In this document: piece by piece, positions 1 to 64,000 of the stretch | How the letters are laid out: every line of letters starts with the position of its first letter | Numbering within the stretch: position 1 is the stretch's first letter | Origin: Hericium rajendrae | Lineage: Eukaryota > Basidiomycota > Agaricomycetes > Russulales > Hericiaceae | Direction of reading: 5' to 3' | DNA length: 64,000 bases | Assembly: GCA_033439255.1 (NCBI GenBank) | Contig: CM065890.1 | Span: 868,001-932,000 of the forward strand | Made by a program: the position numbers and the translations under genes | The notes under the pieces: model-generated | The model's database searches: none | What the model was told of the DNA's origin: nothing | The model's input: only the letters and a program-made list of their open reading frames with translations

Positions 1-2129
1 TGCTGCCGACGGCGTACTGCGTGCATGTGAAGATACTGTAGAAGGCGTCAGCAAGCGCGGGATTTGAGAATACTAGAGATGCATACTCGGTGGAAGAGAA
101 GCTGTTCTCCCAGGATGTGTATGCGACGACGCTGACGTTCTGCGGCTAGAATGCATGTAAGACGATGAGAAAAGCTTACAGCAGTGGAAGGTCGTACCGG
201 AGAACCGATATTCGTCAAGATAGTGACGACGTCGCCCTTCATGATTGCGATCCCGTCGGACTCGATGTTCAGAACTTGGGTTCGGCTCTTCGCCCAGTCC
301 GTGCTGTTCACGAGGTAGTTGCGCAGCTTCATCCAATTCCATGGTTATCGTTTGCATGGAGCGTCGGATGAGGCAATGACATACCTGATTGAGCGACTTC
401 GTCATGTTGTATGTCGTCGTCTGCGCGTATGCACTCGGCCAGAGAGGTCCACGGTTGTACTGGACATAGGCCATGAGATCCGGTCACATAGATATTAGCG
501 AGGAGGCTCAGGACTCACGGGGTCGGCATTGCCGCTCAGCCCTTGTTCTTGGCCGTAATACATGATCGGGATACTAGTCAAAATGGGTGAGCACCAGACT
601 GGCAGAGCAAGAGGGCGAGACAAGTTTACCCATCAGACATGAATGTAAAGACCATAGCATTACTACCGGCGCGTTCAGTCGCAAATCCGTTTAATGGTAC
701 AGAGTACATACTAGAGACTCTGCTGATCGAGAGAGATATTGTGCCAGCGCGGCACATCTTGGTTCTCAAGGAAATTACCCATCACCGTTGGGTCCTACGG
801 CCGTACAATTGAATTAGGTATTTATTTCGTAAACAGGTATAGTGCGACGTACTTTCATATTCTGCTGGATGTCCTGCAGCACTGTCGTCACGGCCGACAC
901 GTTGCGAGGCCCTGGGATTGAGAAAGCTTGAACGAGCGCGTCATACATCGGGTAGTTGAGGATTGAGTCCATGGCGTCCTGGTACTGCGACGCCGTGCTG
1001 GTAGGTCCAGGCAGGTCAGTATCGATTTATTGAAGTATGGAGGCTACTCACGCGATGTCGTCGCCGAAGACCTCGCCCATGCAGAACACACCCGCTTTCC
1101 CACAGAAACCGGGCCAGAAATCGGCATTGACGTGTCTAGTATATAAAGAAAACATGAAGGGTTGAAGAATGGCTCTGGGAGAAAGGATTTACTTTGCAGC
1201 TTAAAATAATACGATAAATAAACGACAAGAGATTCAGTGGGGAAAGGCCGTACCGTCAATACGAAGACCATCGATGCTGTATTCCTGCACAAGATTCTGG
1301 ATCCACGTGCCATATGTGGCTTGTACATCCGGATCTTGCGTGTTGATGTCGGGAAGGGGGACCACTGTGTCGCCGAGCCAGCAGTTCTGGACGCTTGTGT
1401 TGTTGCTCCAATCAATGGGGCAGTATGGGTGGTATTGCGACTAATTGATGGCATGCGTCGACAGATGAAAGAAGGATGCAAAACGTGGGACAAACCTGCT
1501 CCTTGAACATGAATGTCGAGAGATCAGGTGTGGTCGAGGTCGCCATGACATTGTTCGCCACGATGTCGACCATGAGGTACCTGATTCCACCAGAGTCGGA
1601 AGTCGTGTGACATACAAATATTTTTCACTTACATTCCGCGACGGTGTACTTCCGCGGACAAGTCTTTGACATCGTCCGCAGTGCCAAATCGTGCATTCAG
1701 CTGGCTCGCGTCCGCGATCCAGTAACCATGGTAGGCATCCCCGTAAGCGGTCGTCGGACCCTCGTAGTTTTGTGACACCGGGCTGATCCAAACTGCACAA
1801 TGCCGCATGAGAGAGGAATGAAACTACATGTTGCGGGAAACTCACTCGCGGTGAAACCAGCATCTTGAATGTAGTCGAGGTTCTCGCGAATCGTGTTCCA
1901 TGTTCCCCCGCACCACGTTCGCTTCGAGGTGTCGCATGCGTTGGGGTCAGCTCCAGCTGGCAGAGCATATCGGTCCGTAATTATTCTAGAAGCCGTTCGA
2001 GGTCAGATACAGAAGGAAATCTCGAGAGAAAAAAAGCACACACTGGTATATGGAGCGACCTCGCCAGTCATCAGCCGTGGCAGCAAAGCCGGCCGGAACA
2101 AAAGCAAGAAGCAGACTGGAAAGCAACAT
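1..2129 (-). CDS. Secreted alpha-amylase, GH13 (3' end cut by window edge)
   Basis: Endo-acting hydrolase of alpha-1,4-glucans such as starch, predicted to be secreted. The ATG at 2129 opens a signal peptide (MLLSSLLLAFVPAGFA) followed by a mature start of ATADDWRGRSIYQ, as in TAKA-type fungal amylases. Exon 1 (2129-2044) joins exon 2 (from 1985) to read IYQ-IITDRYALP. Further exons give the conserved blocks TTAYGDAYHGYW, SIDGLRID (nucleophile Asp), FCMGEVFGDD (acid/base Glu, near 1065-1090), FLENQDVPRW (third Asp, near 745) and MYYGQEQGLSGNADP near 540. The C-terminal beta domain starts near 330, and the last exon (about 133 to 1) ends at the window edge inside it. At least eight short introns interrupt the frame. 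All three catalytic acids are visible, so the enzyme looks functional. Exon borders in the middle were read by homology and are approximate. Confidence 0.93.
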
Positions 2130-3434
2130 GACAGGTATAAATGAATGTGGGTGCTAAATGAGCGAGAGAGAGTCGCACGAGCAACTCTCGGGACCAGCAG
2201 GACAGACCACGAAATGAAAGAGTGGTTGGAAGACAAGCCGGATGCGGGGATTTGAAGTCGGAACTGCTGAGGATCACCATGCTCGGAGTCGGAACATCGG
2301 GGAAAGGGTGTCTGTTCCCGCTGATGGCCTTAGATGGCCTCGTGAGTTTCTGCAAGTTCTAGCCACGTCGAGTACGGTCAGCTGGTCCCTTCTGGTCCGT
2401 GGGTACGTCCTGCAAGAAGTCATATTCCCTCACGTTTCAATTCAGTTTGGCGCTCGTACGAGCCTCGAACCTGATCTTTTCGCTTCGCGACCACCGCGAT
2501 ACTTCGGCGATGCACTACTTGACGAGTTGTTGTTGGACAGATGGGCCTGCAAGTCAGTAAGGCATGCTTTCAAGGCAGCATTTCTGGTGTAGGTCTATGC
2601 CTAGAATGAACTCCAGTTGAGGTTTTGCAGGACGTGTCGCCGAGGGCTTCATAATTTTCGAATTGACGATGTTCCGCGCTACTTACGCGGCGTTGTGGGG
2701 AAGATCAGCGTCCGCGAGCTGGCGCTAAATGCCCGCAACAGGATCTGATTAGGATCTAATTCTGAGAGCCTCGGATCACAGCCCTGCCACTCAAGCTCTC
2801 CATTCGGGTTCGCCAAACACATATGGCCAACATATGGCAGTCTTGTGCGTCCATAAAGCTCTTCATTGCGGATGGAATCTTGCTCGATGACTCTCGTTCC
2901 TTACCACTTCACGTCTTCTCAGTTGTTCTGGCCCTCACGCGGCCAATTATCCCCGATGCGGTATGTGTTACTAAGGCAAAACTTTGGCTCATCCGACAAT
3001 GCAAGCCTGCCCGCAGACACGATGCAGACAGATATTGCCGTTGTGCTTATCGTCCTGGCCGAAAACTCAAAGAGCAATCTGGAACTTCAGTAGTTCCAGG
3101 ACCAGCGAGGGAAGTCTGCTTGAACTCGAGTCTCGAGTCTTCGAGTTACAATTTTTGATAGATGGCAACTCGATAGCCAACAGGAGATGATTGGATGACA
3201 ATGCGTCGGGTGCTTGCGGGGTAGAATATGGTCCGCCATCTCCATAGTCTCCCCTTGCTGACAGCTTACCCAACGACGAGTGAGCAGAAGCGTAACGAAA
3301 CCTGCTACGACAGGACTGCTGCGCATGATGTCCTACAATAATATATTTCATCTCAAAAGACGACACTCTGTGATACTATGAGACGGCTATAGCGCTAATG
3401 TGTGCAGGACTACGATCAGATCATACGATCGCGA
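2130..3434. other. Intergenic, amylase 5' side; no gene seen
   Basis: This stretch holds the promoter of the amylase and sequence up to the left end of the large transposon. The longest open frame (2242-2592, 116 codons) has no recognisable domain, no convincing intron pattern and no family resemblance, so it is not called. A short cluster of CTCGAGT-type repeats lies near 3120-3140. Confidence 0.5.
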
Positions 3435-3442
3435 GAATGGCT
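3435..3442. repeat. Left target-site duplication GAATGGCT
   Basis: This octamer directly abuts the left TIR and is identical to 14224-14231, which abuts the right TIR. An exact 8-bp match at both predicted ends fixes the element boundaries. Confidence 0.93.
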
Positions 3443-3474
3443 AGGACCCCGGCTTATGAGTACGGAACCCATGT
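3443..3474 (+). repeat. Left terminal inverted repeat (32 bp)
   Basis: This is the reverse complement of 14192-14223 with one mismatch (G versus A at TIR position 22). Confidence 0.95.
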
Positions 3475-4599
3475 CGGGAATCCGGACGGTTTTGGGGATT
3501 TTGGCCTGAACAGCCATGTAGAAATCCCGACAAATCGCTCCCGGGCTGGCGGACACCCATGTACGCTTTCCCGACATTTGACCCGCCCTGCCCATGCAGC
3601 CATGTACAGTATCCTCACGTCACGGACGGGTGCCGCGGCCGCTCGGTCATCGGCATCACCCGCCGTGGTCACGCGTGGCTGTGGGCGCGATGTGACATGA
3701 AGATATCTGTTCGTCATGCAATGAAAAGTGGATTTTGAATAGCGCAGTACGTTGTATATGCGAATTATAGAATATGGACGATGTTTGGCACCTTAGTACG
3801 AGCCGACGCATGAGATATCGCTGACTGTGACTACAGCTGTGACGGGATATGTCACATGATTATCGTCTGAAGCTCCCTCAAGTCGATTTTCTGCTAATGT
3901 CGACACATCTAGCTACTAGAACCTAAGGCTTTCGAAATTTTGACATGGGGGATGTAAGAAACATCATGTTAGATTCAGCAATACTATGAATATACACAAA
4001 TGTTACTCCACTTGATTTAGAAACCCGAAGGCCTGAAGATCTGACCGGGCGAAACAAGACTGAACTTGTGAGACATACCCACCATACCCACCATACCCGC
4101 AACACATCCCTTGCATTGCCTATACCTCCCATATCCTCATCATCTGTAGAGGAGATTCATGGATAATACCACTATCGACCTGGATGCCTTGCTCCCTGTC
4201 TTCGATCCAAAGAAATCATCTGAAAAATGTGAAATCTACATAGCCTGGTGTCAGATTATGCAGTCTATCATATGGCTATATGGTCTACATAGTTCCTTCC
4301 TCAGATATATAGAGCTATGATAGCCATCATAGTTTCCATAGCAGTAGGTACAAGAGATATAGCACTATGTAGACATGAGGGATAGCTATGATTGCTATAT
4401 AACCTCCTAAACATGCTATGAGAGCTATGTGCCCTATGCCTAGACAGATAGACACTTCAAGACATCAAGCTGAATTTTATTATATAGCAGACTAGAGCAC
4501 AAATTGAGTCATCAAGATGAATTTATTGATAGTTCAAATGTAGCTACAGTAGTCACTAGCTACGGTAATTGTAACTCAAGTCCCGGCTGCCAATAATGT

Positions 4600-5700
4600 C
4601 GGCAACAATGCATGTGGAAAGGCCTGGGGCCATCTGTGAAGGCGCGGGCCGTGTGCGAGGGGCGCGGGACGTACGTTAAGGGCGTCCGACGTGTGCGAGG
4701 GGCGCGGGATGTGCGCTAAGGCCGCGGCGACGTGCGCGAGGAGGCGGCGACGTGCGCAAGGAGACGGCGACGTGCGGCGACGTGCGGGACGTCGCGACGC
4801 GTGCGGGACGCGTGCGCGACGGAGCGATGACGTGTGGGAGGGGGCGGCGACGTGCGCGAGGGGGAGGCGATGTGCGCGAGGGGGAGGCGACGTGCGCGAG
4901 GGGGAGGCGACGTGCGCGAGGGGAGGCGACGTGCGCGAGGGGAGGCGACGTGCGCGAGGAGGCGGCGACATGAATGAGGGGTGCGAGACGCGCGAGAGAC
5001 GTGCGCGCGTGGTCCATTGGGTCGTGCAGGGCGGTGTGGGGCTCTGCGCAACGTGCGCGCCGTACGCATGCGCCTGCGGGGAGGCGCAGGCACTCTTGGC
5101 CGTGTGCTGGCACTGCCGTGCGGGGAGGCGCGCGTGTTGACTTGCATGTGCAAGCGGCTGGCGTTGAGGGGCCATGCGCGTGGGTTCGTGCGCTGGCGCT
5201 GCCGTGCGTTGTTGTGCGTCCGTGCACGGGGGAATGGCGGGGCCGTTCATCAGCGTGCGCATGCCGTACGCTGGTCTGCGTACGCTGGCGCGAGCGTGTG
5301 GCGCCGCCCGCTGGCACAGGCGTGTGCTGGCGTTGTCGCGCGGGACCGAGCTCGCGGGCAGACGGGCGCGTGGCTGGCGGCGCAGTATATGAGGCCGCAC
5401 GACGCGTTGTCGAGTCTCGTTGCCCTGGCAACGAGACTCGACGTCTGCTTTGCTGGGTGGGCAGGCTCTTGAGGCCGCGCCGGTGGATGCTGGGAGTGCC
5501 CGCGCGTGGCTGGGGCCGTGCGCGAACCGGTGGAAGTCCCCGCGTGTTGTCGCAGCTGTGTGCGCGGGACGGGAGTGACGTGTGTCGGCGGCGCGGGCGT
5601 GGGTTGTCGACGAGGCGGGGAGTGGGGAAACAGGTGCGCGGAGTGGGGAGCAGGCGCGGAAAGTGCACGAGAGACGACGCGGGGTGTCGAAGGGCATGGA
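4600..5700. repeat. GC-rich minisatellite-like cargo
   Basis: Very GC-rich DNA with degenerate tandem units around GACGTGCGCGAGGGGGAGGC, tightest at 4730-4970, lies within nested insertion 1. The long open frames on both strands (up to 430 codons) are low-complexity Arg/Ala/Pro strings produced by base composition, not genes. A perfect hairpin, GTCGAGTCTCGTTGCC and its complement, lies near 5407-5442. Confidence 0.75.
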
Positions 5701-6207
5701 TGGTATGCCGAAGAGTGTCGAAGAACAAATAAAAACGAGTCTCGCTCGATAACCGAGCGAGATTCGAGATTAGTAGATACAATGAAAATAAAAGCTTTTT
5801 GTACGCACCTTGGGCCCCTCTAACTCCCGTAATATCCTTCCGGCTTCGAAATACAGAGCTACGAGGACTTTGAACGGAGAGGAGACAAGGAGACATGAGG
5901 AAACACGAAGGGGAGAATGACGAGTGAAAGCAACAAGTCGAGCGACGCGCCTTCGGTGCTTCAGCCACGCGAGTTCCAATGTTTTCGAGCTTAGTAAATC
6001 AAATAAACTCGCAACAATTCCGAAAAAAGAAGGCACAGAGCATCTGCTGATAGAATTCGATTGAATGAGCTACATCTCCAACTAAAGTATCATAAGCTAC
6101 TGGGCAGCGAGGCAACGTTACTGAACTCTGGCACTTAGCCTCTGACGCGATGCCCGGGCCGGGCTCCGGCAGCCACATTTGGCGCTCCGCCGGGGAAACC
6201 CGCGCTC

Positions 6208-6306
6208 ACCTATATAACCCTCGCACGACGCGCGTTCTCTCTCTCTCTTCAACTACTACATTCTCCCGACTTCTCTCGCACCTCAAACCTTCTTCCTCAA
6301 TCTTCG
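6208..6306 (+). promoter_or_regulatory. Promoter-like segment with TATA box, pyrimidine-rich start and splice donor
   Basis: CTATATAACC (about 6210) is followed 25-70 bp downstream by a strongly pyrimidine-rich stretch typical of fungal transcription starts (6236-6290), and then by a consensus donor TCGGTAAGTC (6304-6313). This looks like a promoter plus non-coding first exon carried inside nested insertion 1, pointing toward the peptidase reading frame. Whether it is captured host DNA or belongs to the element is not known. Confidence 0.5.
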
Positions 6307-9044
6307 GTAAGTCATACGCCTTTATGTCTACTGTTTTATGCTAATGTTCTTCATGTCTTAGGATATATATTCACGTTTTCTAATAATATCTTTGGTATGT
6401 CTTTATATCTTATCATTGTTGTCTTGTTACTAATTAATCTTCTACTTTATAAATTATTAGCTTTTTGTAATCTTTGTAAGTTTAGTATACTTATCTTGTG
6501 TTACATTTTTATAGTAAGTGTATTGTTTTTATCTTTTTGTAATTAGTAGTAGTATCTTTTGTTTGTAGTAGTATAATAATATAAATATAAATTTGATGCA
6601 TTAAACCAAGCTTCTATTTGTATGATCATTTTATTTGAATCTTGCTATGTGAATGTGAATAAAATTTATAGTTTTAATAGGCTTTATTACTTCAATAGAT
6701 ATACTAGGTCTACATATTGAATATAGAATATATAAGTAACATAAGCCTCATAGCTTTGATAGACACTTATAGCTCTCATAGCTATGCATACTATGGTAGC
6801 TGCATAGTCAGCTATCATAGCTATCATAGTACTTCATAGCATTGCCCCTCAGCTTCATAGCACTATATAGCATCTCTCTTTGGCTATGTGGGCTACAGAG
6901 AAAAGGGCAGTGCTATGGAACTATGAAATCTATGTAGACTTTATAGAGCTATGTACCACTTGTAAGTTTTTCAGATGATGGATAGGCAGAAAAAAGAAAT
7001 ACCCTGCTGCAAACACTCACCGCGAAGTCGATAACACATTGAACCACATTCTGACGCCGCCGCAAGAGGTGCTTGACATACTTCCCTCGCCAGACTTGGC
7101 CATCATCGACTTCCTCCGCCTCAAGTTACCGCTACAGTCGTTTGCAATACGAACGACGAAGACAGACCAATGGTTTAGCACGGACAAGGTGCACAACAAG
7201 TGGACGACTCACTCACTACAGCTCGAGCCCATCCCCTCCGTCGAAACTCTCGCCTCATTGAAAAAGCAGATTGGGCAGGCTTGGTTGGACGGAGCACAGT
7301 CCGTCATCAACTGGAATGTCAACGATGGTGAGACCCGTTTGCCTCTATGGGTGTTGACATTCTGGATGGAGATGAGTGGAGTCATTGAAGGGCAGCGTCA
7401 CTGGCGTACCTCAGAGCGCTGGCTCACGACCGAGGTGAAGATGCCGACTATCAGAGTCTCGATGGACGAAGTGCGGGCATTGCTTTACTCTCTGGGATGG
7501 AAGAGTCCGATCCTTGCCCTTGGCGCATCAACGACGACACTCGAGCTGTCAAAGCTCCTCGGTACAGAATGGATAACCTCAGAGCTCATCGACATGATGA
7601 TGGAGACCCTGGCTTATCATGTTCGCCTCAAGAGGGATGCATCGAACGCCCTTGTCGGCTCTCTTGCTCTGGCCAATGAAATAACCAAAGCAGCACATCA
7701 GCGATCCTACACGGTGAAGGATGCTCCGATATTGCGCCGCTATGAAGCGTTGTTAAACGAGAACGGGCTCACGCTTATATATTTCCCCATCAACGTCAAA
7801 GGGAACCACTGGGTTGCTGTGCGCATCGACTTTGAGGCACGAACGATTGCCTGTGGTGAGTAAACATATCAATGTTTCAATAGATACGTTGCTTACAGTA
7901 ACATTAACAGGGGATTCACTTGATCAACACACCCCAGTCCCATCGACTTTCATCAACCAGTGCCAAAAGTGGTTTCGGGCACGCTTCAACGGGCCATTCA
8001 AGAACCTTGTGAACTCTGTACCTCACGGGCATCAGAAAGACCAAACTTCTTGCGGCATCTGCACAGCGAACACGATCGCTCATGCAGTGTTAGGTGACGC
8101 TCTGTGGGACAAAAGTCGTCGAGAGCTGGAGCGCGCAGAGTGGTTTAGCATGTTGGCACGATCATGCGGGGAGAAGGTGTGTAATGCATATGCATATCCA
8201 TTCATCTATAGGCTTAATCAATATCGTCCAGCGCAATCCTGGAAGATTACAGGAGCACGATGTACCTATCGACCGCGATTTTTTGATTGCCCATCCAAAC
8301 GTCAGTCTGGCGGTGGCCATGCGTGACCCGAACTGCTCGGATCTTGCCTCATTTGTTCAGGAATCACTTGACATTGAAGCAGACGTGCAAGAGTCCATGT
8401 CGTTGGACATATCCCCTGAACCTGCGCTCGATTCGCGCTCGGCGCTTGATTCCTATCATGCTTCGACATCGGGACTCGGAAGTGCATATCGTGACCTGAG
8501 CAGTGCAACTTCTGATGCAGAATCAGGCTTTGAAGACAAGTCTGTGAAGGCTGAGGATGCACTTAGCGATGGAGAAGGCTTGACATGTGGGCTATCAGAT
8601 GCACTGATGACCGAAAGTGACGGCGACACTTTGGATCCTGACGCAATGGCAAGTCTACGCTCCTCACCGGCTTCATTCTCGGTGCCTTTGGGCATGGACG
8701 ACAACGACTCAGTACAACTGCCATCTCCAATCGAAAAAATAACCTACCGAAGCTCCAAAACAACGATGCCGCCAGCTGAGCGTCTCTCGTCGGACTCTTT
8801 GGCAGGCGTATCAGACTCCGTCCAGATCCCACAGAAGCCCGTCCACCCTTTCTTCGCGATGTTCTCCAAAGCGCAAGCGGTTCTGAAATCAAAAGGAAAG
8901 GATAAGCGCAAGAAAGCTGAGAAGAAGAAACCACAAAATGACAAACCTCTCTTTGGTCCTGTCGGTATCAGTCAATCAGCATCTGCATCAAGAGAAAATC
9001 GATGTGCTATTGACAAAGGCACATTCAAAGTCTCGCAAACATGA

Positions 9045-12000
9045 CTCGAGACATTCAAGGACAAGATACGTACCGATGCCAACTTTGGAGACACTGATGC
9101 GATCTTCGACAAGGACAACATCCGGATTGTCCGACACTCAACTTGTGGAGACCCCTTCACCATGAAGGACGCATATGACACTTCTCGCTTCTTCGAACAC
9201 GTCGCAGTTTGTTCAAATGTTCGCTCGAAGCGTGCTCTACCTTTGGATCAGCGTACATTGGATGTGATGGCACTGCCTGACGGCTGGCCAGCACGAAAAG
9301 TTCAACGCACCAATGACAAGTCTATGGCTACCGCTCTCGTACGACCCTGTCCAGGACTCAAGGCACACAATAATGCTAAGATCGAGCAATACCTCTATCG
9401 TCCATCAGCGACGAGTGCCGGAGGCTGCACGGTGAAAGTGATCGCCCAAGAACGGTATAAGAAGCCATTTGCGGATCTCAAAAAATCACAACAGGATGAG
9501 GTTCGTGCCATACAGAAGCATGAACATCGTTGGAAGCTGGATAAGGAGGATATGTGTGTCATGGCGATGGACTGTCTTCACGAAGTGCCCGGAGATCGAG
9601 AGGATGCAGCTGGGAATTGCAAGCCCTGCGAACGATGCATGGCACTGCTCTCGGATCAGCAATTCAGAAACACGATCAACAAGAACGTACCAGAGAGCAA
9701 AAACTTCCGTCATACCAATCATCGCTTCCGCAATACCTTGTTGTCAAAGCTCTTTGCAGAGACGGTAGGGTTGAGCGACTTGATCAAAGAGGTGAGAGAC
9801 GATTTTTGGCGCCTCGAGGCATAGAAGCTGTCATTGACCTAATTATGTAACCAGGATAACAGAAAGACACCGTGGGTTACGTTCGCCGTTGGAGTCTTGC
9901 AGGGTAAATACACAGACAACAAAGTATTCACTGGTCTGGTTGAAGCCATGGTGTCGAAGGTCGACCGCGAGGAGCGTGGTGTTGGCTTGCAGAACTTCAA
10001 GTATGCCCCAGCTTACGACACTTATCTCAGCACCGCACGCATCTTGAGTCCGCGGGTTTATCGTCTCATGTCGGAGCATTTTCAGGCGCGGACTGAGCGC
10101 AGTGTGAGGTGCGTATTCTCATTGCTATCATGTCACCGCAGCTAATACTGATTCAATTCTAGGACAAAAGAGGCCAAGCAGCCCAAGTTTCGCTTGGAGA
10201 TCTGTCCGGAGACCTTCAAGCTCGTGTTGGAGCGCTTGCGATGCCTGAAGTACGATGGCCCTGTTGGCTTGAACTGTGACGAAACAAAATTATTCGAGGA
10301 CTGGCAAATGTACTGGGATGACGACAGAGACTTCTACATGCTGATTGGTGGGGACTGCGGGCCTCTCCTTGTCTGCAATCCAGAGCAGATAGACGAGATC
10401 ATGAAGAATCCAGAGTACAGGAAGGCTGGAAATAAGGCTCCAACCATTTTATTTACATTTACTGAAAATTCTAAAAAAAATGGTAAATAGTATGTAGATA
10501 GTAAATAGATAGTAAATAAACAGTATAAATGGTTGGAGAAGTGTTCAAATTATTTGAGCCTGAGCAAGGCTATATCTCAGCCTTTGCAAGGATGAGCTCA
10601 TTTATTACTAAAAAATTGAGAATTGAGTTTTAATAAATACAAAATAATACAAAACAGCAAAAGGATTATGTGCAAGACAAGCAATAACAGAAAAGTCTTG
10701 GTAGTTTTCCTGCTTTGTGTATCAGAGAAGACTGCTTGTTATCTTTTCAATGACTAAGTAAGCTATCAATATAGCAGATATAAAACTCAGAAGATAAAAA
10801 ATTGAGAAAGTCTATATATTGAAAAGATATGTAGACTATAAGAAATAGAATTGAACAATATAAACATACAGCAAACAAACATCAGATGTTATAATTAGCA
10901 AGAGTATGATGACTCAGAGAATTTTGCTACATTTTAGAATTGAAACTCTTGCAGCTATCTTGCTCCTATTGATAACAAGCACAAGGATATCCATTGGATT
11001 GACCTTATTGTTAGATGTGTCCTACAATGTAAACCATCAATGCTCTTCAGAGTGTTTTCATGTTCTTGAAATAAATATGCTCAAAAAACACTAAATCAGT
11101 CTATATAAACACTAAAATCACAGAGTATAGATGACTTATATATTGGTTCCTGACCATTCTAGCACCTTATTAGCACTAATAACCAATACCCTTTACTCTT
11201 TACTTTACTATATATTTTATGTTTTCAAGGCACCCTGTAAATAAATAGTAAAAAGAAACAGTAAAAACCATTTATACACAGTAAATAAACAAAATAGTTG
11301 GAGCCTTAGCTGGAAAGGTATTTATATGGTGCATCTGTTCGATGCCATAAGCTCATGCGAACTTTTCATTTAATCTAGGTCCGCCTATTTATTTTGCAGG
11401 TGCCAATGCCAAAGGTCACTCCGATCATTGTCGCAGCTGTTCCGGTCAATAGCATGTCAGCTGAAGAGCTACTTCCGTACCTGGAGCAGATTGTCTTTGG
11501 CCTTCTTAATGAGAAAATTCAGTTGGTCTCATATGCATGTGACGGGACGGAAGTCGAACGGTCTTTGCAGCGTTTATTCACCTCTCGAGCAACAAGCACC
11601 ATCACGTACTCTTTTGAACATTCACGCACAGGTTCCCCGCCTCTTGAAATTACTATTCCGGTCTTCCGCGGACAACCCATTGTGATGCTCCAGGACTCGA
11701 AGCATGCTCTCAAGACATTCCGTAACAATCTGTTCTCTGGCGCGCGTCTCTTAGTTCTTGGAAACTTTGTTGCCTTCTATGCCCACATCCGACAGCTCGC
11801 ATTCGAGAAAGGTGGCCCGCTCTATCACCGCGACGTTGAGAAGATTGACCGCCAAGATGACAATGCAGCAAGCCGACTGTTTGCAGCAGAAACGCTTCGC
11901 TACCTTTCTGAAAACCATCCAGACTATATTGGCGAGATCGTCTATCTTTTTGTCTTCGGTGAACTTGTCGATGCGTACCAAAACCGCAGAATCCCACATG

Positions 12001-14023
12001 CCGAACGCATCAAGATGGCTCTGCGTGCTCGCTATTTTATTGAATTCTGGCAGCTATTTCTCGATTCAGCTGGCTATCAGCAGAGCCGATACTTCATATC
12101 CCGAGAAGCTGCTGATATCACACGTTTCCTTATAGACGGTCTTATTGCACTTATACTCGTCCACCGCGATCATATCGACCAACGCTATCCACTTCTGCCA
12201 TGGCTGCATTCAAGCGAGCCTTGCGAGCATGTCTTTGGAGAGTCACGAAGGATTGTCGAAAACTTCACAATGCTTGACTTCTACTACATGGCACCGAAAC
12301 TCATGATCAAGCTGCGTGAAGCAGCTCTTCGTACCCAAGCATCTGACTCGAAGGCACGCGCTAGTGGGTACAATCATACCTATCTCAATGTCGACGGAAT
12401 GGATATCGCCGCATTGGCATCCTTTCCTGATGATGAAGCGGTCAGTGATGCCGCGGGTCAAGCTAAGGAAGAGGCCGAGAGCTTGATGCACCTATTGGGA
12501 GTCACGCCTACTCTCCTCCGCAACAGGATGCCAGTGTCTCGTGCCATCGGTCTTCCAAGCATCAGCAGCTGGTATCATCCTCAAGAGGCTGCTGAATCCA
12601 GTTCGAACATGTCATCTCATGCTCCGGACTTATTTGATGAAGAGTCCGAGTCTGAAAATGGTCTATTCGAAGAGCAGGAACCCAGCACGTCAGAAATCCT
12701 ACGGAAAATCCTAGAGAATGAAGAAGCTGACCTCTGGGGTGACGGGCGTACAACTCATGAAGACGAAGCAATGACCAATCTTAGTTGTGCGGCTATCGCC
12801 CTTGTTGCCGATGAAATGACCGACGTGTCAGTATAGTCCCTCACCGCTTCAGTTGGCAATTTACTCACTCTGCTTTGCATTTATGAACAGAGAGCGGTTA
12901 CCAGAACCTGATAGTCCATTCTTGGAAGAGCTGCATACCGCTGAGTCACAGTACATACATGATGCAATGTCCGTCATGCTTCCAGCTTTAAATCTGCCCG
13001 ATGAACCATCTCGGCCTTTTGGACAAGGCCGTACTACTACGGCAATGCTTGATTTCAATGCGTTGGTGGAGATGCGCCGTCAGCATCAGACAGATTACGC
13101 GGCTAAAAGTGTACGGACTCGTGGATCAGGAGCAGCGGCTACAGAGTCTGAAAGCACCGAAGAGCTGGATGCCAGGTCACAAAAAGAGCTATTGAAAAAG
13201 CAAATCATCGAGCGGTTTCGCGAACAGGGAAGGATCGAACAGGAGCGCGCAATGACTACGGGTAAATACCGCGTCTCACGCTGGACAGAAGGCCCATCTT
13301 CAACGACCACTGGCAACGTGCCGATCGAGGCAGGCAATTCAGCAAACGCGGCTGCTGTCGCAACTGCCGTAGCACGTAGAGTATGTGCTTATCTCAGTTT
13401 TGATGCTAAGACTGCTTAGTTTGACTACTGACCTGTACAAACATAGGCTTTATCACGTCGCAGGGAGATCTTTCAGAAAGCTGGATCACCGCACCTTGAA
13501 GAGCTTGCGACAGCGCGCATTTCAGTAATGCGTCCATTGCGGGTGGATGACTTTGCCTTTGCTTTCACAGAATTTGGTACGATGGTTGCGCAAGGTAAGT
13601 TCACGTTTGTTGTTCCTTTTGATTGATGTAGCCAATGGCTCACGGCGTTGCTATCTTCTAGTGATCACGCTTTACTCGAAGACCGCAGGTAAGAACGGCA
13701 AACATGCCTCGGTCACTGAGGCGACAAACATCGCAGCTGTCTCAAATGTCGCTGTCCAGCTTTTCGAAGAGCTGCTGGGCACGCAATTCACTGCAATCCC
13801 ACATATGATGGTGCCGTGGCAGGCGAAGCGCTTCGCTTTGTTGCCTTCTGAGGCGTTGCTTGCTTTACTTACATTAGGCACACCAGCTTCGCTCGAAGAA
13901 AGGTCTCTAGACCTGAGACCCGAGGACTTCCCGCGCTTCAGAGACTTGCAACGCGGTGAGAAAGCGGTAGGAGAGGCGATGAAGCTCTTTAGAAAGCGGA
14001 AGCCGGCAGAGCAAAGGCTGTAG
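9045..14023 (+). pseudogene. Transposon gene, 3' part: P-like DDE transposase
   Basis: Exons 9045-9791, 9855-10108, 10163-10432 plus 11309-11317, 11379-12826, 12891-13380, 13447-13594 and 13662-14023 give one frame. In order they encode a Cys/His zinc-finger-like segment (HSTCGDPF...FEHVAVC), a Cys-rich linker, LNCDETKLF (about 10265-10295), and an RNase-H-like core. The core has Asp in ACDGTE (11541), Asp in LQDSKHALKTFRNN (11694) and Glu in PCEHVFGESRR (12225). This matches the DxxHxxKxxRNN and ExxF logic of P/THAP9-type transposases. An acidic tail and a conserved C-terminal block (LLGTQFTAIP) follow. The first ATG in this half (9162) lies inside the zinc finger, which argues that translation began further upstream. 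Similar proteins are, from memory, widespread as hypothetical proteins in agaricomycetes. Apart from the nested hAT-like insertion this half reads open throughout. Confidence 0.8.
10433..11308. mobile_element. Nested insertion 2, hAT-like MITE with 8-bp duplication
   Basis: Ends TAAGGCTCCAAC-ATTTT-TTTAC and the inverted complement at 11280-11308 are flanked by GCTGGAAA on both sides (10425-10432 and 11309-11316). The 876-bp interior is AT-rich with no coding capacity. Removing the element with one copy of the octamer rebuilds the exon end GCT GGA AAG followed by a GTATTT splice donor. That splices in frame to the exon at 11379, which is independent support for the exact borders. TIR length and 8-bp duplication fit the hAT superfamily. 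Confidence 0.88.
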
Positions 14024-14191
14024 TACTCTATGGTGGATACACTAGATAGAATACTGGATTTGACCGAACCCATGTATGGATTCCGGACGAAACCTCTCCA
14101 CTCTGGCTGAACCCATGTAGAATCCGGACGGAAATCCGACGCATGGAATGAGGAATCCGGACGGTTTCGAAGGCCGATTTTGGGACTTTCT

Positions 14192-14223
14192 ACATGGGTT
14201 CTGTACTCATAAGCCGGGGTCCT
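14192..14223 (-). repeat. Right terminal inverted repeat (32 bp)
   Basis: It is the inverted partner of 3443-3474 and is followed directly by the second GAATGGCT (14224-14231). Confidence 0.95.
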
Positions 14224-14231
14224 GAATGGCT

Positions 14232-16218
14232 CCTGCAGTAAACGCTCTCGAAAAGCGAACAAGAAGCAAAAAATAGGCCACGACAGCCCAAGAGTAGTCT
14301 GAATCGAGTTTCGTGCAATCGGGCCTGGAGAGCCCGATCACATGCACGAGCCGCGAAGTGGACTCAAGGGCGCACACCTCGCCGCATCTTCACCCTGCCC
14401 CTGCCCCAGCCTCATACGCCGCCGGAGCGGCGCCAATTAGCGAAATCGACAGCTCCGCATAAACGCAGCCTCCTCCGCCATGCGGGCATCTCAGAGTCCG
14501 TCGTTCAGCAGCGAACGCTGCAAAGCGCGAGAGCGGGTGGAAGCAGGGTGGGTGATACGGGAAAGAAAACGAGTGCGCACCCGGTCCCCGCGACGATGCC
14601 AATCGGCGCGGCACGTTGGGCCGCAACGCCCGCCTGCCTCCCGAGACGCCTTCCGCCAATCACGAAGGGCGGTCGTTCACTAGCGTAGGGCAGGCGCCCG
14701 CACATTGCTGGTATGTCGCGTAGCCCGTTCAGGCACGAGCTCTGCTAGAGCCGGTCGAGGGGGACGATGATGCTCAGACCTTAGCCCGCTCACGAAGACG
14801 ATCGCGTGTTGGAAACGGCGATCTGTGTGGGATGAGCATCGCGGCTTTCGGGCTGTCGTGGTGAGGAGATTGAGAGCATGTCGGGACGCAAGAAAATGAT
14901 TGTCGAAATTTTGCATTCGAGCTCCGCTTTGAATACGACTGGCGATCAATGGCCAACGCCTCGGTCTACCATGGGTTGCGCAGCAAGAGCACATCCCGGC
15001 CATGACTGGCTAACATGCACCGAATCAGTCTGTTCCATCGCAGGGTTCTGGGCAGCTCTGGGATGCGCTTTACTCGATCTGAATTAGTGTGTAGCTCGAC
15101 AACCACGTGGTGCTTGTATTTGTGTTGTCGGGAGAGACCTGAACGCGATTGGATGGAACTGAAGCTACGTTCCGTCATCCCGAAAAGGCAACTTTCATTC
15201 AACGCCTGGGCGCCTAAGTGCCACAAGCGCGTTGCACGACGTCTCCCGATGTCTGCCGAAGGCTCAATAGACGCCGCCAGGATCTCAGCAACGCAAAGTC
15301 ATGAAGGTACATTGGTGCTCATCGTGAATTTGGGGTTCGTATTAATGGCAACAAGGCGTATGTGTGGTGCGTGGTCTCTAATATCCGAATCGGTTGTGAG
15401 GCGCTGAATGATCCCATGTTTGTCCAGAATGATCCTGATTGTATGCTTGTTGCAATGAGTCGGCGTGAAGGTTACGGAAGCCTTGATTGACAGGTTTCGA
15501 TTCTTCTTCAGATTCGTGTCCAGAGATCATGTCCTAATTACACAGATGTGGAGTGCCGGGTGCGCCGATACACGTATTCCTATCCCACCCTCGCATCTAC
15601 TATATGTTGGTCGAAGGAAGAAAAAGAGCAGTTTCAAGGAGCACATTGTCCTGTTTTTCTTCGAGGATTGTCATGTTACCGCCTGAAGAGCAGTGACATA
15701 TTTATCGTATTAGGAGGATTATTGCGCCGCAATGTGCTGGTCCACGCAAGAGCCGCGCCTTCCTCGGCACTTATAACAAGAAAGTCTTCCATTCATGTTG
15801 TCTTCGCCAAAGAGCTCAGTTAACGCGGGCTTTCGACCTGCCGCAATACATGTGTCCGCTGAGTACCAAATCTTCATTCAACTCTCAGAGTATAATTGTA
15901 CTCGTGTATGATGGCAGCCACTGCTTTGGTTTGAGAAGGTTCGCGGCTATGCGTGTTGCACACGGAGATCAGATCTGACGGTGACTCCTCACCTTCATAA
16001 CCGCAGCTATGAACCGGCGCGCGATCTTTGCGTGTTTACGGTAGATCGCACTCGTTTTTGCACGCCAACCATGCATAGTTTTGTCCTTGAAGACCGTTAC
16101 GCTGTTGTGACACTGACGGCCTTTATAACCTCTCCACTATGTATAGGGCTCCAGCGTCAGGACCCACATCCCCGAACTCCCCTACCCAACCAACACTATC
16201 CCCTTCGCCACAGCTTGA
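14232..16218. other. Intergenic; no gene seen
   Basis: A GC-rich stretch at 14350-14760 has frames on both strands without recognisable domains. It is followed by the first copy of a dispersed repeat (14990-15240) and by unremarkable sequence up to the DUF4436 gene. Confidence 0.45.
14990..15240 (+). repeat. Dispersed repeat, copy 1
   Basis: The segment shares long blocks such as TCTGTTCCATCGCAGGG, AGCTCGACAACCACGTGGTG and TTCCGTCATCCCGAAAAGGC with 22610-22830 in the same orientation, with substitutions and small gaps. It has no TIR or coding content and its nature is unknown. Confidence 0.75.
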
Positions 16219-17793
16219 ATGCCAGAGATGGCTGCTTCTCGACGCGCAGATCGTAGCAGGTATCCGGCGTTGGTCCCATACGGTCTGAACCATCGGTGGA
16301 TGGCTTGGTCAGTCGTCGCGATCGTTGTTCTTATCGTGCTAGGCATAGTGTTGGGGTGGGAGCTCAAGACAACGGAGATTAAGCCACCTGCGGTGCAGGC
16401 GGGTTTTGCAGGCAGACGTGTGAGTGATCCGACTACATATCGCTCGAGAATCTGCTCACGTCTCCATTCAGATCACGGCTGATGTGGACCTTGTTGCTGC
16501 TGACCCCATCGCCGGCTCGGTGACGTTAGATTGGACGATCACGGATGATTCTTGCTTTGGCTCTGATACGAATCCGAATCCTACCAACTGCCCCATCGTG
16601 GACATATATTTTGACGAGTAGGGGACACGCTACGCCTTCAGAGATTAGGATCTCATGAGATTTTCTAACAGAAACTTGCTGTTCCGAGAGGATCCTAACA
16701 CAGAGCAGGCCCCGACCAACAATGTGCCGTCGACGCCTATCTTCAAGTTCAATGCAAGCGGGCTCATCAGCGAACGGAACAACCTGCCCTACTTCCGAAC
16801 TCGAGTGAACTTGAACAATGAGATCGCTCGTCTGGAGTCCACGCCAGAGAATTATCCATTTGACAAGTGCGTCCATGCGACTCTTTCATTTTGGCTATGG
16901 TCTCATGCGTCGGCATGCTTAGATATTCTGCAGAGCTCTTTTTCTATGGCCAACAAGAGAGCGACAATGCGACTGTTCTCGTCTCAATCGGAGAAGCCCA
17001 TGGAGTGGCGGTGTGCGTCCTTCGTATTGCAAGGACTCGGTCAGGTGCTTACTGGCTTCCTGAAGTGGATTCAAGGCGCGAATCAGCCGCACTTCCCTGG
17101 CAGACATACCACTGTCTGGCATTGACGGCCTTACAGATATAGTCCTTCTGATCAGCAGAGCACCTCTCGTGAAGGTCTATGTGATCATCATTGTCGCAAC
17201 TATGTGTAAGTTGCGTTCATCTTGCAATTACCGAACTAATGCCCACGTCCTGAATAAACATCCTTATGGTGACAGGGCTGATCAGCCTGGTGTTCGCCGT
17301 CATCACGATCAAATGTGTAATTTTTGGACATGGCTTAGAGGCTAGCATCCTTGTCATCCCTGTGGCGACTTTGTTTGCCTTCACGTCACTGAGGGCTGCG
17401 ATGCCAGGAGCTCCCAGCGGATTTGGTGAGCGTGACTCCGCGTTCACTGTATCGGGCACTGACCTAGCATCCTTCCGGACTACAGGTGCGATAGTAGGTG
17501 AGGGTTCAGCATAGTTTCTACCTGCTATTTGTGATTGACTGGTGCATGCAGACTTCGTCGGAACGCTGCCGACGTTGGCTTTCCTCGCAGTGGAGGTACG
17601 GTCTGCGGCTCGATATCACTGCACAAACCATTGACGTGCATGGTCCAGTCATTCCTCTGCCTGATACACCTGATCATCAGACCAACCGAGAAGGACCCGG
17701 ACAAGGGTAAGTCATGTTTCCTCGTTCGTTATGGTGTAGACCTAATCGGCCATCCCAGCGGGTCAATCAGTGAAGCCACGACTTGAAGCTTAG
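16219..17793 (+). CDS. DUF4436 family membrane protein
   Basis: Complete gene of ten exons: 16219-16419, 16472-16617, 16672-16866, 16923-17012, 17066-17205, 17276-17425, 17486-17497, 17552-17595, 17649-17706 and 17759-17793. All junctions keep phase and give a 289-residue protein. An N-terminal transmembrane helix (WSVVAIVVLIVLGIVLGW) is followed by an extracytoplasmic beta-rich domain with DLVAADPIAGSVTLDW, typical of the fungal DUF4436 family. Several membrane helices follow (VYVIIIVATMWLISLVFAV, ILVIPVATLFAFTSL, FLCLIHLIIRP). The molecular role of the family is unknown. The 12-nt seventh exon is unusually small, but it is required to join SGFG to AIVDFVGTLP. An alternative start at 16228 (ATGGCTGC) is possible. 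Confidence 0.85.
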
Positions 17794-18074
17794 AATTTGG
17801 GCATGGTATCCTTGCCAACGTTTTGAGGCACCGTTTTCATTTGATCACCTCGTAGCACCCGCACATTTCGTCTGGCAGGACCAGCTGGCTTACATATGTC
17901 TTCTGTACTTACCTTCAGGTTGTTTCGATATCATGTTTTTTTTTTCTTTCCTGTATCGGAAATGTTGCACATGCTGGACTCACCCGAGTGATGCGTATCG
18001 GCACGTTATGTCAAACACAACGCATCCCCCATGCTGTGCAAAGTCAGCACGTTGATACCGTGCCCACATCATGA

Positions 18075-19212
18075 TTGAACGTAGACGCGACATTCACATA
18101 TATCCTTTTCCCCGCACTCCTCTCTGCCCTGTCATGTCGCTATCAAATGCTGTCCGATCTCCATCCACTGCAGCCAGTGGGCGCACCAACGAAGTCAAAG
18201 CAAATCATGAGACGGGTCGTCACTGTCGCCAACTCGTCACTAGTGCAGCTGGCGCGCCATTATCGTCATACCGCTCCGAGCTGCAGCTTCTGAAGAGTTT
18301 GCGCTCTTGCTTGGAAGGTGACCGGACATTATCTTTAGATATTGTGGCCATTATATTGACTTTAGCTAGCGCATAGGATGTTATCGAAGCAAGGTATCGT
18401 ACATGAAGATATCAGCCCAGAAACTGTTCATCTCTGTGACAATGCAGGAATGCACGAGGACACCGACGGTGTACTTCTCGACAATGATGATGCTCGACCG
18501 CGGACAGAGTGCACCACGGCAACTCACCTGGGGTCTCCCGACAGGCGAGTAAGTATTCGATTCACAGGGCAAGCAAATAGATCGTACTCATGAAGCACAG
18601 GGTTCGTCGCAGTACATGGCCACGGAACTTCTGTCCTGGGTCAATTATGAACACGCCGCAGTCACTCGGACACCAAGCCACGACGTAGAGTCGTTCGTCT
18701 GGGTGCTGGACTGTGTCATGATGAAGAGGATGCTCCGAACAGTATCCACAGAGCTGGAAGAAGAGACACGTCTGGACCAGATGCAGACCGATGAGGCCGA
18801 AGTCAACCACAGTTTTATTCGCTGGAAGGATCAATTTCTAAAGCAGTCATTCAAGGACATTTTCGGTCAGGAGAAAATAGAACAGATCCTGAATACGCGA
18901 AAATCATTGAAACCCTCCGACTGGTTGGTCGAGACTAACTTTGGACTCACCATCCGTCGAGCCTTCAGTACACCATTGACACTCCTCATATGGACACTCA
19001 TGGGTGACGGCATTTATGCCGAAGTAAAGCGAGTAGCTAAAAGGGAATGGAATTGCAGAGGACTAGGCCTTGATTGGGAAGAACGCTCATTGACGCACAA
19101 TTTCGTCTTGACGGTGTTGGACAGTGCTATCAAGGAAATGCAAGAACTCGAGAACTCTCAGGCTGAGGGTTGCGATGGCAAAGGTGCTCGGACGTTGGAC
19201 ATGCGTACGTAG
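18075..19212 (+). pseudogene. FunK1-type protein kinase, truncated copy A
   Basis: C-terminal half of a fungal FunK1 kinase (PF17667-type). Blocks seen are APLSSYRSELQLLKSLRSCLEG (about 18250-18318), then after an intron AHRMLSKQGIVHEDISPETVHL with DGVLLDNDDA (18372-18510), and ASQYMATELL...HDVESFVWVLDCVMMKRML from about 18606 to a stop at 19212. The N-terminal lobe present in the complete paralogue at 23666 is missing. The catalytic HRD is HED here, so phosphotransfer is doubtful. It shares its upstream sequence (GGCA-GTTATGTCAAA near 18000) with copy B (19275), showing tandem duplication with a unit of about 1.27 kb. It is probably a pseudogene or a decayed copy. Confidence 0.75.
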
Positions 19213-19399
19213 ATTTGGTAGAATGAAGGGCAGCCTTCTGCATGTGAAAGGAGAAAATTAGATCGTGCGCTGGTTTCGGCATGTTATGTCAAATACCTGC
19301 ACCCTCGCCTTGTCCCCGCCCGCAGTCGACACGCTTGTTCCGCGCATTTTTCGCGCCTGTGCCATGATAAAGGCTTATGCTGCCTTGGTACTTACCGAG

Positions 19400-20536
19400 C
19401 TTCCTGCGCTTTTCCCACCTCCCATCATGAAATTCCACGACACCATCCTGGACCCACACTCAGCCGGTGGATATCCCACCCCAGTCGCAGCGAATGACCC
19501 TAAACGGAGACACCATCATTGCAAACTAGTCACGAAGGTAGTGTGCGTACCTTTATCCGCGCATGACTCCGATATGCAACTCCTGATGGGTTTCCGCGCG
19601 TGCCTGGAAGGTGAGAACAGGACCGCCTTGGTGGGACACGAGTCGCGCTGATGCTCGCTAGCGCATATGATTTTGTCGGAGCAAGGCATACTGCATGGCG
19701 ATATCAACGCAGAGAACCTTCTTCTCTGCAATAGTGTGGGAGTGGATGATGATGCCCGCGGCGTGCTTGTCGACAATGATGATGCTCGTAGCGCCATCAC
19801 TTCAACAAAGGAACAGGCCGCTCACCGGCGAGCACTACGAGGGCCTCCTGGAATGTGGGTCAGTGTCCAACTTTCGAGATAAGTATGAACAGTTGCACTC
19901 ACGGTACAAAAGGGCTCGTCGCAGTACATGGCCATGGAAGTCCTGGAGGGCATCGTGCATGACCTCCCGCTCGTTCGAATACCAGGCCACGACGTGGAAT
20001 CGTTCGTCTGGGTGTTGAGCTACGTCTGCATGAAGAAGCTTCTCTGCATTGTATCCAGAGAGCTGCAAGAAGCAGCAGAATACTCGGCAGTGACTGGAAG
20101 TGAACAGGAGGCCCTTGGGGAGAATGCTAAAGTCAATTTCGTTCGCCGGAAGGAGTGGTGCCTGAGACACGCATTTAAGGACGCTTTCAGGCAGGCGAAA
20201 CCGAAGGACATCCTATCGCAACGCATGGCGCTGAAGCCCTTCGACGTTTTCCTGACGAACACGGATCTCCAGCTGAAATTTCGAGGAGCTTTTAGTCCCC
20301 CATTGCAAACTCTCATATTCATGCTTGCTTTTAATGATATGAAATGTAGCATTTTCGCTGAAATGCGGCGCTTGTGTGTTGTGAGATGCAACTACGCTTT
20401 GGAGACGCTTCATAGGGCCGGAGTGGACGGAGTGCGGGAACCTGATCATTTAGGAAAACATGGTTTCATGCATGATTTCCTCTTGCAGGGAATAGACATT
20501 GCTATTAAGGGGATAACAGAAATTAGTAGGAAATAG
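19400..20536 (+). pseudogene. FunK1-type protein kinase, truncated copy B
   Basis: Tandem duplicate of copy A. It contains PLSAHDSDMQLLMGFRACLEG (to about 19611), LSEQGILHGDINAENLLL...GVLVDNDDA (about 19672-19790), and SSQYMAMEVLEGIVHDLP...HDVESFVWVL running to a stop at 20536. HRD is replaced by HGD and the N-terminal half is absent. Exon borders around 19790-19910 are unclear and frames shift between the recognisable blocks, so the copy is called a pseudogene. A further 100-bp scrap of the same unit (AAACGAGACGTCATCATTGCC...) lies at 20695-20790. Confidence 0.75.
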
Positions 20537-20694
20537 AATGGCAGAGGTAACCATTACCCTGCATGCGGAAGACGGAGTAGGCCTACTTATTGTACCCTTC
20601 CTACCTACTATCATACGACTGCAAAACGAAGCCTTGGATTCATCTCCAGCCAGTGACACAGGATGTCCGATATAAGTCGTGATAAACGAGCCTG

Positions 20695-20790
20695 AAACGA
20701 GACGTCATCATTGCCAGCTAGTCATCAAGATAGCTGGGATACCTTAGTCCAATTACCGCGCCGATAGCAATTCCTGAAGGCTTCCACCTA
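20695..20790 (+). pseudogene. FunK1 fragment
   Basis: Short stretch resembling the segment of copy B around 19500-19610 (CATCATTGC-A-CTAGTCA-GA-GTA/TAG). It has no open frame and is a remnant of the tandem array. Confidence 0.5.
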
Positions 20791-20799
20791 TGTCATGAG

Positions 20800-22600
20800 G
20801 CAGAGGCCGCTCCGGACCGCAGAGCTAGAAAAAGGCAAAACGTCAGGAGGCGAATGCCGAACATTCTGTACGGTCGTCGGGAAAAAAGACGTGTATAACC
20901 TTGTCCGCCAGAATAACCCATTCCTGAGACATTCAAGAATGTGTCCTGTCGGGGGCCTGACAACAAGAGGCGCGAGAGGTAATGAAAGCCTTCGATTGTC
21001 TGACGAAGAACAATCTCGTTTCCACCATTTGGACAGAAACTGCTCATGCGCATATATACACTGCATCGTCATATTTCGGTATGATATTTGAATCTAAGGG
21101 CAGCGTGGTCAAAACTGCGGAGCAAAAGCATCCCGAGATGTACGGATACAACATTATCGTATGTGTGCACCTGGGGTTACTCTCATTCTGCCCACAGGTT
21201 GATAGGGACTCCTTGAGATCTTAAGCCGGCTCCGGTTTGAGCTTCCATGACCCTTCCATGCTGACGAGGCTCAGCGCGGACACAGACAGAGCATAACGAG
21301 CGCGTGGTATCTTCCGCCGCCGCATCCTGAAGCGCCGCAGGCCGATGCTTACCGTTGACTCTTGTTCGAGATATCAGCATCAGGCCACAGTTAAATCCTT
21401 CCGGATCATCCCACTCACTAGGCTGGACTCATTCAACGAGCTCCTGCTCGAGGATTTCTGTATCCGGGAGAGGGAGTCCATGTACATCGCACCAGGTATG
21501 TGGTGCATGGTGTTGTAGATGAGCAGAGGGTGCGCCTCCTCAAAAACGAGGGTCTGACACGGGTAGTGTAAACTCTTGTCACTTTCCTTGCTGTTCGTGT
21601 TTCCCTTCAGCATCAGCGCCAAGTCATATCGTGATACCTCTTTTGAAACATACCTAAGCCGCGGTGATGAGAGTGGATACTGGAGATCTGAGAAGGTAAA
21701 GCATCTTGATCTCCGGTGCGGGCACGGAGCTCTTGAGTCTTCGATATTTCAAGGAAACGCCGGCGTCGCATCAATGGTCTGTCAGGTCCTTGCGCAATGT
21801 CAGTATTCATCGTCCTCCACGGCAGTTGATCTGTAGATCACCTTGAGTTGATGTGCACCCAGAGACAGTACTGGCGGCACATAATGTGTTAAGTGGGAGC
21901 ATCGGCGGTAGACATAAATGTCGTTTGTCGGGAGGCCACATCGGCAGATGTACAGAATCGGTTGAGCGGACCAGGAGGAGATTGACGATGAGGAATAACG
22001 GGCAGCTGAGCAGGCTTTTATAACATTCGGGACAAAATCGCGTACCTCATCGTGGAGCCGCTGTCCTGTCTGCTTAGGGACAAACTGGAGCAAGTAAGCT
22101 CTACAACATCAAGGCGAGGGGGAAAGAATGCTTGTTTTGATCAACAAGTCAGCACGTAGCCTGTGTTCGTGACGTGGCATCTCTGCACAGCGCAACGACG
22201 CTGTGGCACGATCCGAGAACAATAGAGCATCTTTTCTCATCATGACAGAAGAGAGGACAGCAAAACAGAGATGATGCCGGGGGATCTTCTTGGATAAGGG
22301 ATTCTCTGTAGACAGAAGATCGACCGGGCACGCGCCCAGTCGAATACGCCATCAAGGATTGTCTGTATGCAAAGCCGACACAGCCAACGTGCAGATGGGC
22401 GAGCTATTGAACGCCAGATTGGGCAAACAAGTCGGACAGCTTGCGTCATACCCAGCGCTGCGGTGCACAACACGAGAAATCTAGGTCGCATGGGAGTTGT
22501 TGTACATCCAAGACAACAGAAAAAAGCTTGCGGCCCAAAACAGATGCCAGGCAGATCTATGGACGTGTGAGCCGCGTTCAATGTGAGCTGCTGGCCAGCA
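20800..22600. other. No gene identified
   Basis: Only short frames (under 115 codons) without recognisable domains occur on either strand. A frame around 21410-21500 (LDSFNELLLEDFCIRERESM) looks protein-like but has no supporting exons or family match. Confidence 0.4.
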
Positions 22601-22609
22601 GGAATGAAG

Positions 22610-22830
22610 GCAGGCCCTGGCTAACATACATCGAATCAATCTGTTCCATCGCAGGGGTCTGGGCAGCCTTGGTAAGCACTTTCAATCGTCTGAATTGGCG
22701 TGCAGTTCGACAGCCACGTGGTGTTCACTGCTTGTATTCGTCTTGTCGGGAGAGAGCTGAACGCAAGAAGTTCCGTCATCCCAAAAAGGCGAATCTCGTA
22801 TTCAAGTGCGCCACAAGCGCGTCGACTTGG
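22610..22830 (+). repeat. Dispersed repeat, copy 2
   Basis: It matches copy 1 at 14990-15240. Its end carries two tandem units of about 24 bp (GGCGCGTCGACTTGGAGCTG, near 22816-22865) that copy 1 lacks. Confidence 0.75.
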
Positions 22831-23611
22831 AGCTGGAGGCGCGTCGACTTGGAGCTGGAGGCGCGTCGGGGGAGTCTGGTAGAAAACTGTAACTCTTCTG
22901 GACAGCAGACTTGAAACGAAAGACTTATTCAGACAGCGTCTCGATTTCGTTAACATTGTGAGAAATCATGCGGACCGTCGTTATCAGTTAGAAGGAGCCT
23001 TTAGGTCCTTGGAGAAAAAAGTTTTTGATGTCGACCACTGCGCTACATGTACAGAATCATACAGCAACAGCTTTCGGATCAATTTGGGCGTTATTGTCCT
23101 CAAATTTGAGACATCTAATACAGTGGAATCCGACAGAGGTCGCCCGATCGCAAACAACACTTGAGTGTACGTAGCGTAGTTTGTGCCTGACTACGTAGTA
23201 CAAACACCGCTCTGTTCCGGAATGGGACCACTGCGGAATACTTAGTAAACCTTCCTGCCTTCCTTCCTCAACCTATCAACAGCACAACTCTGCAACCAAG
23301 GCACTCGAGGCAAGCGCCAGACAGATTCCTTCCCCGAAAAGGCAACTGGCACACTTATTCAAGTCTTCGACACATGCACTTGCGCACCGCTAGTCGGCGA
23401 TAAATCGGCCCAAGACATACTGTCAATACTGCTCTATGCTCATCCACGTGCTATCTGTACTGTCAGAACCTATTGTTCCTGTTCCGTCGTGAGTGTTTCC
23501 CTGTATCACTTACCGGCGTCGAACAATAATGGGATTTCATCAATCTGTCCCATACGTTCGTACTGTTTGTAGTCTAAGCCTTTCTACCTCAAGAAACTTT
23601 GCTTCAGCCAA

Positions 23612-23619
23612 TATAAATA
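23612..23619 (+). promoter_or_regulatory. TATA box of the complete FunK1 gene
   Basis: TATAAATA lies 47 bp before the chosen ATG (23666), which itself sits in a good CACCATGG context. Confidence 0.55.
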
Positions 23620-23665
23620 TGGTGCGTTCAGATTCGTGCTGTTATCAACATACTCCTCATTCACC

Positions 23666-26177
23666 ATGGCTCCTACCAACCCAACCCGCGATGACCACCT
23701 TTCTCCTCGCAAGATAAACTCAATAGGCTCTCACGAGAATTACACCAGTCCCCATAACAGCGTGAGGGACATCCTCTCACTAGAGGCGCAAGGAAGAATT
23801 GTGTTCGATGACGGTGAAGTGTTTAAACGCCTTGGACTCTACGAAATGCCTCAGCAGGACGTGGATGCTATTCTCAAGGTCTTGACCAACGACCCTAGCG
23901 CCATGGGGGCACGGACGGAGCTCAAGGAGTTGGCACAGAAGGCAGACGGTGTCTACGATGCTACCATGTCTGACTCACTGAACGAAGTTGAGCGTTCGCA
24001 CGCCAAGAAGGAATTGGAATTGAACGAGAGAGATATGTACATTCCGCTGGTAAGCCGTCGTCTTAGTTCTTCACTGGAGTATCATGGGCTGACTTGAATC
24101 TGGCTAAGCAAAAATTGTTCGACCACATAACGGGACAGGATAGTGAGCGCTGCATTCAGAGACTGAATAGCACTCTACTCGGCAACGAAGGCTTCGAGTA
24201 CGGCTTTCCCGGAGTTATACCCGACTTCAGCGTCGTCGACCGGAACGGCGTGAAGGATTCGAGATATTGGCGCTTGAGATATGCTTGGATCGAAGTTAAG
24301 GCTTCCGAAAAGGAGACGCCGAAATCACGAGTACCAGGAGATAAGGTCAAACCTATCGTGGCGCAAACCGCCGACTACGCCCGCCTTCATCTATCAACTC
24401 GTCCGTTTCTGCTCTTCACGGTCGGACTGCTCGTCTTTGGTTCCAAATTCTGTGTTGGCATCTACGACAGAGAAGGTGTCACCTTTTCCCCCATCCATGA
24501 TCTGTGGAAGGATCTAGATGTCTTGACCCGTGTCATTTGGAGTCTGTCCAGCTACGATAAATATTCTACAAAATTCCCAATTCACCTGGGTCAAGACCCC
24601 ACGGCAAAAATTGTCAGCGAGTCGGCGAACCCTGTCACGTCGACATCTAGAGGGAAGCTTTTACCTGACTGGCCCGTTTTTATTGTCGACCCCATTGGCC
24701 CGGATCAGCGCTTTTGGCGTACTGAAGGAGGACCAATGTGGGGCTCTCTAACCTTCATTGGACGTGGTGTGATAATACACAAGGTCAGGGCATATAACCC
24801 AGCTACCAAAAAAACGGAAGGACCCGTGATGATCATGAAGACGGCATGGCGCCGCGGTGGGCGAAGCTCGGAGTCGGATATCTACAGAACAATAGAGGGC
24901 CGCAGCACGCCCAAAGCTCTGGCTACCTTGGTTGCCGGCGTTGATGTTCGGATCCGCCATAGTGATGGGAAGCCAGGTCCGTTCATCACGGTTCCGTATC
25001 TGCGAAAGGGCGGATCCTCTGCTGAAATCGGAAGCGATCCCAACACGATGGTCCTCCACCGGTTGATCATCAAAGAAGAGGGCAAGGAGTTATGGTACTA
25101 TGGAACGGAGATACAATTTCTCAAAGCCCTCCGCTCGTGCTTAGAAGGTAAGGAAACCCTCTTCAGAAATATATGTTGAGGATTCTGACACATGCACTCT
25201 TTTAGCGCATAAGACTCTCTCGGAATGCGGAATCTTGCATCGCGACATCAATCCGGGTAACATCCTCCTGCATAGGACGGATAACAGCGACGATGCCGAA
25301 GGGATCCTGCTTGATGTGGAATTTGCTCGAGTCGAAGGAGGGACGGCTGTCAGTACAAAGATACCTGTGAACCCACAGCCGAGATGGAATTCAAACCATA
25401 CGAAAATAATCGGCTATACCGAAGGAACTACGAGAACAAGGACTGTTTTTGACGAGAAGAAAGGGGTCGAGATATCGGTAAGTCCTCAATATCTGATCGC
25501 TAAGACAACGTGAACTCATCGCATGACAGGGATCGTACCAATACATGGCTATGGAGTTGCTAAGCAGCATCCTTGAGGGCCAGCAGATTCCCCAGATACC
25601 CCAACATGATGTCGAGTCATTCGTATGGGTAATATCTTATGTTGCGATGAAGAGGATGCTTCGAACCATATCCATGCAATTGCAAGAGGCGACGCGCAAG
25701 AAAACTTCGAATGAGCAGGAAGCAGCCACAAAGAAGGCAACCCTCGAGGGCATCAGACATCGGAAGACAATCTTGACAGACTTGTTCAAGGCATCTTTCG
25801 GTCAGATGAAACTCAAAGACATCCTGATCGCGCGGAAGGAACAGCTGCCCTTCGATTATCTCAACGAGGACAAGCTCTTGTCTACCGCTGAGGCAACCTT
25901 CAGCCTGCCGATGCGAAAATTCATACGCAATCTTGTGCGTAACATTGAAGTCGAATCTCGGAGATTGAAGGATATCATGGAGATGAAAAACGGCGGGAGG
26001 TTCACAGGCGAAACGCTGAGTCCCGACTTTGAACGTCCAGAACACCATTTGAAGCACGATATCATTCTAAAGTTGATAGACACAACTATTCGGGATCTGC
26101 AACAGGTGGAGGGGACTTACGGCGTTTTCATACCCCCAAACCCGGAGGCTGAAGGATTCAACGACAGATATGACTAG
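23666..26177 (+). CDS. FunK1-type fungal protein kinase, complete
   Basis: Serine/threonine-type kinase fold of the fungus-specific FunK1 family. Four exons (23666-24049, 24109-25147, 25206-25477, 25530-26177) with GT-AG introns give 780 residues. The N-terminal half carries the family blocks GFEYGFPGVIPDF, ARLHLSTRPFLLFTVGLLVFG and CVGIYDREGVTFSP. The kinase core has HRDINPGNILL (catalytic loop) and LLDVEFARV in place of the DFG segment, then GSYQYMAMELL (activation segment end) and HDVESFVWVISYVAMKRML. A C-terminal helical region follows. It is the only member of the local cluster with both halves and an intact HRD, so it is likely the active source of copies A, B and D. Substrates and biological role are unknown. 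Confidence 0.88.
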
Positions 26178-26589
26178 GACGTTGTTCGTATAGAAGGAAG
26201 AGAGGTGTTGCGCTGTATGCGAAGGCAAGGACAAACTTTGGTCCAGCTGGTGGATGATACGGACTGTGATTAGATTGGATTGTACGATAGAGATTCTCAG
26301 CACTGGATGCATTTTACGCTATGTAGCGATCGCGAACGACTTCATCATGGAGATCAACAGGCCTCCCTTTCCAAAGTCGCCAGTACCTGCCACAGAGTAA
26401 GTAATTGGACTGAAACAGCCGTGCGTGCGTCAAAAGGTACACCCATGCCCAATAATTAATGGAGAGCCACGCCACGCAGGTATGTATTATTGCAGTCTGC
26501 TGCCTGAAGTCTGAGCGCTCTTTTCGCACTCTGTCTGCGCATAAGCCCTGATAAAGCATTGAGCTGCCAAGTTAGACGGCTCACAAAGC

Positions 26590-27680
26590 GTAGATACGCC
26601 CTGTCCATGCAGATCCACTACACCGTCCCTGGGCTCACATCCAATATCCCATCGGAGCCGGAAGGACCCTGGACGGAGACGCTATCTCGCGAACTAGTCA
26701 CGAAGATAGCGTGCGTACCTTTGTCCGCATACCACTCCGATATGCTATTCTGAATTATTTCCGCGCGCGCCCGGAAGGTGAGATGCACGACCGTCTACGG
26801 GGAACACTGATTGGGCTGACGCTGGCTAGCGTATAGAATCTCGTTGAAGTACATGCAGCATCTTGCATAGCCATATCAATGCAGGATCGCTTCTCAGTGG
26901 AAGCGCCGAAAAGGATGATGATACCCGCGGTGGCTTGTCGACAATGACGATGCCCATAGCACCATCGCTTGAACGAAAGCACCTATAAGCATTGTGCATG
27001 CTCCTTGTGATGCGGTTCAGCGTCTGATTGCCACGACTAGCAGGGAAATTGTACTCACGATGCAAAAGGGCTCGTCGCAGTATTTGGCGATGGAGGGTTC
27101 TGGAGGGAATCGTGTACGACCACCCGCTCGTTCAAACACCAGGCCACGATGTAGAACCGCTCATCTGGGTGTTGGGCTATGTCTTGATGAAGAGGCTGCT
27201 GCGCGCTGTAGCGAGAGCTAGAAGAAGCAGAAGACCGTCAGCTGCACTTGGAAACCGAACAGCACGCCCTCGGGGCGGATGTCAGGGTCAGCTTCATTCG
27301 TTGGAAGGAAGGACTGCTACTTGGGACGCGCATATACGAACGCTTTCGGGTAGGCGACAACGAAGAATGCGTATGGCGATGAAGCTATTCGATGATTTTC
27401 AGACAAACACGGATCCCTTGCCTACCTTTGGAGCTTTCAATCCCTTCGATATAATCGTACCCAAGCTTGCTTTCGACGATGTGAAGCGCAGTATCTTGCT
27501 GGAACACAGCGTTTTGGGGTTGCGAACTGAAAATATGTGCCGGAAATGGCGCATATAGCCGGGATGGGCGGACCGCCAGGACCTGATCATGTGAAAAAAT
27601 AGTGAGACGCATGATTACTTCTTGCAGGGGATAGACACTGCTATTGGAGGGATGAGAGTGATGCTGAGGGCCATGCAGTT
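26590..27680 (+). pseudogene. FunK1-type protein kinase, decayed copy D
   Basis: Similarity to copy B is visible at 26690-26780 (CTAGTCACGAAGATAGCGTGCGTACC), at 26830-26970 (degenerate catalytic-loop region) and at 27070-27560 (SSQYLAMEG, HDVEPLIWVLGYVLMKRLLRA and a degraded C-terminus). Blocks lie in different frames and the catalytic loop is not readable, so this is a pseudogene. Confidence 0.7.
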
Positions 27681-27906
27681 TCAGCAGAATAGTGAAAGCA
27701 ACTATCACCCTACGTGCGGAAGAGAGATTAAGCCCCGTTCAAGCCAGCGAGTAATATGCACTGCAATTAAATCCGGCTGCGCGAGACGTGTGTCGATACA
27801 TCCATTTACAATCCACGCGATGAACATCCTCTGGAGGAGCCACAGACGTCAACGATACACCGCCCAATAAATAATCAAACACCAACATCACCAGGGCACC
27901 AAACCC

Positions 27907-28860
27907 CTACTCGCCCTCGTCCATGCCCTTCCCCACGAGCGCACCCACCCACGTCTCGAATGCAGCCTGGTCCATCACACCCTCGCTGTCGAAGAACGCG
28001 TTGTACCCTTGCGCGTCTGACGCGGTGCGCCGCGCGAGCAGCGACTTGCCGCCGTTCGTCGAGCGCACGTACGTCATGCTGAGCGAGTACTGCGGTGCGG
28101 GCGCGGGCGCAGCGGGCGTGGGCCGTGGAGGCGCGGGGACGGTCGAGGACGAGAGGGTTATCCGCTCGGTTACGATCTGCCAAGGCGTGACGATGAGGAT
28201 GAGAATGATGAAAGAGAGGGAGGCGTACACGCTTGTCGAACGTTTTGCGCTTGCCGACGAAGATGATGTCGCCCTCGATGAAGTAGGCGTACAGCATTTG
28301 CAGGAGCGTGAGCGTGATGTACCTAGATGCGTCGTCAGTTTGCGTCACACGATAGGCGATCGCCGGTGCCGACGTCCGTGCGTCTTGGCACCAGCGAGGA
28401 TGGGAGGCAGGTTGGGACGAGAAGAAAACACGCACAGGGTGAGCCCGGCCCACATCACGGGCTTCGACTGCTCAAAGTCGACGCGCCAGCCGTATAACGC
28501 GGTGCCCGCGGCGACGAACACGCCCGCCCACCCAAGCGCGAGCCGCACGTCCGTATGCAGGTACGACTGCTTGAACAGGTGCGGCCGCGACAGGAACTGC
28601 CCACCCGGAACCAAACAAAGCTAAGGGTCAGCACGCGGAGAGGCGGGAGAAAGGAGAGGGGCACGCACGCGCTTGACGGCGTCGTCGCAGGCATTTTTGA
28701 GCTCGGTGAGATTCGCATTGTTTACCTTCACGGTGTCGCGCTCGTCTTGAGATGGCGCGAAGAGGTTGAGCGGCGGCTGTGAGTCTGTCTTAGTGTCGGG
28801 CGGGGGCGTTGGTGTTGGTGTCGAGCCGTGGCCGTTGGCTGCCTTCTTATTACGTGCCAT
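27907..28860 (-). CDS. SPC2: Signal peptidase complex subunit 2
   Basis: Non-catalytic subunit of the ER signal peptidase complex, which cleaves signal peptides from secretory proteins. Four exons (28860-28669, 28596-28436, 28322-28229, 28176-27907) keep frame and give 238 residues. After a Pro-rich N-terminus, VKVNNANLTELKNACDDAVKR and FLSRPHLFKQSYLHTDVRL lead into the first membrane helix (ALGWAGVFVAAGTALYGW). The hairpin continues with KPVMWAGLTLYITLTLLQMLY, and a cytosolic domain contains EGDIIFVGKRK. Length, membrane hairpin and order match Spc25/SPCS2. The conserved subunit supports a host single-copy gene. Confidence 0.92.
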
Positions 28861-29211
28861 AGTCGTGATGAAGTGAATAGAGACTATGTTCGTGAGCGTT
28901 TTGTCTGTAGGCTCGTTATGCGGGGAAAGGAGGACGCGTACGGCAGAGTGGAAGAGGAGGGGGAGGGAAATGAAGAGGGGATAATGGGAGCAGGTGATGG
29001 TGGCAGCGCGAACGCACACGCTCTTGGCGCGCAACGTGGCGAACCAGTTTGCCGCTCGGTTCGTGCCCACGAAGACGCTTTGGATAACTTATACCGACAC
29101 TCGTTCAAACTCTACGAGAGGTGGACGATTACAATAACTACAAACCCACTAAGTACTAGTATGCTATAGTCCTAGTCTAGATACATTCCAAATGATACGT
29201 CAAAGCACAGG
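28861..29211. other. Intergenic between SPC2 and LRR gene
   Basis: The short promoter region of SPC2 lies next to the 3' end of the LRR gene. No gene is seen. Confidence 0.5.
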
Positions 29212-30659
29212 TCACGAGTTCGTAGGATCCCTCTCATACGCCTCGCACCCCACCACCCTCAACCACCGCGCCCGCTCCTCATTCCTCATCGCGCGTCGCG
29301 CAAGCGTGAGCCCGGGCGACCCCGCGCGCGAGGGCTCCCCATCCACCAGCGCGCCGTGCCGCAGGCGCATGCCGAAGAACGGCTTCGCCGCGTCAGGCGT
29401 CGGGCTCAGCGGCGGGCTGCGCGAGAGCGTGGGCAGGCGGAGCGCGTGGGCAGGGAGCGTCGCGGGGTCCGCGGCGTGGTGAAAGATGCGGATGAGCTGT
29501 GAAGCGGAGAGCGTCGGTGCAAGGAAGGCGAGGATGTGGTGCTGCAACTCAAGGGGAAGGCGCGCGAAGGCGTCGGCGCGGCGCGATTCGGAGTCTGACG
29601 ATGATTCGTGTTCAGACTCAGAGAGGACATGATTTCTGCGATTCTGTGGCCTGAGCAGAAAGAGCCGGCAATAGTGCAGCATGCCCAGCGCCTCACTCTG
29701 CACCGCGCGTGCAAGAAAGTCATTCCGCCACAGCAGATCCTTGAGGTGATCCTGGCTTTGCCGCCACGACGACATGCTCGTGCTCTCCTCACAGTCCTCG
29801 CTGGGCCCGCCGTCCGGCCGCACGAAGCAGTTCGAGAACATCTCGAGCTTCGCAAGATGGAAGTTGCCCTGCTGCACGGCGGAAATGATCGCCTGTATCG
29901 CGGGGTAGCTCAGCTGATTCCCGTTCAGCGTGAGGCACGACAGGGGCCGCGAGCGCGGCGCAAGGAGGTAATCAACGAGATAGGGCGCGGAGAGGGCGGA
30001 CAGGCCGATGGCGGAGAAGTGCAGGACTTCGAGATGGGGGCAGGCGAGTAAGGGCAGGAACTGCGCGATGAAGGCGTCGCCGAGCGTTCTGTTGGTCGAC
30101 AGGGCGAGGGTCTGCACATGCGAGTTGCTTACGGCGAGTGCGAAAGCCGAGACTCCCTCTGCGTCGCCTGTGAAGAGATTCTGGGTTGGGAAAGCGTAGG
30201 ATGAGCATATCTTGTCCGTTTAATCACTCGGGACTTACGTTCTGTAGAAATAGATCGCGCAGGGACGTGTTTCCGTGCAGATATCGAGCGATGGCACGCA
30301 GACCACGGTCGCCGATTTCATTGCTGTTCAGACTGATCTCTTCGACCTTGTACGTCTGCCCTTCCTCGGTGCAGAGAAAGTCAAACAGAACTTCGCAGCC
30401 TTCGTCGCCCAGGCGGTTATGCCCAAGTAGAAGTCTAGTGACAAACCTACGGCTTGTGATGGTCAAAATTATGCTCTGCGCGCCTGGTAGGCAGATGGTC
30501 AGATGAGTTCTAGAGGCCTGTAGATAAGCAGAACTTACCGCTAGCGCCGGTATGGCCACGGTCGCTGCAATCGACGTGCCCGCGCGATGCAAGCGAGAGC
30601 GCGAGAGACCTGGGCTGCTTGCTAAACTGCACATGCTCAAGCGCATGGCTTCCAGCCAT
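29212..30659 (-). CDS. Leucine-rich-repeat (RNI-like) protein
   Basis: Three exons (30659-30539, 30483-30239, 30180-29212) keep frame and give 444 residues. The N-terminal half has ribonuclease-inhibitor-type LRRs: TRLLLGHNRLGDEGCEVL, VEEISLNSNEIGDRGLRAIA, TSLRDLFLQNNLFTGDAEGV and LSCLTLNGNQLSYPAIQAI. An acidic Ser-rich linker and a segment RLPLELQHHILAFLAPTLS follow, the latter resembling a C-terminally placed F-box-like helix set. No catalytic domain is present, so it is probably a protein-interaction scaffold. Specific function is not recognised. Confidence 0.82.
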
Positions 30660-31070
30660 GAGCATCGGGGAAGCCATGGGCTTGTTGAAGATTCGTAGCC
30701 CCTATATATGATGAGTTTGAAGCAACCGAGGAGGCGTGAAGCAAGGCATGAGGAAAACTGTTAAGTGACCTGTGTACGAAGGGGCTATGTACCCCGGGCC
30801 CGAACCAGGTCGGGCGGCGCGATCGGGATGCGCCCAGGACCGGCGAACGCCGAGATACCGGCCGCACTCCGGGCTGCCCAAGTCAAGCGGCTAGTGACGT
30901 CACTCCACGTTCAGACATTGAACCACTTTTACCGGTGAAGTCTCCACATCGTATGTCGCGGGCGCATAAAGGTGAGAGTTCAGCAAGACATGGCTCGCAA
31001 CGATCCTTCCACCTCATCCCAACACCTATCTCCTCGATACCATTGCATCTGATAAATTTCTGAATACATC

Positions 31071-31412
31071 ATGTCGAGCTCACCACACAGCCTTCGTATG
31101 GTAAGCACGAATATACTCTTCGTCTTGTGGACCCGGTGCTCACATCAACTGTCGACAACAGGCCGCCGCGGTCGTCATCGGTGTCGGCGCCACAGCCTTC
31201 ACACTGGCCTCAGGGGCCTTAAGTTCGAAACGGGAGAAGCAGCCCCAATCGGTCTATGGTACGTCTCCCATTCAATCGGTTGTAACTAGAATGTTCAAGT
31301 GCATGCCGATAATTCAGCAGAGTCGGAGTTCGCCAATGACCCCAATTCGAAGGCCCAAAAGGGTATGAATTCGGCGGACGTGCGGCGGGCTATCCACGGG
31401 AAGGTGAGTTAG
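31071..31412 (+). CDS. Small hypothetical protein, 73 aa
   Basis: Three short exons (31071-31100, 31162-31258, 31318-31412) with canonical introns give 73 residues starting MSSSPHSLRMAAAVVIGVGA and ending in VRRAIHGKVS. A short hydrophobic stretch near the N-terminus (AAAVVIGVGATAFTLASGAL) could be a membrane anchor or an organellar targeting segment. The tail is polar. Consistent phasing of two introns in such a small gene argues that it is real. No family is recognised. Confidence 0.6.
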
Positions 31413-32016
31413 GCGGATGGGACGGGAGGCCTCGCATGGAGCATGGACCGGACAAATTGGTCAACATTCGGACAGAGTTGTAAATATCTACTCGCTAATT
31501 TACACATTACACCGTTTTATTTCTATGAGGAGAGGAAGTGAGCATGTCAAAGCCAGTGGATGGTATTTGTTAGTCCCATACAGCTCTAGAGCATGATTCG
31601 ATGAACTACTCTGCTTATCTTCGATCTCCATTACAGTTTCGGTATGATGTTCGACTCTTACTAAGAGTCGAACATCAGCATCAGCGGTCGATCACATTAA
31701 CAACGTGAGGCCTAGCTTAGCTTCTTGCAGACATCTAGTGCTCGAAAGTTTCTTGTAGGTGCGGTCACATCAGAACAGTTGAATATTGTGTCAAATTTAG
31801 TGATCCAACCCTGGCTCGAACAGAAGACCTTCTATGTGTTAGACAGATGCGATAACCAACTATTATTCGCCATCGAACTTTCTAAATACCAGAAATTCCC
31901 CTGTTTGTTTGCGCGTGTTAGTTTCGGAGGGCTTTGGACAACAGCGACAAACAACTATCGCCGGCGCGAGCCTCAAGCAACGGCAGCCAATTGTGGTCTC
32001 ATCGACGTGAAGAACG

Positions 32017-32601
32017 ATGGCGACAACAGACTTTGTGCGCTCGGACTACATCACCTCTATAGCCCTCGCGCGCTCCCATGTCGCTCACCATTCACATGAA
32101 CACGAGCACGAGCACGACGAGCCAGACCATGCGCACCGACGCCATCACGTCCGGCCCGCTATCATCCCCGACCTCCGCTTCGAGCCCACCTATCTGAAGC
32201 GCATCGCTCCGCACGTACACGTCGAGCGGCACGTTTCCGAATTGCCCGAGAAGGGGAAAGGCAAGCAGGGCGCAGAGACCATCACGGTCGACTGGGGAAA
32301 GGTGCTCTGGATCACGACGCGCGACCAGGTTATCAGCCCGCTCCTGCAGGGTATAGTCTGGTGCGTTTCCGCGCGCAATTCATTCACACGCGTTGATATC
32401 ATATTTCTGCATACTAGGGGTACCGCGTCCGTCTTCATTGTGCCGCTCCTCGCGGCGCTGGGCGCCCGCGTCCGTGGTCTATGGCCCAAATACCGCGGTC
32501 CGCCGCTCGGGCACGAGGGCAAGGGCGTGGGCTGGCTCAGGAGCTGGGGGCACTCGCTCGTGAGCGGCACCGGCGTCGGGCTGGCTGTCGGTACGAAGTA
32601 A
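32017..32601 (+). CDS. DUF1770 family protein
   Basis: Two exons (32017-32360, 32418-32601) give 175 residues. A His/Glu-rich segment (HHSHEHEHEHDEPDH) precedes PAIIPDLRFEPTYLKRI and WITTRDQVISPLLQGIVWG, the two conserved blocks I associate with fungal DUF1770 proteins. The second exon holds a hydrophobic stretch (TASVFIVPLLAALGARV). Function is unknown. The His-rich part could bind metal but may simply be low complexity. Confidence 0.75.
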   Translation: MATTDFVRSDYITSIALARSHVAHHSHEHEHEHDEPDHAHRRHHVRPAIIPDLRFEPTYLKRIAPHVHVERHVSELPEKGKGKQGAETITVDWGKVLWITTRDQVISPLLQGIVWCVSARNSFTRVDIIFLHTRGTASVFIVPLLAALGARVRGLWPKYRGPPLGHEGKGVGWLRSWGHSLVSGTGVGLAVGTK

Positions 32602-32619
32602 CGTCACTGTCTCCCCTTT

Positions 32620-33500
32620 CGCAATGCAGGTTGCTGGTATGCGCCTTGCTTCGGAGACAGAGTTCCTTGGGCGTCTTCGACGGACTTTATGGTTGGAGTT
32701 GTGTGGATCGACGGAGGGCGAGGCGACCCTCGTTATGGTGGTCGGGGCCAGGCTCGTCGCGTGTACCGTCAGAATGCCAGGGATGAAGTACTAGTGTGCG
32801 CGTGCGGGGTTCGTAAGCGCTCGCATGCCTTCGCCATCGATGAGTCTGGCGGGGTATAGAGGTTCTTCGTCCGGGCATAGTGGTGACCGCTTGAACACCT
32901 TTTGCGGAATTTAGCTGTCAGTGCTCTCGTGAGAGCTACTTCTCCTGCTCAAAATCCACCAACCAGGAAGCTCGACCCCGAAAAGATGCCGTTCGCTTTG
33001 GTGAGTTTAGAGTTCTCTTCTCGACACGGCGTCTACGAAGTCCGGGCAGGATACGCACGCCGCATATTGGATTACGAACGATCGTGGAACTTCGATCCCA
33101 GTCGGCTTCTCGAGTACTCACCCGCATGTCGGGTGAATAGCATGTCCAAGAGGACACATGTCTGATTTATTCCTCTAGCCCTCCTGCCTAAGTGCAGAAT
33201 TCGTTGCTGCCCAGACAATAACATGATGCAGCCCCAAATGCATCCCCATATGACAAAGACTACAGCAAAGGTTAAATTACGGGGCGTTTTCTGCCCTCGT
33301 TGACAAGTTCGTTCTCATGCAGTCTTCCGCGCGCTCCATTCCGGGGTGCGCCGGCGGGCGTTGTTCTATCTCGAACGTCGTCACATACGAAGGCAAGTCG
33401 CCGCTCCCATATATAAAGCATGCACTCGCATTTGACACTCCCACCTCTGACAGCCCCCCTAGTCCGCGTCAGTGACATCCCTGTCCTCAAGAATCAGAAG
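32620..33500. other. Intergenic; no gene seen
   Basis: Small frames on both strands lack domain content or supporting introns. Confidence 0.4.
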
Positions 33501-33501
33501 T

Positions 33502-34394
33502 ATGCCGGAAGGAAATCCGTCCCCACCAGCGCGCGTGCCGTACGTCTTCCCCGCGCCCGGAACCAGCGAAGTGAGCGCGGCCCTCCGTCCCCCGTCCCCT
33601 GTCGCAAAAAAATTCCCCGCTCCTGTCCCTCCCCCTCGTGATTATGCTCACAACCCGGCCACACAGGTCGCAGATGGCATCCGCGCCCGGCGCAGCGGCC
33701 AAAACCCAGGGCTAATCGATCTCGACGGCGTGCTGTAAGCCCCCACCGCATCCCAGGAACGCCCCCTGCTGACAGGCGCCCGCAGGCTGCACGCGGAGCC
33801 CGTGGCCGAGGGCTGGAACGCCCTCGGGCGCGCGCTGCGCACCAGGACGACGCTCAGCGCGGACGTTGTAGAAGCCCTCGTGCGTGCTTCGCGTTCATTT
33901 CCCGTTCATTTCGGCGCGGGGCTGAGTGCGCGTATCTAGATCCTGCGTGTCTCGGTACTCAACGGGTCCGCCTACGTCTGGTGAGTCCCCCACCCCCTTG
34001 TCCGTCTTCCGGGCCAGTGCTTAATCGCGACGGGGATGGAAGGAACGAGCACGATCTCATCGCGCGCCAGGCCGGCCTCTCGCCGATCGCGATCTTCACG
34101 ATCCGCACGACGCCCGCTTTCGCATTCGCGTCGTCGACGGGAAGCATCTCGAGCGGCGCGCACGCGATTTCGCCAATGCTCCTCGCCGCGCTCGACTACG
34201 CGGACCACATGACGCGCACGGTGCGCGTCCCGCAGGCCGTCTTCGCGCGCCTGCAGCGCATGCTGCGCGACGACCGCCAGATCGTCGAGGCGACCGCTGT
34301 TGTCGCGGGGTATAACTTCACGACGCGCGTGCTGCGCGCGCTGGACGTCGCGGGGCTTGCGGAGGAGGAGGTGCCAATTCCAAGTGTGGAGTAA
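33502..34394 (+). CDS. AhpD-like / carboxymuconolactone decarboxylase family protein
   Basis: Four exons (33502-33734, 33786-33879, 33940-33980, 34043-34394) keep phase and give 239 residues. LHAEPVAEGWNALGRALR, SADVVEALILRVSVLNGSAYVWNEH and ARQAGLSPIAI match the all-helical AhpD/CMD fold as found in fungal members. The bacterial redox CxxC is absent (GSAYVWNEH), as is common in the decarboxylase-like branch, so peroxidase activity is not expected. The last exon (MLLAALDYADHMT) matches the second half of such domains. The acceptor before exon 4 (GATGGAAG) is weak but is the only one that joins W-N-E-H. Confidence 0.78.
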
Positions 34395-34683
34395 GGGGTG
34401 CGCGGAGCTCTCAACAGCTGTAGCCATTAGCACGAACTTGCATAGCAGGGAAGGAGGAATGCTCTCAACAGCTATACCACTATATCATAGACTGTACTTG
34501 CCCCATTTGTATGAAGCATGAGAAGATCATGGTGAACGCAGTGTGTCAGGAGAAGCCTTTGGATCTTGGAATACATTTTCATTATTTTACAACATTCTGC
34601 AACGCATCTTACAATCACTTGTACATGCCGGCCGTAGGCCATCTTCACCGCGCACCGAGCCAGAATGCCGTGCCGCGATGCGC

Positions 34684-35993
34684 TCAGTAGGACGATGGGT
34701 GGACGAGCAGAGTCTATATAAGATACGTCAGTCTTTCAGTTGCCTGACATCAGAAGAGCGACTTACGCCTCCGTCGATGAGAACAGTCTCGCCGTTGATA
34801 AAGCAGTTGGCGACGAGCATGAGAGCTAGAGAGCCCATGTCCCTGTTTGAACCACCAGTGGGGCCTGCCGGCACTTTGAAGGGGTGCTGCTTGCCGGTGC
34901 CGTGAGCTTGCCCCAGCTCGTCGGTCGACCCTGGTGCCGACATCTGTACATGCAAATAAGTCTCAAATACATACTTCAGATCCGTCGAAACTTATACGCA
35001 CCTCGGTGATGAAAAGGCCTACGGAGATAAGTGAGAATACAGGGGATTCAACGGAACGAATCACTTACCAGGAGCAATGCCGTTCACGCGAATGCCGAGC
35101 GGAAGCAGCTCGTGCGCGAGAGACGATGTCGCGTGGCCAATCGCCGACTTTGAGTACATGTACGGGAACGACCGCCCCGAAGTGTCCGAGTCCTGATCCA
35201 CGCGCCTGCCGTCAGGATTGACACGAGCATCACCCTAGCAGGGCGACGCACCTTCGTCCACCCGTTCATACTGCTCGTCATCACGATCTGCGGGACGAAT
35301 TTATTCGCGAGCTCGCTACTCTTCCACTTCTCCAGCAGCGGCAGGAACGCGAAGGACAGCCAGTATGGCCCGACTGCGTTCGTCGCAAGGCTGTTCGTGA
35401 AGTCGTCCTGCGTGACGGGGTCGAAGTAGCCCTTGATGAACGCCTCGGCGGTAGCATCCTCCGGCTTCTGGTAGGTGCCGACGAGGATACCGGCATTGTT
35501 GAAGAGGACCGTGACGTGCTTTTCGCGCTTGCCGACTTCGTCGGCGAGGCGTTTCGCTTCGGACTGCACAGTGATTAGACTTCGAGCCGTTCCAGTCTGA
35601 GAAAGATAAGTCACCTTCAGTCGGACATCGCCTTCGAGCCCGACGAGCTTCCCGCGTCTCGGATCTTTGGCTGCGGCCTCGCTATACGTCTTCGCCATTC
35701 TATGTATCATTAGGGTTGCACCCGCCATTTACCGGGCATTCTATGCAAGGAGAAGCACATACTTGTCCAGGTCTGCCTGCTTGGGGCCAATGATGTACAC
35801 GGTGGCCCCATTGGCGACCAGCGTTGTGGCGATCATCAGGCCGATCCCCTATACAGGGTACACCGTCAACACGAAATAGAGAGCCAGAACATATTCAGAT
35901 ACGCACAGTTCCTCCGCCAGTCACAACAGCCACCACACCCCTCAAATCAAAGATATTATTCGCAGTCAAGCGATTGAGAACTGCGTCAGCCAT
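34684..35993 (-). CDS. Short-chain dehydrogenase/reductase, copy 1
   Basis: NAD(P)-dependent Rossmann-fold oxidoreductase. The ATG at 35993 opens MADAVLNRLTANNIFDLRG, then VVAVVTGGGT-GIGL (cofactor loop, split by an intron), TVLFNNAGI (NNAG), IVMTSSMNGWTK (catalytic Ser) and FPYMYSKSAIGHA (YxxxK). It ends in LVANCFINGETVLIDGG and, in a last small exon, TLLVHPSSY. Seven or more short exons are used. All catalytic residues are present, so it should be active, with unknown substrate. A close paralogue follows in tandem at 36791-38188. Confidence 0.88.
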
Positions 35994-36056
35994 GGTAATT
36001 CGACTCGGGAAGGGTAGAACTTGATGGATGATGGCTGGGAACAACGGCCGAGCTCC

Positions 36057-36064
36057 TTATATAC
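36057..36064 (-). promoter_or_regulatory. TATA box of SDR copy 1
   Basis: TATATAAG on the minus strand lies about 65 bp before the ATG at 35993. Confidence 0.5.
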
Positions 36065-36079
36065 CACGGTCGCAGGATC

Positions 36080-36780
36080 ACGTTGGAGCGCATGTCTAGA
36101 CTTGGCGTTCTTGAATACACGGACCGTGGTGGATCCGAAGAATGGCTCTCCCTAGAAGGACGGACGGCGCAACGACGCTGGTCCAGTTCCTCGCAGATTG
36201 AAACGGGTCGACGACGTCACATCGATGCAACCTTCCAATCTGCGGCTGATAAGATCCCATCAAGAATTGGCTGACCTCACACCTTAGTTCATAGTGCTTG
36301 AGAACGAGTCTTCTTGTTCTTTCCTTCAGATACTACTAATACTGCGCCAAAGATTCTACGTGCAACGCTAACGAATGGGACTTGGCATTAGATGATAAAT
36401 CAGCACTTGGGCGCGGCGGACGCTGGACCCATTGTTGCGATCCACTCGAGTCCGTTTACCATCTGACGAATTCAACTTCTGCGCATGCACGACATGATGC
36501 GGAACACATACTAGGACCTTGACTCATGTGTGATCTGACTCACAGTGCGAAGATGCTAGGGATGGAGGCTTTTTCTTTCTCCCGGTACCGAAATGCAGAG
36601 AGCGCGACCTCACGTTGACAGCGGCACGAGTCGTCTAACCCTCGTATCGCCACCCTAACGCTGTTGTTTTGCCCTACCCTCAACTCTTTGCGGTCGCCGT
36701 CCATTGCAGCCATCGTCATCCGAACTAGACGGTGCTAACATGTTACTACTGGCTGAGTATACGTGCGTGACAATTTATGT
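36080..36780. other. Intergenic between the two SDR genes; nothing seen
   Basis: No coding or repeat signal was found. Confidence 0.4.
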
Positions 36781-36790
36781 GTTCCGAAAT

Positions 36791-38188
36791 TTAATAGGAC
36801 GAAGGATGGACTAAGAAGCTCTGCAGAGGGCACAGAAGGTCAGCATTGAGGTAGATAAGATGAGCATAGAAACTTACCCCCCCATCGACCAGTACCGTTT
36901 CCCTTAATACACAAATCCCGTCAACATCGGGTTTCAGCAGGTCAACTGGAAAGGAGGCTCACCGTTGATGAACCAATTTGCGAGTAGCATAATCGCTACG
37001 CTTCCAACGTCTCGGTCAGTCCCATGTGGTTCTGTCGGACACACGAGGCCTTGCTGCTGGCCACTAGTTTGGAACTTCGATTGTCCCAACGGGTTCATTG
37101 TGCCTGGAGAGGTGATCTGTGGCATTGCGGTCTAGCATCAGTGGATGGCTTGAAGGATAGAAGGATAAATCAGGTATCATATCACCTCAGTCGGAAACAA
37201 GCCTAACAGAATGTTGTTCGTAGTGCCTCTTCATGGATTTTTTTCTATTGCATTACCTGGCGCTATCGCGTTAACGCGAATCCCGAGCGGAAGAAATTCA
37301 CGGGCGAGTGACGATGTCGCATGCGCAATGGCGTACTTGGAAAAGATGTAGGGAACGCAATGCCCTGCAGTCTTGAAATCCTGACGAAGGAACATCAGCG
37401 CCCCCTTCTTGGGTTGGAAAGCCAGCCACACCTTCGTCCAGCCATTCATGCTGCTCGTCATCACTACCTGGGGCACAAATTTCTTCGCCGCCGGCTCCGT
37501 CCTGTTCTTCCACTTCTCGAGCAGCGGCAAGAACGCGAACGTCATCCAGTAGTGGCCCACCACATTCGTATCATACACTCTGTTGAATTGTTCTGTTGTC
37601 AGGGGGTCAAAGAATGCCTTCTTGAAGGCACTTGCGGTCGCCTCCGCGGGCTGTTTTGCAAAGCCGTCAACGATGCCAGCGTTGTTGAAGAGCACAGTGA
37701 CGTGCCCCGCCCTCTTCCCCACCTCGTCAGCTAGACGTTCGGCGTCGGACTGCTCGATCCAACGCAGGTCAATATGCGGGCGTAGGGATGCCAAGGTAGA
37801 GATATCCTCTTGCCTTCTGGCTGATATCGCCTTCGATGCCGAACATCCTGCCCATGCCAGCATTCGCCTTCGCAGCATCAGTATACAATTTAGCCACTCT
37901 GGAGAAGCATTATGTGGGCCCAGACACCAATGAATGAGAACGTGCATACATGTCCAAGTCTTCTTGCCTGGGCCCGATAATATAGACGTCCGCGCCATTG
38001 GCGACAAGTGTTGAGCTGATCATCAATCCAATGCCCTGGGCGCCACATACATACGACAATGAAGTCAACGTCAGAATAAACCGCAATGGTACACAACGCA
38101 CCGTTCCTCCGCCAGTGACGACGGCCACGACGCCCTTAAAATCGAAAACGTGTTTCGCAGTCAGTCTCTCCAGAAGAGCCTCCGCCAT
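36791..38188 (-). CDS. Short-chain dehydrogenase/reductase, copy 2 (possible frame lesion near 3' end)
   Basis: Tandem paralogue of copy 1. It starts MAEALLERLTAKHVFDFKG at 38188 and shares TGGGT-GIGL, VTVLFNNAGIVDG, VVMTSSMNGWTK, PYIFSKYAIAHA and IRVNAIAPG. The end of the penultimate part reads WFINGE, and the last exon gives SFLVHPSSY with stop at 36791, parallel to TLLVHPSSY in copy 1. Between NGE and TVLVDGG there is an extra segment of about 57 nt that copy 1 lacks. The canonical GT-AG removal (AACG|GTGAGC...ATTAAG|GGAAACG) leaves the frame one base short. Either a non-canonical junction is used or copy 2 carries a 1-nt lesion. Confidence 0.75.
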
Positions 38189-38879
38189 GGTATCGGTTAG
38201 CTGGAAAAAGAAGTATGTATTTCTGCACCACAACGCAGCCTCTTGTACCAAGGCGCTTGACCTGATCGTCGTTCCTACCGGCGCACCATTGTCCATTCAT
38301 GCGGGGCCGTAAATAGAACCGCATGCCCTACGATGTTCCTTGCTCGGAGAGCAAGCACAGCTGACCCATAATAGTTCCTGTACCCGTAAGGGACAGGTCT
38401 TCCCTCGAAAGTTACTGCCTTATATGGAAACTTTTGACGTTGTCCCATTTTGGAAGTGTTCCGCCTGACTGAGACACTCAGTTCCCGCTAACAGCGAACG
38501 CGCACCGTCTTGCAGCTACAGGCACTTTAATTATCTGGTCGCTTTGCCATGTTGCCATGCAAGCGAAGGTCTTCTTCGCAAGCCTTTCCGGACGGTGAAA
38601 AACGAAGAAAATGAAACCGTAGCGATGATCAAAACATGATGTTGTTCTGTACCCGTTCTATGAACACTCGCGGTGCATCCCACTACTGAATCGGGCAGAC
38701 CAATTGGAAGGAAGGAAGGAAGGAAGTATATTCCGCAGCGGTCCCAATGAGGAACAAAGCGGCCCGCATGCCGCGCAGCCAGGCACAGACTACGTACAGA
38801 CATGCGTATCGTGTATCTACTCCGATCACTGCTCAGGCGGACAGCATCACCTAGAATAAATAAGTAGAAAACAGAAAAT

Positions 38880-39030
38880 GAGGCCCGATGAAAAACCCAT
38901 GCACGGAAAACCTTCAATAAGGAAAAAACCGTAGCGATGGGAAAACCAGGCCGACCCGATGAAAAACCCATACAAGGAAAACCTCAAATGAGGGAAAAAC
39001 CGTTGCGATGGGAAAACCAGGCCAAGGAGA
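38880..39030. repeat. Short tandem repeats, about 62 bp unit
   Basis: GATGAAAAACCCAT(A/G)CA-GGAAAACCT and GCGATGGGAAAACCAGGCC recur two to three times. They lie at the 3' side of the LINE relic and may belong to its tail. Confidence 0.6.
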
Positions 39031-39965
39031 TGTGTCACGCCTGAGCAATGTCCATAGAGACACGCTTGTGAGCGACGAGCCCACGACAAGACAAGGGCCA
39101 ACGCACCGAGGGAACAACCTGCGCTGACGGATGGACCGCCAATGGCCATGCATTAACCAGCTGCATAACTTCGGATGCAAATTTTGCAAACACATCCAAG
39201 ATGCGGCGTTCACGTCACAGATGACGCATGAGGAAGGTGCAGTCATGCATGCAGAAGATGGCATCGTACATGTCTGGACGGAGGAACTCACGCAGCGCAC
39301 ACAAAAAGTTTGCGCGCAGCAACGACACAGACGGGTGATAGTCGCACTCGAGCAGGATATGCTCGGGTGTTTCGACAGCTTGCCAGCAAAAATGACACAA
39401 GCGCCAGCAGCGCATAACGCGGGGCTGCTGATGTCACAGAGTTTCGCAGGCGAGGCGGTGGTCAGAGAGTACGAGTGGCGTGAGTGACAATGAGCAGGGA
39501 TAGAAACTCGGAGGTATGGCCGGAAGAAGACACCTTGGGAGGGACGTTCTCCATGACACAATCTCTGCGCGGCCATAAAGGAGCATCGCACAGGGACAGT
39601 TGTTGACAAGATTGCAGCGCCTCGAGCCCAGTGTTAGTAAACAGAAAGATGAGCATGAAGCACCGCGATAGACCTAGCAATGGAGAATGTCACAACCATG
39701 AATGAGGTGAGGGTCGACCCACGCGGTGTACAGGAAACGGCCCTGCCAGACCGGTAGGGAACCAATCATGCCACGTAGTGCGAAAGTGACATTCACCAGA
39801 TTCCATGTCTTCTGTGCCTTAGCAGCAGAGTGTGCTAGGAAGATGTCGCACTTCGTAGGACACAGAATGACACCGATGTAGGTGTACTCGGAAGTCCACT
39901 GTAGAGTGGAGCCGTAGACCTGCAGCGAAGGCAGTCGAACAGTAGTGGAAGTTGACAACCCGAAT
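38880..39965 (-). mobile_element. 5'-truncated LINE (non-LTR retrotransposon) relic
   Basis: On the minus strand 39958-39674 reads LQVYGSTLQWTSEYTYIGV and GSLPVWQGRFLYTAWVDPHL, the C-terminal connection region of LINE reverse transcriptases. Further on, 39415-39215 reads RLCHFCWQAVETPEHILLECD, the zinc-finger tail (zf-RVT type). The catalytic reverse transcriptase part is missing because the copy is cut near 39965, typical 5' truncation. The two parts lie in different frames. A probable 3' untranslated part with short repeats extends to about 38880. Confidence 0.7.
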
Positions 39966-40199
39966 CATGTCGGCGAGCGATACATTATGTAAGCAACCTG
40001 CGGGACGTCAGGCATAGGAGCATTGGGATGCAACAGGGGCACGATAGTGGTATGGTATGCAGGAGACGTAGAGGCGACATGTCGAAAAAGACGGTGTGGA
40101 CGACGAGGCGTAGCAGAAGCGTGTAGATGCAGGCAGGCCGCCGCGCCGCGCGTAGCGCGGGGCGGCGGCACTGGCGGCGGCATGGCGTCTCGTGGTGTG

Positions 40200-40425
40200 G
40201 GTGGAATGGACTTGCAGAGCAAGTCTGTTCGTCAAGGAACCAGCGAAACGTGGAATACCCAAGCGGACCCGCGAAGCGAGTCTATTCGTCAACATATGAG
40301 CCTGAGCACCGTCGCAGATGTCCCAATCGGACTCGCAAAGCGAGTCTGTTCCTCAACATGTGGACTGGCAGCGCGAACGTCACATAACCAATGGACTCGC
40401 AGAGCGAGTCTGTTCCTCAACGACA
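40200..40425. repeat. Tandem repeat with GAGTC palindrome, four units
   Basis: Four units of 55-66 bp each carry a hairpin core of the form GACTCGC-(A/G)A-GCGAGTC followed by TGTTC(C/G)TCAA (near 40209, 40264, 40330 and 40392). The palindromic core is better conserved than the spacers. Confidence 0.7.
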
Positions 40426-40482
40426 TCTCCCCGGAGTGGCCCAACAGTAACGATTGGCTGGCTGGGTGGCGATGGGGGTGGA

Positions 40483-40704
40483 CGAACACGGCGGCTCCCA
40501 GAGTGGCGAGAACGACACTCTGCGGCCTCAGGGGCGGCGAGCGCGAACCCTGCGACACTAAGGGGCGGCATGGGAAGAGCCACGATGGGCTCGAGAACGA
40601 ACACGGCGGCTCCCATAGCGGCGAGAACGACGCTCAGTGGCCTCAAGGGCGGCGAGCGCGAACCGTGCGACACTAAGGGGCGGCATGGGAAGAGCCACGA
40701 TCTA
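40483..40704. repeat. Tandem duplication, 111-bp unit, two copies
   Basis: GAACACGGCGGCTCCCA-AG-GGCGAGAACGAC through GGGAAGAGCCACGAT occurs twice in direct order with few substitutions. It sits just outside the low-coordinate side of the Helitron. Confidence 0.8.
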
Positions 40705-40990
40705 TTACTATTGATAGACCTTTATTTGAACAATCCTAAGTATATGGTTCAACGTCGCATGAAAAGGAATACCTGCCTTAGAAACGGGGACAGGTAATGC
40801 CCGTAGGGCCGTACTATGTCAGGCACATCTGCAATCGCAAACAATAGCCTTTTATAGTAAAAATTTCCTTTTCGTGTGTACAAACAAACATTTCTCGATT
40901 GTCTCCGTTCGATCGTCGGCCATGTTCAACGCCGTCTCCACCTGTTCGCTGCTGCTCTATCTTCTCGTCAAATACTGTTCGCGCTCTGCG

Positions 40991-43900
40991 CTACGATGTC
41001 ATCTCGTTCCACCATTGTTTCGTCGCTTCGTCCCGGCGTTCTAGCCATGCATCACAATCTTGAAGGTGAGAGTCAATCGGTTGCATGAGCAATTTTTCGT
41101 CAAATGATCTTAGCAATCGAATAGTGTCTCGTCCCGAACTGCGAGACAGCGCGACGTAAATGTTGAACATATTCATTTGGGAGCCCGTTGGTGGAGTGCC
41201 AATGTCGACAACAACGTATTCCAGGGTTTGTCCTTGCGCACGATAGTCGGTAAAGGCGTATGCCGCGGTTAAAGGAAATTGGCGGCGTTGAATTGAACGT
41301 TGAGTTGTTTCTCCATCGGCTTGTGTTACGGATAGCTTGAATGACCTGGTGACCGGAACAATAGGTATAACTGATTCAGGAAGATGGGAGAGACGGGCTC
41401 GTGTGCGATCCAGTTTCACGAGGAGATATGACGGTAAATGTGATAATTTGCTTTCCACTGAATCTTGTGCGATTGATTCGTTTTCATCTAGAATAATGTC
41501 GACTATCTCGCCTCGAGATCCATTGGCAACATCTCGTTCCACATCTACATTCAAGGTGACCATCACTTTCATTCCTTTTGCCAATTGAATAGAATTGGGC
41601 AGATTTGCGTTCTCTCCTCGTTTAGAACCATTTGTTGGCTTCTTCTTAGCGAGGGCGTAGCGCTCTGTAAGAGACAATTGTCGTCCTTGATACGTGTCAT
41701 TGGCGTGGCAAGTAAATAGCTGTGTTTGTGTGAGCTGGCAATGGTTGCGCACTGCATCTTCATTCCATGCAACGCGAACAGCATGTCGGGGAGTGACAAG
41801 GTACGCTTGGTTCCATGGAGGTTCGTTATACTTGACTGATGATGCATTTTTCGAGGAGATTATGAGTTCGTTCAGCATAGCAATATGTTGTTCCTCGACT
41901 TCTCCACGGCGTAGGTGGCGTAGAAAATCCAACCAGCCCGCGTCGCGAATGCGGACCTGTGTAATATTGTAAGAATATCGCGTCTCATGTGGTATTATGG
42001 ACTTACTTGTTGGCGTAGAATGACAACGGTCGTAAATTGTTCATAAATAAAACGACCTAAAGATTCATCGGCAGACTCTTGTGCCGGCCTCGCTGGATGA
42101 TAAAGAGCCACATTACTACCGCCTATTACTGGCGGAAATTGATGAAAGTCTCCGCATAAGATAACATTAACACCTCCAAACGGTTTATCTTCGGCTAGAG
42201 AAGATTCATCGGTTTTGGCGATCGAAATGTTTCTGGACAGAAGAGCAAAAAATTTTCTGGAAAACATAGAGCATTCATCGAGGATAAGATATTCCACATC
42301 CTTCCACATATGTCGCAGCTTATCTTTTCCGTCTCCAGATAATGGTGCGCCAGTGAGCGAAATACCGCCCAGAATGTGTGTAGTTTTGCCGTCAATTAGG
42401 GAAGCGGCGATTCCAGTAAATGCACCTTTCAGTAAGTGTTTCTTTAATCCTCGTTGCTCGAAAAGTTGAGTCACGGTCTGAATCACTTTAGATTTTCCTG
42501 TTCCGCCTTCACCTTGTATTTGCATCAATAATTGAGGTACGTCTTGCTCGCTCCGAGTTTTGTCAAGATGCCAGGCTACAATATCATATGCTCGTCTTTG
42601 CTCAGGCAATAACAATTCAGGGTTGACAGCAAGTAATGCAGCTTCGGCCATAGCGGTATCGTGTTCCACAAACCCTGCACGATTATTGGAGTCTGAGACA
42701 TAAGCATCGTTAGGAGGCTGCTGTGGATTATCACGTCCAGAAGTAGGTTCTTCGCATCCTGTGCGGCAGTTCAGTTCAGCTTGCCATTGAAGAAGGTTAC
42801 GCAAATCGTCTCCTGTTGTGATGTGCATGTCGCACGTCGGACGGTACTCCATATCAGTGTCTTCGGGCAAGAGATGGGCCATTTTCGCGATCTCCAGAGC
42901 TTGACGTGTGTATAGTTTTTCTCGTCCCTCTCCTTGTCGCGCTATAATGTTGTTGATCATTTCTTCCGTGATTGTTAACTGAGTTGTTGCAGGTTCCATA
43001 ATTGTGTTATCTTCGTCGACATCATCACGATCTTCATAACGCCGTCCATTCGACGTCCGCTCTTCATCACCTTCGATATCATCCTCATCTGCCTTGCTTC
43101 GAGAGTCATGGTAATGTTGAATATTACCAATCATGCGTTGAATGTCGGATGAGGTATGTTCATAAAATTGATCGAACGCATCATCCCAAGATTGATCGTG
43201 GTTCTTTAAGTCGTCCACTTTTCGCCATGGTTTGAAAAGCAGCAGCATCGACGCGCAATAGAACGGATAAACACTGGCATCATTGTCGGTCGGAAACCAA
43301 GGACCTATGAAATCCGGGATAGTGTTGTGACCCACTGTACGAACAACACGGGCCTTATTGTCACTTTGAGGATGTTCAGTGTGATAAGGTATGCGATCGC
43401 TTCGAGGTCGACCAACGTTTGCACTTCGTCCTGGTGATTGTTGATTTTTGACTTCATATGTGTCCTTGAAAAATTGCATGACATTCATCGACTCGCAGTT
43501 GACACCACGAAATGCATAATCAGCAACTTGGTTACAAGCTTGGACACCTCCATTTTGGGGTAAAATCAACACACAAGTGTCGTTCTCAATCTGTAAAAGT
43601 ACATTTCGTATAGTCTTTTGCATTGACGTTAATGATCCTTGCTTACAGGATTTTCTGTTGCAACCTCATCTTCTCCGCCTCCAGGGTCATCACGACGAAT
43701 AGCAGCATCATTTTCAGTCTGATGTTGTCTGAAAATGATATATTCATCTTCTATTCCGTTGGTCCGAATATAAAGCACCTACTGTTCTCTCCTTCGCTCG
43801 GACATGGTATTTAAGGTTGGACATTGCCTTTTCAATTCTGCGACGAAAGATGACCAGTAAACGCTAGAATAATTATGGGATTCAAACGTGTCCCCCCATC

Positions 43901-46900
43901 CCATAAGATAACAGATGACAAGTGGTGCAGCGACTTCCTGTTCCCGGTTGAGTATATTCGCAGCACGGATCAGCAACAGGCGTTGTCGATTGCGAAGATC
44001 ATCAACATAAGTGTTATCTTTGAAGTGCCAAACAAGTCCTTGCGCTAATATTGCAGACGTGTTGTACCCTCGACCTTGTTTTTTGGTAGAATATTGCGTA
44101 ACATAGTGAGTCGCTCCACGAGTTTCTTCGCCATTTGTCATCAACTGACCATCGCAGTTACATCGAACATTGACAGATACCCATGGAATCCAGGTATTGA
44201 AATATTCGTATGTGCGCTTTGGCAACCAATTGCCTTTGGAATCGACAGTGTCTTGTGCAGATCTTGGCCACGGAGCACGTCGCTTACAGACTAAACGTCC
44301 TCGTTTATATTTGAGGCAGCTGTTCGCCCTACAGGTGTGTGTTTGCTTTGTCCTGACGACCTTTCTCTCTAATTCTTCTGCACGTTGTTGATAATTGCTT
44401 TCATAGGGATTGGGAGGTCGAGAGTATGCGACCTCCTTGTCCTTGGGAATGGACCGCAACTCCTCGGCAGTTGTCATACCGTCCAGGTGAGCTCGAAAAT
44501 TTGCCTGCACGTACTTCTTCACTCGCTCACGAAATTGCTCCGTACCCAATAATCGTCGAATTTCTGCTGGCGGAGGTGTGTTCTTCAACCAAATCAAGAT
44601 ATGCAGATGAAGAGTTCCGCGTCCCTGACTTTCGACAACACCGAAGTATGCAACGACTCGACCGAGAACACCTTTCCCAGATGATAGTGATTGACGATTG
44701 CCCGATATCTTCGTTTGCAGAAGTTCCTCCAACACTGTGGTTGTCATAAATCTGAAGAACTTGGCCGCCGCATAAGGATCACGCGCCATATTCTCTGCAC
44801 GGCGCTTCCTATTTGGACCGAACGTCGCTGCGAAACGATCCATGTCAATCTCTTCACCAGCAAAGACTTGTGCAATGGGATCATCAAGGTCATTGGCATT
44901 TATTGTTGCCCATATAGACGGTGGCCCCTTCTGAATTGATGTTGACCAGATTTTGCTACGATTTCGCTGACGCGAGGAATCGGAGGCCATGACGCGGGAC
45001 ATAGTAGTGCGTACATGTTTTCTAAGCAGATTAATGGAACTATTGCTGATAGCTCGATTGCATCTTTCTTCTTCGGCTGCCTTTTCCAGATCTCGGATTG
45101 TGATAGACGACAATTGTCTTGCAACGGAATTAAAATCCCGTCGGCGCATTTGAATACGTGCTGACAATAAAGCTTGCCGATGTTGTAGCAAGCCAAACGC
45201 ATGGAAAATAAACATGGGATGGACTCTGAAGCGGCGATCATGGTACTGTAAAGCCCAACGAATATGATCTGACAATGAGAGATCAACAGCACGAACGGCC
45301 TCCAACCCACCGCACCCATATGGGAAAAGTACTGGGTATGCTTTCTCCCAGACATTTGTGTTGTCGTCATTATCTTGACGACCACCATCGAAGTCTCGCA
45401 CTGCTCGGGAACTATGGCGGACAGCAAAACTCCCCTCACTCCTGCCATTACCATCTGCCAAGTTTTGCAATCCCCAAGTCATAAGATCATCCATGGAAAT
45501 GTTCGTCAAATCCGAATCATGTACTCCAAGGAATTGAAGAGGTATGACATCTGCTGGCTCATTGTCTGCTGTTTCCGCATCTAAATAATTGTCTAAGACC
45601 TTTCATGACTATGGCCATCGAAGACTCTCACCTGCATTAGAACTTTCATCACCATCCTCCCTTGGCACATAATCGTCATTTTCTGCTTCAATGACATCTT
45701 CATCATCTTCGAGACGCATGGTTGCCATAATCTCGATGGGTACATCGTCCTCCGGTAGCGTCGTCAATCGTGCATCATCGATTGTGATGTGACCGTAATA
45801 TTTAGGATTGTTTGCCTTTAGCCATACGAGAGCATCTCGGACGACCAAGCGACGAACTCGAAAAGTCTTCTTCAACCACTCTTTCTTCACTTCACCTCGT
45901 CCGACAAAGGCGACTGACAGCAAAGACGGCAGAACATCCGGTCGTTGAGGTAAGAGATTCCTATCAACCATGCTTGCGATCTCAGACATGTTCATATCAA
46001 AAGTTGTCACATTGCCTCGTAGACCTCGCTGCAGGCCCTCTTCATCACGAGCTCCACGGCGATCCTTTGGATAGAGCTTGACGACTGATGCACGAACGAA
46101 ATATGTCGAGATAAGAATAGACTCAGGAATGGTAAGCCGACGCAGTTCGAACGGAGGTTCGCCCATCCACAAGTTGTTCGCCAATGCATATCGCGGTACT
46201 TGAACTTGATCACCATCCTTCTTCAACGAACTAAAACAGCTCTCGCAGATATCTGCATGACCATCCTGACAGCCAGCTGTAGCAAGAAGGAGACCATCTG
46301 TCAATGTCTGTGCCGCATGACTTTGAGTAGGAACTAAGCGCATCCGATTTGGTATAACAGGAATGGCAACATTATGACAAGTTGTCTGTTTCTTCAATTG
46401 TTCTCGACCGCAAACAGCACAGACGAATTGCTCCAATGCAGCATTTGAGGTTGCATCCCAAAATCCTCGGTAACATGCCATCAGTTCATCTTCCGAAGGT
46501 AGCGCCAAATACTCATTCGCATCATAATCAGCCTCTTCAACACGTCGACGCACTGAGCGTCGGAACTGCATCTGGCGCCGCCTCTTTTTCTCCCTCCATT
46601 CCTGATGCCTTGCTTCTCGTTGAGCTTCTTTGGATTGTGCCGCATTAATGAACAATGCATGGATGTCTTCCGATTGATCCAAGATGACGTCGACCAAAGC
46701 TGACCGCCTCCGATGAGCTGCCGCCGGAAAAGTCATAACTGACTCTCCCACTGCTAACATCTCATTTATTGTCAATCTATCCAGAGCGAACCAAATTCCA
46801 TGAACAGAAGGCATGATAATGGTCAGGATTCGCAGTGCGACAAGCAAGATGAACGCAAGGGCAACAGTGATGCTCCACAACCTCCTATCGTCGACCTCAA

Positions 46901-46913
46901 ATGCCGCCGTCAC
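40991..46913 (-). CDS. Helitron Rep/helicase protein
   Basis: Initiates rolling-circle transposition (HUH endonuclease) and unwinds DNA (SF1 helicase). From the N-terminus (46913) it carries a Helitron-associated zinc region (CAVCGREQL...CESCFSSLKK...VPRYALANNLWMG), then after an intron the Rep part. The Rep part has SQGRGTLHLHILIWLKN (HUH motif HLH) and THYVTQYSTKK (catalytic Tyr region). PIF1-type motifs follow: QGEGGTGKSKVIQ (Walker A), YLILDECSMFS (Walker B), NVILCGDFHQFPPV, AYAFTDYRAQGQTLEYVVVD and YVALSRSSGRDTIRLL. Introns at 45.6, 43.6 and 41.95 kb keep phase. One in-frame TAG at 43779-43781 separates the Rep and helicase parts unless an unseen intron removes it. Otherwise the gene reads open for about 1,900 codons. 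Confidence 0.85.
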
Positions 46914-46954
46914 ACATGGTCACGCTCATCACTGACTCTTTGACTCCTACCACC

Positions 46955-47992
46955 ATGTCCGAGAACGACTCCGAGGTTGTAAGTTCCCCAACTATCTAAA
47001 CTCGACTATGCTAATCCCACGTCTCTAGAATTATGAACCGCTCACAGTTGATGACATAATCGACAATGTTGCGAACGCTACAATGTTCGCCGGAAATCCC
47101 AACCTCCTATCCCACGTTGAGTGGTACGAGGAAGGTCTTCGTCACAAGCTCATCCAGGCCCGAGCCTCTAAAGATGACACTGCTGTTGAGGCCCTCCTGC
47201 GTGCTATCGGAAAGGTTTCGCCGAACAGATGTTACACTTCTCCGGAGGGCGCATGGTCCCCACACAGCACATACACCTCCGAGTTCACCAAAAGCCGAGC
47301 TCGAGCTGAGATTGTCGACCCTGACTACTCTGACAAAACGAAGGACATGTGGAAGAAAACCATGAGCACCATAAACAAAGTCGTTGGCTCCTTTCCGGCA
47401 AAAGCTGGCACCGTCAACAAACCAGTCGATCCGCGGCAGACATCTCTCCAAGTTCGGCACTCCGTATTCGAGGTATCGTGATTCATTGCCTGATCTAGAC
47501 GACCAACACTAATCACCTTACAGTTGATCAAAAATCACGCTGAATTCGAAGCGGAGCAACAGAAACTCGGTGAGCTCTAATGTCGCCCGTCGCACATCTT
47601 CACTCGTTCATCTCTGCACAGAGCAAATTCACGAAAACATGCGCATGGAGACCTGGGAATGCAAAAACACTGAATGCCAGTCAATGCTATCTCGGTTGAT
47701 TGACAACAACAAAACCGACATCGAGACCCGCACCGAATTCTACGTCGGCAAACCCATTCCTGTCTTCGATCGTAATGGTGATCCCGTCCCCCCTCCCTAT
47801 GACCGACGACTCGTTGGCGCTGTCATCGAAATTGCCTTCACCCTATCACACGACCTTTTCGGCAACAAAAAAGACAACTTCTACGCCGATATCGCATACA
47901 TAACCATTCTCAAAGACCCTCCTCCGCCTGCTACCAAGCGCAGCTACGACGCCCCCACTCATTTGCTCACTAAAAAAAAACGAGAGACTTAA
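46955..47992 (+). CDS. Helitron accessory protein, possibly ssDNA-binding
   Basis: It starts head to head with the helicase gene (41 bp between ATGs). Four exons from 46955 read MSENDSEV-NYEPLTVDDII..., RHSVFE-LIKNHAEFEAEQQKL-EQIHENMRMETWECKNTE, and end in LLTKKKRET at 47992. The C-terminal half (TEFYVGKPIPVFD...RRLVGAVIEIAFTLSHDLF...NFYADIAYITIL) looks beta-rich, like an OB-fold, and the tail is basic. A role in binding single-stranded DNA would parallel RPA-like proteins of other Helitrons, but that is inference. No domain was firmly recognised. Confidence 0.6.
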
Positions 47993-48704
47993 TATGCCTC
48001 AACTCTAGTAACTATTTCTTTTCGCATCCACATTTTCTGAGTTCTCCTCTAACAGATGTTCTCAGATCACGCCCGCTACACCACAAACCAGCAAAAAATA
48101 ATAATAATCTCACTATTATATTTAAAAAAAAGCTTACTTTGTACTTCTACATCTTGTGCCGTTGCCATGTACGAATTCCTAGCTAGCCAATACACGAAGT
48201 TCTCCTCTCCTTATGCCACTTCAAAATATTGCGTGAGACACTGACACTTAAGTCACGACCTCCGAGCAAGCCTGGTCGCCAACGGCGGCCCTTCGAGTAG
48301 AGCGCCTGCGTCTTTAAAGGGCATCGCTGCCCAATCAAGCGTCCATTGATTCCTCTACTATTACCCACATGACGCCGCAGCAATTGTACATGTTTGGTTG
48401 TAGCCCTCCTCGCGCGTCTTTCTTGCCTTTGCTCATGTTTGGTTGTACACTCTGTTGCGCAGTCTGTAGACTACTCCACTTCCGAGACATGTCGTTGTGG
48501 ATCGAACATCATCCCGCACTCGGATATGACGTACATCTTCCGCTGAGAGTGCGGGCACGGTAATGGTGTCTGTAGCATTATTACAAATAACTCGAAAAAT
48601 AATCCCCCGCACACAGGGACTCTTTCAAAAGATTATTGCACAAGTCAATTCTCAATACATTGGTACCGTTTGATATCTCGGAACCACTCCAGCCATTTTT
48701 ATTA

Positions 48705-49199
48705 CTACTGAACAGCTGAGACACTAATGTAAGTAAGGTAAATGATAGTTGAACACTGCAGGAACTGCATGACGGACTCCGCGAGCGTCGACGCGATCGG
48801 CACAGGCTGCGGAATCCGCGGAAGAAACTGCTGCTTGATCACTGCGAGATCGAACCGCAGGTGCCAAAGAACACCTGCATGCATGACTGCACAGATCGCG
48901 AAGGCGGCGCCCGGCGTAAGCTGCACGACGACATGTCCCCCACGCAGCGACCCCACGTGCCGTGACGATGCGACGAGCCGGCGAGCGAACGAATAGCCCT
49001 GAGGCTGCTGCAGGAAGGCCATCCAGAGCAGGAACGGCTGCCACAGAGCCGTGAGGTGCGGTCCGCCCAGCGCGTACAACGGCACGTTCTTCTTCGGGTC
49101 GGCGATGCTTGCGTCGTGGTTCACGCACAATCGGAAAGAGTGGAGAGCACGTATGTCATTGCTATACCCTCTATCCAATTGGTGGTAGGTTAAATACAA
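48705..49199 (-). other. Possible membrane-protein gene fragment
   Basis: A 164-codon minus-strand frame has hydrophobic helices (LTALWQPFLLWMAFLQQ, PGAAFAICAVMHAGVLWHL, CSTIIYLTYISVSAV) and reads protein-like to its stop. No start with supporting exons and no family were recognised. It may be the last exon of a decayed gene. Confidence 0.35.
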
Positions 49200-51136
49200 C
49201 TTAACTTACCTATTGCACTGTGCGCGGGACTGGTGCAGCAGATACGGAAATACCGCTGAGGGTGGACAATTTCTCATGCCTGTGCAATGAGAGTACGGCA
49301 AAGTTGCATTGGGCTTGCCTAATGGAATCCCATACGTGATTTACGGCCTGCTAGGGTGGGCCCGAAGGTGTCGCAGAGGAGCATCGCGTGCAAGCCAGAA
49401 GAAGCTCTACTATAAATTAGCGTGTTCACTAGTTTATGCACCATTCTGAGACGCACCGTTTAGTCGGCGGGAAGCCCATGCTTCAGCGCCGCTTATTTCC
49501 TGCAGCTGCTGAGGGTTCCGTCGTCGCAGGTGCGTGTTCGCCGTTGTCTGCGGCATCTGCGAGTCGAGCTGCTGCAGCTCTTCGCGCTGACCGGCAAATC
49601 CCGCTAGAGGATTTGCTAGAGGACTCGGGATCTTCCGCTAGAGGATTGCTGACTAACGCTAGAGGCTACAGACACCATTAGCGTGCCAGAGTGCGCCCGC
49701 ATCGATTTCTAAAGCACGGAAGTCTTCATAAAGGACTCAATCCTCTTCAATACCACCGCACTTCCCCCTCGACAGCCTATGTGTGCTCCTGGTGTCTGCC
49801 TGTGTGTGACATCTGGACAGGTTGTGCGCGACGCATGGTGCGTGATCGTCGAGAGACGCAATGCACTTTGGGCGGGCATCCCCTCCACCGAAAAGAGGCC
49901 ATGCGAGGTGCGCCGTCGCGTCCTTCTTCTGTGCTGATCACCGTGATGCGAAACTGTAGGATGTGTCTATGAACGGGAGGTGCGCCCGTATTTCTATCTT
50001 TGCTTTGTGACTGCCGAGCTCGCGAATGGCGCGCACGCCGTCGAGTAGTGCGAGATGTCTCACCCCATCCCACTCAGCGCGCCCTTGCTCGCGCTTATCC
50101 CCGGATCAGTCATATTTAACGCTGGCGAGGTAGTATTCCCGTCGCGCCACAATATGCTCTTCTCCCATGACATGATGGACTCTTCCGCGCTCGATGCGTC
50201 GATCTCGTGCCGTACCACATCAATGCGTACAGATACAACATTACCCCACGCCGAACGCGGTCTATCTCGAGGGTCTGCGCAGCAGCATCGCGTTCGGCTA
50301 TACGCCTTGCTCGCTTTGGACGAGGTACGTACCCTTGCATCTACATGTCATCGAGCAGTTGCAGCAGCACTTCGGGTCTCACGCTGCGTCGCATCGCGGG
50401 TGCTGTCGCGCGGTCGGCCACGCTGAACACGAACATCCTCTTCGTGATCGCGAAGAACGACGGCGATGCCGTGGGCTACACTGCGAAGGATTTTATTATG
50501 TGTGTTTCGCCAACTCCTGTTTTCTTTCGCGCTTCTGACCAACAGATAGTGCGAACGCGCGTATGTTCAACATGCTTTATTCGTTGGACAGCGTCCGCCT
50601 GAGCACGGCGTTGATGACGTATCCTATCTCCGCGTTCGTGATGCACATGGTCATGATGGTGTCTTCGGTCGACGTGCTGCGCGTGCCGGTTTTAGCCAGC
50701 TTAAACAGTGCTGGTACGTTTCCTAACTGCAAAGGTTTTAGTTCCACCTGTTCGCCAAGTTCCACCTGTTCGCCAAAAATGGCACTTTCATGGACTAATG
50801 TCACTTTGCGAGTCTATATGATGGCATCTAGCCTGTGCCGGAAGACACGGTCGTGTATGTACATCATGCAGTCGACATTTTTTTGTAGCATTTTATGGCC
50901 CTTCTTCACGTGAATATTGTTATCTGTAATACTTCCCATCGAATATGACGGTCCATGACATCTGTTCTCATAGCTTTTGGCCAAATAGAGTATAAATTTG
51001 AATCTTAAACCTCAACAAGAGTGGCGGAGCGCCAGCTCCGCCGTATCTTGTTAGTGTTCCGTACACATCAGACACTGGAAAGAAGTTAGCAGGCGCATGA
51101 CATCATCCGCATTTTGTGTGCAGCGCTCCTGCAAGG
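49200..51136. other. No confident gene
   Basis: Plus-strand frames at 50055-50913 are short and overlap one another. Pieces such as NTNILFVIAKNDGDAVGYTA and FNMLYSLDSVRLSTALMTYP look protein-like and could be exons of an unrecognised membrane protein, but phasing could not be made consistent. A direct repeat CGCTAGAGGATT occurs near 49600-49650. Confidence 0.35.
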
Positions 51137-51301
51137 GCTGAAGCCCAGTGAAAACACCGTCACTTGGTAGCGAGCCTGAGCGACTCCTGACGAATGTCCA
51201 ATTAACCGCGTACATGGCAGCGATTGAGGTCGGACGAAGGTCAAGCGAGATCATTAGATAATGATGTCGAAAATTGCACAAGAATAAAATACAGCTTGCT
51301 C

Positions 51302-52167
51302 CAGACTCCAAACCAGCCCCCCCTCCGAGTCTCAGGTGATTTTGATAAGCGTAGATAACATGCGATCTAATCTAATCTAAATATATGATGATTACCAATG
51401 ACCTGATATTGACCTCGACTCTCCAGAGGGACTGGCAAAAGACGTCAAGCGCCCAACGCCACATACGATTAGTAATACGACTCGAAGTGCTCGAAGCTTG
51501 ACATGCTTGAATATGTCAGGGCTCTGCAGCAGATTCCTTTCCTGCATGGCCACCCAACCCATTCCGGAGGTCGCGGCGCGGGGGCAGGGCGCAAAGGAGA
51601 AAAATAAAAATAAAAATAAATCGAAGGGAAGGGGAGAACCGAACCGATGACCGCGAGCAAAAGGAACATATAGGATGCCACCCTGGTCGCCGCCACGCTC
51701 GGCTGTTGCCGTCTGCCCAGAGCGCCCCGTAGTCATAATTGATAGGCCGGCTGTAGTATGAAAGTCCCTGTGGCTCAGCGGCATCAGCTTTCCTGAGTGC
51801 GTTGCTTTTGCTCGCGGTCATCGGTTCGGTTCTCTCCCTTCCCTTCGATTTATTTTTATTTTTATTTTTCTCCTTTGCGCCCTGCCCCCGCGCCGCGACC
51901 TCCGGAATGGGTTGGGTGGCCATGCAGGAAAGGAATCTGCTGCAGAGCCCTGACATATTCAAGCATGTCAAGCTTCGAGCACTTCGAGTCGTATTACTAA
52001 TCGTATGTGGCGTTGGGCGCTTGACGTCTTTTGCCAGTCCCTCTGGAGAGTCGAGGTCAATATCAGGTCATTGGTAATCATCATATATTTAGATTAGATT
52101 AGATCGCATGTTATCTACGCTTATCAAAATCACCTGAGACTCGGAGGGGGGGCTGGTTTGGAGTCTG
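51302..52167. mobile_element. Foldback element with ~360-bp inverted arms and 9-bp duplication
   Basis: CAGACTCCAAACC (51302) and GGTTTGGAGTCTG (to 52167) begin arms that pair over about 360 bp (51302-51661 with 51806-52167), leaving a ~145-bp loop. AGCTTGCTC flanks both sides (51293-51301 and 52168-52176). E2 has the uninterrupted site, which confirms the borders. Long inverted arms and a 9-bp duplication resemble Mutator-like foldbacks, but the internal tRNA-like boxes suggest a tRNA-derived SINE as source. Confidence 0.88.
51767..51845 (+). other. tRNA-like head with Pol III A and B boxes
   Basis: GTCCCTG-TGGCTCAGCGG (A box 51771-51781) and GGTTCGGTTCT (B box 51823-51833) are spaced as in tRNA-derived SINEs. 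An inverted copy of the B-box side lies in the left arm near 51633-51643. It does not fold into a full cloverleaf, so it is not called as a tRNA gene. Confidence 0.5.
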
Positions 52168-53422
52168 AGCTTGCTCCGTCTTCAGTCGCATGGTGTCGAA
52201 TGAGGTCGACCCTCGCACATCACAGACCTGTTAGCTTTTCTCTTCGTCTACTTCAACTTGAAGAATGTCTCAATATTCTCTGCATCGTGAGAACATTGTT
52301 CGCTTGGCATACAGTAGGTGCTAGCAGGCTGACTTGTCCGTTTGGCTTTCTCTCTCCACCCACCTCTTGCCCTTCCATACCACTGCCTGCATCGTACCAC
52401 AGCATGCACCCCGAGAAGCATCACGAAGTATGGGTGTTGCTCACGTGGGCCATTCGTCGTGCTTCCTGACGAGCGAGCGCTCTGAGATGTGCAGCAGCCG
52501 GCGAGTAAAGTCGATGTTGTCGTCGAATGCCACGTCAAGCAGATGAACGACATTTTTACAGATTCTATGCGATCGGGAGGTGGGTAGTGCCCTCGTATAG
52601 AGGGTTGCTGGTGCATAGTTGGATCGTAAGTACATCTTCCTTCCTTCCCTTTTTCCTTCCTCATGCAGCCGCAGGGCGAATCGCCCGCCGCACCTGGCTT
52701 CGCAACCCCCATCACAACCCCATGGCAGGCTGCCACCTGCAGTTGCAGTAACCGAGGCGATTCGAGTGCGAGCCTGCTGAACGGCGGCGGCACGAACCAG
52801 CTCCAAACCCGTAGCATATGTATGGTAAACTAACCGCTCCAAAAAGTCAAGCAAATAATATTGCTGGCCACCTCGTTAACCTGCTAACCGCTCCTGCTCC
52901 GCAGATTGAGAACCCCACACATCTAAACCCGCATGTGTTAGGCCCCCAAACTCACGTCAAAGGCCCCTCCCACCTTCTCCGTCTCACCTCCACTCCTCCT
53001 TACCTACCATCCCGTGAACAAACGTTCCGGCCCCCGCTTGCCCGTTTCTGCATCCTGCGATGTCTGTCACCGCATCGCGAAGCTCCCGCGTGGCCACTTT
53101 TCTCAAGTAAGATGCATAGTCTTGTTTATGTAGCACTGTAGATAGTTCGCAATAAAATTGATTTTATGAATTCCTCATGATGCGATATCATGCGATGTCA
53201 TTCGACGGCAGAAGACCGCTTAGTGCGGGTGTCATCAGAATATGTCGCATCGCATCGCATGAGGTCGGACACAAAAGTAACGCTTGCCGTGGCTTGCCAT
53301 GATGCGAGCTCATGAGAGTTTTGTATCAAAATCCTACATGAGAACGGCCCTCCTCGCACGGCGTGGCATATCCTTCGCTCCCTCGCTCCCATCCGTCCCC
53401 AAGTGAGAGTCTTTTCACTGGG

Positions 53423-53742
53423 GGTGAGGGCTGGCCATATTGATCAGGCCCAGAGCCATGCTTCCTTCGTCAGATCCAGGGTCTGGGACTATACGGACCT
53501 TCTTCTGGATGGCGCTGGCCTTCAAAATGGGCCGTGTTAGGTCCTTCGAACACTACTCGATTACACTGGTGCCGCAGAAGTGCAGGACGATGTGCCGTAC
53601 CCATATTCCACACGCTTGATCTCCATCTATCTCCATATGTTTTCCATCGTACACATTCTTTACGTCTTGGACTATGGACCCTGTAATCATACACCTGCTG
53701 ATCTCTGAAGGACGGGAAAGGGTCTGCTTTCTTCCCTTCAGC
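53423..53742. other. Spacer between E1 and E2, apparently inverted
   Basis: 320 bp of non-repeat DNA. Its left 7 bp (GGTGAGG) are the reverse complement of the 7 bp right of E2 (CCTCACC, 55146-55152). Its right 7 bp (CTTCAGC, 53736-53742) are the reverse complement of the 7 bp left of E1 (GCTGAAG, 51137-51143). This is the arrangement expected if the spacer was flipped by recombination between the two elements. Confidence 0.8.
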
Positions 53743-55145
53743 CCCAGTGAAAAGACTCTCACTTGGGGACGGATGGGAGCGAGGGAGCGAAGGATATGCC
53801 ACGCCGTGCGAGGAGGGCCGTTCTCATGTAGGATTTTGATACAAAACTCTCATGAGCTCGCATCATGGCAAGCCACGGCAAGCGTTACTTTTGTGTCCGA
53901 CCTCATGCGATGCGATGCGACATATTCTGATGACACCCGCACTAAGCGGTCTTCTGCCGTCGAATGACATCGCATGATATCGCATCATGAGGAATTCATA
54001 AAATCAATTTTATTGCGAACTATCTACAGTGCTACATAAACAAGACTATGCATCTTACTTGAGAAAAGTGGCCACGCGGGAGCTTCGCGATGCGGTGACA
54101 GACATCGCAGGATGCAGAAACGGGCAAGCGGGGGCCGGAACGTTTGTTCACGGGATGGTAGGTAAGGAGGAGTGGAGGTGAGACGGAGAAGGTGGGAGGG
54201 GCCTTTGACGTGAGTTTGGGGGCCTAACACATGCGGGTTTAGATGTGTGGGGTTCTCAATCTGCGGAGCAGGAGCGGTTAGCAGGTTAACGAGGTGGCCA
54301 GCAATATTATTTGCTTGACTTTTTGGAGCGGTTAGTTTACCATACATATGCTACGGGTTTGGAGCTGGTTCGTGCCGCCGCCGTTCAGCAGGCTCGCACT
54401 CGAATCGCCTCGGTTACTGCAACTGCAGGTGGCAGCCTGCCATGGGGTTGTGATGGGGTTGCGAAGCCAGGTGCGGCGGGCGATTCGCCCTGCGGCTGCA
54501 TGAGGAAGGAAAAAGGGAAGGAAGGAAGATGTACTTACGATCCAACTATGCACCAGCAACCCTCTATACGAGGGCACTACCCACCTCCCGATCGCATAGA
54601 ATCTGTAAAAATGTCGTTCATCTGCTTGACGTGGCATTCGACGACAACATCGACTTTACTCGCCGGCTGCTGCACATCTCAGAGCGCTCGCTCGTCAGGA
54701 AGCACGACGAATGGCCCACGTGAGCAACACCCATACTTCGTGATGCTTCTCGGGGTGCATGCTGTGGTACGATGCAGGCAGTGGTATGGAAGGGCAAGAG
54801 GTGGGTGGAGAGAGAAAGCCAAACGGACAAGTCAGCCTGCTAGCACCTACTGTATGCCAAGCGAACAATGTTCTCACGATGCAGAGAATATTGAGACATT
54901 CTTCAAGTTGAAGTAGACGAAGAGAAAAGCTAACAGGTCTGTGATGTGCGAGGGTCGACCTCATTCGACACCATGCGACTGAAGACGGAGCAAGCTGTAT
55001 TTTATTCTTGTGCAATTTTCGACATCATTATCTAATGATCTCGCTTGACCTTCGTCCGACCTCAATCGCTGCCATGTACGCGGTTAATTGGACATTCGTC
55101 AGGAGTCGCTCAGGCTCGCTACCAAGTGACGGTGTTTTCACTGGG
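53743..55145. mobile_element. TIR element E2 (inverted partner of E1)
   Basis: It begins CCCAGTGAAAAGACTCTC (53743) and ends ...GGTGTTTTCACTGGG (55145), 1,403 bp long. Short frames such as KNVVHLLDVAFDDNIDFTRR could be captured coding sequence, but no family is recognised. Near-identity with E1 implies recent spread or gene conversion. Confidence 0.88.
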
Positions 55146-55147
55146 CC

Positions 55148-57240
55148 TCACCAGCCAACGGGAAGCGTGACGGCCCAGTGCAACGAGTCTTCGCAACCAT
55201 GCTGGCGCAGCCATTCCTCGCCATAGTACGCAAGGCTTCTGAAGTGCCATGCCTCCAATCGCAGCCCGCCGGCGTCATCGTGCTCGACAGCAAAATCGCC
55301 ATCTGGAAAGCTCAGTACGCGAACGTCACGGACGTTCCGGGCGAGCTCGAGCTTTGAGGCCATCGAGAGCGTTAACGGGACATGAAGGCGTTTGATCCCG
55401 GGCGGCAAGCCTGGCCAGATTTGCTGTGGAGGATGTGAGTAGGCCGTAGTGTGTGGAGCGGAGAATGGACATACGGAGAGGTAGACGTCAGATTCACCGG
55501 CCAAGCTCGTGAACGTCAAGGACGTCACGGAGCGGGGGATGAGCCACGCGGACAGGGCGGGCGATAAATCTTTCGGCACGAGGATGGATAGGGCCCGCAG
55601 GTGTGTGAATACGGGCAGGACGCTCCACACAGCAGCGTCAAATCCTAACGCCTGTGCAGGCTCTCCGTGGAGGCCGAGGACGCGGACCGCTGTATGGCGG
55701 CGCAAAAACTGAGCTACAGAGGGAAAGAGGTCTGGGTCGTTTATCGCGATGCTTTTAGCATATAGAAGGAATTCGCGCAGGTGCGGCAGCAGAGACGTTT
55801 CTGCCCGGAAAACGGGAGACAGAGGAGGGTCCGCCGCCGTGAACGACAAGCGCAGAGTTTCCAAGCCAGAGCCTTGAGTGATTAGCGTGTCGAGGAATTG
55901 TGCGCTCATATGGAACCCGTGGAGATCCACACATGTGAGGTTTTGTGGGTTGATGTAGTTGGGTGTTTCCAATGATTCCTTTTTAACGTCGTGGTGATAG
56001 AATAGCCTGCGTAACGTTGGTGTTCGTTCTGAGATGAAGGGTTCAAGAGCTCCTGTCACAATCCGGCCATTATACGCAAACTTGACAAGATGAGGCAGAT
56101 CTGGCATATGAGGTGGATCTCCGAAGGAACATCTAGACAACATCCGTTTAAATCCATAAGCATTATATTTCCCGACGATAGACATACTGAAGCTCAAGTC
56201 CGTGTAGTCTTGGGTGTGTATCCTTGATTACTTCCAAGATGGTTTCCATGGCGTCGCTCGCCATTTCGAGACGTATACATTGAAGATTGATTAATTTGAC
56301 CAATGTATTAGCCAGCATGGCTACGAGAAAAAGGGGTCAGAAACGTAGACAACGGGCAAATGGAGGGACAGTACCAATTTGAAACACCATCTCATTTTTC
56401 ACTGGTGCGGATATAACCAGTGTTCCTACTGCGGCGGCATAGATAGAATTCGAGAGAAGATGAGTGAGGATGTCGGCGCTGCGTCGCGCATGCCAGCGGT
56501 CAATTTCTTCCGCCTCACTCTTGTCTTCCATGTCGCCGTAGCCTTTAGCTGTACCGAACTGCAAGTGTAGCCGAGAGAATAGTAGTTGTCCAGCAATAGA
56601 GGACAATTCATTCGGTATAAATAATAGTGTTCGCAGGTCCTGTCGTGGAAGATAGCTCGCAATTTCCCTCCAGATTTCGGGAGAGAATCGCGGTTGCCCA
56701 TGATTTCGCAAGGAGGGCTACATGTTGTGAGCTGTCGTCGGAACACAGTCGGAAAAGTTTCAAGACGACTTACTGCTCTCATCTGGACGGAACCAGCCTG
56801 AGGTATTAGCTGCTGAGCTTCTCGATGGGTGGGGTCGATTTGTAGGATAGCTTGCACATCTGTATCGTGTTTGACAGACATGTTCACCGCCAGAGAAGAA
56901 AATGAAATGCGCACCTTGATGGGCAGCGCCGCGCAGGCCGGCGGCAAATCGGGCCCTAGCGCGCAGGAGGCGGGCCTGGATCGTTTTCTCTGGCCGCATG
57001 GACGTGATCTGGAGGCAGGACTGGGCCGCGTTCTCTACAATCATTCTGAATCTGAACAGCCAATAGTGTTCCCGTGAGCAAGGCTAGAACGGCGCCGAAA
57101 AGTCAACAGAGAGCAACAAACCCTGGGCCGGACGGCAGCTGTTGCATCGCATATAGGAGGACATCCGCTTTTTGCTCGTTGGTGAGGCAGGAGACCACGT
57201 CGCGGATGCTTGCGTCCAGTATTTTCGGGTTGAACACCAT
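55148..57240 (-). CDS. F-box protein with TPR-like N-terminus
   Basis: Substrate-recognition type protein of an SCF ubiquitin ligase. The ATG at 57240 gives MVFNPKILDASIRDVVSCL and KADVLLYAMQQLP. The next exons carry TIQARLLRARARFAAGLRGAAHQ and DVQAILQIDPTHREAQQLIP (helical, TPR-like). The F-box SPEIWREIASYLPRQDLRTLLFI follows at 56685-56617. Downstream exons continue as a leucine-rich, LRR-like region (LTCVDLHGFHMSAQFLDTL, GLETLRLSF, LRALSILVPKDLSPALS) to the stop at 55148-55150. At least six exons are used. The stop codon lies within the 7-bp duplication next to E2, so the element sits directly behind the coding region. Confidence 0.75.
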
Positions 57241-57893
57241 CGTAGATGATGATGGTGAGCTTGTGAACTTGCCTGAGTCTCACTGAGCTGGGGTTCATAA
57301 CTCGCCGCTACCAGCCGGGCTGCTCTCACCGGTGCGGTAATACAGGTCCAGACCCCGCGGCATAGCGGCATCCGGCGGCGGAGGCTCAAATCGCCTTTAT
57401 CCTCGCCACATTCTACATCGCCCACATTTTTGCATGTTAGATGGGGAGATTTGCAACCTCATCACTCTGTTTTTCTAGGCAATAATGGATCTCGCCATAG
57501 CATGCCGGCCACTGACCGAGGGAGAGGGTCAAGAGGCGTCGGCCTGAGAGATAGTCCATGCTGCCGCTTGCTCTAAATTAAAGTCCGACGGCATCGGCGA
57601 GCGAGACCCAAGCCTCAAGGTCGCCGTTGTTGCTTCCTACGAAGCCAACGAATTGACCATATCCATGTATGCATTCGCAGCAAGAGCTGCCAGAGCTGGG
57701 TTCATTGAAGCCGAGGTCCCGTCCACTTTTTATGGAGCACGTAGTCCTCCACCGACAACGCCCGCGGCCGCGACTTACAGGACGAACGCTAACCACGAGT
57801 GCAAGCCAAAGATCTACCTTTATCACAATAACAGTACATGTCTCTAAACTTCTATATACCACACGGTATCAAACAACGCTCTCCACCAGACTC
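57241..57893. other. Intergenic; no gene seen
   Basis: This region holds the promoter of the F-box gene and the 3' flank of the aldo-keto reductase. Frames here lack domain content. Confidence 0.45.
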
Positions 57894-59062
57894 CTACAGG
57901 TCCTTGCAGTCGGGGAAACCGAGGTCGCCCCAGCCAGTCCACTGCGGGGCACAGACACGGAAGTGGTGCTTCTTGTCGATGGCCTCCAGCTCCTTCACCT
58001 CCTCGGGCGTCAGGTCCACTATCTTCGTGTTCGCGATGATCCGCGCGGGCGTGACGGACTTTGCGAGGACGTTGACGTTGGGCGTGTTCGCCTGGAACGA
58101 GACGAGGATGTTCGCGGCGCTGACGCCATACTTCTCCGCGAGCTTCTTGACGGTCGGGTTCTCATGCAGAGGCGAGTTATCCGACCCGAGGGGAGAGTAC
58201 GCAGTGACCACAATTCCGTGTTTGGCGCACTCTTCGAGCACGTCCTGCTGCAGGCAAGACCTAAACCAGCCAGTCAGAGATCAACCCAATGTCATCAAAT
58301 TTCCACAGAACTCACGGGTGACGCTCGATCTGGTCGACAGCGGGAACAACAGTAGCGATCTTTAGGAGGGGCTGGAGAAACTCGATTGAGACGTTCGAGA
58401 CGCCTGATATGGATCCAGTCAGGCCTGGGAGACGCGTGATGCAAACATAGCACGTACCGATAGCCTTGACCTTGTCAGGGTTCGCCTTGTACACGCGCTC
58501 CATCTCCTTCCAGGTGTCGAGCCAGTTGATCGACTTGTCGGCCTTCTGGTCCTCGGTCATGGGGGCGGGCCAGTGCATGAGCCCTAAGAAAGCACCGCAT
58601 TCAATGTCGGCGTATCCCCGCATAAGACATGGAATTTGCTTACAGAGGTCGAGATAAGGGGTGTCGAGCTGCTTCAGGGAGTACTCGAGCGCCTGCTCCA
58701 CGCGCTTGTGGTCGGGGTTGTTCAGCTTCGTGGTCAGGAAGAACTCGGACCGAGGAACGCCCGAGGCTCTGATACCCTCGCCGACCTCAGCCTCGTTGCC
58801 TGCATTTCAAGGACTGTTTAAGTTGGACTCGAGAGATGAAGGAAACAACGATGCTCACCGTAGGCAGTGGCAGTATCGATGTGGCGGTAGCCGTTCTTGA
58901 GAGCAATCTCAACTGCCTTCTCTACGGCGCCGGGTTGGGACTTCCAGGTTCCTGTGGGACTTGTCAACAACCCGTACTGCAAACGACGCGATGATACGCA
59001 CCAAAGCCGAGAGTGGGCATCTCAGCACCGGTGTTGAGCTTGGTCACTGTCGAAGCAGGCAT
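57894..59062 (-). CDS. Aldo-keto reductase
   Basis: NADPH-dependent TIM-barrel reductase of aldehydes or ketones. The ATG at 59062 reads [21 protein letters not shown]. Exons then give [30 protein letters not shown] (catalytic Asp and Tyr), [17 protein letters not shown] (catalytic Lys), LMHWPAPM (catalytic His), [19 protein letters not shown], and a C-terminal cofactor-binding part ([30 protein letters not shown]). It ends FPDCKDL at 57894. About seven exons are used. The full tetrad is visible and the length is normal for the AKR3/glycerol-dehydrogenase-like group of fungi. Confidence 0.9.
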
Positions 59063-59137
59063 TTTGAATATGTTTTCGAAATTGAGTACGAGGCGCGAGG
59101 TGCAGGAATGGGCTCACAGTAATGGACAATGCCCCGG

Positions 59138-59145
59138 TATTTATA
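59138..59145 (-). promoter_or_regulatory. TATA box of the aldo-keto reductase gene
   Basis: TATAAATA on the minus strand sits inside a near-palindrome CCCCGGTATTTATACCCCGG, about 80 bp before the ATG. Confidence 0.6.
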
Positions 59146-59149
59146 CCCC

Positions 59150-59925
59150 GGACGCAAATCATGGCGAATCGATGGGCGCGATAATCTGAGGATACGAGTA
59201 CCCCAAGATGCCCCGAGGAGTGCGTTCATGTCGACAACCAGCGCGCCGGGAGCGGAACATCCGCTTTCCGCTCACAAGAGGGAATAAGTATGCAGTCGGG
59301 GCGATAAGATCCCATGACGTGAGTATTTCTGTCCGGAACGAGCGCACCGCTCGGTCGTCGTGGTGGATCCGTGATGCCAGCGGACAGGCCTTCGAGTGGC
59401 CTTTGCCACCCATGAAGTTGCGAGGAGTTGAGTCCATTTCCGACGTTTTCCCGGAAGATCTCTCAGGTACCCCATTTCAATGCCCATTTCAAATCTCGTT
59501 GTTGCCAGGTTTTTATACTGTTTTTATCCCCGTATGACGCAAGTTGGTAAGCATCCGGCCAGTAAGGAAGGTGTAAGCACCACACCACCTTCCAGCAAGC
59601 AGGAAAAACAGAATCATGCTCAGGAAGGGCATCAGACCAAACGATGATTGGATACGCGTGGGTGCAATCAAAGTATCTACTCATAGAGTGGCTTTCTTCA
59701 AGAAGAGTGTCGTTGGATGAACCAGATCTAGGAATGTCTATATTCTAGCGTAGATCGTGCTGACCGAATAGAGTCACAACCTGAAAGCCAACCTGAAAGC
59801 CTGAAGCCCGGGCCGCATCAGGACGAAGCCTCTGATCCGTTACAGTAAAAAACCTCTGCGTGCTCTGGGAACTCTTACACACATGACATCTGTCCTCTGT
59901 GTACCATCAGCAACGGAGTTCTATC
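59150..59925. other. Intergenic; no gene seen
   Basis: A plus-strand frame (59208-59537) has no recognisable domain and was not called. Confidence 0.45.
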
Positions 59926-59930
59926 TACCT

Positions 59931-61701
59931 TCAGCCCGCCCAACACCATGAAATCCCACAGACAAGCGACACCACCACAAGCAGCAGAACCAGAACTACT
60001 GCCCTCACTTCCGCTGCCCACATTGCCAAGATAGCCTGCACGGGCCCCAATTGCAAGTTGATGTCCCGACCACACGAGATCTCCGAGATCCCAGCGGTGT
60101 ACCAAGCCATACTCACCCCCGCCCCGATGAGTTTCGGGAGCGGCAGGAGGCCCAGTGCTCGCGTGACCAGACTTGTGGCTCTCGTGAATGGCGTGTCGGG
60201 ATTCGTGAGCTCGGGGGCTTTGGGAAAGAGAATATTATCCGGGCAGCCCTCGCCCGACTGATTTCGCTGGGCGAGTAGCCGAGGGAGCTCAGGGCATAGT
60301 ATGCTTCCTCTGCCAATGCCAAGCAGATCTGCATGTTCGTTTGATAGTATATCGCGGAGAGTTGCTGAAGATCGGAGACCGCCGGTGAGGAGGATGAGAG
60401 GATGGGGACGCGGCCCTGTCGAAGGGAGAGACTGTATTGCAGTGCGAGCGAGGCGTGCAAAGTGGGCGAAAAATGCCTGGCGCGATGTGGTCATGAAATC
60501 TACACGCAAAACATACTCAGATTCATGCTGGTTAGGAGCGAGATTGGATTCCTACCTGGATTCTCGTAATCGCCACCGCTGATCTCGATGAAGTCGACAA
60601 GACCCCACCCGGCGATCTCGGTGACATGTTCAAGCGCTCGTCGTTCAGCAGCGGCTTTGGTGTCCTCGTCAAGTGAAGGTGTCCGGGCTTCGACATAGTC
60701 CGCGGAGCTAACTTTCACGCCGAGGACGAAGGTGGGCGGCACGATAGCGCGTATGGAATCCACGATACGGCGGAGGAAGCGGAGAGGTGCAGTGTGCGCT
60801 GAATATTCATCATTGCGCCTGTTGCTCTGGTGGTGGGTCAGATACAGAGGACAAGGATCCGTGGGAGCACCATACCGTCGGAGACATGAACTGTGATATT
60901 AAATCTAAATTCTAAGTGCGATGGTCAGTTTAATAGAACCTTGAAATAGTTATTGACTGACATCCATGCGCGGCATGTAGCTGGACACCGTCAAATCCGC
61001 TGTTCAGAGCAACTGTTGCACCACGAGTAAAGGCATCGACGACTTCGTCTATATCGCTATGCGTCATCGGACGTGGTGTTTGGAACATGACTTTCATCAA
61101 GAGACTAGAAAGCCAACCGTCCTTAGGTTGGCCTGGTCGTGGACGTCGGCCCAGTGGTATTGGACTCGGGGCGAGAGCAGGCTCGAAAGGCGAGCGACCG
61201 CCTAGGATCAGAGGCGACTGGCGTCCTGCGTGTGAGAGCTGCATTATTATCAAGGATCCACATGTATCTGGAGATTGTGCATCGTGGTATCGGCCTCGCA
61301 TTGCTTGCGACAGCAGCTTGAACGGGCGGAGAGTATCATCTGTGATGGACCGTGGAATGACCATATCCTTTCCCAAGGTCAAGTGGTCCGCACAGACTTG
61401 CACGTTTCCCGTCACGAGCATTCCCCAGTTGCCTCTTGCCCACCTTGAGTAGAGACGGAAGTGCCTCTCGTTGGGCGGCCCACCAAATAAGGACGCGAGG
61501 TGCTCGTACATCGCTACCTTGACAAGACGATTAGGGAGAGCTGCGCCAGATGGCAAGACCACAGGAGAGAATACTGCAGAAAGGTCCACCTTGGTCCTCG
61601 AGTTTGGCTCTGGCTGGTTGACATTCTCTATCAAGATGCGGAATTGCGGTCAGAAGTCATTTCTGAGGAAATAAAGGATACTAACCGGCTGTCTTCGCCA
61701 T
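59931..61701 (-). CDS. NADH:flavin oxidoreductase (old yellow enzyme family) with C-terminal membrane segment
   Basis: FMN-dependent ene-reductase-type TIM barrel. Exon 1 (61701-61686, MAKTA) joins exon 2 at 61627 (ENVNQPEPNSRTKVDLSAVF). SPVVLPSGAALPNRLVKVAM, WGMLVTGNVQV, IIMQLSHAGRQSP and GFDGVQLHAAHG follow. A 29-nt exon (60904-60876) then completes HGYLISQFMSPT-SNRRNDEYSA. Later exons give VDFIEISGGDYENP-DFMTTSR, LILLTGGLRS and LLGIGRGSILCPELP. A hydrophobic helix (VVLVLLLVVVSLVCGISW) just before the stop at 59931 suggests membrane tethering, unusual for this family. Confidence 0.88.
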
Positions 61702-62080
61702 GAGCGTAACTGGCACCCTCTGCCTCCAACCGCGGTATTATCACAGCAGCTTGTCGCCTGGAGTGCAGTCAAGTAGTGTCCGGTACTTTTGAGTCGAATG
61801 CAGGGCGAGAGGGCGAGAGCTAGACACGGTCCTCGTGATGGGCGCGAGAACGAAACGGCTGAAATGCTCAGCTCGCTTCAAGCACGTCCTTCCCGTCTTT
61901 CATCTCCGAAATATACCAACACACTACCAACGTCTGGGGATCCACCTCCTTGTCTTATGACACCTTACATGATGTATATATGACCAAAGGCTTTACTGGC
62001 TGTTACCATTCGATTCACCTGCAGACGCTGGCGGATCCTCATTGCTAGACTTCATCTTTCGCTACCATTTCACGACCATT
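61702..62080. promoter_or_regulatory. Divergent promoter between OYE and SH3-PX genes
   Basis: 379 bp separate two start codons in opposite directions. TATATA near 61974-61981 lies about 100 bp before the plus-strand ATG. Confidence 0.5.
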
Positions 62081-64000
62081 ATGTCTTCCCCGCCGCGCGC
62101 AAAATCGCCTCTGACGCCTCCAGGTATCTCCAGATATTTCTTTCCGTTCTCCCGGTCCCCACCAGCGGTCAGTAGCTCGATAGAACAGCGCGTCAAGTCT
62201 GTCATCGAGGCGTCTCGTACCAGCGACTTCGACGCAGGGATCAACACTTCCACCGCCTGGACAGCAGAACATATAGACGATACCCCCACATCCCAGTCTC
62301 TCTCAGATGAAGAGGTCGATGACGATATCCCCGATGAAGACGCGGACGGACGCGCCGCACGCGTGCTATACCAGTTCGACGGCAAGCCCGAGTTTCGCGA
62401 GATCAGTGCGGAGGCAGGCGATGAGGTCGAAATCGTCCGTGAGGAGGTGGGCGATGGCTGGAGCCTGGTGAAGAATCGAAGCGGCGAGATAGGCCTGCTG
62501 CCGCGCGCATACTACGCCGTGCGTGCCATCCCATCTCTTTATCCATCGATGGCTGACTCCCTCCCTTCCATGGATGCACCTTCTTCAGTTCACAATCGAC
62601 TTTATATCAGCGCCTGGACCGGCGCGGAGCGGCATGGAGCAGGCCAGCAGGCGGGAGGGCTCGAACGCCTCGTTGACACCACGCGCCTCGCCGAGCCGGA
62701 GGCTCGAGCCGCTGCCTGAAGTCCCGGAAGCCTTTGAGTTTGAGCCCTCACCGGCACCCATCGTTGTTCAGACCACGGGCGAGCGGATGATGGCCGCATT
62801 CCCCAGCTTTCGACAGAGCCTGCTCGGCGGCAAGAGCATCAACCGCTTCTCGCACTTCGTTACGAGCGGCGCCGAGGCCTACGTCCTGAAGGGCAGCACC
62901 ACACCAGATGCGGACGCTGGCCCTGCTGTCCTGAGGCACGCGCAGGAGTCGAGCGAGGAGGAGGACGATGTCGATGCTGCAGAGAGCGGGGCTGGCGAGG
63001 CGGCGAAGGGCAGAGCCCGCCCCAGCGAGACCGACAGGCACTTTGTCGATGCTGGGCCCTCGTGGAAGGCAAAGGTCCCGCCGTTCAGAGTGCTCGTGCA
63101 TTCGCCATCCAAGCGCGCTTCCACCCTCTCTATCGTCTACAGCGTCACCTCCCTCTTCCATGCGTCTTCTGACGACACCGACTCGGACTCTAGTGATCCT
63201 CCCCCGACGCCGACCCGCATCAACGTGCATCGACGGTTTTCCCACTTCGTTGTCTTGCATACCGCTCTGACGCGTCGCTTGCCTGGCATCGCTCTTCCTC
63301 CGTTACCAGAGAAACAGTACGCCGGCCGTTTCAACGATGACTTTGTCGAAGCTCGTCGAGGTGACCTGGAGCATTATCTCGCACGGATTGTTCGGCATCC
63401 TGTAGCGCGATACGCGGAGATCCTGACTTTCTTCTTGGGATGTGAGAGCGAGACGGTGGGTGCTTTTCAGGTCTTCCAGAAAGTGGTCTAACGAAATGAT
63501 TTTTGGTTTCGACTAGGAATGGAAACGGCAACTGCCTCGTCATCTTGCTCTCCCTCCCGCAGGCCCATCATTCTACGCCAATGTCTTCCACCCTGCGTTC
63601 AACTTCGATGCTGAAGATGCGGCTGAAGCAGTCGATCGATTCGAAGCACATACCAAGGCAGTGGACGTGGGCGTACAGGGCCTGCGCAATATATTCGGAG
63701 ATGTAAGGCAAGCTCGAGTAGGTTCGTCGATTTTTCGCTTATATCGGAAGGAACATCAGTCTTGACAGACCGAATCCAGGCATGTCCAAGGCTGAGCGTT
63801 TGCTGTCTTACTCGCTGCTCTCCCTCATTACTTCCAAGCCGTTGGCTACGGCCCCCAGATCTGGTATCATCGTCCCGGAGGAATTCCCCATCGACTCGGA
63901 CAACTCTGACGACGAGAGTGATACCTCCGAGGATAAGGTCAAGGCGAAGAAGAACCATGGAATCATGAATGAGGATGGCGCTTGGTGCTGGAGAGAAGGC
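62081..64000 (+). CDS. SH3-PX domain protein, SNX9-like sorting nexin (3' end beyond window)
   Basis: Membrane-trafficking protein binding phosphoinositides through its PX domain. Exon 1 (62081-62518) encodes a Pro/Ser-rich start and an acidic stretch. An SH3 domain follows (ARVLYQFDGKPEFREISAEA, DEVEIVREEVGDGWSLVKN, GEIGLLPRAYYA). Exon 2 (62589-63455) has a long disordered linker, then the PX domain (FRVLVHSPSKRAST, RRFSHFVVLHTALTRRLPGIALPPLPEK with the RRFSHF and PPLPEK signatures). Exons 3 (63517-63721) and 4 (from 63780) begin a helical region compatible with a BAR domain. The gene runs off the right edge. Domain order SH3-PX-helical matches SNX9/18-type proteins. Confidence 0.85.

Follow-up and report, generated by a model that had tools for sequence, protein, structure and literature searches.

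The segment from position 3435 to position 14231 of the window, the whole 64-kb stretch of DNA analysed here, carries a bounded mobile element that we read, with slightly better than even confidence, as one insertion of a P-like, Ulp1-fused cut-and-paste DNA transposon with a P-like transposase, now broken. The host genome is fungal, probably that of a basidiomycete.

Element boundaries and terminal repeats

The boundaries of the element are genuine, being formed by TIRs flanked by an exact 8-bp target-site duplication, GAATGGCT (Table 1). The left TIR agrees with the reverse complement of the right at 31 of 32 positions, and the pair is also detected as 41 nt at 88%. Within the 64-kb window, the 21-bp tip of the TIR has exactly two matches at up to three mismatches (shuffle mean 0.00); no further TIR match at this threshold, and no second copy, is seen there. 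Both ends additionally carry subterminal repeats, with all five window copies of ACCCATGT and all three of ATCCGGACG located at the two ends of the element, while CCATGTA is less end-specific (6 of 15 copies). These repeats are candidate binding sites that the transposase could possibly recognise.

Table 1. Features of the element and of its predicted gene, in window coordinates
Feature	Position	Strand	Basis
Left target-site duplication GAATGGCT	3435..3442	.	Exact match with 14224-14231
Left TIR, 32 bp	3443..3474	+	31/32 against reverse complement of 14192-14223
Left subterminal repeats (ACCCATGT, ATCCGGACG, CCATGTA)	3467..3606	.	End-specific motif counts
Probable exon 1 start (MDNTTIDLDALLPVFDPKK)	4159..4216	+	Open frame from ATG 4159; predicted
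Probable nested insertion, 2,776 bp, splitting exon 1	4217..6992	.	8-bp repeat AAAGAAAT at 4209-4216 and 6993-7000
Exon 1 remainder, C48 His 7807	6994..7855	+	Open frame; Pfam Peptidase_C48 on joined exons
Exon 2, C48 Asp 7913, Gln 8042, Cys 8051	7911..8176	+	GT-AG introns 7856-7910 and 8177-8231; codons
Exon 3, linker, then Cys/His-rich segments	8232..9791	+	Interrupted by in-frame TGA 9042-9044
Exon 4, preceding the catalytic core	9855..10108	+	
Exon 5, candidate first catalytic D 10278 (LNCDET); holds nested element	10163..11317	+	Role of D putative
Nested hAT-like insertion, 876 bp, inside exon 5	10433..11308	.	TIRs and own 8-bp duplication
Exon 6, candidate second D 11541, D(2)H 11694-11705, D444-equivalent 11970, E 12225	11400..12826	+	
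Exon 7	12891..13380	+	Frame-keeping GT-AG joins; exact choice uncertain
Exon 8	13447..13594	+	GTATGT...ATAG and GTAAGT...CTAG introns; 1 of 121 frame-keeping combinations
Exon 9 with stop codon	13662..14024	+	
Right subterminal repeats	14068..14199	.	Motif counts
Right TIR	14192..14223	-	Pairs with left TIR
Right target-site duplication GAATGGCT	14224..14231	.	Exact match with left

Gene organization and the Ulp1-type protease domain

The predicted gene comprises nine exons, which would encode the Ulp1-type domain and the transposase-like core as a single fused protein. The frame opened by the ATG at 4159 is that of KKYPAAN at 6994, across two copies of AAAGAAAT, and the 3′ splice choice of exon 6 is uncertain, with 26 frame-keeping options. 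The first half of the gene holds a C48 domain, matching the Pfam model Peptidase_C48 (PF02902) at E = 4.2e-8 with 33.7 bits, where the cut-off is 20.7. The match covers profile positions 2–120 of 217, with His and Asp inside it and Cys beyond it, placed by motif only; checking of the codons finds His, Asp, Gln and Cys in that order. A weak PDB lead for the same region is yeast Ulp1 (1euv, E = 0.1). Exon 3, which follows, has no Pfam match above cut-off.

Lesions in the coding region

The TGA within exon 3 is spanned by 17 GT-AG stretches (45–200 bp, multiple of 3). None of these has a GTRNG donor, so that an intron removing the stop codon was rejected and mutation is the likelier origin. The same TGA bears on an alternative in which the transposon holds two genes, an Ulp1 gene ending at 9042 and a separate downstream transposase, an arrangement that would fit either reading of the core. 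The stop codon is real in the present copy, and C48 occurs as an extra protein in some Cryptons (PMC3212892); however, the reading frame is the same on either side of the TGA and the next in-frame ATG lies only at 9162, within a stretch rich in Cys and His, which makes two separate genes the poorer fit, and the lack of a GTRNG donor likewise speaks for a mutation rather than an intron. We therefore consider the two-gene arrangement unlikely.

Nested insertions add to the damage. The 876-bp element in exon 5 has 23-nt TIR arms that are 91% complementary, is bordered by an exact 8-bp duplication (GCTGGAAA at 10425–10432 and 11309–11316), and would belong to hAT. The 2,776-bp stretch is a probable insertion into exon 1, with boundaries that are uncertain because its ends are not symmetrical. 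A working transposase is unlikely to be made from the present copy, since the stop codon and the nested insertions have broken it. The preliminary description had reported exact 8-bp duplications outside 32-bp TIRs and a C48 peptidase triad of His, Asp and Cys, both of which are borne out; its term "complete" suits the ends of the transposon but not the coding part, and the single multi-exon gene it described proves to be interrupted by the TGA, the 876-bp insertion and the probable 2,776-bp insertion, none of which it mentioned.

Acidic motifs of the transposase-like core

The published P signature consists of a D in β1, a D in β4, [C/D](2)H after β5, and an E (PMC8230255). The same order of D, D, [C/D](2)H and E is found here at 10278, 11541, 11694–11703 and 12225, together with a D at 11970 where DmTNP, the Drosophila P transposase, has the essential D444. 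Under the P scheme, the D at 10278, one exon upstream of 11541, is a candidate first D, 11541 a candidate second D, 11694 the start of a putative D(2)H motif and 12225 the candidate E. The D-D-E set proposed earlier at 11541, 11694 and 12225 is correct in its codons (D, D and E), but by this scheme 11541 would be the second D and 11694 would fall in the D(2)H motif outside the triad, the first D being at 10278.

The D(2)H motif, the D444-equivalent and the E align in blocks with P-type proteins. D303 of DmTNP is not aligned with D11541, the best-fitting block placing D303 three residues earlier, and a three-way alignment pairs neither D10278 nor D11541 with D230 and D303, so that the candidate second D rests on order and on context read by eye. 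Spacings between D, D, D(2)H, D444-equivalent and E are 99/51/92/85 here; the residue numbers of PMC8230255 give 73/36/105/87 for DmTNP and 70/40/105/94 for hTHAP9. The D1–D2 spacing of 99 lies outside 70–87, and both it and the D2–D(2)H spacing exceed those of P; from D(2)H to E there are 177 residues here compared with 192 and 199 in P and THAP9 (numbers from PMC8230255). Eight GTP-contact residues have been defined in DmTNP (PMC7776569), and in our own alignment of these (n = 8) the core keeps D444, replaces D528 by E and differs at five, with K385 unplaced. The contexts DxxHxxKxxRN and EHxFGxxR occur in none of the 123 other ORFs. An AlphaFold single-sequence model of 11400–12533, built without relatives, has a pLDDT of 39.9.

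Similarity of the core to known transposases

In BLASTP the core aligns collinearly with human THAP9 at 26.9 bits, a score matched by 1 of 1,000 core shuffles and 0 of 1,000 THAP9 shuffles, while the reversed core gives 17.3 bits; collinearity extends through the insertion between D(2)H and E. Additionally, a four-block chain with blocks from DmTNP and THAP9, picked after the THAP9 alignment had been seen, scores 75.5, where shuffles average 27.3, and is equalled by none of 3,000 shuffles and none of 482 ORF chunks. BLASTP against DmTNP gives 21.2 bits, a score that 31 of 1,000 shuffles reach, and the alignment is not collinear with the motifs. When the blocks come from DmTNP only, equally good chains arise in 211 of 2,000 shuffles, in 2 of 123 ORFs and in 18 of 313 chunks. 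Nine other settings gave between 5 and 228 equally good shuffles per 1,000, and in some of them the top-scoring chain does not run through the proposed residues.

Profile methods place the core in no family. Against Pfam it has nothing above cut-off, and the TNP-like RNase H and GBD models give no match at E ≤ 10; the positive controls, both P-type (DmTNP and THAP9), do match the TNP-like models. Likewise at E ≤ 10, no match is obtained by phmmer against PDB, by the KDZ transposase domain PF18758 (a model present in Pfam) or by the hAT transposase models. Comparison by hhalign with a two-sequence P alignment returns a probability of 0.1%, and two-sequence P HMMs score 0.1 bits (E = 0.014) and −0.5 bits, the latter exceeded by at least 5 of 1,000 shuffles. 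The THAP model, which matched in its control, finds no THAP domain in the parts of the element scanned. The P-like core of the preliminary description, then, finds support in the motif order and the THAP9 alignment but none in Pfam, PDB or the profile comparisons, and the DmTNP BLASTP score is unremarkable; its joining of Ulp1 to a transposase in a bounded transposon holds for the Ulp1 domain and a transposase-like core, not for P membership by profiles.

The element could instead belong to a different superfamily that makes 8-bp duplications, either KDZ or hAT, and have acquired Ulp1, its P-like motifs being common to hAT and P-type enzymes or coincidental, and the non-significant P comparisons (DmTNP-only blocks, hhalign, two-sequence HMMs) are in keeping with this. 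Two points speak against such an origin: the KDZ and hAT models of Pfam yield nothing at E ≤ 10, though PF18758 exists and a missing match counts equally against P, and there are the motifs EHxFGxxR and DxxHxxKxxRN, which we take to be nearer to DmTNP and THAP9 than to those of hAT and KDZ. Zisupton/Dileera (KDZ) and hAT do also make 8-bp duplications (PMC12730594), and we regard this origin as somewhat unlikely. A new superfamily outside P, hAT and KDZ, whose RNase-H-type core would be its own and whose insertion would be unrelated, would agree with a core that no family model recognises above cut-off, with the longer D1–D2 and D2–D(2)H spacings and with the absence of most GTP contacts by our own alignment, but it sits poorly with the THAP9 alignment, collinear through the insertion, and with the four-block test, and appears quite unlikely.

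Comparison with known elements and searches for relatives

The P element has an 8-bp duplication and ~31-bp TIRs with internal repeats in 2.9 kb (PMC7776569). The present element resembles P and THAP9 in its 8-bp duplication and in its TIRs with subterminal repeats, both features also of other superfamilies, and further in candidate residues that run D, D, [C/D](2)H, E (the second D not aligned with D303), an insertion comparable in length, the D444-equivalent and an EHxFG as in DmTNP. It differs in having no THAP domain in the scanned parts, no Pfam TNP-like match and few GTP contacts, in its N-terminal Ulp1 and fungal window, and in its size of 10.8 kb, which falls to about 7.1 kb once both insertions are taken out. 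KDZ elements are associated with Ulp1. Fungal KDZ (Kyakuja-Dileera-Zisupton) elements share the 8-bp duplications, whereas the element here has no KDZ Pfam match; the paper that gives these duplications has no occurrence of "ulp" (PMC12730594). A C48 domain within a mobile element is likewise found in Mutator-like elements, CACTA, Ginger1 and Cryptons, which have other types of transposase or recombinase. Specifically, C48 is fused to the transposase in Ginger1, where it is C-terminal rather than N-terminal as here (PMC2836005), and occurs together with Tnp2 in CACTA (PMC2528002).

Viral contigs contained no relative by 11400–12833, 9855–10106, two peptide patterns, the DmTNP and THAP9 alignment or the TIR, and none was found in the genome contigs collection or, by tblastn, among plasmids and phages. 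The 34 loci retrieved by peptide pattern gave nothing better than E = 0.3, and the one plasmid match, also at that value and annotated as an MBL-fold hydrolase, was rejected as chance. Among the literature matches listed, covering titles and abstract starts with most subscription papers and Repbase outside, there was neither a fungal P-type transposon nor an Ulp1 fusion with a P-type enzyme.

Proposed mechanism and significance

In the favoured reading as a P-like, Ulp1-fused transposon, the transposase would act much as P-element transposase does, as a DDE enzyme of RNase H fold whose final E is separated from D(2)H by an insertion. It would bind the 32-bp TIRs and the subterminal repeats, excise the element and reinsert it through cuts staggered by 8 bp. 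The Ulp1-type (C48) cysteine protease at the N-terminus, presumably encoded in the same reading frame, may act near the transposition complex by stripping SUMO, or a modifier like it, from host proteins or the transposase itself; the stop codon and nested insertions would later have inactivated the present copy. More tentatively, and at a little below even confidence, the element may represent a fungal P-type lineage whose transposase kept D(2)H, D444 and EHxFG, has neither a THAP domain nor most of the GTP contacts, and is joined to an Ulp1-type deSUMOylase countering SUMO-dependent silencing or controlling the transposition complex. If the relation to P is true, P-type transposition would be present in fungi, and the GTP-dependent P design is perhaps not universal within the group. 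Whether a transposase-fused SUMO protease has a role in escaping silencing or managing DNA repair becomes a testable question, one already raised for Ginger1 (PMC2836005).

Terminal organization of the transposon

The transposon is a DNA insertion whose terminal inverted repeats (TIRs), identical at 31 of 32 positions, lie directly inside an exact 8-bp duplication, as the preliminary description had claimed. The TIR tip has two matches in the 64-kb window at up to three mismatches (shuffle mean 0.00). Directly inside the ends, ACCCATGT occurs five times and ATCCGGACG three times, with no copies elsewhere in the 64 kb, while CCATGTA is less end-specific (6 of 15 window copies at the ends). This layout is that of a cut-and-paste element with putative subterminal binding sites. 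Searches of viral, prokaryote, phage and plasmid collections returned no relatives, as one would expect of an element from a fungus. The host is judged to be fungal from a PF17667 fungal protein kinase match elsewhere in the window (E=5.6e-14) and from the short GT-AG introns of the transposon gene, and is probably a basidiomycete.

Features of the transposon and of the surrounding window
Feature	Position	Detail
DNA transposon insertion	3443-14223	10,781 bp
C48 His	7807	
C48 Asp	7913	
C48 Gln	8042	
C48 Cys	8051	
Exon 3	8232-9791	single frame, broken by TGA 9042
Candidate first D	10278	LNCDET
Candidate second D	11541	ACDGT
Candidate D(2)H	11694-11705	DSKH, in DSKHALKTFRNN
Candidate D in insertion, cf. 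D444	11970	LVDAYQNR
Candidate E	12225	CEHVFGESRR
Probable nested insertion	4217-6992	2,776 bp
Imperfect inverted arms in it	about 4269-4399 vs 6768-6953	
GC-rich tandem array in it	4650-4969	
TATA-like box in it	near 6209	by eye
Nested hAT-like, non-autonomous-looking element	10433-11308	876 bp, inside exon 5 (transposase exon)
Diverged repeats	18365-27645	73-82% identity
ORF above PF17667 cut-off	24067-25176	
Diverged direct duplication	35065-38163	35065-35968 vs 37253-38163
Likely Helitron	40994-46919	minus strand
Inverted repeats	51139-55150	52168-53430 vs 53734-54996, 99.8%
Nested palindrome	51302-52167	

The Ulp1-type peptidase half

Open frames and short GT-AG introns (54-82 bp) outline a gene of about nine exons, with 3' splice choices that are non-unique. 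By sequence, its first half belongs to Peptidase_C48 (Pfam E=4.2e-8, profile positions 2-120 of 217), and the His, Asp and Cys of the peptidase described earlier are all present; a PDB search points no more than weakly to yeast Ulp1 (1euv, E=0.1). Because the first ATG past TGA 9042 lies only at 9162, one protein fusing the Ulp1 half to the transposase-like core is the better reading, though not a proven one. Ulp1 domains are already described in Mutator, CACTA, Ginger1 and Crypton transposons (PMC3212892, PMC2528002, PMC2836005); no fusion to a P-type core was seen among the titles and abstract openings surveyed in an open-licence literature collection.

Possible relationship of the core to P transposases

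BLASTP of the core against human THAP9, a P-type relative (Pfam finds THAP, P-element HTH and the three TNP-like domains in the sequence used), gives a single alignment of 129 columns that starts at D(2)H and runs through the insertion, at 26.9 bits, a score matched by 1 of 1,000 core shuffles and 0 of 1,000 THAP9 shuffles. Additionally, a four-block chain combining THAP9 with the Drosophila P-element transposase (DmTNP; sequence in agreement with 6p5a_A) around D339, A404-F408, D444 and E531, its blocks picked after the THAP9 alignment, scores 75.5, whereas shuffles average 27.3; none of 3,000 shuffles and none of 482 other-ORF chunks does as well. Both results favor the P-like core proposed previously, but the remaining tests do not. 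The BLASTP score against DmTNP is equalled by 31 of 1,000 shuffles, and DmTNP-only block chains by 211 of 2,000 shuffles as well as by 18 of 313 chunks (5 to 228 of 1,000 shuffles across nine settings). Nothing convincing emerges from Pfam, P-family models included, from phmmer against the PDB, from hhalign against a P alignment, or from two-sequence HMMs. The transposon would work most like P; since the P family models tested do not recognize it, it is not classed as a P superfamily member. A core structure model built without relatives has a pLDDT of 39.9, too low to be informative.

The P signature comprises D in beta1, D in beta4, [C/D](2)H after beta5 and E in alpha4; another essential residue, D444, lies in the insertion domain (PMC8230255). 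The candidate motifs are spaced by 99, 51, 92 and 85 residues, against 73, 36, 105 and 87 by DmTNP residue numbers (PMC8230255). Of the D-D-E set previously placed at 11541, 11694 and 12225, the E fits this scheme, but 11541 would be the second D and 11694 the D(2)H. The second D is the weak point of the assignment: D303 of DmTNP lands three residues before it in the best-fitting block, and in the three-way alignment the first two D residues fail to line up with D230 and D303. Among the eight DmTNP residues contacting GTP (PMC7776569), our alignment finds one identical, one conservative, five different and one unplaced.

Lesions, a nested element and a probable insertion

The element was described as complete, which holds for its ends but not for its gene, which is broken in this copy by TGA 9042, a nested element and probably a further insertion. 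The 876-bp element carries 23-nt TIRs (91% complementary, starting TAAGGCTCCAAC) and its own 8-bp duplication, GCTGGAAA. The 2,776-bp stretch is flanked by two AAAGAAAT copies, with the reading frames on either side being MDNTTIDLDALLPVFDPKK and KKYPAANTHREVDN; because its ends are asymmetrical, it is only probably an insertion splitting exon 1.

Other features of the window

A likely Helitron, divided among several frames, is seen in minus-strand ORFs with matches to Helitron_like_N (E=2.2e-36), PIF1 helicase (4e-23) and DUF6570 (2.2e-39). The large near-perfect inverted repeats could be either an element that arrived recently or an artefact of assembly. The diverged repeats carry fungal-type protein kinase matches, one ORF lying above the PF17667 cut-off and two below it, and the direct duplication retains 73-79% identity across several stretches.
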